From Aphrocallistes beatrix (Eukaryota > Porifera > Hexactinellida > Sceptrulophora > Aphrocallistidae): a stretch of 64,000 nucleotides of DNA. The stretch spans positions 2,976,001-3,040,000 of the forward strand of contig OY725496.1 in the NCBI GenBank assembly GCA_963281255.1, written 5' to 3'. A model generated the notes under the pieces. It was not told where the DNA came from. It was given only the letters and a program-made list of their open reading frames with translations, and did not search any database. Every line of letters begins with the position of its first letter. The first letter of the stretch is position 1. Position numbers and translations under genes: made by a program. Below are positions 1-64,000 of this stretch, piece by piece.

Positions 1-190
1 CAGGACCTGTTACGAACGATAAACAAGTTTCTTGCATTAACTTCAAGTAATAGATTTCTAAAAACTTGATATTTATTGCACTACGTTGATACCTTTGGAG
101 ATTATTAAGACAATCACCTGTATATAACGGTCACATGTGTATAGCGGCCAATTTTGTCCAGTCCCTTGGGTGGCCGTTATATACAGGTTC
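1..190. repeat. Tigger-like MITE, right part, split by the Gypsy insertion
   Basis: This stretch matches the right half of a MITE seen twice more in the window, at 11976-12296 (same orientation) and at 19251-19695 (the complete copy, reverse orientation). Shared parts are the segment on a tract of 'gttacgaacgataaacaag', the phrase on the cttcaagtaatag tract, and the end gtggccgttatatacaggtt. The other copies end in ggttccactg followed by TA. Here the last bases (ccactg, 4641-4646) are separated from the rest by the Gypsy element. The left terminus is outside the window. A TA target and a CAGT-type terminus point to the Tigger/pogo branch of Tc1/mariner; this is inference because no transposase is present. 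Confidence 0.75.
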
Positions 191-197
191 TGTCTAA

Positions 198-3100
198 TTG
201 GCGATCAGTCTATTGCCGGCCTACGTATGTCGCAGACCAGCAGAGGCAAAGGTCGTTACCCAGATAGTGTCGGATAGTAAAGTCAACTTGGAAGAAGCAT
301 TTGAGATTTTGAGGGAGCTGGATCCGCCCCTCGATAGTAGTCAAGCTATGATCTCAATGTGTAGGCAGGATTGGGAACCTGGAACACCGATCGACGATTT
401 CTACTACAACCTGGTGAGTGCATTCGAAATGGTGAAAGCGCCATTGCATATGCCATGTGTGCTCCTGCTAAACCAATTACCTGCGGTAGCTCAAGGAGTT
501 TTGAGAGAATGGGTTGAGAGTCATACAGACATATGCATGAAAGAATGTCGCGCATTTATCAAGAGAGTACGTAACATACTAACGGAGAAAGGTATTCGTC
601 TTGACCAAGGCAATCGAGACTTCAAGCGTGTAGGGGAAGTCACTCAACGAAGTTATGACCAAAAGGAAACCGACAATAGCCATTCGGATCGAATGGCGAA
701 GGGAACGGTTGCAGTGGTGTCGGGTAGCAATCCAGAAGAATCTCTCGATAAGAGCATTAACGTGGTGAAATATGAAGATGGTGGGTATGGCACTCACCGC
801 AGACATCGATCTCAACGAACTCGAGGGGGAGCAAGCTTTCTGGTTATCCTCGGGTGTTACATTTGTGGGAGGATTGGACACTTTGCGCGAGAATGTGAAC
901 GTCAGTTTTGTCAAAAGTGCGGCAGGAAAGGTCATGGTCGCAGAGACTGTCAAGCAAGGAAGGAGAAACGAATTAACAGTGTGGAGCTGCCTTCCAATGC
1001 ATCCCTTACTAATACCAACGATGGGAATATAGGAGGGGTAGTAATTGCCATTTGGGTGAATGGAAAGCCTACCAGAGCTATGATTGACACCGGATCTCAA
1101 CCGTCAGTTATGGATGAGAAGACACTCGATAGTTTAGGACTTAGATGCAAACCTGATCCTGGAATAGTCCGAGGAGTATGCACTACTCCAATCGATACGC
1201 TAGGTTTTGTAGAGGTGGAAATTGATCTAGGAAATGGGCGAGTGCGCGAACATACGTTTACGATTCTAGATAGTCCTGAACCTACAGTGATTTTGGGAAG
1301 GGAGTTCTTACTGCGGTTCGATTCTTTTGAGATCGATTGGGGGAGAAGGAAAGTACGTCTGGGTCAACTTTGGCTAGAAACAGTTGCAAGTGTTCAGGGA
1401 GGATTACCATTAGCACGCGCCGAAGCAGTAAACCAAGTGTTGAATATGGCTGAGGATGGTAAAGAAGATACATATGATATTAATTCAGAGTTGGATTGTC
1501 AACAAAAAGAAAAGCTAGGAACTTTACTAACGGAATTCGAGGACGTTTTTGCACCTAATCCGAAGAAACCATCGGTAACTCACTTAACAGAACATTATAT
1601 TGTGATGGGTAATGCCCGTCCAGTGAGGGCCAAGAATATCAGGGTGTCGCCTCAGATTGAAAAGGAGATTAGTAATACTCAAATTCAGCAAATGCTCGAA
1701 AACGGGATTGTTAGACCGTCGAATTCTCCCTGGGCGAGCAGAGTTATTCTCGTGACCAAAAAAGATGGAACACAAAGGTTTGCCGTAGATTATCCCGCGT
1801 TGAATAACTGCACGAAGAAGGACAGTTATCCTATTCCAGAAGTGAGGGATATCTTGGACAAACTAAAAGAGAGTCGCTACTTTTCGACGCTTGACGGAGC
1901 AAGTGCATATTGGAGCATCCCCATAGCTGAAATTGATCGAGAGAAAACAGCCTTTCTTACCCCGAGAGGACAGTTCGAGTTTTGTGTGATGGCATTTGGT
2001 CTGTGCAATGCCCCTTCGTCGTACCAACGCGTGGTTGATGAAGCTCTAGGAAGCGCTAGTAATAGCCAAGCATACATCGATGATACCCTAACGTATTCGC
2101 AAAGTTTTGGTAAGCATTTACAACACCTAAGAGATGTTCTGGTATGCTATCGTCGAGCAGGCTTGCAGCTGAGGAAGAATAAATGCAAATTTGGGTATCA
2201 GAGTATCGAGTTTGTGGGGCATTTGCTAACACCAGAGGGACACCAGCCAATCGATTCACTGGTAGGTAGAATTAGCAGACAGGCACGCCCTAACAATGTA
2301 AGGACATTAAAATCTTTCTTGGGGTTGGTAAATTATTATCGCGAATTTCTTCCTCGGATGGCGGATATAGCAAGCCCTCTATTTCGCCTCACGAGAAAAG
2401 GAGTCAAATGGGATTTGGATGAGTCGTGTGAACGAAGCTATACTAAACTGTGTGAAACATTAGAAGGGAACCCCGTGACTCTAGCCTATCCTTCATGGAG
2501 CGAGGCTTTTTACGTAGAGGCTGATGCGTCCGGAGAAGCAGTGGGTGGAGTATTGTCTCAGATGGATAGGTATGGGAAATTGAAGCCAATAGCTTTCCTT
2601 TCTTCCATGCTGAGCGAGGCCCAGAAGAAGTACTGTGCCGGGGAACTCGAAGCTCTAGCGATTGTTCTTGCGGCTCGCAAGTGGAGGAAATATTTGGAAG
2701 CGGCTGTTGATGTTGTCTTTTTGTCGGATCACAATCCTCTCGTCTGGATGCGGGGACAAAGAGATCCACGGGGGAAGTTCTCAAGGGGGTTGCTAGAGCT
2801 GGAATCATTACACTATAGAATTGAATATAGACGAGGGAGCAGCAATTGTGCAGCAGACTACCTTAGCAGGAGTTCGGTAGTGTTCGATTCTGAAGTGAAC
2901 GATGAAGCCGAGCATTTTGAACGGCATGTTTACGCCTTGACAGGAGATAGAGACGGATTTAGGGAAAGGGTTAGAGAGGAACAGGCCAAAGATTGTGAGT
3001 CGTCGGACGCGATTAGGCAACTGAGAGAGAAAGGTCAAGTAGGAGAAGGGCAATTGAGGAAGCATGATGGTTGGGTAGTGAGAGATGGATTATTGTGTCG

Positions 3101-3896
3101 TTTCGGTGCGCTGGTTGTCCCTCGCTCTCTTAGAGAAAGGACTTTGGATCTCGTGCACGGACAGTCTCATCCTGGAGTGCATCGGACATACGAGTTGCTC
3201 AAACCTCGGTTCTTTTGGAGAGGGATGGTGAAAGATGTAGAGAGGTTTTGCAGGAGTTGTTTAGTGTGCCTTAGGAATAAGCGATCTTCGAGTGGGAAGC
3301 AGCCCTTGATCCCTATTAATGAGTGTCAGCGTCCTCGGGCAATGGTGTCGTTCGATATTGCTACTCTACCTTGGGCGGCGGGGGGCTTTCGTTACGTTCT
3401 GATTATGGTAGATTTATTCTCAAAATTTGTTGAGGCTATGCCGTTGCGGAGTCAAGATGCGAAGAGCGTGGTAAAAGCTTTTATGGATGGATGGGTATTG
3501 CGGCATGGCTACCCTCAAGTTCTCCTCTCTGACCAAGGTCGAAATGTGGATGGTACGATGGTACGCGAAGTATGCGAAGAGTTGGGAATTGAAAAGCGCA
3601 GGTCTAGTCCATATCACCCAGAAGGGGACGGACAAGCAGAGAGAACGATGCAAACGTTCAAGCAGTGTATGAGATGTATGCTAGAGGAAAGGAAGATTGA
3701 AAAGACAGATTGGCCAAGCTTAGTAAATGAGGTGACCTTTCAATGTAATGCGTTAATTAATAGCAGCACTGGTTACTCTCCGAGCCAGGTAATGTATGGA
3801 GAAGTACTTAGATCAGCTTATTCCAGGATTTGCTTATTCCAACGGTGGCTCAGGAAGAGTTTGAAGATGTTGGTAGCTATGTCCAAATGGCGGTAA
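198..3896 (+). pseudogene. Gypsy Gag-Pol polyprotein: zinc knuckles, protease, RT, RNase H, integrase
   Basis: This long open frame has no convincing ATG start (it opens at a TTG), because the 5' end of the element is deleted. Domains in order: a remnant of Gag; two CCHC knuckles at about residues 220-253 (CX2CX4HX4C twice); an aspartic protease with active-site DTG in MIDTGSQPSV near 294; reverse transcriptase with TKKDG...FAVDYPALN near 520 and the catalytic box YIDD near 626; RNase H with YVEADAS near 771 and SDHNPL; and an integrase with the HHCC zinc module near 986-1030 and DDE core (SFDIATLP, LLSDQGRN, GDGQAERTM). The RT motif reads DYPALN where Gypsy elements normally have DYRxLN, a possible inactivating change. 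The frame leaves homology after GEVLRS near 3810, where the true frame continues in the next entry. Confidence 0.9.
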
Positions 3897-4447
3897 CCCG
3901 AAATCAAGCGTTATGGGAAGATGTATCCAATAATATATGCGAAGCTCAGGAAACTATGAAACACAATTATAACCGCACTGCAAAGGAATCGGATATTGTA
4001 GCAGGGGACCTGGTACTGGTAAAGGATGAAAATCGCAGCGATTCTCTGTCCCCATTGTACAAAAGCCCCAAGAGGGTCTTGAAAAGGAAGAAAGCCAACG
4101 TAATCGTGGGGAATCTTGAATTGAATCAAGAAAAGGTGGTACACCTAAATCGCTGTCGAAAGGTACCTGGTTCTGAAAATTTCCTGGATGAATCAACCTT
4201 ATCTGTGACGCAAGAAAGTAATTGCGATCAAACCCTCCTGTTAGGGGATGAGGAGGAACAACAGGTTCCCAAGCAACAAATGTCAAGTAGTGAAGTCATT
4301 GCAAGTGACTTTGGTCATCCCTTATTGCGACGATCTACGAGAGAATCAAGACCGACAAAATTTTTCGGGAATGTGGTGACGAGTTATCCTCGGAGAAGGG
4401 GTTGTGCAGTGGAAAGAGAGGAGCGTGGATGTTTAGAGGGAGGGTAA
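3830..4447 (+). pseudogene. Frameshifted C-terminal integrase segment of the Gypsy element
   Basis: About 205 codons, overlapping the end of the main Pol frame in another phase. It begins with residues that follow the integrase core in Gypsy elements (NQALWEDVSNNI, then a KHNYN segment and the DIVAGDLVLVKDE motif, an SH3-like GPY-type DNA-binding tail). It ends in a charged tail containing RRSTRESRPTKF just before the purine tract and the LTR. At least one, perhaps two, frameshifts lie between about 3800 and 3835. No chromodomain is visible. Confidence 0.75.
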
Positions 4448-4637
4448 TGTCGAGCAGTAGAGATTCATGGAAATTAGCTGGTATTCAGTATTACTTAACT
4501 AGTATAAACTTAGTACGTATAGTAGGCAATTGTTAAGTAGTATATAATTTAATCTGAGTGTAGTATCTGTATTGTTTGTAACTTGTTGTATTGTACTTAC
4601 GACGTTAATTAAACTACTACTGCTCTACTCTGTAACA
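4448..4637 (+). repeat. 3' LTR of the Gypsy element
   Basis: It begins TGTCGAGC directly after the purine-rich run agagggagggtaa and ends TGTAACA directly before the GTTC target duplication. About 190 bp is short for a Gypsy LTR but within range. No second copy is present upstream, so LTR divergence cannot be used for dating. Confidence 0.75.
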
Positions 4638-4663
4638 GTTCCACTGTATATATCTTATATATT

Positions 4664-4925
4664 AAAATGCTAGGATTTTTTTGTTTGTTTGTTTGTCCGA
4701 ATTGATTGAAGAATTGGTCGTAGAGATACGAAAATTGGCATGTAGGTGTCAAATGATTAATCTAGGATTAAGTTCGAAAATCTAAGCGAAATTTTCACAC
4801 CTCTGCAAAAAAAATGGAAAACAAATTTTCACACCTTTTCTATACAAAATAAATGACTATGTTGCAGGCGTAATGCGTTTCAACGCGAAACGCGTTTCGC
4901 CTAGGCGGTGGGCGTTTCAATACAA
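4664..4925 (+). repeat. Helitron-like repeat, subfamily B, left part
   Basis: This shares gaattgattgaagaa and aaaattggcatgta, and the closing acacctctrcaaaaaaa segment, with 58418-58760. The start aaaatgcnaggatttt is also common to both. It resembles, but is distinct from, the more abundant subfamily A (for example 4959-5532), with which it shares gaattgattgaagaa. The 3' half is lost here; a GC-rich palindromic patch (cgaaacgcgtttcg) lies at about 4885-4900. It carries no coding potential. Confidence 0.5.
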
Positions 4926-4958
4926 TCATGGGTAGTTAATATTGAAATAAACGAAAAA

Positions 4959-5532
4959 TCCTTACTATTAAAACTCGATTAATGTACGTATATTTATTTA
5001 TTTATTTATTTATTTATATATAGTATATATATATCTGTAACGAGTTGATTGAAGAAACTGTAGGGCGTAGAAAGCTGATTTTTGGCATGTGGGAGTATTT
5101 TGGCTATGGCTCCAGTAAGTTCTGAGCTCAGAGCAAAATGTTGACTCATCATGGAATTATGACGTCATTGTCACATTTTTAAAAGTTAAGCAACATCAGT
5201 TATTCGAGCATAACTCAGCCATTATAGGAGATAGATGGTTGAAATTTTAATAGAATATGTATACTAACATGCGTCACATATGATACAACTATCGTCAAAA
5301 AATGATGAGTCATCACTTTGTTATGACGTCATCATTACTCATCAAAAATTTTAAAAATTGACAAATTTGGTGATTTATCGAGTGATATCGATTTTAAAAC
5401 TAAGATGGACATATTTAGAGATGATATCTCCCTTATAATTAACCAATTTCACCCCCAGGCGACCGAAGGGAGCCTCCGGCGGACACTTTGTGTCCGCCAG
5501 TCGCGCAGCGCAAGCAAGCGAAGCGCGCTTGT
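4959..5532 (+). mobile_element. Helitron-like non-autonomous element, subfamily A, copy 1
   Basis: The complete copy starts TCCTTACTATTAAAACTCG, has a (TTTA)n/(TA)n tract, then gaattgattgaagaaact-like sequence (here gagttgattgaag). It ends in a GC-rich tail cgcgcagcgcaagcaagcg closing with a hairpin (caagcg/cgcttg). The 5' neighbour is A and the 3' neighbour is T, with no target duplication, as in Helitron insertions. The terminal CTRR of canonical Helitrons is missing, so a Helentron/HINE-type origin is inferred. Two TGACGTCA palindromes (5160-5167, 5324-5331) and a TGACTCA (5142-5148) lie inside. ORFs within are chance. Confidence 0.6.
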
Positions 5533-5546
5533 ATACTTTTAAAATA

Positions 5547-6311
5547 CATAGGGCATTCCAAAAGTTCTCGTCCCAAATCTGTATCTCAAATGAGAGTGAA
5601 AATAGGATATTTTCGATTTGTCCATTGTATTCCTTAAGGGATCAGCTTCCAATTTGTATATTGGTTTATTTTAAGAGGACAATTATTGTGGTTCCTATAT
5701 TAGATTTTTGTGCATCGGTTTAGGGCACTGCCTTTGAACGTGATTTTTTGGGTTCCCTTTGATATATTTCAGTTCTGAGCAGATTTAGATTAAAACTGAT
5801 CCCGCCATCCAATTCTACGCATCAACTAACATATAGATTGAATTCTCTGAAGTATTATAGTTTGAGGCTGAGGGAATAATTGTGTTTTGAAGTGGTTTAC
5901 TACCATTTTTGTCCCACTTTTTGAGTGGCGAAAATTGACAAAAAATCCACTAAAAGTGGCATGATATTTTTTCAACACGAGCAATACTATTGAACACCTC
6001 CCGATTACTTTTTCACATTGGTTCTTAATTATTTCACCTTTTAATGACCTTATTCTACGATTTTCACAACTTTTATTCTCCAAATTTGGTTTTAAGCCAT
6101 TTTCAATGGGAAGATTCCAACTTTTCGACACTACCCTAAACCGATGCATAAAAATCTAATATAGGAACCACAATAATTGTCCTTTTAAAATAAACCAATA
6201 TATAAATTGGAAGCTGGTCCAGGAGGAATACAATGGACAAATTGAAAATATCCTATTTTCACTCTCATTTGAAATACAGATTTGGGACGAGAACTTTTGG
6301 AATGCCCTATG
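5547..6311. mobile_element. Mariner-like fold-back MITE
   Basis: About 170-190-bp inverted arms begin CATAGGGCATTCCAAAAG and end in the complement, flanked by TA on both sides (5545-5546 and 6312-6313). The arms remain highly similar. The middle (about 5740-6120) is not coding. TA target and terminal repeats place it with Tc1/mariner; no transposase is present. Confidence 0.8.
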
Positions 6312-6332
6312 TATAATATCCAAATGCAAGTA

Positions 6333-6459
6333 CAGTCGACTCCGCTTAATAGGGTCACATCGGTCAGAGGACTTTTTGACCTGATTAAGCGGAGAACCCT
6401 ATTAACCGAAAATAGTTTGTATTAGCTTCTATGTGTGTGAGAGCTATTCCGGTCCTGCC
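6333..6459. repeat. Tigger-like MITE, truncated left part
   Basis: It begins TA-CAGTCGACTCCGCTTAAT, identical to the left end of the complete 188-bp copy at 35003-35190, and runs to the shared gagctattccggtcctgcc. It then breaks off at the start of a tandem repeat. The missing right end suggests deletion or replacement by the repeat. Confidence 0.75.
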
Positions 6460-6461
6460 AA

Positions 6462-6792
6462 AATTTGTTTACTTTTGTTTACATTAGATACATAAAGTAA
6501 ACAAATCTCAAAAATATGCTAGAAACTTGCTTTCAACGGTTGACATGGGGTTTTCAGGGGTGTAGAATTCGAATATCATATTTTCGAGTAAATTTGATGA
6601 TCAATTTGTTTACTTTTGTTTACAATAGATACACAAAGTAAACAAATCTCAAAAATATGCTAGAAACTAGCTTCCAACGATTGACATGGGATTTTAGGGG
6701 TGTAGATTTCGAATATCATATTTTCAGATCGATATGATGAATTATTTGTTTACTTTTGTTTACAATAGATACATAAAGTAAACAAATTACAA
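6462..6792 (+). repeat. Tandem repeat, about 141-bp unit, 2.3 copies
   Basis: Units start near 6462, 6603 and 6743 with aatttgtttacttttgttta. Each contains gtaaacaaat, which pairs with the unit start, so every unit can form a small hairpin. Units 1 and 2 differ at only a handful of positions. The third unit is cut by the next Helitron-like copy at 6799. Confidence 0.8.
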
Positions 6793-6798
6793 AACTAA

Positions 6799-7250
6799 TC
6801 CTTACTATTAAAACTCGATTAATGTGTATATATATCTGTAACGAATTCATTGAAGAAACTGCCGGTCATAGAAAGCTAATTTTTGGTATGTGGGAGTCTT
6901 TTGGCTATGGCTCCAGTAAGTTCTGGGCTCAGAGCAAAATGTCGACTCATCATGGAATTATGACGTCATTGCCACATTTTTAAAAGTTAAGCAATACAAT
7001 TATTCGAGCATAACTCAACCAGTATAGGAGATAGAAGGCTGAAATTTTAATAGAACCTGTATACTAAGATACCTCACATATGATGCAACTATCATCAAAA
7101 AATGATGACTCATCACTTTGTTATGACGTCATCATTACTCATCAAAAATTTTTAAAGTGGCCTGATTTGGTGATTTTTCGTGCGATATCGATTATAACAG
7201 TAGGACAGATGTGTTTAGAGATGTTATCTCCCTTATAATTAATCAAAACA
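6799..7250 (+). mobile_element. Helitron-like element, subfamily A, copy 2, 3' end missing
   Basis: It begins TCCTTACTATTAAAACTCG after an A and follows copy 1 closely up to ttatctcccttataattaatc at about 7245. The GC-rich hairpin tail is absent. TGACGTCA lies at 6961-6968 and 7124-7131, and TGACTCA at 7106-7112. Confidence 0.65.
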
Positions 7251-7383
7251 TACATAGGGCCTACTAATACTTATTACTATCTTATTTTTGCAGTTAATTA
7301 GACAGTTTATTTAATATTGCTATATTTGTGGAATGGTATGCTAACTAAATATTGCTTGCATTGTAATCACGAGTGAAGCCAAG

Positions 7384-8074
7384 CGGCAATGCACTATGCT
7401 ACACTATTATGTATGGAAGCTGAAAGTGAATGCGCTCTCCCAGTTTCTGCTCCTGATCCGATGAAGCGTATCTGGTTGCCAACATGCTTGACATTGAACT
7501 GGCCAAGCCGCGGTTGGCATCACGCTAAGTCTACAGAGCTGCAGCAGGTGGTACGGATCAGTCTGTTGAAGACTATTTTTGAATAAATATCTTCTATCCG
7601 GCCATCGATGCACTGTCAATGACTTGGAACTTGGTTTGGTGAGAGGCAGCGAAGAACTGGCACGACTCATTCCAGCATTCATGTTAGAAAATAGTGAGGA
7701 CAACTGGTCTGTTGTGGAATCGGCCATCTCCGTTTATGGTCACTTACTGGAAAATCCGATGGTTGTGGTCCGCTGCGAGTACTGCTTGTGGCGAAGGAAG
7801 TGATCTAGCATCCGCCCTTACTGTACTTGATAACTGCGCTTCATTTCCCAACATTTCTGCATTGCTGCAGATCTTAGCAACTCTGCCAGTGACGCCTACC
7901 GAGGGTGAGCGCATGTTCTCTAGGCTAGAGAGATCTCTAACAGCAATACGAAGCAGTATGGAGGAGCAGAGACTTGAAGCCCTCCTCTGCTTCAGATTCA
8001 TCGTTCGGATACACCATCAATTGATGGCATTATCCAACGATTTGGTACAACATCTTCACGACGATTGGATTTAG
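7384..8074 (+). pseudogene. hAT transposase C-terminal fragment, broken
   Basis: In the last 126-codon frame (7694-8074) the segment LPVTPTEGERMFSRLERS is the hallmark of the hAT C-terminal dimerisation domain (usually ...PTSSAxxERxFSxL...). The preceding residues occur in two other frames (7389-7586 and 7579-7803), so at least two frameshifts separate the pieces. The N-terminal zinc finger and RNase-H-like core are not visible. This is a different lineage from the hAT at 28428-31484. Confidence 0.75.
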
Positions 8075-8159
8075 TTTTGTAAATTGAAACAGTTAATAGA
8101 ATCAAAATAGGACAAGTGATAATATACTGTACTAGGTTTTGGAAATGGTATTAAGCATA

Positions 8160-8639
8160 CTCTAACCGGACAAAAGTATTTGAAATCCTTACTATTTTCC
8201 ATCATAACTAGTTATAAAGTGGGTCTATTTGTGGAGAGATATGTAATCAAACTGTAACTGATACTGTAATTTCGTTTTCAAATTAATATTCTACACATTC
8301 GAATTACTCAGGTTTGAAACCTTCTATTCCTATATTTATTCATAAGTTGAGACTTTATCAATCTATGTAACTTTGTGCCACTTTTCACTCCCATTACCAT
8401 TAGACATGATGACGAGGAGTGGCACAAAGTGGCACAGTTTGATGAATCTTAATCTTGGAAATGAATAAATCAATAGAAGACATCTAACCTGAGTAATTCG
8501 AATGCGTAGAATATGAATTTGAAATCGAAATTACAATATCTGTAACAGTTTTATTACATTTCACTCATGAATAGACCCACTTTATAACTAATTATGATGG
8601 AAAATAGCAAGGATTTCAAATACTTCTGTCCGATTAGAG
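8160..8639. mobile_element. Tc1-like palindromic MITE (480 bp)
   Basis: Termini CTCTAACCGGACAAAAGTAT and the complement are flanked by TA (8158-8159, 8640-8641). The two halves are complementary over most of their length, meeting near 8400 at gtgccacttt/aaagtggcac. The same terminal motif (nnnACAAAAGTATT) occurs at 14787-15267 and 47261-47717. Confidence 0.85.
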
Positions 8640-8746
8640 TATATTAAAAAGTGTTTCACTGTTAGAGTAAAGGGTTTCTCATACTACAAAATCTGTCGTT
8701 AGTTACAGTAATTTTAAAAATTTCGCTGGGGGCCAAGCCCCCAGAC

Positions 8747-9581
8747 CAGGGTTGGGTTTAATTATATTTTTATGTTCAATTACAATTACAATTACAACTA
8801 CAGTAGGACGTCAGTTATCCGAACGGGTTGGGAGCGCGGGGGTTCGGATAACTGAAGTTGTTATGTGATTATATAGAAAAGTTGGTCAGTAGTACTAAGT
8901 AATCATAATGATGAATATGGATAAAAAACTTATTAGCTTATGTAGGTATCATCAATAGTATATAAAATGATGGCAGTGTAATAATTTCAATTATGAACTC
9001 AGGATGCATCATTTATACATTTATTATATTTTAGTTTGGTCAACCAAGGGGTTCGGATAACTGAAGTTCGGATAACTGACGTTCTACTGTAATTCTAATT
9101 TACAATTATAATTACAATTACAATTACAAGCAACTTTATTTTCTAATTATAATTATAATTATAATTGAGAAGATATTCACAATTACAAAAATGATGGGTG
9201 TATATCTTCGGTGAACATATTTATAGTGCACATGAACCATGAAAAAGAGAGAATCCATATGCTTACTCGTAAAGTTGTCAACTTACACTTACCAATTCCC
9301 GAGAAACACCGAAAACAACGATATCAAAACAAGAATGTAAAGAATTAACACATGTATATGAATTGTAAGCGTGGCTTTAGCCTTTAGGTATAATTTAGAC
9401 GTATTTACAATTATGTACTTCAATTACAATTACAATTATTTCAATTTTTTTGAATTACAATTACAATTACAATTACAAAATTTTTCAATGATCAATTACA
9501 ATTACAATTACAATTATGTACAAAACGTAATTACTAGTAATTGTAATTAATTAATTACAATTATAATTGAACCCAACCCTG
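8747..9581. mobile_element. hAT-type MITE with exact 8-bp target duplication
   Basis: Ends CAGGGTTGGGTT and AACCCAACCCTG are flanked by CCCCAGAC on both sides (8739-8746, 9582-9589). The body is mainly degenerate (AATTAC)n/(AATTAT)n low-complexity DNA, with a Tigger-like MITE inside (8801-9089). No transposase is present. Confidence 0.88.
8801..9089. mobile_element. Tigger-like MITE (289 bp) nested in the hAT MITE
   Basis: It starts CAGTAGGACGTCAGTTATCC and ends with gataactgacgttctactg, with TA on both sides (8799-8800, 9090-9091). A 65-bp miniature with the same ends is at 23046-23110. The pattern of a terminal repeat describing a coding-looking palindrome matches pogo/Tigger ends. Confidence 0.85.
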
Positions 9582-9589
9582 CCCCAGAC

Positions 9590-11470
9590 CCCCAAATACA
9601 CCTCGCTCCGCTCGCTCAGGACCCCTACAATCCGAAATCCTGGCTACGCCCCTAGATTTTAATAAATTCTACAAAAGTATGCTCCAGTGCTGTTCTACAA
9701 ATTAAACAACGTGCGAACCAGCGTTCTCTTATTTTTTAGCAGTATTTTTTCTGTAAATTGTATTGATTAACAAGGTGGGGCTTCAGGTGGGAAACTGATT
9801 GACTTTGCTAATCCTTTCAGGTAGAGACAGACCCCCTGGTCCCCCTAGATCCGCCACTGTTTGGAGGGTTAAATATCTGGGGAGATCGCGAAAAAAATAG
9901 AGGCACATGCACCCCGTGCCCATAGGTTACTGGTGTTGTCAGTCTCCCACCGGAAGCCGCACCCTTTAATTAGTGTTAGTCACTCCTAGGGCAGTGTTGG
10001 TGCACAGGTTTGCAACTCCACAACCCCCCACCTTAGATCCGCCACTGGTTATGACGTGACAGAGTACAAACATTAGATTATTGTTTATCATGCTATATAC
10101 ATGTTCTTGGATTGAGAGTAACTCCACCCAAAAAGAAGCGAGCATCCAAAGGCCTTAATGCACAATACTAGATCTCAAGAAATAGAGAAATAATCTGAGA
10201 AGGGAAAATATGCTGTTTATGAAATTCAAATTTATTACTCATTTAGTTCGGAGCTGCAAGAAGTAATTCTCACTAAACAATCGGCTATGCTACCTTCTCT
10301 TGGTTGTTCTATTATGGTTTCTGGGAAAAGCTAATCTGGAGTATAGCTACCAAGCAGCACTAATTAATTGAAGAAGAGGATCTCGAATGCAAACCAGAGG
10401 GGATGCCAGATAAAGTTCATGAGAGAATGCGGACATTCACTTCGTGCGAAAGTATTTTTCAAGTGGTGCTTGGAAATCTGAGAATTCGTTTGCAGGATGT
10501 GCTTCGCTAAAACTTAATATTTTGTGGCATAAAAATATAATATAGGTACTTGTGCTTGTATTATGATAATGGATGTATGCATTGAACTTAGTGCATTAAG
10601 AATTCTTGAAATACTAATATCCACTTAATAACTAATGTGTCTTAACTTATCATTTTGTTTCTAAATATTGTTTTTTGGACTAGGATAGGGATGTCACTCT
10701 AGTATAACAAAATCCCATTAAACTGGAAGATACACATACATTCGGGAAACCTGAATTTGTCCTAAAATTGTATGTCTGAATTTGTCCTAAAACTGAATAG
10801 AATGAATAGGAGAGTAAAAGTGAGCATTTTGGAGAGTAATATGAAAGTAAACAATTTTATTAAAATTTAATTTAATTTCCCAAAAAATTATGGCATACAC
10901 CAAACATTACAAAATAGAACAGATTCCACCCATTACAAATTAGGACAAATTTCAACCTTTACAAATTGGACAAATTTAAAATAAGTGAGGACATACTCAA
11001 CTATTTAAAATTAGGGCAAAATCCAACCTTAAAAATTAGGGCAAATTAAAAAGAAATTAGGACAGATTCAGCCCTATATCAAATTTTGAGTGAGGCTGAA
11101 ATGTATCAGTTGAGAAAAGGTGTCGCTAGCACGAAAAGGTTGGGAATCACTTATACTCGTATTTTGAGTATTTTTAACAACTTGAACCCAAAGCTGAGTT
11201 TCACTATGCAATTATGATTATTTGGGTGGTTTGCAGTGTTGCCATATCATGCAAAGTTCATAGTTTTGAAATTTTCATTAACTTTTGAGTTGTCGTATGA
11301 ACATGACATGAATCATGAACTTTTGCATGAATTTTTGACTTGTGGTATGTGCTTGCCATGAATTCTTCAGTTTCGTAAATTGTTAGTATAGTATTATGAA
11401 TTCAATATCGTTTAATATTTTCTGTTTAAACAAGTTTATATTTACAAAGTACCTTAACTAAACCTTGGGT
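9590..11470. other. No gene; degraded transposon sequence and short repeats
   Basis: I see no coding region here. 9590-9655 is the continuation of the DNA into which the hAT MITE inserted, ending in tggctacgcccctag, a type of end common in animal transposons. 9800-10070 has two 'agatccgccactg' phrases (9847-9859, 10035-10047), remnants of transposon ends. 10750-10795 repeats ctgaatttgtcctaaaa twice. 10895-11075 holds imperfect repeats of the form attacaaattaggacaaatt. Confidence 0.5.
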
Positions 11471-11477
11471 ATCCATA

Positions 11478-11522
11478 CAGGGTGGCAAGTTCTGTGACAA
11501 GCTTCATTAGGTATAAAACTAA
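11478..11522 (+). repeat. Left-end fragment of the IS630-like fold-back element
   Basis: The phrase on CAGGGTGGCAAGTTCTGTG and the following caagcttcattaggtataaaa matches the left ends of 23778-24549 and 39836-40604. The rest of the element is missing. Confidence 0.65.
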
Positions 11523-11975
11523 TCCTGTATTTATTTAATCGGCTTCGACCGCATCCCTAGTCAAAATTTACCATTCTACTGTGAGGCCTGATTTGAGTAG
11601 GCCATGGTTCAACCATCTACCGCATCCCTAGTCCAAAGTCCTCAAGTTACCCTTTGGACTTGTGTGTAGTAGACATATGGCTATACCATAGCCCTCTGTA
11701 TATAAGGGCTGCCATCTAAATTTCAAAAATGGACCAGGGATGCGGTCGAAGATGGTTGAACTAATACATGATCTGCCTAAAATCATTAACGACGCAGAAT
11801 AGAACTTCGGAATGTATTACTAGTATATGTAATTATGATGTCAAAGTATCCATATCCGTTGTTAAAATTTAGATCAGTCATCATATGATTGCGCAATAGG
11901 TTATATTTGGGACAAATTTAGTGATTTTCAGAGACATTTAAGGGCACTTTAGGTGTTTTTATTAAAAATTTTATC

Positions 11976-12296
11976 GGTCACCTGCTCAACGCGGCCAGCG
12001 GCCACCCATTTGCAGTCCCTTACTGACCCAAAAACTGTGTACAACGGCCATCATCTGTCTATAATGGCCACTATCTGTCTATAACGACCATCAAATTTTT
12101 CACCTTTTTATGTGTTTATGACAGAACCTGTTACGAACGATAAACAAGTTTCATTATATTACTTCAAGTAATAGATTCTAAAAGCTTGATATTCATTTCA
12201 CTACGTTGATACCTTTTGGGGATTAAGACAATCACCTGTATATAACGGCCAATTTTGTTCAGTCCCTTGGGTGGCCGTTATATACAGGTTCCACTG
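11976..12296. mobile_element. Tigger-like MITE, second copy
   Basis: The same family as 1-190 and 19251-19695. The left part has been eroded (it starts within the ggtcacctgctcaac segment) and the right end ggttccactg is followed by TA at 12297. It contains repeated phrases of the form 'ctgtctataa(t/c)g(g/a)cca'. Confidence 0.75.
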
Positions 12297-12771
12297 TATA
12301 TATATATATATATATATATATGTAACGAATTGATTGAAGAAACTGTCAAGCCCAGAAAGCTGATTTTTGGCATGTGGGAGTCTTTAGGCTATCATGGAAT
12401 TATGACGTCATTTTCACATTTTTAAAAGTTAAGCAATACAGTTATTCGAGCATAACTCAGCCATTATAGGGGATAGAAGGCTGAAATTTTAATAGAATCT
12501 GTATACTAACATCTCTCACATATAATGCAACTAGCATCAAAAAACGATGACTCATCACTTTGTTATGACGTCATCATTATTCATCAAAATTTTAATATTT
12601 GATAAATTTGGTGATTTTTCGAGTGATATTGATTTTAACAGTAGGACAAACGGTTTTAGAGAAGTTATCTAGCTTAAAATTAATCAATGTGACCCCAGGC
12701 GACCGAAGGGAGCCTCTGGCGGACACTTTGTGTCCGCCAGCCGCGCAGCGCAAGCAAGCGAAGCGCGCTTG
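12297..12771 (+). mobile_element. Helitron-like element, subfamily A, copy 3
   Basis: It starts within a (TA)n tract (12297-12321); the first bases of the family are replaced by the MITE junction. It ends in the full tail cgcgcagcgcaagcaagcg and hairpin, followed by T. A segment around ggctatggctcc is deleted relative to copy 1. TGACGTCA lies at 12403-12410 and 12566-12573, and TGACTCA at 12548-12554. Confidence 0.65.
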
Positions 12772-13835
12772 TTTTATATAAAAACACTTAGAAGTGCCCT
12801 TAAATGGCCTCTGAAAATCACTAAATTTGTCCCAAACATAACCTATTGCGCAATCATATGATGACTAATCTAAATTTTAGCAACGGATATGGATACTTTG
12901 ACATCATATTTACATATACTGGTCATACATTTCGATGCTCTATTCTGCGTCGTTAATGATTTTAAGCAGATCATGTATTAGTTCAACCATCTTCGACCGC
13001 ATCCCTGGTCCATTTTTGAGATTTAGATTCCAGGCCTTATGTACAGAGGGCTATGGCTATACTAACTTCAATTTTTCCAAAATGTAATTAATTAATCTGA
13101 TAGTTCTGGTCTCTCTACGACCAGATCTTATTCCATATTGAACATTTGATGGGATACTTTGTCTTAGACTAAGAGAATCAAGTTCTGATTTATTTTGACT
13201 TTACAGAGTAATTATTTTTGATCATTTTAATTCCACTTTTAGCTAGCATTGTGCTCACATTATTGGCAATCCCTAAAACACTTATTATCACGACTCCAGC
13301 TGTTCTCTTGTAACTTCTTTCCTTTCTTTCCGTGAGTTATTTTTGAATTAAATAAGATATGTATGTGTTCAAATTTTTATAAATGTATCATTCCATCATA
13401 AATCGACCAATGCTTCCCGCATGAAAATCTTCGATTAGCCTAATATTTTACCCAAACTTTACCCTATATGTTATGAAAATTTACCAAATGTGAGCTTTCA
13501 ATTCCTTTTGGTTAGAATGTTATACCCTATCTAGTTTCAACGATTTTTTATGATCGTACACTTATTATTTAGAGTTCCCCTTCCTTAAATTGAACATATT
13601 TTCCTGACGCCTTTGCCTAAATGTATTATTAATTTTTCTAAATGATAAGTAGGATTATTTGTTCAAAATGCACCAAAACCGATTGTCTATGCTCATGTGT
13701 TTATGTGCTATAGCTATCCTCTTAAAGTCCAAACCTTTCTTTATAAATTGCCATTCTTCAAAGAAAAATAAGTCGGCTTTCCCAATGTTTTATCTTTAAT
13801 TTCTTCACAGCTTACTGTACTATAATACGAATGGT

Positions 13836-14198
13836 GGACACTTCGTCGCCGGATATTTCGTCCCGGACTTTTCGTCGCTCGGACATTTTTAACATTAGTT
13901 ACCGGACAACGGGTAGCGGAACTTTCGTCACTGGAATTTTCGTTCTCTGAAATACCCCTTTCGCACCTACTTATTTTTCAATCAAAAGCCCTCATTTTCA
14001 CCCTTCATACCACTCCAAAAGCCTCAACTTCCGTTACTTCTCGTTGGTACCCGCTTATTTAGTCTCTGATTAATGAGGCGAAATTCCCGTGAAACATAGA
14101 CGAAAATTACGATACACATTGTCCGGCAACTAATTTTCAGAGGACGAAATGTCCGGCGACGAAATGTCTGAGCGACGAAGTGTCCGAATACCCTATAA
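13836..14198. repeat. MITE with GACACTTCGTCGC termini
   Basis: The left end ggacacttcgtcgccgga is complementary to the right end gcgacgaagtgtcc, and the cttcgtc/gacgaaa phrase recurs inside both ends. It lies within the left arm of the fold-back element and is absent from the right arm, so it is a younger insertion. Exact ends and target duplication are unclear. Confidence 0.65.
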
Positions 14199-14786
14199 CA
14201 CATGTACTTGGTATATTCTGATTTTTGTCTCTTAGTTTTGATTTCACGGTATTTTCATAGCATTAAAGGTTTATCACATTTTATGGTAAAATTACACTAA
14301 TTATTTGCATGATGACTACCCACATAATCTTGAAAACACTTTTTTTTAAAAGCTGCTTCTACTCAAAATTAATTATATTTTAGCAGTCAAACTGAATTGA
14401 AATTTTAATTGATGACAAACAACTTACTATTAAATTTCAAAAGTCAGCATTCAAATTTTCAGTTGTTAGTTAATGGAATTTTACCATAAAATGTGAAAAA
14501 AACTTTTAATGCTATGAAAATACCATCAAAATCAAAACTAAGATACAAAAATCAGAATATACAAGTACCAAGTACATGTGTTATAGTATAGTAAGCTGTG
14601 AAAAAATTAAAGATAAGACATTGGAAACGCCGACTTATTTTTCTTTGAAGAAGGCAATTTATAAAGAAAATTTTTTACTTTAAGAGGCTATAGCACCTAA
14701 ACACATGAACATAGGCAATCGGTTTTGAAACTTTTGATGCATTTTGAACAAACCATCCTACTTATCATTGAGAAAAATTAACAATA

Positions 14787-15267
14787 CACTAACCGGACAA
14801 AAGTATTTGCACACTTCATTATCTCACTTGCATTTAATACTAAAATGGGTCTATCCATGAAGATTAAAACTCCTAAACGGGAAGTGATACAACTATTCGG
14901 GTTTCAAATTCGAAATCTTCGCATTCGAATTAGTTATTGCAGGAAATTTCTAATCAATTATTAATTCCCAAAGTTTTCAAATCATCAATCACTGCCACTT
15001 TGTGCCACATATGTCCATTTTTATCACTATATACATGATGGTGATGTACTACCTCTTGTGTCACAAGTTGATAATTTTACTAATTGGGTTGAGCAATTTA
15101 TTTAGAAATCTTCAACTATTACTAATTCGAATGTGAAGATTCTGAATCTTAAATCAGACTCCTAATAGCTATTAGAGTTTGAATACTTTCCCTTCATGAA
15201 AAGAGCCAATTTAGTACTATTTGTATGGGGAATAATATAGTGTACAAATACTTTTGTCCGGTTAGTG
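14787..15267. mobile_element. Tc1-like palindromic MITE (481 bp)
   Basis: Ends CACTAACCGGACAAAAGTAT and complement are flanked by TA (14785-14786, 15268-15269). It sits in the right arm of the fold-back element and is missing from the left arm. Same family as 8160-8639; the centre again contains a gtgccac/gtggcac-type pair. Confidence 0.85.
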
Positions 15268-15475
15268 TACATTTGGGCAAATGGATCAAGAAAAAAAATC
15301 GTTAAACTAGATAGGCTATAACTTTCTATCCAAAAGGAAATGAAAGCTCCCATTAGGTAAATTTTCATAAAACAAATAGGGTAAAGTTTGGGTAAAATAT
15401 TAGGCTAATCGGAGATTTTCATGCGGGGACCAAAGCTAGAATTGGTCGAATTACAATGGAATGACCTAAATGCGA

Positions 15476-16101
15476 GATGAAATGGTGAAAGATCCCAAAT
15501 TGCCAATTGTTTCTCTCCAAATTTTCTAACCTGTAACCTGTCGCAGGGACAACTGTTCTCCCGACTCCTGTTCTAGGACAAAAGTCTTCTCACTCTCCCC
15601 AACTTTCTATTGATAATTCACAATAGCGACCTGTCCCTGTAGTAGACTGTCCGGAGACAACCTACTACGAAGTAACATCTCCAGGGTCGAGTTTCTTCCG
15701 TAGTAGGTTGTCTCCCAGACAGTTTACTACAGAGCGCAAGTTAATTCGGTAGACCACAGGTTGATTCTGAGCCAGTCATGTGAAAATCGAGTCAATATTT
15801 GTAAGTATGTATATCGAATGAATACACCAAGGCACTAACCATACTTTCTTGAGTTTAGCCACTGCTCAAGCGTAATCTATCCTTAATAATAAGCAAAGGA
15901 ATCATCCAAGGTTGAAAACGATCAAACCTGATATCAGTATTCGTACGGAATACCATACCTATCAACCATTCGGGGATTCCATTTGCAGCGCTCCGTCCAG
16001 GAATCCAGAATTTTATTCCATTTGTCCAGGGATATTTCGGTTGAAGCAAATATATCGTATACAACTTCATTAGACATATAATTGAGAACATTTCAATTAT
16101 A
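15476..16101. other. No recognised gene; one unassigned minus-strand ORF
   Basis: Two phrases describe a local inverted repeat: gtagtagactgtc/gacagtttactac and acaacctactacg/cgtagtaggttgt (about 15640-15735). A 78-codon minus-strand frame at 15855-16091 contains KYPWTNGIKFWIPGRSAANG. It looks more protein-like than random sequence but I do not recognise it, and a potential donor (gtatgg) interrupts it. It may be an exon or a relic. Confidence 0.3.
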
Positions 16102-16587
16102 TCCTTACTATTAAAATTCGATTAATGTATATATGTGTATATATATATATATATATGTAACGAATTGATTGAAGAAACTGCCAGGCGTAGAAAGCTGATT
16201 TTTGGCATGTGGGAGTTTTTTGGCTATGGCTCCAGTAAGTTCTGAGCTCAGAGCAAAATGTCGACTCATCATGGAATTATGACGTCATTGTCACATTTTT
16301 AAAAGTTAAGCAACACAGTTATTCGGGCATAACTCAGCCATTATAGGAGATAGAAGGCTGAAATTTTAATAGAATCTGTATACTGACATATTACACATAT
16401 GGTACAACTCTCATCCAAATATGATGACTCATCACTCTGTTATGACGTCATCATTACTAATCAAAAAATTTTAAAAATTGATAATTTTGGTGTTTTTTCG
16501 AGTGATATCGATTTTAAATCTAAGATGGACATATTTAGCGATGATATCCCCGCCAGCCGCGCAGCGCAAGCAGGCGAAGCGCGCTTG
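16102..16587 (+). mobile_element. Helitron-like element, subfamily A, copy 4
   Basis: It starts TCCTTACTATTAAAATTCG after A and ends in gcgcagcgcaagcaggcg with hairpin, followed by T. The stretch between gatgatatc and ccgccagccgc is shortened. TGACGTCA lies at 16280-16287 and 16443-16450, and TGACTCA at 16425-16431. Confidence 0.65.
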
Positions 16588-18296
16588 TAATTCTATAATC
16601 TGGAAGGCAAAACATATATTAATTCATTCTTGTGTCCAGGGTATCGAGGACACACCCAATATTCGTAATATGGGTAGTTTCATTTACTGAAAACTGTTTT
16701 TTAAATTGCATACAGCCATACACCTTTATTTAGAACTTTTTTTAAGCTTTCAAAAATCCCGAGTGCACTTTTATTCATCATTCCACAGTTCCTCCTTAGA
16801 TTATTCGTAGATAAGAAACACAATACGTATAGGGTATTTTGCGAACGAGCCAATTTTTAAAAATATTTACCAAACAAGATCATGTCCAGGGCCGGGATAT
16901 GAGCAAAGATCCAGAGGATATTTACTTTTTGATCTTTCCATGGCTGACAGAAACTAAAATAATACATTAGTTCCATATTTGGAATTAACCAAATACTATA
17001 TTTAGATAAATTTACTTCTTGCCCAACAGATAAATCTGGCAGCAAACAATATTATATCAATCGACTCCAAATGAATCCAACGCATTCGAAATTCAAAAAG
17101 AAAAAATACACCTTCGATTTTCAGGAATTGATTTTAAGGGATTTTGAGAACTATCAAAACAATTCAATCTGACATATTTGAAATGCTTAAGACATAATTA
17201 CACCGGAGAAATGAGATACCCAGTGGAAGCTCTCAGTGGAGAGATTAAGGGAAGCCAGAAAAATCGCATTTAAAGGAATATTACTGACTATATTAGACTA
17301 ATATAGTCAGTAATATTCCTTTAAATGCAATCAAATACCTACATTTAACAAGATATCTCTGAGAGAAGCTCAAATAGATTATATTTAAGTACATATTTGT
17401 ATTTTAAAAATATGACGCAAGATAGCAAAGAGCTGGCATCATCATCCTATTTGGGTACAATTTTGCAACCAATACAATTTTTAAGAAATTCTATGATAGA
17501 TCGAATTCCAAATCCTTAAAATTAATATCATATTGAAAAATGTCGGTGTGTCAAAATGCCACTTCTACTTTGTCTGATAAAGTTCGATCAAATGGTTCAA
17601 TTTGCTTGAAAACTCATATGTACCATCAATTTTTCAAAAGAATTAGAAGAATTTGGACTATAAGTTTAGTAAAGATATCGGAACGACTAAACTTATCTAG
17701 CACCCTGTCTTTATTGTATTTCTATGCATGTACGTATTAATATTTTATCTAGGTTTATCAATTTCTTCAACGATGCTCCAGAACCATTCTAGCTACACTC
17801 TTGTAAGGATAATTCTAATAAATTTAAACATTTTAGTGTGCACGCCTAATTGTCTTTACAAAATTTGGTATTAAAGAACCCTATATATTGTAATTGTTCT
17901 GACTTGATTTTTTGCGTAATTTGATAACTATCGGTTTTATTGGCATTAAATTCGCTTTGTTCACTTGCACTGGGAGCTGGTGAGCACTTGGCAATCCGCA
18001 TCTGATGCCCTGCGGGTTCATGATAAAAACTGAATAATATCATCCGCCTTATTGGGTCGCTCTGTCATCTCTTCTTCCCCATGATCTTATACCTACTACG
18101 AGGGGTACTCAGTATGTTTTGAGCCTAGAGTACGTAGTAGCTTTCGTTTGATTGCGTCGAAAATTCTCAGGATTATTCATTCAACTATTCTTATCTTTTG
18201 ATTTGAGTCGAGTTCAATAGACTAAGTCCCTAAATATTTTGCCTTAATCAGTAAATCAAAATAGCAGGTAAAGTAATTATAACAAGAATAAGTACA
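16588..18296. other. No recognised gene; contains a perfect palindrome
   Basis: No coding region is supported. A 62-codon minus-strand frame (16857-17045, containing QPWKDQKVNILWIFAHIPAL) is unassigned and ends by a possible donor gtaaat. 17266-17328 is a perfect 63-bp palindrome (separate entry). 17846-18043 (minus) is an ORF without recognisable similarity. Confidence 0.35.
17266..17328. repeat. Perfect 63-bp palindrome (31-bp arms, 1-bp centre)
   Basis: Each arm begins or ends gcatttaaaggaatattact; the centre is the A at 17297. I checked all 31 arm positions by eye and found no mismatch. There is no loop for a pre-miRNA hairpin. It could extrude as a cruciform, or be a very young palindromic insertion or an assembly artefact. 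Confidence 0.9.
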
Positions 18297-18766
18297 ATCA
18301 TAGCCTACTCAATATAATGCCTCACAGTAGGCTGAAAATTATGGACTAGGGATGAAGTAGTAGCCGATTGAAATAATACATTATTAATTAACCTAAAATC
18401 GTTAACCATGCAGAATAGACCTTATTAATTAAGAAAGTATTTCCAGCATATAGTATAAACATGAAGGAAGAGTACATATGTCTGTTGATAAAATTTTGAT
18501 TACCCATCATATCATTGCGCAACAGGTCATTTTAATGACAATTTTGCGATTTTCTAAGCTGTTTTAAGCCTACTTCTAAATGTTATTAATGTAGAATTTT
18601 TGTTTAGAACCTAGATTGGTACTAGTTGATTTGAAAAATTTAGAATTTTTCAATAAACTGTTGTTACATTCCTGCGTTGCTATGGTGAAGCATTTTGGTC
18701 AGTTTGAGCCATATCCTGCAAACTGTAATAACTAGGTCTTCAAATTTGATCGTATTTGATAAGCAA

Positions 18767-19240
18767 CAAGCGCGCTTCGCGGGTGGCGGGCACTTTGTGT
18801 CTGCCGGAGACGCCTTTTTGGCGCATAGGAGCACATAGATTAATTATATGGTATATAGTAGCTCCAAATACGTTTGTCTAACTGTTCTACTCAAAATCAC
18901 TCGAAAAATCGCAAAATTTGTCAATTCGTCATTTTTGATGCGTGATAATGACGTTATAACAGAGAGATGATTCATCATGTTTTGATGATAGTTGTATCGT
19001 ATTTGAGATATATTTATATATACAATCTATTAAAATTTCAACATTCTAACATCTAAAATAGCTGAGTTATAGTCGAAAAACTGAAATTTCTTAGTATAAT
19101 AATGACGCCATAATCCCTATGATGAGTCGACATTTTTGTCTGAGGTCAGAACTTAGTGGAGCCATAGCCAAAAGACTCCCACATGCCAAAAATCAGTTTT
19201 CTGGTCCTGGCAGTTTCTTCAATCAATTCGTTGCAAGGTA
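18767..19240 (-). mobile_element. Helitron-like element, subfamily A, copy 5 (reverse)
   Basis: The hairpin end caagcgcgcttcg is at the left and the family's gaattgattgaagaaactg segment at the right, next to (TA)n. Both CRE palindromes are mutated in this copy (gacgtt, gacgcc). The bounding A at 18766 is the T that follows the hairpin in the family orientation. Confidence 0.6.
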
Positions 19241-19250
19241 TATATATATA

Positions 19251-19695
19251 CAGTGGAACCTGTATATAACGGCCACCCAAGGGACTGGACAAAATTGGCC
19301 GTTATACACAGGTGGCCGTTATATACAGGTGTTGTATTAATCCTCAAAATGTATCAACGTAGTGAAATGAATATAAAAGTTTTTAGAAATCTATTACTTG
19401 AAGTAATATAATGAAACTGTTTATCGTTCGTAACAGGTCCTGTCATAAACACATAAAAAGGTGGCAAAAGTGATGGCCATTATAGACAGGTAGTGACCAT
19501 TATAGACAGATAGTGGCCGTTATACACAGTTTTTGGGTCAGTAAGGGACTGCAAATGGGTGGCCGCTGGCCGCGTTGAGCAGGTGACCGCTATACACAGG
19601 GTAAATATTATGGAATTTCGGACGGGACTGTTCAATGGTGACCGCTATAGACAGGTGACCGTTATACAGAGTGGCCGTTATAGCAGGTTCGACTG
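19251..19695. mobile_element. Tigger-like MITE, complete copy (445 bp)
   Basis: Starts CAGTGGAACCTGTATATAAC, ends with complement-type sequence gcaggttcgactg, and has TA on both sides. It inserted in the (TA)n tract of the Helitron-like element. The repeated ggccgttata(t)acaggt phrases on both strands give multiple internal short inverted repeats. This copy defines the family used for 1-190 and 11976-12296. Confidence 0.85.
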
Positions 19696-19698
19696 TAT

Positions 19699-20190
19699 AT
19701 CCTTACTATTAACACTCGATTAATGTTTATATATTTACAAGCGCGCTTCGCTTCCTTCCGCTGGGCGGCTGGCGGCACCTTGGCTCACGTAGATTAATTA
19801 TAAGGTAGATAACATCTCGAAATATGTCTGTCTTACTGTTAAATCGATATCACTCGAAAAATCATCAAATTTGTCAATTTGTAAATATTTGATGCATAAT
19901 AATGACGTCATAACAGAGTGATGAGTCATCATTTTTTGATGATAGTTGTATCATATGTTAAGAATATTAATGTACACATTCTATTAAAATTTCAGCCTTC
20001 TATAATCGATTGAAGGTTGAAATTTTAATAGAATGTGTATATTAATATTCTTCACATATGATACAACTATCATCAAAAAATGATGACTCATCACTCTGTT
20101 ATGACGTCATTATTATGCATCAAATATTTACAAATTGACAAATTTGATGATTTTTTGAGTGATATCGATTTTAGCAGTAGAAAGAGATTT
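19699..20190. repeat. Rearranged Helitron-like copy with head-to-head arms
   Basis: A forward 5' end (TCCTTACTATTAACACTCG) is followed after about 40 bp by a reversed 3' tail (caagcgcgcttcgctt). The reversed body then meets a forward body near 20008. Arms of about 190 bp are complementary (ttgatgatagttgtatcatat / atatgatacaactatcatc). TGACGTCA occurs once in each arm. Confidence 0.7.
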
Positions 20191-20632
20191 TTGAGCTATG
20201 GATTCATTTTAAGAATGTGAATATACTCTAAATTCCAGCATAACTCTATGGTCTGTGAATTTAGAAGTTTAAATTGTATTATTCACTAATAGGAAGTAAC
20301 CTATTGCCTATCAAATACAATCAATTTTGAAGACCTGGTTATTACACTTTGTAGGAAATGGCTCAAACTGTCCAAGACGCTTAACCATAGCAACGTAGGA
20401 ATGTAACAAACATTCCATTGAAGAAGCTTTTTCAAATCAACTAGTACTAATCTTGGTTTTACACAAAACCCTATATTGATATCATTTAGAAGTAGGCTTA
20501 AAACTGCACAGAAAATCGCCAAAATCAACTTTGCAACAGATATATGTACTCTGACATGCTTATATGCTGGTAATACATCCTTAAGGTCTATTCTAGTGGG
20601 TCAATGATTTCAGCTGATGAATAAATCTAAGT

Positions 20633-20990
20633 TGACTAATTCATGAATTAATGAATAATTCGAATAATTCGAATAATTCATAATTCATTAAACCTGAGAA
20701 GAATTATTGAAAAATATAAAGTTTTAGCCAAGAAAAAGTCATAAATTGTAGGGATAAATTATTCGAATAATTTTTAATTCAGGAAGTGGAAACATTGTTG
20801 TCGAGGATTGATGGATCAATGCTATAGAAAATGTTTGGAACACTTTCTATAATCTTTATTATTTAGTAATTGTTACTTTCATTTTTATCACACATGATTG
20901 ACTAATTCATACTTGAATTATGAATTATTCAAATAATTCATAATTCTTTGCCATTTTTTAATGAATTAGTCAACTTAGGAATAAATTCAT
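20633..20990. repeat. MITE with AAGTTGACTAATTCAT termini
   Basis: The left end aagttgactaattcat pairs with atgaattagtcaactt at the right. The interior is rich in gaataattcgaataattc-type repeats. It interrupts the right arm of the 2.7-kb element and is absent from its left arm. Confidence 0.65.
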
Positions 20991-21099
20991 TCTTATTACT
21001 GCATCCTTGGTTGTTTTCCTGTGAGGCATTGTATTATATTGAGTAGGCTATCGTACAATTAATATTTTTTTCGTCTTTTTTATAGACTCATCAGGTTTG

Positions 21100-21180
21100 T
21101 TCATTAAACCCGCCAATGACACGGGGTCCATTCTATTTATAGCTTGGACCCCGTATTTCTAAGGTTTCCCCGCCCAAAAT
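21100..21180 (-). promoter_or_regulatory. Palindromic GGGGTC-TATAAATAG-GACCCC cassette, copy 1
   Basis: On the minus strand it reads ggggtccaagctataaataga followed by atggacccc. The same arrangement occurs at 39500-39590 (plus) and 52560-52660 (minus), with shared flanking sequence. TATAAATAG is a strong TATA-box match. No downstream ORF is associated, so it may be the promoter of a lost transposon (solo LTR or TRIM). Confidence 0.45.
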
Positions 21181-21379
21181 GACTTAATCGGAAATGAGTT
21201 AGCAAAATCCATAGTACATTGATGGGTTAAGTTTTAAGCCTTGATGTGTTCCGTTGGTTTAGTTGTGCATGGTAATAGTTCATTCCTAATCTCCGTTTTT
21301 TGTTCGTTGTTTGCAGAACAGCAGTTTTTGCCCTCTTTTTGCGATGCATTTTTCGAAAATTCCGTTAATTCGGTTTTTA

Positions 21380-21578
21380 CTTCACCGATTGGAATTTTTA
21401 AAATATTAAAAAAGTTCGAGTTAAAAGAGGCTATAATTTTTCACGGAAACAGAAAAGCGTTCGAGATAGCGAACGGTTTTTCTATGTAAATCGAATAGTA
21501 AAACGAGGGAAAATGAAAATTTGTTCGAGATAACGAATGTTCGAGTTAACTGGCATTCGAGATAGCGGATGTTGACTG
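21380..21578. repeat. Pogo-like element, right-end fragment
   Basis: Successive phrases of the type gttcgagatagcg, gttcgagataacg, gttcgagttaac and cattcgagatagcgg, closing in atgttgactgta, are typical of pogo/Tigger ends. The left end was not found. An adjoining hairpin at about 21583-21645 (gatattggatatagtgataat and complement) lies beside it. Confidence 0.5.
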
Positions 21579-22389
21579 TAGTAGATATTGGATATAGTGA
21601 TAATGCCACTGTGAATTTTGGCAAAATTATCACTATATCCAATATCCATTGTACAATTTATGATGAATCTCTATATCTATAGGAACTCAGGAAAAAGATT
21701 AATACATTGTACGAAGATACAGCCAAGCTCTCTCGTGTTGTCAACTCAGACCGTCAAGATGATAAGAGGTTGATACTCAATTTTTAAAATTATAAAATTT
21801 CTCGGATACTGGTCCATATCCTAGTTACTATTAAAACTCGATTCATGTGTGTTTGTGGGGCATAATTTAACCGGTATCGCATCGCATTTTGTGAAGCAAA
21901 TTTGGTTCACCTGCGATGCAAAATATACTATGTATCGCTGGAATAGCGACGCTGTCCTTGATGTGACACTCCACTGTACTTATGTAATAAAGTGGGTAAA
22001 GCTTACTTCTTTGTTTGTTGTGGATGGAAATCAATTTACGATCAACAATCATATCGCTTAGCTATTGAATGCCAAATTGACTGCTAAGCAACTTTGTGTA
22101 ACTTCTATGCAATAATAAAGTGGGATAGCAATTTTGCGAATCACCGACAAAAAAGTAAATTATCCCCTGGTATATATCTAATATTAGGGTGACCCGTTTT
22201 TAATGAATTTTGTCTGATTCAGTTGCACTTTTTGTTAATTTTAGGTTAGGTATGAAAAGCTTATACTGAAAATTTTAGCTCAAAATATTAGGAATTGACC
22301 CCTGCGCACTTCGCTCGAAATTTTCTACATTGTCAAAGTACGGACAAAAGTCCCCTTTTTAGTAAATCCTAGTAAATGATGATATAGAG

Positions 22390-22586
22390 CAGTGGTCTTC
22401 AAACTGGGGTACGCGTACCCCTGGGGGTACGCGAGGCTTCTCATAGGGGTACGCGAGCTCTCTTTGAGACGAGTCTGTTAAGTATGTTATATCTCATTCA
22501 ACCATAATTTCTCCTTACTTGGGGGTGCGCGTAAAGTTCAAAAAATAGCCAGGGGGTACGCTGGGAAAAAAGTTTGAAGACCACTG
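22390..22586. mobile_element. hAT-type MITE (197 bp) with exact 8-bp target duplication
   Basis: Starts CAGTGGTCTTCAAACTGGGG, ends TTTGAAGACCACTG, and is flanked by ATATAGAG at 22382-22389 and 22587-22594. The interior contains repeats of ggggtacgcg. Confidence 0.9.
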
Positions 22587-22984
22587 ATATAGAGTGTCGA
22601 TATGCGCATATTCGAACTCAGTAAGTGTAGCGGAACAATACAAGTGGTCACTCGATAGGGTAAATACGAAATATGAGATTAGAATGTTGTTACATTCCTG
22701 CGTTGTCAAGGAAATTTTTCTTCAAATATAGTCATGTGACTCCTCAGATTTCCACAATTTTTGTGCTGAGTACGAATATAGATGTATAAAATGATTCAGT
22801 ATTAAATAAATTAATGTTAGTACCTCTGGATTAACTATTTCCTAAAGAAAAGCCATCCGAGAATTGAGGTTAGGGCGTCTATTTTAGGAGTTATGGGTAG
22901 TATATTATTCGTGTCTAGAGTTTATGTATTACAAAGAAAATCTAGATTACAAATAAAGAAGAGGCACACAAAGAAATCATAAAA

Positions 22985-23224
22985 ATGACACATCATTCTG
23001 TTATGACGTCATCATTTCGCATTTTTAAAAAATGGAAAACAAGTACAGTAGGACGTCAGTTATCCGAACGGGTTGGGACCGCGGGGGTTCGGATAACTGA
23101 CGTTCTACTGTACGTATTTAGAGATGTTATCTACCTTATAATTAATCAATGTGAGCCTAGGCGCCCAAAGGACGCCTCCGAGGGACACAAAATGTCCGCC
23201 AGCCGCGCAGCGCAAGCAAGCGAA
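22985..23224 (+). repeat. Helitron-like element, subfamily A, 3' part, with a 65-bp Tigger miniature
   Basis: It contains ctgttatgacgtcatcatt, then the 65-bp miniature at 23046-23110 (CAGTAGGACG...CTACTG with TA on both sides), then the family's tagagatgttatctacctta and the tail cgcgcagcgcaagcaagcga. The last hairpin arm is missing. Confidence 0.65.
23046..23110. mobile_element. Ultra-short Tigger-like MITE (65 bp)
   Basis: The ends are identical to those of 8801-9089, but with almost no interior between the two inverted repeats (cagtaggacgtcagttatcc / ggataactgacgttctactg). Flanked by TA at 23044-23045 and 23111-23112. Confidence 0.85.
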
Positions 23225-23777
23225 TGTTGGACATTGGAATTGTATAGCTACATATTATTTTGTTAAATCAGTGATATCTATGAAGATTATTGGTGGTTTC
23301 TGGTGTGTTGTTCCTGGTTGTCTGTTCTTGGGAGATAACATTGTATTAAGACACACCATTCGGGGCCAGTTACATATCCGTTGTACGGAATTCGGAGTTA
23401 TTAGCTTCTCAGATAGTGCTTAACTATTACATGTATGCTAAGTTCATTCGTCCCACGAGGTGTCCGTTATAAAGGGGTTGTCCGCTTTTCGGAGTGTCCG
23501 TTTTGGGAGATTCCATTGTATTGCTAAGTATATTTCTATCTTCAAATGACACTCATTTTTTATCATTATTATTTACAAGATATCCGAGGTAATATTTTAC
23601 TAATGTCCAACTTATAAATTCCTGGACGTAATTCTCGAATAGTAATAATTACCCCCTCGCTCCCAGGGGTATGCTAAATTATATCCCTTGGAATGTTTCA
23701 TAGCAAATTAATGCCTTTTCCATTTATCAAATCACTGGAGCGGTTAATTAATTTATTGAACAATTTTCTTTTATCTA

Positions 23778-24549
23778 CAGGGTGACAATTAAGTTCTGTT
23801 ACAAGCTTCATTAAGTATAAAATTTCTTATACTCAAACGATCTTAGTTATTATGGTCCTTAGAGATTGTAATTCGAATATTTTCAATGATTTTAAAAGAT
23901 TTTTCGATTCTAAGACTTAGAAATGTGTTTTGTATGGCGAGTTTGAAGAAAAAAAAATGTGTCCTGGTACGCAGCGAAAATCGCGAATCAGGGCCCACTG
24001 CTTCTGTAAAAAATGTCTTCACAATCGATGTTCTATGACGATTTAGCACCAGATACCTTTCATTCGCCATATAAATATTTCATAAATCCACTGAATTGAT
24101 TATCAGAAACGAGAAAAAGTTATTCATTCGCAGTTCAAATTAGGTACATTTTGCAAAATTCCCCAAAATTGCACTTTTTTTCACATCACAAAAAAATCTG
24201 ATCCAATTGGTTCTCAAAATGCACTGATCTGAACATCTTATATTTCTACAAATTTAGAGTGTTCGAGGAAAATGTGTGAGCTAATTTTTCCTAGAATTTG
24301 AAGACTCTTTGAAGATAACTTGAAAAGCAGTGGGCCCTGATTCACGATTTTCGCTCCGTGCCAGGACACATTTTTTTTTCTTCAAACTCGCTATACAAAA
24401 CACACTTCTAAGTCTTAGAATCGAAAAATCTTTTAAAATCATTGAAAATATTCGAATTACAATCTCAAAGGACCATAATAACTGAGATCGTTTGAGTATA
24501 ATAAATTTATACCTAGTGAAGCTTGTAACAGAACTTAATTGTCACCCTG
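23778..24549. mobile_element. IS630/Tc1-type fold-back element (772 bp)
   Basis: Ends CAGGGTGACAATTAAGTTCT and its complement, with TA at 23776-23777; the right TA is mutated to TT. The halves are complementary through most of the length (acgcagcgaaaatcgcga / cgattttcgctccgtg). Sister copy at 39836-40604. The ORF inside (23843-24070, minus) is not recognisable as a transposase. Confidence 0.85.
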
Positions 24550-25658
24550 TTAAAAATACCAATTTTTCAGGTATCAGGTACAATAGCCCTGGCTGATATT
24601 CTAGGATCTATGGTAATTAACTCATGAAGCCGATTCAAGCCACTGTTTTGTAGCGTTTTTGAAATAAGTAATTATTATATACTTAAAAGAAGATACTTCT
24701 TTTTGAGTCAGATTTGTATATGTAGATAACTTGAAAGCATGTTCACTAAGGTGTTATGGAATGTAAAATTCGAAAGAATATCAGCGATATAAAATAGCTC
24801 ACACATGCCGCGGCGCGCGAGAATTCGTTATTGGAGCTGTAGTGTGCATCTCCTTTGTTCATCCTTTTTAACTGTTTATTAATGCGGAGATGTTATGCGA
24901 CTTGGACAGGGAGTCCATTAACAGCCGTTTCGCAGAAAGGTCGCACCGCACATTACTATAGAACCCAGTAAATAAACATATATTTAATTATTCTCGCGCG
25001 TATATCTGTCAAAGTTAAAACGTCAAATCAGTTGTTATGTATAATACCTGGAAATTACAGGCATTTTCCATCAATTATTAAGCATAATGCCAAAAGTATT
25101 TCAGGTATTTTACATAATAACTGATTTCGTTTTAACGTTTTAATTGTCACATACGCATCTACTTAGTAAAATTGTATGCCTAGGTAATAAGTATTGAATT
25201 TTAATGTTTACAATATTTACAACTGTGGGGTCCCTTCGATCTGCCCCTTCTTCGGCCCCCCCTAACTGCGGCGGCATAGGCATATGATATGTTAGTAAAT
25301 TTTTGAAATGAATAGTGCATATTTATGACATCTGCCGGGATTAAACCAGGAATGTATTGAATCGCCAACCGTGAATGGTCTCCAAATAGACAGTCTTGGA
25401 TTGGAGCCAAAATAAATCGACAGTTTTAATACTTATAAACTTGGAATTAAAATGAAAGTTTGACTCCTCATAAGTCAATTAAAATGTCAAATAAATTTGA
25501 TGGTACTTAATTAGCTGCCGTCATTCCTATGGCAGCATACTTTCACCCCATTAGGTTTGATTGGCGGATACATTTACAATTTCGAATGACGAAGAATTCT
25601 ATTCAGTAGAAATATCTAGTTGAATAAGCATTCTATTTATAGTACTCGTCTATCTTGA
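24550..25658. other. No gene seen; downstream flank of TBCE
   Basis: No coding region is supported. A short inverted repeat brackets 25015-25145 (gttaaaacg...cagttgttatgtata and tacataataactgattt...cgttttaac), a probable small MITE. The 3' end of TBCE transcription must lie here. Confidence 0.4.
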
Positions 25659-27266
25659 CTACTTCCTCCTCACCAAAATAGTGTTACCGGACTGCATGCC
25701 GTAGTAAGAGAGAGGACGGAGGTCATCATCCATCTCTATCTCTTGCTTTTGTTCCGATCCATGCTGCTGCACATAGCTGAGAAGTTGATCTGATGGATCC
25801 AGCTTGTACAGTCTGTGCAGTACCCCTTTAAGTTTCTGAATGGAAAGTGACATGGGTAATTTTTTTTTTAGTTCCTTCAGTTCCTTCATGTTTGGAGCCA
25901 TTATTGTGACATCAAAAAACCGATTTGTCTTTGATAGATCAGATTTCAAGTCCACCGGAGCCCCCATCTCCTGCACGAGATTGAGATAGCGGGGATGATC
26001 TTTTGTAAACACGTGTGACTTGGGAATGCATCCATTCTCGTCGCAGGCCTCGGCCCAGGAGCTGGAGAAGGCGGAGAGGTAGTATCTCTCTGCATCGCTC
26101 CGTTCGGATGAGGAGATGGGGCTATTGTTGAGAGAAGTAAGCATAGCAATTCTGGCTATCACGAATTGTCTGCCCTGTTGGGGAGAGACGGAGTAGAGCA
26201 GTGGGTTGTTCTTGATTCGTAGATCGCTCAGGTGAAAAAAAAAGTTGAAGAAATCAATACTGCACCAATTATGGATAAGATTCTCCTTGAGTGAGAGGGA
26301 GGAGAGAACAGGGAAGTCAATGTCCCCTGCGACACCTAAGGGGGGGTCGGATATGTCCATCAGTTGGTTGTTATTGAGGATGAGGCTGTGTAGTTTCGGA
26401 TAGTTTCTGAGATGAAATATCTGTTCCCACTCGCTCAGTCTGTTATCTTCAAGGTTGAGCACTTCAAGACTCTCCCAGCATTTGAGCGCTGGGGTTAGAG
26501 AGGAAATTCCGTTAGTGCAGAGGTGTAGCTCCATGAGTGAGGGGACCATCAGAGAAATATCACACACCTGTTTCCAAATAAGTCCTGCTGCACACAGATA
26601 CAGCTCTGTGAGGTGCGAGAGGCGAGGAGCTAGGAGAAGCGGGTTTGTAGGAAGAACCAGATTCGTATCACTCACATCAAGTGCCTTCAGGGCGGTTAGC
26701 TGAGCTGTTATGAGAGATATAGTCTCCCAATCCTTCAGTAGGTGGTTGCTTGACAATTCGAGTCTGTTCACGTTTGGAATCAATTGACCAATCTCTCCTG
26801 GCGCGCCAGCACTAGATATATTCATGTCAATCAGAGAAACCATGGACAACTCGTCTAGTTTAGATCTCTCTTCGAATGCGCTCTCCATTCCAACCAGTTC
26901 CACTTTCACAGCTGCTCCTTTTTTTCCTAGAATGAGTTTTTCTCTCTCTTCCTGATACCCTGTAGGATCTGTGTTAGTGTAGCGAGATAACAGCCCTTGA
27001 GCTACACTATAGCATAATTTCACCTTCTTTGGTCTTACGAAGGATGCACAATTACCCTCTTTCTCACAAATAAAGTATTGTTTCCCATTCAAATTGCCGT
27101 TGTGCTTACCTCTTCCTATATTGTTCCACTCAATTCCCACCCACATTCCACTTGATCCCTCAACTACACCACTGAAGCGGATAACCCCGCAATCATCCCC
27201 ACAACAGCATCTTTCCCCAATCGTGTAGATGTCATCCTCTGGTCCTAATTTGTTCTGTTCATCCAT
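25659..27266 (-). CDS. TBCE: Tubulin-specific chaperone E (tubulin folding cofactor E)
   Basis: TBCE takes part with cofactors A-D in folding of the alpha/beta-tubulin dimer in the cytosol; it holds alpha-tubulin and, with TBCB, can also dissociate dimers. The 535-aa product matches the family's usual length of about 525-530. Domains in order: an N-terminal CAP-Gly domain (about 15-85) with GMWVGIEWNNIGRGKHNGN and SFVRPKKVKL; leucine-rich repeats (about 145-400: LSSNHL, LYLCAAGL, LHLCTNGI, LNLEDNRLSEW, LILNNNQL); an LRR cap with FVIARIAMLTSLNNSPIS; and a C-terminal ubiquitin-like domain (about 450-535) ending in GNTILVRRK. The start is the first ATG, just before the CAP-Gly domain. It is a single exon with no frame damage. 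Upstream (27300-27750) is transposon debris. Confidence 0.95.
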   Translation of the reverse strand: MDEQNKLGPEDDIYTIGERCCCGDDCGVIRFSGVVEGSSGMWVGIEWNNIGRGKHNGNLNGKQYFICEKEGNCASFVRPKKVKLCYSVAQGLLSRYTNTDPTGYQEEREKLILGKKGAAVKVELVGMESAFEERSKLDELSMVSLIDMNISSAGAPGEIGQLIPNVNRLELSSNHLLKDWETISLITAQLTALKALDVSDTNLVLPTNPLLLAPRLSHLTELYLCAAGLIWKQVCDISLMVPSLMELHLCTNGISSLTPALKCWESLEVLNLEDNRLSEWEQIFHLRNYPKLHSLILNNNQLMDISDPPLGVAGDIDFPVLSSLSLKENLIHNWCSIDFFNFFFHLSDLRIKNNPLLYSVSPQQGRQFVIARIAMLTSLNNSPISSSERSDAERYYLSAFSSSWAEACDENGCIPKSHVFTKDHPRYLNLVQEMGAPVDLKSDLSKTNRFFDVTIMAPNMKELKELKKKLPMSLSIQKLKGVLHRLYKLDPSDQLLSYVQQHGSEQKQEIEMDDDLRPLSYYGMQSGNTILVRRK

Positions 27267-27356
27267 TGTATGATTTTATTTCTAAGCTATTTGAAGAGTG
27301 AAAAAAAGGCCCTTATCTCAAAGGTGGACTCGGGGATTGAGTCCATGTTTTTTTAA

Positions 27357-27749
27357 CTCTAGCCTAGGGACCCGAATAAACGCCCCCCCCTTATCCCAAC
27401 CTCCTCCCCCGCCTATTCGGACCGTCAGAGTACCAGACTTAGATTCGGACTCACATTTTAAAGCCCGGACGATTTTCTAACACCTGTATAAATTTGTGCC
27501 TTTTTTCCCCTTGTTAATTAAATGTTAAAATGAGGTAAGAGAGTTTGTTATGTAATTCATGCGGCGGTTTGCAACCGTTCACTTTAGAAAAAAACGAAGA
27601 ATTATCAAAGAATGTAATAAGCCTTTTGATATATGAAAAGCGGCGATAATTGTGTATAATGCCATTATTGTGAAAGAGGAGGCAAATATCTAGTACATTT
27701 TGTGGAGCGTTTATTTGAGGGAGGCGATTAATCAAGGGATGTTACTGTA
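27357..27749. repeat. Tigger-like element remnant
   Basis: The left phrase gaataaacgcccccccctta and the right phrase gagcgtttatttgagggagg, followed by cgattaatcaagggatgttactgta, are of the pogo/Tigger terminal type. Between lies non-coding sequence. The left terminus is not clear. It lies directly upstream of TBCE. Confidence 0.4.
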
Positions 27750-28029
27750 TATAGATGCACTGTGAGGGTAATTACTGCGATATATTTACGTATCGCTCAC
27801 TCAGCTTTGCGCAGCTAGCAGAGAATGCGCTTAATTCCGACGAATGGTAATGCACGAACGAAAGGACTAAAGTTTACTGACTAGGTCAAGGTTCCAGAAT
27901 TCAAAAAGATAGCAATATCATTTATTATTCACATATGATTTGTATTTAATCAAGTTCGCATAATTATTGTGAAATCTCTCTATTATGCTGGTGTTTCTTA
28001 ATAAGCGACTCCGACTGTAGTTATACCAG

Positions 28030-28181
28030 CGCCGGCGCCACGGTTTTAGAAGTGGTCCGGTTTTTACCTAACCAATCACTTTTGAAAAGTTGTCCTATTT
28101 ACCATGACCAACCTGGGGCCACTTTCGAAAAGTGGTCCGGTTAAAACCGTATCAACCCGGACCAGTGGTGCCAGCCCTGTA
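28030..28181. repeat. hAT-type MITE, about 150 bp
   Basis: The left end cagcgccggcgccac pairs with the right end gtggtgccagccctg. Internal gaagtggtccggtttttacc and gaaaagtggtccggttaaaac repeat in inverted sense. A matching 8-bp duplication is not clear (tatac occurs on both sides but displaced). Confidence 0.6.
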
Positions 28182-28427
28182 TACGATATACAAAGTAAAA
28201 TTTCTTCTTTCCCCGTATTGTGTGTAGTACATTTTTATGATTAGAATTTGAGCTTACTTAGAATCGGATATATTTTCTATTAGATAGACCATTTCCTATT
28301 ATAATACCATGGCTTACTATATATACGTACTTGTACTATCATACATAGTAGGCCATGGATCAACATTGAATTAATTCAGTTACATGATAAAATTTCATAT
28401 AGTAATAAAAAGTACATAGCATATGCG

Positions 28428-31400
28428 CAGGGCCGGCGGTAGCTTGGGGTAAAACCGGGGGCCCCCAGGTCGGCATGTAATAGTTTATTTAGGATTTAAG
28501 ATGTCCATTGTAATTGTGTCTTGTATGTACATAATAAGCTTGTATCACAATATGAATTCCTTTGTTTCAGTTTTCACTAATAGAATGATTGCTATGATCA
28601 ATATCACACTTAGCAAACAAAGGATTCTGCCATTAATAAATTGTCATTAATTTATTCCATTGTTTGAAACCTTATTATTAATCTAATTCCTTCTCCACGA
28701 TATAAAATATGGAATTATAGAAATTGCTCTATTTCAATTATTAAATATTTCAATATAAAGTCTATGTCCTACGTTCATAAATCAGGTGCGCAAAAACGTC
28801 AAGAGAAGCGGGTAAGAGATGGAGAGTCGATGAAAGGGCTGCAAACATTATTTCAAGTTGGAATTCACAGACCAGCTGAAAATTCAGCAATTATAGAAGG
28901 AATATTGAATAAGATTATTGTTGATGCCATGGATATTGTTGAGAATAAAGAAGTTTCTGAATACAATTCAGAAGTTATTGCCACCAGTATTTGTGAATTT
29001 GAAGACTCAAGTGAGGATATACGACATTGGAGGTTTACATGAACATGTTTCAAAGAATGAGATTGAGGAGTGGGTGAATGCTGGGCCTCAACCCAAACCA
29101 TTATACATTCCTCCAGATGTCACAGGTCAAGCTTTTCCATTCTCTTTGTTCATGAAAAGAAGGTCAAATGGGGAATCTGAAAACAGAGATTGGCTTGTTC
29201 AGTCAGTTTAAGAATGCTTTGTTTTGTTTTCCGTGTAGGTTATTTGCATATACATAAAGTTGTAACAGGTCAACCCCTTCATATCTAACATCGGTAAATG
29301 GTTGTGGCCTTGTGGCCCTAGTTCAAAGTGGAAAAGACTATTTGATCGTATACCTGCTCATGAAAATAGCACAAATCACAAACGATGTTACTTAGAATGG
29401 CGTCAATTGGAGATGCGTTTACTGCACAACTCTGCAATTGATATGTAACTGCATGCAAACATCACAACCGAAATTTCAAAATGGAGGGAACTACTGCAAA
29501 GGATCATTGATGTTGTTCTATTCTTGGGTGAAAGGGGTCTATCATTTAGGGGAGATACTCATACTATTGGAGACGTTCATAATGGCAATTTTCTTGGAAT
29601 AATTGAACTCATATCTCATTATGATCCAGTACTTCGTGAACACGTTACCAAAGTGCGAGAATCCCAGAAGGTGGGAAAACGTTTACAGGCCCATTACCTT
29701 TCTAAGGACTCTCAAAACGAATTTATCCATTTATGCGCAGATAAAGTTCGCCATTGCATTCTAGAAGAACGAAGTAGTGCTAAATATTTTTCTATCATGG
29801 TAGATGCTACTCCAGATATTTCGCACACCGAGCAAAACACCTTTGTATTAAGATACTTGACTCGAGAACAGGATAAGTACATAATTCGTGAACGTTTTTT
29901 TACTTTCCTTGATGACTCAGGCAAAACTGGCTCAGAGATCGCTACTATGATATTATCATTTCTAACAGAAAATGACATTCCTTTTAAAGACTGCAGAGGT
30001 CAGGGGTATGACAATGCCAGTAATATGTCGGGAAGGTATAATGGAGCTCAAAACATTTTAAAGCAAGAGAATCCTTTATGTACTTTCTCACCTTGTGGAT
30101 GCCACAGTCTAAACTTGTGTGGTGCAAAATCAGCTTTATGTTGCAAGGATGCAATAACATTTTTCGGGACAATTCAAACAATTTACTGCATATTTTCAGC
30201 AAGTCCAAAGAGATGGGCTATTCTTGTTCGTAACATTGGAATTTCGCCCCATGGCCAATCCCACACGAGGTGGACTGAGAGGATTGATAGTGTCCGCCCC
30301 TTCACTACACATTTACAAGGTATTAACTTATCCTTATCCTTACTGGAGCTTAAACTAACCGCAAAAACTAAAACAGAAATATTTGGTGCCATAAAGTATG
30401 TTTCTTCTTATACATGCGTGCTCATGTCAGCAATATGGTATAAAATTTTAATGGCTATTGATGAACGAAATCAAGTAATCGAGGCTCGCGATGCAACAAT
30501 TGATGTTGAAGTAAGAAATTTGGATGATCTACTTGATGAACTAAAAACTCTAAAAGAAAATTGGCCATCTATTACAGGAAGTTAATATATTTGCCAGAGC
30601 TATAAACATCGAACCGCCACTGCCTGTACGACAAAAGAAAAGAAAACAGTTCTTTGATGAAAATAATGTTGAAAGAAATATAGAAATTGCAAATGAGGCA
30701 GAATACCAGGCTACCTTTAATCTTATTATTGACTGCGTTTTGGAAGGCTTGACTACTCGATATAGAGCAATTCATCAAATTAATCAACTGTTTGGATTCT
30801 TATGGAATTATCTGGATACAAGTGAAAAAAATATTATCAAGCAATGTAAAGACCTCAAAGCGCATTATGATACGGATATATCGGACAAAGAACTTCAAGT
30901 TGAAGTTTTACACCTCAAAACGATTCATCATGCCAACTTAAGCGATCATTCATTGGATCCACTTTCGCTTCTAAATACAATACGAAAAATAAATGGAGGG
31001 AATCTTTCCGAATGTATGCATTTCCTTAAGGATATTTTTAACTTTACCGGTTACAATAGCCTTTGCCGAACGATCATTTAGTAAGCTAAAATTAATCAAG
31101 AACTACTTGCGGAGTACGATGCTGCAGGAAAGACTAAGCGATCTCACAGTTCTAGGCATAGAGAGTGAGCTTGCTAGACTAGTAGATTTCACGCAAGTAA
31201 TAGATTCATTCGCATCTACTAAAGCAAGAAGAGGCTTTTGCTAAGCTCAACTTATTGAGAAATTCTATCATTTATTCTAATCTATTCTATCAAATATTAT
31301 TTCACAAGCTTAATATCTATATTACGTATAACTTACCTCAAAAAAAGTTTCTAGTTGCAATTTATTTTTTATCTAAGGTCACAGGTATTACAAAAATTTA

Positions 31401-31484
31401 ATTATTGTCAAAGAGAGCTAGGGTGATGGAGGGGCCCGGCCAGAAATCTTTCTAGGGGGCCCGTAAATTCTGTCGCCGGCCCTG
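28428..31484 (+). mobile_element. Complete hAT DNA transposon (3057 bp), decayed
   Basis: The termini CAGGGCCGGCGG and CGCCGGCCCTG form a short inverted repeat, and CATATGCG flanks the element exactly on both sides (28420-28427, 31485-31492). An 8-bp duplication is the hAT hallmark. It carries one transposase gene in the plus direction that is broken by stops and frameshifts. The perfect duplication suggests a fairly recent insertion, or mobilisation in trans after the transposase had decayed. Confidence 0.95.
28764..31244 (+). pseudogene. hAT transposase (ZMYM/TTF-finger type), several frameshifts
   Basis: Pieces in order: 28764-29042 (N-terminus, SGAQKRQEKR); 28918-29211 in another frame (YDIGGLHEHVSKNEI); about 29215-29520, a region whose translation gives the TTF-type finger residues FCFPCR but is broken by stops; 29524-30585 (DUF4371-type region and RNase-H-like core, with KYFSIMVDATPDISHTEQNT and GYDNASNMSG); 30740-31081 and 30993-31244 (C-terminal dimerisation domain, IAFAERSFSKLKLIKNYLRS and ERLSDLTVLGIE). 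It has at least four breaks. The Asp residues of the core (VDATPD, GYDNAS) are still present. Confidence 0.85.
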
Positions 31485-31828
31485 CATATGCGTGTTAGTT
31501 TTATTAGTAACATACTTTATCATAATGTTAATAATCAGTGTCTTTAACATGCCACATAATTTTCGGTCCTTACGGAACATTTTTATCCCAGACCAAATAT
31601 TTCAATTATTTTTGGTCCGGATTACTTTACTGGTCCGGCCGGGGCAAACATTTCAGCCATTTGGGTCTAGGTTGTTCTGGACTTCACTTGTCACGAAGTG
31701 ATATGTCTCTTGTGCTAAAATACTCCCCTCTCTACAATTCACTACAGATTTAATTGTCTCATGAAAACGTTTGACTATGTACTAGATACCAAAGTCATCC
31801 GTACCAAATTTTTCGCATACATATTAGT

Positions 31829-31986
31829 CAGGGCCGGCGCCACTGGGGGTGTCCTGGTTGTCCAGACACCCACTGCGTCCTGTTTTATCATATTGTATAA
31901 TATGTATCCCTCCATAAATGGACACCCACTTTCAGAGAAATCCCTCTTAGGACACCCACTGCCGATAAAACATGGCGCCGGCCATG
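31829..31986. mobile_element. hAT-type MITE (158 bp)
   Basis: The left end CAGGGCCGGCGCCA pairs with TGGCGCCGGCCATG. Flanks ATATTAGT and TTAGTAGT match at six of eight positions, an aged 8-bp duplication. The first bases resemble the ends of the 3057-bp hAT 350 bp upstream, so that element's lineage could have moved it. The interior repeats ggacacccact. Confidence 0.7.
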
Positions 31987-32306
31987 TTAGTAGTTATAAT
32001 AGTACTCATATATTTATGGAGTCAATATCAAATATATAATCATTAACAGATTATACTTTACTCTACTCACACATTTGTACCAATCACTGGGTGATTTTGA
32101 AATTGGTAGGACATGTTAATATGGATAGCAGATCGACAGCATTTACTATTCATTTAAGTAGTAATGATGTACAGAAGGATTAAAGATGTTTCAATGTTAA
32201 TTAATGGCTAACGATTATAACGATATCTCCTCAAGTGAACTAAGAATTACAGCAGTCACTGAGTATGGGCTAATGCGCCGTAATATAAACCTTCTCAGAT
32301 GGAAAC

Positions 32307-32996
32307 ATGATATGTAGAATTATGTCTCTCAAACTTGTAAATATAGATCTCAGCTTCTCTTCCACGGAAGAGTCGGAACAGCCTGCCTTGCGATTATGTC
32401 TTCCATCACAGCTGGAGCCAGTTGTGGATTCCACTCTGACTTCCCATTACAAAAAAAATAAATTCTCCGTACAAGCTCACACTCGATTATCAGATTCAGG
32501 CAGATTGAAGCCTAGAAGAGAAGAATTACGCAAAATGACAGCGTGCTACCCTCATTGCAAGAGAATTAAATTCGTTAAACTTGATTTGGCTAAGTTAAGC
32601 ATACCTCAGCCTGTTGCCCCTGTTTCTCAGCTTGGCCTTTTCGATTTTCCTCAAAGTGGTGCATTTAAGACTAAAGGAGATAGTGTTACTTCAGATGAAA
32701 GAGGTACAAGTAATACTATTCCGATATTGAGCAAAACTGTTAACAGTGATAGTTATCCCCCTAACTCTAATCGCACTTCTAATGCTCTATTCCAACAAGA
32801 AAGAAGTCCGGGTAAACAAAAGAAGTATAATCAGGAGGTTGTGAGGAAGATTAAGCGGCTGATGAATGAAATTAAATTGGTGCGGAAGAGGAATTATAAA
32901 GAAAGTAGATGCAGGATTAATAACATATGTAAATTAGGGGTTCTGAGATCAGAGAGAGACTTGAAAATACCATGGTATTTACAGTCAGAAATTTAA
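32307..32996 (+). CDS. Unrecognised basic protein ORF (229 codons)
   Basis: I do not recognise this product. It has a clean frame, starting ATG 32307 (or the internal ATG at 32322), preceded in frame by a TAA at about 32286. There is a Ser/Thr/Pro-rich middle and a strongly basic C-terminal third (KIKRLMNEIKLVRKRNYKES, then RSERDLKIPWYL). A predicted helix of Lys/Arg/Leu near residues 180-205 could bind nucleic acid or be a nuclear localisation signal. No membrane segment or signal peptide is seen. It could be a short intronless gene or a 5' exon of a longer one; I could not join it in phase to the RIN-like gene downstream. Confidence 0.4.
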   Translation: MICRIMSLKLVNIDLSFSSTEESEQPALRLCLPSQLEPVVDSTLTSHYKKNKFSVQAHTRLSDSGRLKPRREELRKMTACYPHCKRIKFVKLDLAKLSIPQPVAPVSQLGLFDFPQSGAFKTKGDSVTSDERGTSNTIPILSKTVNSDSYPPNSNRTSNALFQQERSPGKQKKYNQEVVRKIKRLMNEIKLVRKRNYKESRCRINNICKLGVLRSERDLKIPWYLQSEI

Positions 32997-34353
32997 AGAG
33001 TCTTCTAGAATATTTGTCTCTTATAATACCAACAAGGAAAGAATTAAAGCCGTTGTGGAGGTACTAAATTGAGCGAGATTTAAAAGAAAGCGAACTTATA
33101 TTGATAAACTATTCACAACGAATTATTAATGCTTCTTCATTCTAATCACGCTCATGATTACATTCATTAAATAGTCTCTTTTATCTAACAAAAACTATTA
33201 TAGCTTCCAGAGAACACAACTGGCTGAAGTACCATACATCCTCGAATCGTCGCGTGCAATTATAGCCTTAGTTTGATAAACTACTATTCATGGGCTGAAA
33301 ATTAAGATTTGACCCGGATTATTTCGTCCCTGCTAGCGAAATTCTCAAAATAATTGTCATGAAGTCATCATGGAGTGTCTTGAGCTGGTGGTTGAATACC
33401 TTTGAAAGACTGTGGAAGTCATCTAGACCTGGCTTGTCCAAGCTTTTTTCTTCAGAATCCAGATTAAGAACTGTTGTACTTCTGGTCTACACGAAGAAGA
33501 GTTTCGCATAAAATATGATTGAAAATATACCGGTTATAGAATGTCATTTAGTACAAATGCCTGCTATAAGAAGATTTTTGTGTGAGGTCGAGGGCAAAAG
33601 TACTTAATGATCCAATACTGCTGTGTATTAGAAACACTGTTTATAATAACTTTTTTGACTCTCAGCGATATTAATGACCTTTGTCCACTTTATTCGGTTT
33701 CGTTTAGACAGCTATTAATAAATATAATAATAAAAAGATTGGAAGTGTGACTGCAATCTTGGTTAGCACCAAATAAATAGCTAGAAACACCTGAAGATAA
33801 TTACAAAGCAAAATCAATCGATCCCACTCTCTTTACTATCACTTGTGTGGAAATGTATAGTGATTCTAGTGTGCATCTAAGCATTGAGTTACTCCACTGT
33901 CAACACTTCTAGTTTACGTGTATCTGCAACTTGTGTCATCATAATCACATTTATCAATCCATGACGTCTAAATCGAGCTTCACGTGAAATAATCAATTGA
34001 GTATGATTCTTACGGAGCTACATACATGTACTACACAACAAAGTAGATCAACCAAATTTCTTGTGGTATCCTCAACTCTCCGTAGATTCATTCCCTAACC
34101 TATACAGTAAAGAAGCCCTGAATCTCACTCGTTCTCTATTCTCCTAGTTGTTCATCTCACTTGGACTCACAAATATGCATTGAATGGCATCATTGCAACT
34201 AATTGATGCTTGTACATAAATTGGCTCGCGAATATCAGTAATTACATTAATCCTTTTTGAGTTTAATTTAAAAGAATAGATACCATTATTAACATACCTT
34301 TAATTTATTTTGGGATCCGTGAAGGTAAACTTTTATTATTATATGTATTAATA
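32997..34353. other. No gene or recognisable element seen
   Basis: AT-rich sequence with stops in all frames. No terminal repeats, RNA genes or splice-bounded open stretches could be supported. Confidence 0.4.
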
Positions 34354-34523
34354 CAGTAGACTCCGCTTGGGACACCTGTTCATCGGGAAATTGGTACAAA
34401 TCTCCAGGAACGGAATGCTTCACATACATAGAAACTAATACTAATCTCCATCGGTTATTTGAGAACTCCGCTTACTCCGGACAAAATATCGGGGCCCAAT
34501 GTGTCGAGATTAAGAGTTGACTG
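34354..34523. repeat. Diverged Tigger-like MITE
   Basis: The left end TA-CAGTAGACTCCGCTTGGGA and right end taagagttgactg resemble the CAGTCGACTCCGCTTAAT family, and the interior shares the atacatagaaactaata-type phrase. The right TA is altered. It is an older or related subfamily. Confidence 0.55.
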
Positions 34524-35002
34524 TCTATATTTTCCGTCAATCCTCCTGTTAAAACTGTCAGCATTTTTTAAATATAATTATTCTCTAAAACTATGAATAT
34601 TATATTTTAATTCAAAATACGTGTATATTGATTACGCGAAGACTCATTATTGAAGCAAGCTATACGTCTATCATATTTGTTCCTAAAAACTTGTTCGACA
34701 CGTTTGGAAATGAATCAAGATCAGACAAATTCAATGTTTATTCATAGTTTTGACAATCTGAGCAATGATAATACTAGTTGGGCGGTATTTTTTCGGTCTA
34801 CGCAACTAGGTTCTGAGACTATCTTTTTAGGGCACATTCACTTTAACAAGGCCCTAGTTTCTACTATGATTGTAAAGTTAATCTCGTAAATAACTGGCAC
34901 TTGTAAAAAATCAGTTTGATAATACCATGAATCCATCCAAAAGCTTTGACAAGTATGCATTTGTGATTATCCTTACTATTAAACTCGATTAATGTATATA
35001 TA

Positions 35003-35190
35003 CAGTCGACTCCGCTTAATAGGGCCACATCGGTCAGAGGACATTTTGCCCCGATTAAGCGGAGGACCCTATTAACCGAAAATATTTTGTATTAGCTTCT
35101 ATGTGTGAGAGCTATTCCGGTCCTGCCCAAAGTGGCCCGATTAAGCAGCTGACCCGATTAAACAGTGGCCCTATTAAGCGGAGTCGACTG
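35003..35190. mobile_element. Tigger-like MITE (188 bp), complete
   Basis: CAGTCGACTCCGCTTAAT and its complement ATTAAGCGGAGTCGACTG are flanked by TA (35001-35002, 35191-35192). Reference copy for 6333-6459 and 47130-47805. Confidence 0.88.
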
Positions 35191-35208
35191 TATATACATA
35201 TATATACA

Positions 35209-35240
<32 letters not shown>

Positions 35241-35252
35241 CATATATATATA

Positions 35253-35486
35253 CCGTAAACTGGGGCGGCTTTGGCCCTAGGAGGTGACTGTCCCACAATA
35301 GCAATTTTTATAAAATATACTCAAACTTATGAATTAATGTAATTACATTGATAATATGTTAAATGAAACTCTCAATATATCTAAAGATATTTAAACCGCA
35401 ATATTTCTAAGTTTGAGTATATTTTATTAAAATTGCTATTATGGGACAAAGTCACCTCTTAGGGCCAAAGTCGCCCCAGTTTACGG
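35253..35486. mobile_element. Fold-back MITE with CCGTAAACTGGGGCG ends
   Basis: Arms of about 85 bp (CCGTAAACTGGGGCGGCTTT and complement) are flanked by TA at 35251-35252 and 35487-35488. It sits within the dinucleotide tract of the Helitron-like copy. Confidence 0.85.
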
Positions 35487-36387
35487 TATATATATATACT
35501 ATATCTGTATCGGATTGATTGAAGAAACTGCCAGGCACAGAAAGCTGATTTTTGCCATGTGTGAGTCTTTTGGCTATGGCTCCACTAAGTTCTGAGTTCA
35601 GACCAAAATGTCGACTCATCATGGAATTATGACGTCATTGTCACCTTTTTTTATAATCAGAAAGTTTTTCGACCATAACTCAAAATTTTAAAAATTGACA
35701 TAATTGGTGATTTTTCGTGCGATATCGATTATAACTGTAAGGCAGACTTATTTAGAGATGTTATCTCCCATATAATTAATCAATGGTGACCACAGGCGCC
35801 CACAAAGTGTCCGCCCGCAGCGCAAGCAAGCGAAGCGCGCTTGTTATTAATAAATACGGGTTTGATATGTTAGTTTACATAGTTGTGCAACAATCAATTT
35901 TTTGAACGTTCATCCAGTAGATCATTTAAAAAAAGATGACAATAAGATGGCAATATTATGATTTAGAATATAAACATTGTATGTGTGAATATAGTACCGC
36001 TCTCAATCCTGGGGCTGAATATTCGAATATTCGTTTGTTTAGATGACGCAAGCATTTTTTCAGCCAACATCGTTTAACCGAATCAATCCTCGTTTTCAAG
36101 CATTGAGAAATAATCCTAAATCTATTTTAAGGAATATATACGTACTATACTTAACTATCCCAGTGCAAAAATTTCTTTTGTACTCTTTTCAACTGAAGAA
36201 CTCAGCAATGCTACAATTAATTGCAATATATCCCATTAGCGCAAACGAATATTCGTTAAGAATATTTCGAATGAATATCTGAACATTCAGTTTATTCGTT
36301 TCAGCCCTACAATATACGGTATTATAGATATGGTAAAACTAGTAAAACCAATATTATGAATTGTTATTTAGTGATTAATATTTTTAG

Positions 36388-39300
36388 TTCATTCCAGAAT
36401 CTTCGAAAATACTCCCAGATGTTTGCCAATGATGACATGGAGTCAGGTAAGAACTAAACATGATAGATGCAGAACCTATGTTTATCAGTGGCGGCGCTAG
36501 AGATGGGGCTTGATGGGGCTAGAGCCCCATCAAAAAGATTTATCAGCCCCATCACTTGATGGGGCTGAGAAGAGACAGACTAGGGAACTTTTAGAAAAAA
36601 TATTTAAAACATGAACTTTTATTATTGAAAATTCATTATTGTGTAGCATCAAATTTCGATAATCACCATTGTAGCATCAAATTTCGAATAATCACCATTG
36701 TAATAATATCAAATTTCGAATAATCACCATTGTGTAATTTTATAATTACACGTTCAGCCCCACCAAAAATAGTTCCAGCCCAGTTCAGCCCCATCAATCC
36801 CGGAGAGCTAGCGCCGCAACTGATGTTTATACGCGATCGCAGAGTATATTCAGCATTAATCAATAGTTAAAAATCGTCGTCGCAAAATTGATCATTTTAA
36901 AAAAGTTGCACTAACTTTACAAGAATACCAATAGTGTTCGATAAAATAGATATTCATTGGTACTAATGAAATATTCATGTCATACCTTATACTATTGCGC
37001 TTTGAGATTTCGTTTCTACCTCAAAATACACATTTTGTGAAAAATGTTGGGGCAGATTTTGTTAAGTGGTTTAGACAAACTACGTATTAGTAGTAAAAAG
37101 CATCTGCCCCAAAATGCTTCGTCAAATTGTTTCTAATGTTAATTAGCAGGCTTTTTTTAGTAATGAAATCAGTAATCATCTAATGAGCTTTTAGAGCCAG
37201 GACTTCCTTTTTGTTTTCCCGTTTTTAAAAAGGTTTGTCCACTGTCCTGTGTCAGTCGGATCTTTAGTGAGATACCTGATAGAGTTGTTGAGATCAGAGT
37301 TGCACGTGGGGCGGGCCGCGGGCCAGGTTTCAAGTCGTGTGTGGCCCGACTTGCTGGAAAGACAACTTACCTAACCCTCAGTATTGAGTTTATTGACCAT
37401 CTGATTTTTTTCGTTAGCTTCTCTGTCACAGTTTCATGCGGGCTGGGCCAGTGGGCTTAAAGAAAAGTTGGCGGTATTTCGTCGGTCCGATAATTTGTGG
37501 TACGAACAGGCCTGTGGGATCGGACCCAATGCTCACGCCCGATATTTTCGGTAATCTACGATTATGAAAAACACCCATGTTAGGCGCCAGCAGGGCGGGG
37601 GTGTTTTGTCTGCTGCACAGTGCAAACGAGCGAAGCTATTTATCCATATAATGTAAAAAACAATTTAAATGCCTAATAAATTTATTATTCTTATTTTATG
37701 CTTTTAGATGATGACGACATCTATGAAGTTTTGGTAAGCAATGCATATGTTTTCATTTATACTAATAAATATAGTTTAGAAATTTATTTCCAAGAACATT
37801 CGTCGTCGGAATATTTGTCACATGAATTAATTAAAACGCTTCCTTGTACATCTATAGAACTCGATTGTTTTTTTGTTCGTGACTAGCACTCTTTATTTGC
37901 GTTTTATTACTAATAGCACTTGCATAGCGCGGCTTGAGAACATTTCTTGCCCGCAGAGTCGCCCTGCGGGTGCCTGGGGATATCAAATAACTTGGAGGCG
38001 CCCAATATTGATTCCTTTCACTAATCCATAGATACAAAGTTCAAAATAAGAGAAAGATGACAATTACGTCATCATCCATGATGAGTAAGTATTTTCGATT
38101 TCTTTATGTGACCCCTGGAAAAACGATAGCATTTTAAGCTCAATTTCGTGTCCTATCAATTAAATCGTTATAAATTAGTAATGATATATTGCGTTATACC
38201 TTTACAAGCGTGCTTTGCTCACTTACACTTCGCGGCTGGCGAACATTTGTGTCGCTTTTCAGGCGTCTCTTTCAAATCTGATATTGTATTATTTATAGTG
38301 TTATATTCTCGTTGAGTTTAATTTGATTCGCTGTACTAGACAGTGTTAAAATATATGTCGATTAGCAAATAGCTATAGTATCATGTCTTCAACCAACTCT
38401 GAAAAAACACAAGCATTTAAGAATTACAGTTCAAGTACAATTATTGCAATTTCTCTCGTTTATCTAGGAGAATGAAATGGCTAATATTGAAAACGAGGAA
38501 TCAATAAAACGCTACCTCACTCTTAATCCTACCATATGGCTAATGAACAATGTTAATCGAGAAGAAGGTAGATATCATACTTGTTTCATATATGAAGAAT
38601 CTAATTCTGTATTACTTATATGATTTAAGGATTTTGTGAATACAGGTAGCCAAGCTTACTATACATTTTTTAGCATGCGAGATTCTACAAGATAAACAGA
38701 TCGGAGTAAGTTGAAATTCGTTTCTTTTATAATACAAATAAATACTCAACGCATATAAACAAGTAATGATCACTCTAAACTTGAAATCTGGTGCATGGAA
38801 AAAATTACAACGCAATCATAGCTGTATATAATGCTAATAATTATATTAATCAGTTTTTTCTGAATTCATTGATTTGTCGAGTTCCGATTTCGTACCTAAA
38901 AATTTTTTAAAATGTTCTTTGTTTTTATATTAAGACATATTTTTATATTCTCTTATACTTGTAGCAATTCATCGTCCGGAACTCTAGTCAGGAGGATACG
39001 TTTGCGCTCTCAATTAGAGTACCTCAACTTAATAAACCAGTCAATCACTATCTCCTTATTAAATCTGATATAGGTGAGAAATGTAATAGAAATAGAAATG
39101 CCCTATCATACATCGAATGCACTATTTTAGAGAATGTTGTGAATAGTCCGTTAAATTTGTATTATCTATGATTGCTACCTGACTTGGCTAGCCATTCGAA
39201 GTGGAATATTTATATTTAGACGTCCTATACTTTGCAGGCTATGAAGCTCAGGGTTCTAACCTCTTCTTCCCAACTCTTCCTTCTTTGCTCGCCCATTTCT

Positions 39301-42300
39301 GTTCTTACCAGAGGTATGTCTGTTTGTACGAGTGGATGAATATTTTGTTTCCATTCCAAATGAAAAGAAAATTCTATTGTAACGTATACCCTTGAACTTT
39401 TATACTAGCATAGGTTTCACATATTTAATGATTTATTAACATGTACATCTACTCTTATACATATTTTCATACCTTTTACACACTTTATATTTTAATTAAA
39501 CCCTGCAATGCCTTTGGGGTCAAAGGTATAAATAGAAATGACCCCATTTTCATTTTCACTTTCAGTTCACTTTCAATTTACTTTCACTTTCGCTATGGGC
39601 ATGCAAGTGTTTAAGCTAGAAACGAAACGGTTAATATTGGGTAATTCACTGTGTAGCACAGATTTTCGCTTGTAGAATATTTAAGAATTTGTAGGACTTA
39701 TTATAAATAGTATGTACGTATGTATAATTTTCACATCTCTCCTATCAACGAGAGATCCCGTAAAGGGAGACTGAGGTGGACACCTTGTTTCCACTGGGCA
39801 AACAATGTAAGAAATTGTAGCACGCTTTTGCATTACAGGGTGGCTCATAAGTTCTGTGACAAACTTCATTAGGTATAAAATTTCTCATACTCAAACAATC
39901 TCAGCTATTATGGTCTTTAGAGATTCTAATTCGAATATTCTCAATGATTTTAAAATGTTTTTCCAGTCTAAGACCTGGAACTGTGTTTTGTATGGTGATT
40001 TTTATGAGGGAAAAATGTGTCCTAGCACGCAGCGAAAATCGAGTATCAGGGCACACTGCTTTTCAATTGGTCTTTCTAGAGTCTTCAAATTCTAGGAAAA
40101 ATTGGCTCTCACATTTCCCTCAAACACTCTAAATTTGTAGAAATATAAGATGTTTATATCAGTACATATTGAGGACCATTTGGATCAGATTTTTGGTGAT
40201 GTGAAAAAAAGTGCAATTTTGGGTGGTTTTGCAAAATGTACCAAATTTGATCTTGTGAAATAATGACTTCTCTCATTTCTGATAATGAATTCAATGGATT
40301 TATGAAATATTTCCATAGTGAATGAAAGATATCTGGTGCTAAACCGTCATAGAACATCGATTATGAAGACATTTTTTACAGAAGCAGTGACCTTGATTCT
40401 CGATTTTCGCTGCGTGCCAGAACACATTTTCCCCCCCTAAAACTCACCATACAAAACACAGTTCCAGGTCTTAGACTGGAAAAATCTTTTAAAATCATTG
40501 AGAATATTCGAATTACAATCTCAAGACCATAATAACTAAAATTGTTTGAGTATAAGAAATTTTATACCTAATGAAGCTTGCATCAGAACTTATGAGCCAC
40601 CCTGTACAATAGAATTATAATCCCTAATAAATATGTATTGTATGACAATTGGTTAATGGGATTATCTTGTAATACTTCTCTCGCAAATAAATAACATACA
40701 TTTTATCTCCAGTTAATTTCCGAATTAAATTCCACTGGAGGCGGTATATTATAACTACGTACAACTAACCATGTGCTCCCAATCTAAACTTTGGATAGGA
40801 TTGGAAATTGAGTTCGTTTAGTTTGAAGTCCTTTCTTTTGGCCGAGTCTAGTTCAATTGCGTAAATTACATTTACATAAAATGTTATTAATTGACAGTTA
40901 CCTCTACGAAAATTGTTTAAAATACAAGGATAAGTCATTCCCTAGAATACAACTCTCCGATGCTCCTTAATAAGATCAAATAGAGAGTACCCCAATCTGT
41001 ACATCTTTAATCCAACCGAAAAACACACGGCAACGACACTAGAATGCCTTCATTCCTGCACTAAAAATGCCAGACTGTCCCTTTTACTTTCAATCCAATC
41101 CTTCCTGGAAAAAAAACTACCTTACAGTCTTTGGGGCCCAATCCCTCTCCTAAAACCGTCCCCAGCTCCTTGAGGGGAAGAAAATGCCGATGTTGTACGC
41201 AAAGGAATATAATTGAAACTGTGAATTAATAACATTGCACGCAATCGTCATGCACTCGACTGACCCATTTCCCCTTTGACCACAACTTTGTCCCTATATA
41301 GTTTCATAATAAGCTAGTTAACTACTTTGATATATCTAAACTAACTTATTCCTAGTGGTGGGATGCCATGCTTGTTGAAGCCTCCAAAAGTGAAGAGACC
41401 TGAGAAGTGCTACCACAGTCAGGGGCAGGGTAAACTAAACTTAGGAGCTAGTCACTAGCAGAAAATAGTTTAAATGAAATGTTATTTCTTCTGCAGCTTA
41501 TTCGCCTGATCCTGACTTTGGAAGTGGTAGAGGGGCTGAGATGAATTACAATTCTACAAATGAACAAATACAAGTGGAGAGAGCGCCCGTTCTTAGACAA
41601 ACCAACTCTGTACCGGTCTCAACGGAAAGACATATTAATAGGGTCCCACCTCCTCCCTCTTCAGACAATCTCATTCCCAAACCAGAGCACACTCTACATG
41701 CCATTCCTCCTCGAATACCTCCACTACACCATCCTATCCTCCCTCCCTCAAACAATGACTACTTGAACAGATCCTACATGGATCCGCGCCACCAACTACC
41801 AGCGACGTCCGAACTAGAGGAGCAGACGGACTATGCTAGCATCGAGTATGATACGCCTGTCCACTTTAACCCCAACTTCAGTCAACGCCCTCCTCCTACC
41901 CTACCCCCCCGGACCTACCTCAACCAGCAAGAGGTGGAATACTCAGATCCTCTACTCTCTCCCGATGCGAATGAGTATGACCAGCCAGGGGAATCTCGCC
42001 GCAATCCTCTCTCTCTTAACAGAGTCCGGACCACTGAAGAGAGACATTCCAGCCATGCTCACCGCTTCTTGCCGCCTCCTATTCCCCCAAAGACAGCCTC
42101 AATGCTCATTGAATCTAGGAGGACAGCTCAGGATGGAGAGAGCTACGATTCTTCTCAAGAGGTGAAGCGGGGCATCCTTTACAATAGCATCAGGCTGAAC
42201 CAGGTTGAAGGACAAATATTACATCATCCTGCCTCTGTCTCTCATAACCGTAGAATCTCACTAGAGACTTCTGATGACTATCTCGACATGGAGCCAAAAG

Positions 42301-45300
42301 AGACCAGTTTTGAAATGGAGAAAGACATAGAACTTCAAGTGCACCATAATATCAAGCACAAAAATGCCTCGAGCAAGGGGGAAACTTCTCCCACCTACGT
42401 TAATGTCACGTTCAACACCATCGCAACCTTTAAAGGTGTCAAGCAGCAAGAGATACCATTTGAAGTCGGGTTCGACCAGCAAAGTGTAGCAACATTCTCG
42501 CAGCCTCTCCCTCCTCCCAGACCTAGTGACAATTGTAACGGCTCCTCCAAGGAGCAGCAGTATAACATGTTCACTCCTGTTAGCAGACACCCAGCAACCT
42601 CTGCATTGCCTCCCATCAAACCTCTCTCATCATCTAAGCAAAACTACAACAATTCTAGAAAAGAGGTGTTGGGAGAACGTTTGATTACCAGACCACGCCC
42701 GTCTCCCAGGAGTCCCTCTAATGAGAGAATGGTCATGATGAGACGATCAAACTCCGCAGAGATTCTTGACACTCCAAGAAAAACTGAAAAACCTCCACTC
42801 TTGCCGAAACCTAGAATTATTCACGGGAATGACAGTGGCAGTGGCAGTGTACAGCACAGGCGCTCCTCTAGTTCCCACGAGTGCTACAACAACCACAGGA
42901 TTAGCCAATCACACTTTTCTGCCAAAGAGACACTCACTAGAAAGAGGTCGGCTCCCTCCCCCACTGAAGGAGCACAACCAAAGCCCATCTTGCGAGGAGT
43001 TAAGCTACCCAATGGGCGAGAGAGAGATTTCAGGAAAGTAAACTTTTCTGGATCAACGGAAGTGCGTGAAACTGCGAAAAAGATAGATGACCGGGATAGC
43101 AATCAACTTCGTACTGGGCGAAGTCGGTCGCCTGTGTCTCATTTTAGACCTGCCCATCCCCCCCCGCCTCCGCCTCCTCCTACCAGACGCCACTCCACTA
43201 ACTTCGCCCAGCCTCTCATCGCGAAGGAGTTGTCTGACAGCAGGATTAACCAGGTAGGACACAGAGTGGGTCCTAACAAAGGAATGACTTATCCTTCCAA
43301 CTACATGCAGCCAATTCCCCAGTTTAACCACGTGGCTAAGTCTCAGACTTTAGATAGGGCTTCTTTCTGTACAAACGACGAAGAGCGAATACAGAGAAGG
43401 AAGTTTGCAGAACGAAGTGGTGAAAAATTTATCAAAGGGCTTAGAGAATCCCCCAGCAAAATGTGGGAGTTGACAGAAACTAGCATTGCTCTCAATTCAC
43501 ATGGGAGAAGTGTTAAAATACCCTCAAAGCCTCAGAGGTGGGTGAATGTGGTATGATAATTCATGCCCAATCCTGGAGATATGTACATGTTTAGCTGCTT
43601 CAAACATTTGTTGTTTCGTTATTATCCTGTTCTTCGTTATTATGCTATATCGCAATGTATAAGGTTGAGAGGAAGAGCTGAATGATATATTTACGTAGAG
43701 AATAGTTTTGCAATTTTGTAAGCATAGGGCGTGTTTACTGAATATTATTAAATTCAACCTTATATCTGGATTTTAGTCCCTATAATTAGGGATTACATGT
43801 CCACTGAGGTATCTTTATCAGTATAGAGTTACTAAGAAAATGTTCAGTCCTACAAGTCGTACATGATCTTTCAAATTTAGATGAAGTATGGCAGGTCTCC
43901 TGTACTAACTGCAGGAGAACAACGAACTCCTCTTGTAGATTTGAATTTCAGCTCTCCATCAACAGACCTATTTAAATGATGATCGTTTGTATATATATTT
44001 ATAATTTGTTCTAAATCCTATAGTGAGAGTACCAATACCCGTGACAACTTAAATAACGGAATCGATAATGAAAACTTGAATCTGGAGGAGTATAAGAAAG
44101 TTGCTCTATCTAAAAGTTAGCTTAACACATTACAAGTTACGAATAATTCACTTCGTTTCCACGAATTTGTAGTGCCATATTATGTTTCATCGATTTGGGA
44201 CGGGGAAGTCATATAAAGCCTGGTAGCTATATGAATAGATCGTCCCTAGGGAAACGGAGTAACTGGACGGTTTACTCGTTATGAATAACCCAAATGAATT
44301 AGAGCACTGGAGTATGTTCTATTTATACTAAACACCACATTTTTATGCTTCCCCATTGAAATGACTTAACAGGAAATGATTTAACTTTCCTAGGTTATTC
44401 GGATTTTAATAAATTAACGTTGTTCGTAGGGAGCAAATACAAGAAGTCAAGGACTCCCTCACGCAGGGTAGCGATGTACATATACAGGTTGGTAACATTC
44501 AACTACAGACGTAATATATGAAATCAAAGAGTACTTGGAACAGTATGGTACCATGCTATAATCCTTTTACAACGGAATTAACCTAATTTGTACTTCGTTT
44601 AAACGTCACTCTTTTGATGTGTTTTGAATTTAGAAAGTCCAATGAACAATGACGTTCGATGTCTTCGATCAGACTTGTTGATTCCATATTTGAATATTTG
44701 ATTTGATTTGATACAATTTAGTGTTTTATGAAAATTGATTTGATGTGATTTGACTACTGTTTGATTTGATTTCATTTGAATAAAAAACTATCAAATCCAC
44801 AACTCTGCGATATATGGCCCTGAATATTCTAGATAAGAAATAAGTTTTGAAATAGTAGTTAATTAAGTGGAGTACTACAATTTCATTTCGAAAAATTATA
44901 TTGAATTCTTCTAGATTGAATGGCCGAACCCACCCAATGGGTAACAAGATACATAGCTTTAACAAGGCTATTCTTAAACGGCAGCAAAGCGATGGAAATG
45001 TAAATATTGAGAAGACTTTAGTACAGGTAATTCATTAGTCATATATATATACGTCATAATTCCATGATGAGTCGACATTTTCGCCTGAAATCAGAACTTA
45101 GTGGAGCCATAGCCAAAAGACTCCCACATACCAAAAATCTGCTATCTGTGCCCGGCAGCTTCTTTAATCAATTCGCTATATATATATACATATATACACT
45201 GCCTGAACAAAAGTATTCATACACTCCATAATTACTCATACAAATAGTTATACTACTGATTCATTCAGCGTTTCAAGAATATTTAATTTGTGAGAGATAC

Positions 45301-48300
45301 ACTTAATTTGACTTCAAATTCGAATTCTCCACATTCAAATTACCCACTTTACAAGTTTTCAACTTAATTACTCTTCATCAAGATTAAGATTTTCAGTATT
45401 TGCTAATTGTTTTATTTGGGAATTTCATTGTCAGGTACGGAGGTTTATTGATGGAGTGAAAAAGCATCTTATGACTGCCAAGATAGACGTAATAACGCAT
45501 AAATATCGAGATCAACTTAACGGAAATACTACGAAAGAAGATCCTACAGATATGGTAAGCTCGAATATCTACATATATATATATATATATTATACTAGCA
45601 CGCTTCGTTTGCTAGTGCTGCGCGGCTTGCGAACACTTAGTGTCTGCCTGAGCCACCGTTCGCGGCCCATACTACAACTTTTTCACAGGAAGCCCCCATT
45701 TTTTATATATTTAAGTCTTATACCCGTGATTTCTCCCACAAACTCGAAGCTCCTAGTCCAGAACTAACATGTCATACAGCTGCATTTCATCAATAAATTA
45801 ATTATAAACAATACTTATTATCTTTAGAATAGATAATTGTTGGTTTCCATGAACCAATGGATTTTAAGTCTCGAATAGCAAATATGAATTTATTGTTGCA
45901 TTGCATAACATATACGTAGTTCCTAAGGTTAATTCGGTAAATGGACAAAATTTCAAAATTCAAAAAGAAGCCTCGTTTTCTGCGTAGAACTTATTAGTCG
46001 GGTCAAAATAGGAAGCAAATTATCCTAACCCCAAAATAATTGCAAGAAATTGTTTTATTGCATTTTTCCGTAGTATCATGTCTTAAGAGTGACATACTAA
46101 AAGTTTACCGAAATCGGACTATCCGAAAGTGGATTGGTACGACTCCGTCGTTGACCCCGGACTATACAAATCGCAGGTTTTAAAAACGGATATTTAAACT
46201 TTCAAATGATGCAGATCATTTTTATTGTAATATTCGTGCTCAGCATCAAATTTCCGACAATTTGATATATATATTGACTATATTTTGGGCAAATATTTTC
46301 TGATCCTCCCTAGGAACGGCCTGGAATGTGAAAATTCCGATCTCCAAATTTGGTAGAAACCATATCGAGTGACCCCTTGTTTTTCTCGGCTATGCTTGCT
46401 GAGTACGAATTTCTTAATATAAATAGTCTAAATGTTAGTTTTAAATATTATTACTTACGGCTGGTGGCATAAATGTATTATTAATGAAAAAACAAACAAA
46501 TAAAATTTAAAATTTGATTCCCATCTCAACTGGGTCTTGGATTGCCTCAGAAAACACTAGCACAGCTTTGTAAGACGGAATCCTCTTTCATCAACCAGTG
46601 TAGAACAGACTTCTCACACCGAGCGAATGCATGTAGAAAAGGCAGGCTGTCATAGATGTCGTTCTCAAACTCCTGATTTATAACCTTTATGTCATACAAT
46701 ACGGTTGGTTTCCCTTTATCCGAGTAGAAGTATATCTTTGTACTGTTGTTAATTTCGTGATACCTGAAAGACCACTGACAGCCTCTGCCACGAAATTTCA
46801 CTCTCTGAGGAGCTCCTTCCAGGTGATGTTGTGGAAGGGCATGACTGATGATATGGAGGTCACGGATGGGGATGGGACTGTCAAGATAACAGCCTAATCC
46901 CAGTCATGATGGACGTTAACCCTGCATCCGAAGCACTACTGAAAATGATTTATTGTAACTGTTCTACTGGCTGTAGTAGTCTCAGATATAGCTGCAGGAA
47001 ACAAGGACTAAACAGCTCTCAAGCATGCGGACGATGCCAAGAGAACAACTGCGCCAATGTGAGCGAAAGAATTGCATCAGATGAAGAAACGGAAGATACA
47101 ACTGAAATACGAGCATATCTATCAATCTACAGTCAACTCCGCTTAAGAGGACTACAGGTTAATCGGGCCGAGGCTTAATCAGACCACTTTTGTCAGGACC
47201 GGATTATTTATATATATCACACATACATACGTAGAAGCTAATGGAAAATATAGACACGTACACTGCCTGAACAAAAGTATTCGTACACCCCATAATTCCC
47301 CATACAAATAGTTATAATACTGATTTATTTAGCGAGTCAAGGTATTTAATTGGTAAGAGATACGCTTAATTTAACTTCAAATTCGAATTACTCACTTTTT
47401 ATCTTTCAACTTGTTTACACTCCCACAAGGTTAAAATTTTTCAAACTGCGCCACCTCATACCACCAATGCCATCATATCAAATGGTGATCACTCGCGACA
47501 TGTGGTATAGGAAAGCAAATGCTGAAAATAATCTTGAAGAAGAGTAACTAAGTTAAAAACTTATAAAGTGGGTAATTTGAATGTGGAGAATTCGAATTTG
47601 AAGTCAAATTAAGTGTATCTCTTACCAATTAAATACATTGACTCGCTAAATAAATCAGTATTATAACTATTTGTATGGAGAATTATGGGGTGTACGAATA
47701 CTTTTGTTCAGGCAGTGTATATCTATATATTTTGAATAGGATTCTCTGCTTAATCGGACCAAAATATCCTCTCACAGATGTGGTCCTATTAAGCGGAGTC
47801 GAGTGTATTTAACAATCTATCCCATCTAATTTTCCATTTTTAAATATCATAGGTATTGAGTTAAAGTTATTAGTTTTTTCCCATTAAAAATACACTTATG
47901 CCACCAGCCGTAAGTAATAATATTTTAAAACTAACATTTAGACTATTTATATCAAGAAATTCGTACTCAGCAAGCATAGCCGAGAAAAACAAGGGGTCAC
48001 TCGATATGGTTTCTACCAAATTTGGAGATCGGAATTTTCACATTCCAGGCCGTTGCTAGGGAAGATCAGAAAATATAGTCAATATATATATCAAATTGTC
48101 GGAAATTTGATGCTGAGCACGAATATGACAATAAAAATGATCTACAATCATTTGAAAGTTTAAATATCCGTTTTTAAAACCGGCGATTTGTATAGTCCGG
48201 GGTCAACGACGGAGTCGTACCAATCCACTTTCGGATAGTCCGATTTCGGTAAACTTTTAGTATGTCACTCTTAATTAAGACATGATACTACGGAAAAATG

Positions 48301-51300
48301 CAATAATACAATTTCTTGCAATTATTTGGGGTCATACATCATATTGACCTGACTATATACTTTAATTGGATCCACCAAAAAACCCAAAATGGTCACATGG
48401 ATCAACAACTTGGAAAATTGTGGCTTTTTGCAGTTTTAGTAATATACAATTAATTTCAAAATCTTTGCTTAAAAGCTTTATTATAATTCTTAAATTGGGT
48501 CCTTAATATAGGCCTCTAAACTAGACAATCTCGTTTCACGATTTAGTTAAACTACAGGTTGAAGATCGAGGACCTGTTATTAGAAAATTTGTTTCTGTAC
48601 TAAATATTCTCATTAATCGGTATTAGTTTGGTTTGTATGTACCGAGTGTTCAATAAGTTCCATGAAAAGGATAAAATGATATTTCCTGAATTAGTATCAA
48701 ACTACCCTATCAATATGTTTTTTGTGGATTTTGAGACAAAAGTCCTATTCCCAGTTATGTTGATATAGTCATATTATAGGCAAAGTTATGCGTTATACCC
48801 CAGTTGCTGATACATCTTTAATAGTTTTTTAATTAATAACAGGATGAATTGACTGACAAGATTGATGTGATTTGTGAGAACTGTCTATACAACCTCATAC
48901 TCAAGCCTCTATATGAACATCTCATTAAAGAGATCAGAGACTATCTCAATAAGTAAGTTCCAAGATCTGTAAACTGTAAGAAACAAATGTTTTCAAAACA
49001 GCCAAATCAAAATATGGTGATCTAGTAGTTAAATTAACCCTGAGTCATCAGATAATTAGTACTCTCGTATTCTGAAAAATAACTTAATAGGAATTTCATA
49101 GACAGAAATAAAAAATGTCGGTCGACAGACCGATAGTGCAGCTCCATTAAGTGACTCGTAAGGCATCTGCTTAATATCCTTAATTGAGTTTTAAAGATTT
49201 TTAAAAAATTTCAGCCAATCAAATTTCAAGTTTAGAGTGTGTTTCTAACTTGTTTATGTGCATTGAGTAAAATGTAATCCCAATTGGTCAATAAAATTAA
49301 AGCCAACTGTAATATTAAAACACTGCAATTGCATTGGTCAGCGCAGAGATATATTTTATCAACATTTTTTCATTTCAGCCTATCAAATTTCAAGTTTAGA
49401 GTGTGTTTCTAACTTGTTTATGTGCATTGAGTCTATTAAATTTTGCAGTTAGATTAAAACCCTGAAATTTTATTGGTCACCACATTTGTCACATTTTGAG
49501 GCAAGGTGTGAAAATATGAATAATCCTTACATTAGGCTAGAGAGTGACTTGTATATGTTCATTGAGTTACGTTTAATCCCTATTAATCAACAATATCAAA
49601 GCCAACTGTAATGTTAAATCCCTGGATTCTGATTGGCTAATACATGTTGACACCTTTTGTGGTAAGGTGTGAAATTTTTTCAGAATTTGAACCCAGGTTC
49701 AAATCTCCACCTTATAAGGAATCTATGGTCCAAATTTGGTGCAATTTGGTCCCATCAAATTTCCAGGAGCGAGCAGACGGACGTCGCACGCCGATCATGA
49801 CATAAGGCATCTATACTAAGAGCTGCACTAAAAATTATATTTTCAAAATTGAGGCTGTATCAAAAATAAAATGAAGATCCCTGGTATTGTTAGCGGAAAT
49901 TTATACTTGGTATTTTTTTAGGAATCAAGATTTAGAGAAGATAGCTAATAATTTTGCTAAAGGATTGAACAGGTCACCTTTGCACTTTGGAATCAGGGTA
50001 AGTTACTAAACAGTGCTATCTCAATGAGTCTATTATAAGACACTCTATATCGGGATAGAGGCTGGCCTTGGTAGACTGAGCATATAATATTTCTTTTTGG
50101 GTTTTTTAAAATATCAGCGTCCAATACTATTCACCGGTATCCGCCTGTCAATATTTTATTCAAATCACGTCAAATCATAAATTAAATAATCTTTTCAATA
50201 CTAAATTTGGACCACATTGCGATGTCATCATGTCGTTGCTATGGGCCAAAAATGGGCTGGATTCATTATTTTTTTAGCAAATCCTTTTCTTTAACTTTAG
50301 AAGTTTCTCACATGGATCTAGATTATAGAAGAGTTTAGACTATAATCTACCTGTTTTAAGTGCGCGTTTATCCACCTTCGACTATATCTTGCTCATCCAG
50401 TGTAATTCAAGGCTCAATTCCTTCCTCAACGCATGTTTTGCTACGACACCCCATACTATTTGATTGTGAAATCTAGCAGACATATACAGTTGTTTTTAAT
50501 GACTCCCATAATTTTGTTAAGTATACGAAGTCTAGCAAAATATTAATTTGCTTATTTCTCAATTTTGTCTTCTTTCCATGGCTAAGGTCACTAGGTATCA
50601 CTATTTTTTTTCAAATTTCAAGAGGAATGTTGCGTGATATGCAAAAATTAACAACCTCGACAGTGTCGAGAAGTATCCCTAAACTTCATGATCGTTACAT
50701 GGTCGTTATTTTTTTTTACAATCAACTCTCTTCAATACAAACACTGAAGACTCACTGAATTTATCAGTATTATTTTGCAACTCATACTAACCGGAGTAAT
50801 TTGATGTACCTTCGTACGTAGGAGTTAAAAAGTGTACTCTTGATTCTGAGTCACGTATTATCCATGTTAATACTAACGAGAGTGTACTTTACGTTTGCTA
50901 GTATTTTTTCCATTATTTGTTTAAATTTTACAATACTTACGGTATATTTTATCCTCTTTCTGGCCAATTTGTTTCACCTTCAGTCCTTCTATAACCCAGT
51001 TTGAGAAAGTTTCATTCTGTCCTATAGTATAGTACATTGATTATCTCGGCTATTTTTTGAACATGTATTTGGGATGCATTTTGTAGGTAAATGTCTTTGG
51101 ATTTTCAAATCCTAATATTATTAAGTGCTATTGTAATGGAGACAAATTAAAAAATCTGGGGTCCATACCATAAATATGAACATTCCACTCGCCCTCCTAG
51201 ATCTTGTGCATTACTGCCACCAAAATAGAAGTATAAGATAATTAAAACAGGTAGATTATACTCTAAAGTCTTCTAGAACCAGGTGGAAACTTTAGGAAGT

Positions 51301-54300
51301 TATAGAAAAGGATTTGATAAATAAGAATGAATCCAGGCCACTTTTCGCCCATAGCAACGAAGATCGGAATGTGACAGATTTAATTGATGGAAATTGAACG
51401 CTGAGTCCGAATTTAGCATTGAAAAGTTGATTTGACGTGATTCGCTTAAAATATTGACAGGGAATACCGGCGGATACTATCGGGCGCTGATGCCAAAACC
51501 CACAAACATTTTCCCCAAAATGCATTTAAGAGGATTTGGGCTGTTTTATTCTAAGAAAAATTCGCTTCCAATGATATCAAATGCTTTAAACCATTTTTTC
51601 CATGTATGGCTTATTTTGGAGCTTCAACGCCCCAACTAATAGTGAAATACCAGATATTAATTAATCGCTGAGATATGGAAAATGTATCATTTTGCATTTA
51701 TATTAATTTAAGTTAAAATACGTATATGATATGTTATTACTTTGAAATACTTGTATGATCAACGTCACAGCGTATTGTACGGAAGCCTGATTTGATTTTT
51801 AGTGTGTTCCTAGAATATTATATTGGATCTATGTTCCAAGATGATAGCATACTTGTCAACCGTCCCGTTGTTTTCACTCTTCTATTGAGCTACTTTTGTG
51901 TCCCGTTTTGCATGAAATTTCAAAAGTCTGTCAAGAAATTGATCGAATTCAAATATCAATGGAAATTTATTTTTTAGTATAGTTTGCTCCTAATACACAT
52001 TTATGCAATGCAAATTTCAGGTTATTCAAATATAAATGAATTTATATTCTATTTACATCACAAAAGAGAGAGACTAAACCACTGCAATCTTGCATAATCA
52101 CAAGCAGTATGTTGATAAATTAGACATTGAAGAGTTAGTGGATGAATGGCGATCAGTATCTACTATACGACAGAATGCTGTAGTTCCATTAGATGAATTT
52201 ACAAAGATTAATCACATTTATTGATCATTTCATATATTTTTTGGACTCATTGGTTTGTGTTCATATATTAAAGTCAAAAATATGGGCGGGCATTGCCAAC
52301 GCATAATGGCAACTTTTACGCCTATGGTTTAGTATGACCTTAGCAAAAAACTCAAATAGTTTTCATTCAAACTTGTGATGAAAAGAATTATGGCTGGCCA
52401 GCCAGACACCAACACTCATTTAAAGGATGTACAACTTAATAGTAGTATTATATTGAATCATAAATCCAACATAAAAGTATTTAAAGCACACTAAAAATAT
52501 CGTCGACAGATTGATAGCAGCTCCATTAAAACATTAACCAGAGGTGTAAAAATATGTATATCACTACTTTTCCCAGGAATGTTGAATTGAAAGTGAATTG
52601 AAATTGAAAATGAAAGTGGGGTCTTTTCTATTTATACCTTGGACCCCAAGTAATCTTAGGGATATACACTCCCTCACCAATGTATTCGCACACTTTAACA
52701 TTTACTCAGTAACAGATATCAGTCCTCGACAAAATCAAAATATGCTGGTGGCTATCTTAACCACCATTTTACTTTTTCTGGTGGCTTAGTTATCCACCAC
52801 GCTCAGAAATTTGGTGGTTTATCGTTAAATTTTGGTGGCTATCGCCACCAAACCATCAGATTTGTCGAACACTGCAGATATACTAAATTAGGCTTCAAAT
52901 TCGTTCTTCACATTCAAATTAATCACCTTGTATGCTTTCAACTGAATTATTTCTGACAGTTAATTTCGACAATCTATTATTATTATTACAATTAGCTACA
53001 TAGTTGCAGTCCTCATATATCAACTGGCATGGATGAAATCGAGATATTCCTGCTTGTGCTAGTCGCTCCAGTTGTCCTCTCTATTAGAAACACCCTCCTC
53101 ACTTACAAGAGAATAGTGGGTGACCTATCTCTAACCTGGAACATCATGGATGGAATATTTCTCATTTTCCCTCCTCTACTTACCTTTACCCTCCTCTCAG
53201 ATTTCGTTTTCCCTATAACCATTCTATTAATTCTATTATTTATACTCCTATTCTTCAGTATTGCCTCCTTTGATAAAGCTGATTGGAAGAGCTTTTTGAG
53301 AGTGTCTCTCTACTCTACAAGTAACAAGTTCTTCCTGACCAACTTCCGCTCCTATATCAACGCTCTATCCTGCATTAGCATTCTGGCTGTCGACTTCTCC
53401 ATATTCCCCGTACGCTTCCACAAGAGCGAGCTGTTTGGGGTCGGTCTAATGGACATCGGCGTAGGTAGTTATATCGGGATGAGTGCCCTTGTGTCACCTT
53501 GTGTGCTACGACCTGTCGAGTTCAGAGGTAGGCCTATCTCCCAGCGACTAGTGGAAACACTCTGGTCTTGTTCTCTCATACTTCTTGTGGGTGTCGGGCG
53601 TTTGATGCTTCTCTGGCTTTTTTCTTACCACCAGCCTGTCACAGAGTATGGGGTACATTGGAACTTCTTTCTCACTATTGCAGTGGTGCGTTTGGTAGCT
53701 TTCTGTGTGACATCCCTGGTTCCTTCTCGCCTATATCCAACGCTTTTTATTTGGACTCTCCCAATAATCCTTCTCTACCAATGGGATCTCAATCACGGGC
53801 TAATTCTGTACATTCAAAATGGCAGATTCGGACCCTGTGATAACTGTTCTGATACTAGGGATGGATTTATCAATGCTAACAGGGAGGGGATCCTCTCTAG
53901 TATTGGATTCTCCTGGATATATCTCGCTAGCATATCAGTGGGATACTTGATTCACTACGGCTTTTCCAATTCGTTCCAAGCTGTAAAGAAGCTAGGTCTG
54001 CTCTCCATACTCGCCCTTCTCCTCTGGGTAGCTACCTGGCTCAGTCAGGAGTTCGTCCAGCCGATATCCAGATGCGCTGCCAATCTCTCTTACTGCCTCT
54101 GGACTCTAGCCACTCAGCTCTCCTTCCTCGCCATATTCCTCCTGGTAGATTTACTCACAGCTTTCTTGCTTCATTCACCTCTGCTAAGAAAGCAGCTTTC
54201 CACGAAAAACGCTGACATCAGTAAAATTCTCAACAAATTGCAGCCTTTAGTACTCCGAGCAATAAACAGGTTTCAGCTGCTCTATTTCCTTTCTTCCAAC

Positions 54301-54442
54301 TTACTGACTGGATTAGTTAACGTTCTCATCAGAGACGAACCTGTTTGGAAGAGCGTTGCCTTCCTCATCCTCTCCATCTACCAACTCGTTCTTATAGCTG
54401 CTGCAGTCTCTATGGAGAATAGATACTACACAGAGACATAGG

Positions 54443-54476
<34 letters not shown>

Positions 54477-56947
54477 AAGATATCATTTTGAAAGAGATTT
54501 GTTATTAAATAAATGTTTGTAAGTTAATTCTTACGTTTTTACTAGGAATTTAACTATTTATGGATTCTGCTCGTATATAAACAATATTTTTGCATTCATA
54601 TCCTAGGCTAATCTGATTCCACCGGATGAGGCAACCACAAAAGAGATGTCGAACATTCTACTAAAGCTCTCAGACGTTTTTTCACCTCTCCTCAAATTGG
54701 AGTTATTGCTGGATGCTGTTAAGCTCGTGTACAAATCAGTAAGTTACTCCTAGCTACACCTATAAATTATACAATCACTAACATGGGAATACGTCACACC
54801 ATAGCATTCTCTCAGGCTATCATTCCATGTTGGCCGGAAATGCTTACTCTTTATGGATGATGACGTCATTATCACATTTTATTTATTCTGAATTTAACCT
54901 ATTTATCTATGGTGCGGAGTATCTGCCATCCGCGCAGCGATAGCGTGTACGAAGCGCGCTTGCCATTCAAATAATTCTCATCGGGACAACCCATCAGTTC
55001 ATGGATTTACATCTTCAGTAAACAACGACGCCTGGTTTCCGCCATCATAACCTTTTCACACGTATACGTACTATTAACGCTTTTTGTTTAGAATTATTAA
55101 TTAATGATCAATAATAATAATAATAATAATAATTAAGTACGTACAGTAACCAGAGAGACATAAGTTAAATCTTCATAATCGATAGTCTAATCAATAAGGG
55201 AAAGCTTCAATGAGACAGCTCTCTGCAGCTCCAACAGCTCCTCACCATCCATATCTTCTATTAAGATGGAGACTGCTCTGAAGAGGTTGGAAGGTTCCAA
55301 TCTCTCTACTTTCTTTTTTTCCTCCAAAAGAGACTCAATAGGTTGCCCATCCAAGTACTTGACCCTGGGGAGAATCTCGCATACCTGCGCTGCATAATTG
55401 ACTGTGTCATTAGAAGTGCATGGGTTATCCGATATCCATATGCTACGAAGGTTCTTCAAATGACTCAATTTGTTTAACTCTTGGATGTCCTCTATTTTGT
55501 TGTTGCGTAGATACAGCTCTCTTAATCTCACGCACTGTGACAGTGGAGTGAGGTCGGAAATGCAGTTAGTTGTTAAGATGAGAACTCTCAGGGCAGGAAA
55601 TTCCCTCAGGATGGACACGTCTGTGAGGTTACATCCCCAGCAGTTCAGAGCTTTGAGCGAGTCCATACGGTTACATCGACTCCGCTTCAAGATGAGATCA
55701 CTTGTTAGCTTACAGCCAATTCCCATCTCCAAAGATGTAGTCATGTACACCACAAAAATCTAATAGTTGTGATATCTCATAAACTTAATATATCTCGATT
55801 AATATATAGAAATCTACCAAATTGTTTAACTTTAACTGCCCCTAGCCATTGCAACCTCGATCCAAGTGTGATAATCAATTGTGTGAAAAGAGAATACAAC
55901 GTGTTTTACATTCACAGCTTGCGAACAATTCATATGTCGCACTTTGAGTATATCACAATCCGGATTAAACCCAGTTTAACCCAGTTAAACACGGTTTAAA
56001 CCGGGTTTAGTCCAGTGGGCTGGGATAAACCTATTTAACCCGGGTTAAACTCCAACCCTGTAAGTGCAACATTTGGGAATTACACCTTCGAAAAGATGAA
56101 TATTTGAATCTTTGAAAGCTACACTCGAATTTAGTTTGCAAATAACATAGTATTGTAAAAATATAGTAACCCGCGAATGTGATCTTCCGAATCTACATCA
56201 TCTAAAATCATGTTTAAAATATTTTTGATATTTTACTTAGTGGACTTATTATAAGCAAAAATATTTAGGTTTTTAACTTTTTATACATGTATATAAATAA
56301 TATTATACTGAAATTTTTTAGTCCGTCAAATAGATGTTTTAATACATTTTGCTGTGTAGATCAGAGATGAGAAACACCCTGGAAAAACTGACCTCTCCCT
56401 TGGAGCAGACGGTAAGTCACGCTATAAACATTTTAAAAACTAATGTCAGCCTTTACTAAACAGTGTGAAAAATATGAATACGTAATAATATTACGTGCGA
56501 CAGGACATACGTATTACGTATGTCCTTACTTGACGTCCCCAAAATCACGAAAATAATTACTTATAGTAGCTTCACATCTACAGTATAAGTGTATATTACA
56601 TCCCGAATTCAATAGAAATCGGATTGTTAGATTCCGTAGGATTGCGATGCGTCATAGGAACGTAGTGACTGTGCATGCCATAAGAACAGTGCTGCTCGAA
56701 GAATTTTTTAAATGACTTTACTATTTTTTGCACTGTAGATTTCCTCCCCATCTTTATCTACACCCTGGTTCACACCGAAATGAAAGAGATAGAAGTGGAA
56801 TTTCTCTACACTTGGAACCTATTAGATCAGACTCTGTTGTCGGGAGAGGGGGGATACTACCTCACTACTCTCTGCACTGCTAGTCAGTCTTGTCTTAATC
56901 TTCTAATATCTCTGTGGAGACCTATTCACTGGGGAGATCCCACCTAA
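36388..56947 (+). CDS. RIN-family Rab5 exchange factor (SH2, Pro-rich, VPS9), 17 exons assembled, 5' end not found
   Basis: RIN proteins are Ras effectors and GDP/GTP exchange factors for Rab5-type GTPases on early endosomes. Exons were chosen by GT-AG sites plus continuous phase: 36388-36446, 37708-37733, 38468-38567, 38650-38705, 38965-39073, 39238-39313, 41356-41429, 41497-43541 (or 43550), 44028-44115, 44430-44487, 44915-45026, 45435-45554, 48843-48952, 49922-49997, 54607-54738, 56360-56411, 56739-56947 (TAA). The sum is about 1166 codons in one phase with no stop. The first listed exon needs two bases from an earlier one that I could not find. Order: acidic stretch ESDDDDIYEVLENE, SH2, proline-rich region, RIN-homology segment, VPS9. 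No Ras-association domain follows VPS9, unlike vertebrate RINs. Exons 44028 and 44430 are the least certain. PIG-W and CFAP410 lie in its introns. Confidence 0.8.
36486..36822. mobile_element. hAT-type MITE (337 bp), exact 8-bp duplication, in RIN intron
   Basis: CAGTGGCGGCGCTAG and CTAGCGCCGCAACTG ends are flanked by ATGTTTAT at 36478-36485 and 36823-36830. Inside, the phrase atcaaatttcga(a)taatcaccattg is repeated three times in tandem (about 36648-36733), and gatggggct is repeated on both strands. It lies only 40 bp past the donor of the first visible RIN exon. Confidence 0.92.
38468..39313 (+). CDS. RIN-like gene: four exons encoding the SH2 domain
   Basis: Exons 38468-38567, 38650-38705, 38965-39073 and 39238-39313 together encode a SH2 domain. 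Its start is NPTIWLMNNVNREE (the Trp at the usual entry), the phosphotyrosine-pocket strand is GQFIVRNSSQEDTFALSIRV (Arg as in FLVR), and the end has NLFFPTLPSLLAHFCSY (the FxSLxxLVxHY region). The phrase ...RVPQLNKPVNHYLL resembles RIN SH2 domains more than Src-type ones. The second exon uses the downstream AG of tacaggtag: the upstream AG would bring a stop into frame. The pocket Arg is conserved, so ligand binding is plausible. Confidence 0.8.
39500..39590 (+). promoter_or_regulatory. Palindromic GGGGTC-TATAAATAG-GACCCC cassette, copy 2
   Basis: Reads ggggtcaaaggtataaatag followed by aaatgacccc, then repeated 'tttcacttt' phrases. The same arrangement with the same (C/A)TTTC-rich right flank occurs on the minus strand at 52560-52660. 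It lies within a RIN intron and in the same sense as the gene. Confidence 0.45.
39836..40604. mobile_element. IS630/Tc1-type fold-back element (769 bp), in RIN intron
   Basis: CAGGGTGGCTCATAAGTTCT and its complement are flanked by TA at 39834-39835 and 40605-40606. The inner sequence is shared with 23778-24549 through the whole length. No transposase frame is present. Confidence 0.9.
41356..43550 (+). CDS. RIN-like gene: linker exon and large proline-rich exon
   Basis: Exon 41356-41429 (PCLLKPPKVKRPEKC) joins in phase to the large exon from 41497 (AYSPDPDFGSG...). The large exon stays open for about 680 codons. Either donor TGG|gtgaat (43541) or GTG|gtatga (43550) keeps phase; reading on reaches a TGA at once, which would give a short SH2-only isoform. 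It is rich in Pro, Ser and Arg with SH3-type motifs (PPPPPPPTRR, LPPPRPSD, PPLLPKPR) and Tyr motifs (DDYLDMEP, SPTYVNV, YASIEYDTP) suited to SH2 binding. No folded domain is seen. GC content is clearly higher than in the introns. Confidence 0.8.
44028..45554 (+). CDS. RIN-like gene: exons of the RIN-homology segment
   Basis: Four exons (44028-44115, 44430-44487, 44915-45026, 45435-45554) keep one phase. Notable residues: NLNLEEYKKVALSK, KYKKSRTPSRRVAMYIYR, and VRRFIDGVKKHLMTAKIDV, the latter like the helical region before VPS9 in RIN proteins. The acceptor of the last exon follows a Tc1-like half-element by about 30 bp. Confidence 0.65.
45045..45185 (-). repeat. Helitron-like remnant, subfamily A, reverse, 5' region
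   Basis: It contains ataattccatgatgagtcga, the family's gccatagccaaaagactccc, and the end cttctttaatcaattcg next to (TA)n. The 3' half is absent. Confidence 0.6.
45197..45405. repeat. Left half of a Tc1-like palindromic MITE
   Basis: CACTGCCTGAACAAAAGTAT after TA matches the complete copy at 47261-47717 up to its centre. The right half is missing, and the RIN exon at 45435 follows just behind. Confidence 0.75.
45590..45675 (-). repeat. Helitron-like 3' tail remnant
   Basis: A reversed, diverged tail (agcacgcttcgtttgctag, then gctgcgcggcttgcg) lies beside a (TA)n tract just after a RIN exon. Similar isolated tails are at about 38215-38270 (reverse) and 37580-37640. Confidence 0.45.
46547..47100 (+). 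pseudogene. CXC-domain protein remnant of the long-repeat transposon
   Basis: A frame at 46906-47178 encodes LLKMIYCNCSTGCSSLRYSC, then SQACGRCQENNC: a TSO1/tesmin-like cysteine pattern (CxCxxxCxxxxxxC...CxxCxxxxC) that I know from the C-termini of many transposon-linked hypothetical proteins of invertebrates. The frame is cut by the Tigger-like MITE at 47130. A minus-strand frame at 46547-46801 is unassigned. The rest of the gene is deleted. Confidence 0.5.
47130..47805. mobile_element. Tigger-like MITE split by a Tc1-like MITE
   Basis: CAGTCAACTCCGCTTAAG and its complement-type end attaagcggagtcgagtg are flanked by TA (47128-47129, 47806-47807). The two halves are separated by the Tc1-like MITE at 47261-47717. 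Confidence 0.8.
47261..47717. mobile_element. Tc1-like palindromic MITE (457 bp)
   Basis: CACTGCCTGAACAAAAGTAT and its complement, TA on both sides (47259-47260, 47718-47719), nearly complete palindrome with centre near 47490. Youngest of a three-level nest. Confidence 0.9.
48843..56947 (+). CDS. RIN-like gene: exons encoding the VPS9 domain and C-terminus
   Basis: Exons 48843-48952, 49922-49997, 54607-54738, 56360-56411 and 56739-56947. VPS9 landmarks: NLILKPLYEHLIKEI, SPLLKLELLLDAVKLVY, SLGADDFLPIFIYTLVH and GEGGYYLTTLCTA. The catalytic Asp (in ADDFLP) and the Tyr/Thr pair (YYLTTL) that contact Rab5-type GTPases are present, so exchange activity is expected. The stop TAA is at 56945-56947. 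An AATAAA at 57327-57332 is a candidate poly(A) signal, giving a 3' UTR of about 400 bases. Confidence 0.88.
49120..49830. repeat. Imperfect tandem repeats of about 163 bp with inverted outer ends
   Basis: The phrase atcaaatttcaagtttagag with gtgtttctaacttgtttatg occurs at about 49220 and 49383, with a third diverged unit near 49540. Outer phrases gtgcagctcc...aaggcatct and agatgcc-type complement at the right (aaggcatct...gagctgcac) face each other. Part of an unclassified transposon; a similar gcagctccattaa phrase is at 52515. Confidence 0.6.
50112..51492. mobile_element. Non-autonomous DNA element with about 260-bp inverted repeats
   Basis: Left arm 50112-50365 and right arm about 51240-51492 are complementary (gcgtccaatactattcaccg / cggatactatcgggcgctg, and caggtagattata). 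The middle is not coding. It occupies part of the RIN intron upstream of PIG-W. Confidence 0.7.
52560..52660 (-). promoter_or_regulatory. Palindromic GGGGTC-TATAAATAG-GACCCC cassette, copy 3
   Basis: On the minus strand: ggggtccaaggtataaatag followed by aaaagacccc and a run of ttcatttt/ttcaatttc phrases as in copy 2. It lies 370 bp upstream of PIG-W but points away from it, so I regard it as transposon-derived rather than the PIG-W promoter. Confidence 0.45.
52664..52985. repeat. Degraded Tc1-like MITE half with a GGTGG-repeat insert
   Basis: The left end tacactccctcaccaatgta and the later ttcaaattcgttcttcacatt match the palindromic MITE at 45197. Between them is a compact stretch repeating ggtgg/ccacc on both strands (about 52745-52855). 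It ends about 40 bp before the PIG-W start. Confidence 0.5.
53029..54441 (+). CDS. PIGW: PIG-W / GWT1 GPI-anchor inositol acyltransferase
   Basis: PIG-W acylates the inositol of glucosaminyl-phosphatidylinositol in the ER, an early step of GPI-anchor synthesis. The 470-aa product is a multi-pass membrane protein with about a dozen hydrophobic segments, the usual family size being near 500. Family landmarks: LMDIGVGSYIGMSALVSP (about 140-158), WNFFLTIAVVR, QWDLNHGLILYI, NREGILSSIGFSWIYL (about 283-300, the conserved NREGI motif), and SRCAANLSYCLWTLA (about 347). The N-terminus is short compared with mammals; the ATG chosen is the first in frame. The gene is one exon, free of stops, and lies entirely in a RIN intron on the same strand. 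Confidence 0.92.
   Translation: MDEIEIFLLVLVAPVVLSIRNTLLTYKRIVGDLSLTWNIMDGIFLIFPPLLTFTLLSDFVFPITILLILLFILLFFSIASFDKADWKSFLRVSLYSTSNKFFLTNFRSYINALSCISILAVDFSIFPVRFHKSELFGVGLMDIGVGSYIGMSALVSPCVLRPVEFRGRPISQRLVETLWSCSLILLVGVGRLMLLWLFSYHQPVTEYGVHWNFFLTIAVVRLVAFCVTSLVPSRLYPTLFIWTLPIILLYQWDLNHGLILYIQNGRFGPCDNCSDTRDGFINANREGILSSIGFSWIYLASISVGYLIHYGFSNSFQAVKKLGLLSILALLLWVATWLSQEFVQPISRCAANLSYCLWTLATQLSFLAIFLLVDLLTAFLLHSPLLRKQLSTKNADISKILNKLQPLVLRAINRFQLLYFLSSNLLTGLVNVLIRDEPVWKSVAFLILSIYQLVLIAAAVSMENRYYTET
54442..54477 (+). repeat. (GTT)n microsatellite directly after PIG-W stop
   Basis: About eleven GTT units start directly at the end of the coding sequence, so they lie in the PIG-W 3' UTR. Confidence 0.9.
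54508..54513 (+). terminator. Poly(A) signal AATAAA of PIG-W
   Basis: An AATAAA hexamer lies about 67 bases after the PIG-W stop, followed by a GT-rich stretch (tgtttgtaag). It would end PIG-W before the next RIN exon at 54607. It could also trap RIN transcripts. Confidence 0.6.
54850..54962 (+). repeat. Helitron-like remnant with CRE palindrome and tail
   Basis: ggatgatgacgtcattatcac and, further on, ccgcgcagcgatagcgtgtacg with gcgcgcttg. The middle of the element is missing. It lies in the RIN intron that also holds CFAP410. Confidence 0.5.
55187..55753 (-). CDS. CFAP410: CFAP410 (C21orf2) ciliary LRR protein, compact form
   Basis: CFAP410 acts at the base of cilia with NEK1 and SPATA7 in ciliogenesis. 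The 188-aa product has the family N-terminus (KLTSDLILKRSRCNRMDSLK, then ALNCWGCNLTDVSI), leucine-rich repeats (LRVLILTTNCISDLTPL, LRELYLRNNKIEDI, LRSIWISDNPC), the LRR cap VCEILPRVKYLDGQPI, and a C-terminal helical segment (FRAVSILIEDMDGEELLELQ) like the family's oligomerising end. The linker between LRR cap and helix is only about 20 residues, whereas the human protein (256 aa) has about 80. One exon, on the opposite strand inside a RIN intron. A second ATG nine codons in is an equally possible start. Confidence 0.88.
   Translation of the reverse strand: MVYMTTSLEMGIGCKLTSDLILKRSRCNRMDSLKALNCWGCNLTDVSILREFPALRVLILTTNCISDLTPLSQCVRLRELYLRNNKIEDIQELNKLSHLKNLRSIWISDNPCTSNDTVNYAAQVCEILPRVKYLDGQPIESLLEEKKKVERLEPSNLFRAVSILIEDMDGEELLELQRAVSLKLSLID
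55962..56060. repeat. GTTTAAACC-rich hAT-like MITE remnant
   Basis: Repeated phrases on both strands (aaacccagtttaacccagtt, ggtttaaaccgggttta, aacccgggttaaac) end in ccaaccctg, which is the hAT-type terminus also used at 8747-9581. The left end has not been identified. Confidence 0.4.
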
Positions 56948-57326
56948 ACTGTCAATCTTCCAAATTTGAGAGACGCAAAATAGTAAAAGTATTTAGTCGT
57001 CTTGCCATGAATATATGGTCATTGGAATATGTACAATCCAACCCAATTACCACGAATGTACTTAGTATATCCAGCATTTAGTACTAACACAATGCCTAGG
57101 GGTAATGGTGCTACTACGCCAGTTATTTACAATTGCATAGGTAGAGCGGTCTAGGTAGTCCCACATTTGACAGGGCTATAGGTAATTAGGAAATGTTATG
57201 GTTCTATGTACCAGTAGGGCGTGTGCATAGCTAATAACTTTGTATAATTGAAAAAGTGCTCTTTTATCTTTGAAGGCCGCTTTTTCCGTTTGTGTTGTAG
57301 TAACAATTATTTGGTGGATTAAATGA

Positions 57327-57332
57327 AATAAA
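57327..57332 (+). terminator. Candidate poly(A) signal of the RIN-like gene
   Basis: AATAAA 380 bases after the RIN stop. There are no open splice-bounded stretches between that I could add to the gene. Other AT-rich hexamers exist, so this is tentative. Confidence 0.4.
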
Positions 57333-57639
57333 AGTAATACCAAATAAACACTTTTTTTCTCTCTATTATTTAGTCGAAGTACTAAAGCAGGCGGACTTTA
57401 ACTCAAAAGAAAACAACATTAACAACTTATAGCTTCAATAGCAGGGCCAAAGGTTGGTTTCTACATCATGATGAGTTTTTTTTAAGGATTTGCTCAGAGG
57501 GCCCTGCAAAAGATTAGAGGTCCCTTACCTGGAATACTACATTTTATGATATTCAGTACATTACGAATGTTAAGAAATTAGAGGTCCTTTTGGGCCCTCT
57601 AATTTAGCTTAAAAAAAACACTGATCATGATGACACAAA

Positions 57640-57795
57640 AATCTCCACGATTTTTCGAGTGATATCGATAATGACAGTAAATCAGAATAACTTTTTTAAA
57701 ATTTAGATGTTGTCTACCTTATAACTAAGCAATGTGAGTCTAGGCGCCCACAAAGTGTCCGCCAGGTGCGCAGCGCAAGCAAGCGAGCGCGCTTG
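57640..57795 (+). repeat. Helitron-like element, subfamily A, 3' end only
   Basis: It contains gatttttcgagtgatatcga and ends gcgcagcgcaagcaagcgag with the hairpin cgcgcttg, followed by T. The 5' part has been lost. Confidence 0.6.
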
Positions 57796-59205
57796 TCTGT
57801 ATTATTGACAGATCCATTTGTCTCAAGTGATAAGCTACAATGGTCGTTTAATATTATATTTACATTTTGAAGTGAGAAATTCTAAATTTTAGCAATAGTT
57901 CAACTGAAACAACATTTAATGTTAGGAAGTTTATGGCCAATTCACGGTTAATTAATGGCACATTCTCCACTGTGTACTTTGAGTGTGTTATATATTTTCG
58001 AGATAAGCGTAAACTAGTAGATAGGATTTTGATATATGATGGATCGTGATGATGACGCAGTAGTCTGTGAATTCTTGATGTACTGTAGGCAATGCACGTC
58101 CGAGATACGATATAGCTCCGAAATACGCCAGTCTCGATGCTATAACGAGCCCAAATGGCTCATTATTATTACATAATACTGAAAAATTGAATTTAGAATT
58201 GCTGTTTATTTTCATTATTGAAATGTAGAGGCACATTCCCATCCCTATGAAATGTCTTTTCGAATTGGCTATTGAAGTTGAAATTGTTCATATTAGAGAA
58301 CATTTTACTATACTTTACTGTTTCATTAACATGGTTTGTAAGGCACTCACTCATTTACTCACTCGATTTCAATACAAGATTTACAATTGCTTTAGTATTA
58401 GTGTTTGCCTTATCTCAAAATGCAAGGATTTTGTTTATTCGAATTGATTGAAGAACTGGCAAATCGTAGAGGTATGAAAATTGGCATGTAAGTGTCAAAT
58501 GATGCGTCTTAGATAAGTTCGAATATCTAAACGAAATTTTACACCTCTACAAAAAAAGAATCCGAATATCATAATTTCGGGACTATATTAATAATGTTTA
58601 TTTTTTATTATAATATATAATAAACTAATTTCGAAATGATTTAGTGAAAGTAATCAATATTAGGCCCGTGGGGGGCGTCTGAATACTAGATATCCCCAGG
58701 CGCCCGGAGGGTGACTCTGCGGACTCGAATTGTCACTACCCGCGCTACGCAAGTCGCTTGTGTTATTAATTAAACGAGTAAAATAGAATGGGACTTATTT
58801 TAGAAATTGGAATGTTTCACGAAGAACCGAGTCTATGATGGAGTACTTGCACTTTGATTAGGGGAGACAGTCAATTAAAAATTAATAATCCATTTTTATA
58901 GCGATATTTTTATGTTGCAGCATTTTTAATACAAAAATCGATTATAACATATTCGACTGAAATATATCCCATTCAAATAAAATGCAATAATTCTTCTTAG
59001 AATCACTGTAATTGTATTTACCATTTACTAGCTTTATTTCGTCTAGAATGAAGTGTCTCTCCCCACCTTCCTTTTCAACAATCAGGATTTATTGAGCATT
59101 TCATTTCACTCACAAGTATTCCCCCACATTAATAATCATTCACAGTGTTTCTTTTAAGCTATCAATCTGTATATGTTGTTTGCAACAGTTTTATTTCATA
59201 TTTTC
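57796..59205. other. Intergenic; contains Helitron-like subfamily B copy
   Basis: No gene is supported. A minus-strand frame of 84 codons at 57988-58242 is unassigned. 58418-58760 is a subfamily-B Helitron-like copy: gaattgattgaagaactggc, aaaattggcatgtaagtgtc, then a GC-rich tail (gcgcccggagg, cccgcgctacgcaagtcgc) ending in a cgcttg hairpin arm followed by T. Confidence 0.5.
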
Positions 59206-59255
<50 letters not shown>

Positions 59256-59260
59256 TGTAG
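59206..59260. repeat. (AT)n then (GTAT)n microsatellite
   Basis: About 11 AT units followed by about 8 GTAT units. It lies about 230 bp downstream of the end of the dynein-like gene. Confidence 0.9.
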
Positions 59261-59487
59261 TATATTCTAAACAAATCTAATGTATTTATCAAGTTTGAAG
59301 TAATGGAAATGTTTTTGAGTAATATACCTCACTGATGTATTGATTATATATACTCGCTCCTGCAGGTTTATACTATATATAAGCATTCTGTACTAGATGG
59401 ATTAAGAATAGAATTAAGATCGAGCTTGGAATGCATTAAAATTGATACACGTAATTCTCAGTAAGTACTAATTATAGAGCTCGTGGA

Positions 59488-59805
59488 TTACTTCTGCAAG
59501 AATATGATAGGGTTGCCTGATGCGAAGTTTCTCTCGCTCCTGGTGAGGGGGATGTATACGTCACAGAAGAAGACAGGTCTCTGAGTGAGGTCTAGGGAGT
59601 AGAGGGAGGCTGTGGCGTAGGTAGACTGGCTTGAATCCATCTGCACACAGTGCATTGAAATATTCTGGTGCTCGCAACTCTGAGAGGGATGGAGAGAGAA
59701 GCTGTGAGATGTGTCATGCCATAGCACTCCGGATAGAGACACATTATGTACTGTTCCGATCAGGTCCTCTTCTAAATCCGCCCTCCCTTCCTTTCTTCCT
59801 ACTAT
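59488..59805 (-). CDS. Terminal exon of the dynein-heavy-chain-like gene
   Basis: The acceptor ttatttag at 59806-59813 (minus) leads in phase 0 from the donor at 60238 to IVGRKEGRADLEEDLIGTV, then VSLSGVLWHDTSHSFSLHP and the end DLTQRPVFFCDVYIPLTRSE. This matches the final beta-rich part of dynein heavy chains, where a 'GLxLxGAxW' strand precedes a 'PVYxTxxR' strand close to the C-terminus. 105 codons plus stop. The PVYxT-like strand is altered (CDVYIPLTR). Confidence 0.8.
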   Translation of the reverse strand: MVGRKEGRADLEEDLIGTVHNVSLSGVLWHDTSHSFSLHPSQSCEHQNISMHCVQMDSSQSTYATASLYSLDLTQRPVFFCDVYIPLTRSERNFASGNPIIFLQK

Positions 59806-60238
59806 CTAAATAACATCGCACTTGTAAAGGCAACCGAGGCATTTCTCATATGCTGGTTTTCTATATATGCGTGGGCGATACCCCCACCGCGATGTTTTAG
59901 ATCTAGTTCATCGGACTAATGACAAATATAGTCGTGAACCCTCAACTTAGACACAATCCTAAGGAAAGTTTGGCACTTATTTGTATATGTTTATGTATTG
60001 TCCCTCCATGAATGATCGTCTACTAGAATATTGGTGTTCTAAGATGTGTGACTACTAAATTCTTATAGCAGTAAGATACTAACGAACTTGAAAGAGTTGT
60101 GCTTTAACAGTTTTTTTAACTAGGACCAGGTCATAACAGGTTCTAAATTTTAAGACATTGACGTGCACTCCTCTAAAATATATCTGCACTCGGAGGATAT
60201 ACTACACATACTATATTATTTAGTAAGCTACGCATTAC

Positions 60239-63200
60239 CTTAACGACAGGTTTACACCTCTCCAACTGTCTCAGTGAAGACTTAGCCTGCTGCCAGAGGC
60301 AGGCAGTGATCCATGCTAGTGGGTACTGATGGTACCTGAGTAACAGGGAGCAAGACCCCTCCAAGTGTCGCCTGTAATACTCGAGAGCTTCCTTGTTCCA
60401 GACCAAGAATAAAGAAATAACCAGCTTGTTCTCCTCGTTACAAGCTCTGCCATCCCTCCCCACGGGCATGTAGCCCTGCCACACAAACTGGAGCTCTTGC
60501 ATCCCGAATTTGTGAAGAGACCGCTTAGGGAATCGCTTGATCTCCTCCAGCGCTTCAAGGTTCATTCGCAACAAGTCCTCAATCCCTCTCAGCTCCCTTT
60601 TCAGTACATCCTGCAAAGCTCCGATCTGAAGCGAGCGCATCATTGCCTGCTGGAGAGATTTAGATTTGTTCAGGAGTGTGATCACGTCCGCAATGAGTAG
60701 GTCCAGCAATTCTAGAAGGGGCGAGAGATCTGCCTCCCCTACCTTCCTCCTCCCCTCTACTCTGCTGAAGAACAGCTGCTCCAGCTGGAGGCTGGCCTCC
60801 CCGCAGGCCATCTCTCTCAGCAACAGGCTCATCTTCTTCTCATTCCGCTTCGCCTCTGGGAGAGATCCCGGCCAGATCCGATTAAACACAGGCGTTTCCG
60901 CGCTCAGCTGATCCCTGCCTACCATGGACGGGGAGTAGAGCCCGGGGAAGATATGCGCCAGGAAGCTCTCGTCCTCCGAGAGGGATCGATTGCACTGGAA
61001 GAACTCGTGCAGGAAGTACGTGATGGAAGTCAGGAAGTTGATGTGGTGAGTGAGCCTCTCCTCGCGACTGGTCATATCGTACATGGCTCCAGAGTTAAGG
61101 ACGGCGTTTATTTTCATCGGTAATGAGCAGCTGTCCAAGTGCAGCTCCCTGCTGAGTGCGGTGCTGACTGCTGGTCCGTACATGCCTACTCGCTCAGAAG
61201 GCGTGAAGTATCGGTGGTTGTAGGCCAGCTTGACAGGGGAAGACTTGATACTGAGAGGCAGCCTATGCATGGCTGAGCTGCGGGTGATGACTATCAGGTG
61301 CTTAGGTCTGGCTCGGGTCGCGTCACGGAACCGGCACAGGTAGGAGACGTGCAGGAAGGATTGGAGAGAGGTGGGCCAGCAGGACACCAGTTCGCAATTA
61401 ATGAGAAGGATGGTCTCACTCACTTCCGAGAAGTCGGAGATGTAGCTCGATAGGGACTGGAGTGATGCCTTGCAAGAGAGATCGAATGTCTTGCAAGGGT
61501 CTCCAGCTGCAGTCACCTGGGAGCGCACGAACTCTAAGCAGTCCCCGACCGCGCCGTCGCTGTCCGTGTAGATTAGCAGCGGTTTCTTGTCCGCAGCCAG
61601 CTGCAGCGCCTGGCAGAAGCTGAGCTGGGGCATTCTCTCCAGGTCAGTCCCCACCCGGTGCAACAGGAAGTGCTGCAGGACTCGCATGAACTCTCTCGGC
61701 TGTGTCTCTCTCCAAAGCAGCAGCACGTGTTCCGGGGTCATGGCAACGTCGGCAGATGCTGGTTCTTGGTCTAACATCCTGTCCTGACAGCAAGAGAAGT
61801 ACTCCTCCCATTCAGGAGAGAGGGGAAACAGGGAATCGACTGACCTCTCAATACGACCTGGAGGTAGAAGCCGCTGTGATACCTGAGCCCACACCTCAGG
61901 CGAGAGAAAAGCAGGCCTCTTCTCATCGAAGTCTGAGAAGAGAGAGTTGAGCAGCTCGATACAGTTCGCTGTGGAGTATTCTGGGAGGAAGAATGAGTCC
62001 CATTCCTCCTGGGATATCTCGTCCTGAGACAGCTTCGCAGAGAATATGGTCGAGAGGAGGAAGACTGGCTTGTCTACCTCCACCAATTGGGACAGATAGT
62101 GGGAGTACATCTCTGTCTGCATCAGCGCCCTCAGTTGGTGCACTCTCCCTCCCATGGCACCGTCCACCGGCCTGAACGTGTCTCTGACGGTTCTGCTCAC
62201 AACTCTCTGCACTGTGTCCAAGAAGCCAGAGAGAGTGAAGTTGTACTCCCTCTCTCCGCGACAGATCCCCTCCATTCTACTTACCCCCAGCCACACCAGC
62301 TCCAGGCTGTCCGACACCACCCGCAACCCCTCCAACTCCTCCTGCAGCCTGTCGCAGGCCTCCTGGTACTCGGCGCGCCCCTCCTCTGCCCTCTCCAGCT
62401 CCCGAGCTGTGGAGCTGATCAGCTGGATCAGCTCCAGATCGCTCGCTATGCTCGGAGAGTCGATGATGTGCTCGAGCAGTTTCTTCCTCTTCTCCTTCAT
62501 CAGCTTGTAGAAGTAGACCACGTCCCTGCTGGCAGTCTCCCTCTTGGCGCACACCTCGCCCATCTCTGCCTCCGCTAGCAGGGAGAACAAGATCTCCCTC
62601 AAGCCCTCCCTGGAAGGGCGGAAGCAGCACAGCCGCACTCGCTCAATCTCCACTTCCGGCGCGTCCACGGCTGAGGCGAGAGGATCGTGGTTGGACACCA
62701 GGTAGAGTCTGAACCCCGAACTCACTTCCACCTCCTTCCCCCCCAGCTGGCAGCAGCGCCCGGTCTCCCTCTCCTGGAATTGAGAGTAGATCACTTCTCG
62801 AGACGTGTGTCTGGGGAGACAGCTCATGCTCAACGCGATCACGGGCACGGGGCTGCTCTTGCTCATCTCTGTTTCCAGGATGCTCTCGAACTCTTCCTCG
62901 TAGCTGCGTGTCAGCCTGATAGTTGGAGAGAAGATGAGCCTACTCTTCATTCGTAACTTGTTCCAGCTGCTGACAGCAGTCAGCTTTTTGGAGCGAGGCG
63001 AAGGCTCCACTCCAGACCTGAGAGGTGCAGCTGTCTCACTGCCCTTATGAGGAGCGTTGGGGCTAGAAGAAGGGGGGGTGTGAGGCCTTGCACTATCCAA
63101 CTGATTTGCTGTCAGCTTCTGCACTTCAGGCAAACTAACGGACATTCGAATGGAGTCCTCGTAACCTTTGGTGAGAGAGAACAAGCTCTCTACCTCTACC

Positions 63201-64000
63201 CCGCGGAACGCTGTCTCCAAGTTTTTCATCCACTTATAGAACATCCCTGTGGGATCGTACACGTAGGGCCAGAGCCTGTCGAAGCTAGCCACTGCTCGGA
63301 TGAGCAGCAGTTTGAGCTTATACCCCTCCCCTTGAGGCAGCTCCTTCTTGCTCTCCCAGTAGAACAGCTCCTCCTCACTCGCTATCACGTCAAGCAGAGA
63401 GAAGTCCCGCGTAGCCTGAGTGCACGGCCACAGCTCGGACTCGCCCTCTTCGTCCACTGTGCCACAGAAATCCCTCCAGCGGATAACCATGTCACAGATT
63501 GCACTGGATGGGAAGGGAGTGAGGTAGTTGATGGCTCCCGCCGTGATCAATGCGTTTCCTAACGAGCACACGCGCTCTTCGCTCTTCCTGATGAAAGTAT
63601 TGAACTTTGCCTCTACCAGCTGGAGAGAAGAGAATATCCTGCTCGCGTCCTCGATTCTGCTGCTGATCACATCCACTCCTTCATCCAGCGTATCCACCTC
63701 GTTCCGCATCTCCTGCAGTGCTAGGTTGTCCGAGTCCAGCTGCGTCATGCTGGAGTTCATCTGCATCCGCTCCCGCCCCCGCTCCTCCTCCAACCTCTGC
63801 ACCTCCTCTCCCAGCTGCGCCGCCACTCTCTTCTGGGCCCGTGTCTCCTTGTCCACGCGAGCGTACCCGAATATGGCAATCAGCCACCTCGCAACGGACT
63901 CGGCTGCCTTACTGCACTTGGCTATGCTCCTCACTTCCTCTTCGGTGCAGAGGAACCCCTCCGGCAGACACGAGAGTATGGCCTTCATGTTCTTCTCCTT
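60239..64000 (-). CDS. Dynein-heavy-chain-like protein, stalk to C-terminus, probably DNHD1-type, 5' part beyond window
   Basis: This long exon continues off the end of the window: the codons before the Met at 63988 are also open. It ends at donor AAG|gtaatg (60238). In order: the end of the microtubule-binding tip and second coiled coil of the stalk (AAESVARWLIAIFGYARV, then RAQKRVAAQLGEEVQRLEEE); AAA5 (NALITAGAINYLTPFPSSA, SSGFRLYLVSNHDP); the buttress-like helices; AAA6 (KKPLLIYTDSDGAVGDCLEF, ETILLINCELVSCWPTSL, PKHLIVITRSSAMHRLPLSI); and the C-terminal domain (LQFVWQGYMPVGRDG). Many residues constant in motor dyneins are replaced, which suggests the non-canonical DNHD1 (sperm flagellum) branch rather than an outer- or inner-arm chain; this is inference. 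The exon is GC-rich compared with all surrounding DNA. Confidence 0.7.

Follow-up and report, generated by a model that had tools for sequence, protein, structure and literature searches.

The region between positions 36388 and 56947 of the window (the 64 kb stretch of glass sponge DNA analyzed here) contains the proline-rich ORF 41478-43556 as its longest frame, and it raises the question of whether this ORF ends at its own stop codon (43554-43556) or forms part of a larger, dispersed gene. To answer this, an exon model was built by splice-site scoring and phase bookkeeping around the ORF, and the genome, a 100.5-Mb assembly of 28 contigs in which the window lies on contig C10, was searched. 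Splice sites were scored with generic textbook weights, so that the scores are relative only. As shown in Table 1, 15 predicted exons on the plus strand were joined into a single 1098-residue frame without an internal stop, running from a likely ATG at 36419 to a stop at 56945-56947. All 14 introns were GT-AG at the predicted junctions, with compatible phases and all three intron phases present. An initial annotation had proposed 17 exons, without listing them, in one phase and with no stop; the lack of a stop was upheld, whereas the single phase was not, and 15 exons were recovered. We consider it highly probable (roughly 0.88) that this locus encodes the glass sponge's RIN (Ras and Rab interactor), a protein in which SH2 is followed by a proline-rich region, RIN-homology (RH) and VPS9 and which would couple tyrosine kinases to endocytosis via Rab5-type GTPases.

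Table 1. Predicted exons of the RIN gene and neighboring features within it (window coordinates).
Feature	Position	Strand	Remarks
Exon 1	36388..36446	+	First coding exon found, likely start codon inside; acceptor weak, donor strong (7.2)
Exon 2	37708..37733	+	26 nt
Exon 3	38468..38567	+	SH2 begins
Exon 4	38674..38705	+	32 nt, SH2; acceptor 38674 (score 1.8) forced by phase over 38646
Exon 5	38965..39073	+	SH2 core with FIVRN, whose phosphotyrosine-pocket Arg is encoded at 38977-38979
Exon 6	39238..39313	+	C-terminal half of SH2
Exon 7	41356..41429	+	SH2 tail GGMPCLLKPPKV; restores phase between exons 6 and 8
Exon 8	41497..43537	+	Proline-rich region, PxxP and YxxP motifs
Exon 9	44915..45026	+	RIN-homology (Pfam RIN1) domain begins
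Exon 10	45435..45554	+	RIN-homology; in-frame Met codons inside
Exon 11	48843..48952	+	RIN-homology
Exon 12	49922..49997	+	Linker ahead of VPS9 (LHFGIR)
Exon 13	54607..54738	+	N-terminal part of VPS9
Exon 14	56360..56411	+	VPS9; catalytic Asp codon 56408-56410 (GAD|D)
Exon 15	56739..56947	+	C-terminal portion of VPS9 with the stop codon; codons for Pro at 56747-56749, for Tyr at 56855-56857 and for Thr at 56864-56866 (GYYLTT)
Possible alternative exon	44430..44487	+	In phase, mutually exclusive with exon 9; outside preferred model
GWT1/PIGW gene	53029..54441	+	Single frame, nested same-strand in RIN intron 12; Pfam GWT1 320.9 bits
Leucine-rich-repeat gene	55187..55744	-	Single frame, nested antisense in RIN intron 13

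Next, the joined protein was compared with the Pfam models, a check that the initial annotation had itself suggested. VPS9 (70.2 bits, cut-off 27; E 2.2e-19), SH2 (33.7 bits, cut-off 21; E 4.1e-8) and, only just, RIN1 (27.6 bits, cut-off 27; E 3.7e-6) scored above their cut-offs and in the RIN order. The RIN1-like match is thus marginal in the full-length protein. When the parts were scanned separately, SH2 reached 38.4 bits (E 1.3e-9), VPS9 73.1 bits (E 2.7e-20) and the RIN1-like part 32.0 bits (E 1.6e-7); two fragments of the preferred model gave 32.0 and 32.9 bits for RIN1. A whole-genome scan with the Pfam RIN1 model was empty and also missed the RIN gene itself, and it therefore says nothing on absence. 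The proposal of an SH2 domain upstream and a VPS9 domain downstream of the proline-rich exon was thereby confirmed, as the parts can be joined by GT-AG introns, and an RH-like part is added between them.

The key residues were then analyzed by comparison with PDB chains. GADDFLP and GEGGYYLTT aligned with the Rabex-5 and Vps9a chains, and FIVRN of the SH2 domain aligned with two FLVR stretches of p85-alpha, the phosphotyrosine Arg being present; the catalytic Asp, the YYLTT residues and the SH2 Arg are hence kept, as had been read from the letters before. In Rabex-5, mutation of Asp313, Pro317, Tyr354 or Thr357 is described as severely impairing GEF activity (PMC8963869), and these residues correspond by spacing to the aligned Asp, Pro, Tyr and Thr of the sponge RIN. 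The three domain models in the RIN order and the key residues together support the earlier reading as a RIN-type protein, which is likely to act as a tyrosine-kinase-linked Rab5 activator, judging from its sequence.

Several junctions required a choice. The weak splice sites of the model were the acceptors of exons 1 and 7 (both -0.9) and the donor of exon 13 (1.0). For exon 4, the acceptor at 38646 was rejected, as the frame runs into a stop. Exon 6 leaves a phase unfit for exon 8, and a direct join of the two was rejected because the phases misfit with the sole good donor. Nine phase-compatible candidates, single-exon bridges only, were scored for this gap. The three top scores (39873-39994, 39921-39994 and 39566-39606) overlap inverted-repeat arms and were rejected; exon 7 (0.7) was the best candidate clear of these arms, with a narrow lead over 41166-41194 (0.6). 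Exon 7 was chosen over the latter because protein alignment with intronless SH2 relatives decides between them. When the joined SH2 was searched against the genome, single-frame genes aligned through the exon 7 junction; the clearest case was a PTB-SH2 (Shc-like) protein encoded on contig C11 (FFPSLSFL...LLPCTL), which is intronless there. This relative, albeit from a different SH2 family, appears to support exon 7.

The end of exon 8 was placed differently from the initial annotation, whose exon 41497-43550 was correct as to the long proline-rich frame but not as to its end: the donor at 43537 scored 6.1 and that at 43550 only 1.4. Among the exons found, donor 43550 fits in frame with exon 10 alone, skipping exon 9. 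Four joins were compared by their RIN1 score (cut-off 27 bits); the one with exon 9 gave 32.9 bits, the one with 44430-44487 gave 26.4, the one with neither gave 24.7, and a contrived join of 44430-44487 with the latter half of exon 9 gave 27.2. Only the join with exon 9 was clearly above the cut-off. Therefore, 43537 is most likely the end of exon 8; the end at 43550, with its weaker donor and a RIN1 score below the cut-off, was rejected as the main form and is possible as an isoform skipping exon 9. The piece 44430-44487 was left out of the preferred model for its lower RIN1 score, and it possibly arose by chance, since its phase class is represented by 11 exon-like pieces on the plus strand (44430-44487 and exon 12 included) and by nine on the minus strand of the window.

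The RIN1 match starts inside exon 9, at profile position 13-14, and the join between exons 8 and 9 is spanned by no domain; hence, the support for this join comes from its phase, the strength of the donor and the order of the domains. It is here that an alternative of two neighboring genes has to be weighed, namely an SH2 and proline-rich adaptor that ends at 43554-43556, followed by a distinct Rabex-like RH-VPS9 gene with an mRNA beginning, possibly with a trans-spliced leader, at or after exon 9. The stop codon of the exon 8 frame, the in-frame Met codons of exon 10 and the lack of a domain match across the join would suit such an arrangement, and a trans-spliced leader has been reported for the glass sponge Aphrocallistes vastus (PMC10282587). 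The RIN introns reach 4.6 kb, one contains a whole same-strand gene, and a gene boundary could be hidden inside introns of such length. We nevertheless regard two genes as quite improbable: the order SH2, proline-rich region, RH and VPS9 is that described for RIN (PMC8963869), exon 8 has a strong donor at 43537 whose phase suits exon 9, and RIN1 is among the models matched by the downstream part, whereas DUF5601, present together with an A20 finger in the sponge's Rabex-5-like gene, is not. At the 5' end of the one-gene model, the AG preceding exon 1 could serve as an acceptor in either cis- or trans-splicing; because of the leader in A. vastus, this lone acceptor is a possible trans-splice site. 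At the 3' end, the stop is followed after approximately 400 bp by poly(A)-like signals (57318-57348), although such signals are frequent in this AT-rich sequence (33 between 41 and 59.5 kb).

We then asked whether the gene continues into a Ras-association (RA) domain. As the initial annotation had stated, none was found after VPS9: the three plus-strand frames of 56949-59600, the 2.65 kb that follow the RIN stop, with stops read as X, gave no Pfam match at E up to 1. No donor scoring above 0 lies between 56860 and the RIN stop. The genome search gave nine RA places, all on contigs other than C10; domains split over exons can escape such a search. An RA domain in unrecognized exons further downstream or at an alternative 3' end is unlikely. 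Its presence in RIN1-3 and in a Capsaspora homologue speaks for it, and short divergent exons can evade a domain search, but the empty frames, the missing donor and the position of the RA places argue against it, as does the occupation of 60176-64000 by a minus-strand open frame that encodes a dynein AAA_9 motor domain. This frame spans at least 1275 codons and is GC-rich (53-57%, compared with 32-47% in the rest of the window).

The background of the RA domain is as follows. RIN1-3 carry RA (PMC8963869), and RIN has been described as a holozoan innovation with a Capsaspora homologue possessing both VPS9 and RA (PMC6032885); the word "Amphimedon" has no match in the part of the latter text that was available. 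RA is therefore probably ancestral in RIN. If the absence in the sponge is real, loss is the simpler reading, because RIN is holozoan and the Capsaspora homologue has RA. The sole real oddity of the sponge gene is that its usual Ras-binding end was not found.

The region between SH2 and RH comprises 680 residues, in which six motif types, chosen post hoc, were counted. PxxP occurred 18 times compared with a shuffled mean of 9.6, and 0.25% of 2000 shuffles reached 18. YxxP, a motif used by the SH2 domains of Crk and Abl, occurred five times (mean 2.1; 4.7%) and YDxP two times (mean 0.09; 0.3%). The corresponding values were 4.6% for class II, and an unremarkable 38.7% for class I and 27.6% for YxxM.

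Two further genes lie within the RIN introns. The nested GWT1 gene has a second, single-frame counterpart (L001, C8:3356441-3357892) with 34% identity over 386 aligned positions. GWT1 is usually a single-copy gene, and the pair is unusual for this reason. The antisense leucine-rich-repeat gene, which we take to be CFAP410/C21orf2-like, showed no second close copy in the genome, the next best match scoring 37 bits. In A. vastus, 12,409 single-exon transcripts and 2,432 nested genes (12.4%) were reported (PMC10282587), so nested genes are normal in a glass sponge. Overlapping inverted repeats were observed at 45184-48274 in RIN introns 9 and 10, with arms of 77-166 nt that are 87-99% complementary; two of the pairs flank exon 10 with arms on both sides, and a further set lies at 39834-40606 in intron 6. 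Large introns holding inverted repeats and other genes might suggest a decayed or chimeric pseudogene, which we consider highly improbable given that 15 exons are open, 14 introns are GT-AG and the catalytic and binding residues are intact. With its exons of 26 and 32 nt and two genes within introns, the RIN locus is a clear case that automated annotation could split.

Other features were observed elsewhere in the window. A single-exon open frame of 538 residues on the minus strand (25662-27275) has CAP-Gly, leucine-rich-repeat and ubiquitin-like domains and is presumably of the tubulin cofactor E type. A long gag-pol-like retrotransposon frame was recognized by eye at 198-3896. The frame at 29449-30582 contains a DUF4371 domain, which we assume to be hAT-like, and the frame overlapping it (30554-31078) had no Pfam match.

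Genome searches also placed the gene among its relatives. At least seven VPS9 places were found, and the RH-VPS9 part of the RIN protein closely matched only one of them, the RIN locus itself. Six stretches on contig C10 were hit with 81-99% identity, and elsewhere there were just two weak matches (22.8 and 20.6 bits). RIN thus appears to be single-copy in this assembly. By Pfam, the other places comprised RasGAP-VPS9 (C15), A20-DUF5601-VPS9 (C7), MORN-VPS9 with an alsin-PH match below the cut-off (C6), and VPS9 alone in open frames (C2, C1 and C18). Open frames of 519, 1223 and 1201 residues suggest that several relatives are largely intronless. In the available main text of the Aphrocallistes genome paper, as distinct from supplements and databases, "RIN" does not occur as a whole word (PMC10282587).

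The SH2 searches further revealed three single open frames of 702-793 residues with four degenerate SH2-like repeats each, bounded by eye: the neighboring, 93% identical L014:1342-3714 and L014:4910-7288 on C10, and L015:1812-3917 on C17. The phosphotyrosine Arg was absent in all eight aligned repeats (four from one C10 gene and four from the C17 gene). Against the Pfam SH2 cut-off of 21, the C10 genes scored 17.1 and 17.0, below it, and the C17 gene 27.6, above it; a PDB search with one C10 protein had just two hits, each to an SH2 chain (E 0.097 and 0.72).

Contig C28 (17,996 bases) carries mitochondrial genes, COX1 identified by Pfam and the others named by eye. Among these are atp9 and a run of genes in the order atp6-cox3-nad2-nad5-nad1-cob, and over seven genes TGA was counted 49 times and TGG once; no atp8 was seen among the listed ORFs of at least 60 or 70 residues. 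Retained atp9, the same gene run, rare TGG and a +1 shift at TGG are described as traits of hexactinellid mtDNA (PMC2267718). The cox3 gene of C28 (L011:8806-9590) is split in two frames, the first of which has TGG as its codon 140, like the cox3 shift at position 140 of A. vastus (PMC2267718). The mitochondrial genes thus make it very probable that the animal is a glass sponge.

With regard to function, the SH2 domain of the sponge RIN would dock on phosphotyrosine, and the proline-rich region, through PxxP and YxxP, would offer binding sites to SH3 partners and, after phosphorylation, to SH2 partners as well. RIN-homology and VPS9 would then catalyze GDP release from Rab5-type GTPases, a step that may couple tyrosine-kinase signaling to endocytosis, presumably with no direct Ras input. 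We tentatively propose, at well under even odds, that the glass-sponge RIN lost RA while keeping both its proline-rich region and an SH2 competent to bind phosphotyrosine, with Rab5 being activated via tyrosine kinases and not directly by Ras, and that the SH2-like module may also have seeded the single-frame, four-repeat degenerate genes without the phosphotyrosine Arg. The results point to RIN-type coupling of phosphotyrosine signaling to endocytosis in a glass sponge, a lineage that may manage without direct input from Ras.

The gene is an ordinary, conserved animal signaling gene and a new member of the RIN family, whose one possible variation is the missing RA end. Its relatives include Drosophila sprint and C. 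elegans rin-1. The VPS9 domain of Rabex-5 shares the four GEF residues, and the sponge's own Rabex-5-like gene is a separate locus on C7 with an A20 finger and no SH2 match. The vertebrate RIN1-3 show the same order of SH2, proline-rich, RIN-homology and VPS9 regions as the sponge RIN but end in a C-terminal RA (PMC8963869), which was not found here. In human RIN2 the SH2 Arg is substituted (PMC3264577), whereas the sponge RIN keeps it. RINL, like the sponge protein, has SH2, RH and VPS9 without RA; however, it lacks the proline-rich region and has lost the SH2 Arg (PMC3264577), both of which the sponge RIN possesses. As RINL has no RA, a C-terminal RA is not a defining trait of all RIN family members. 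The RA-less, proline-rich and Arg-intact sponge RIN is thus different from RIN1-3 and from RINL.
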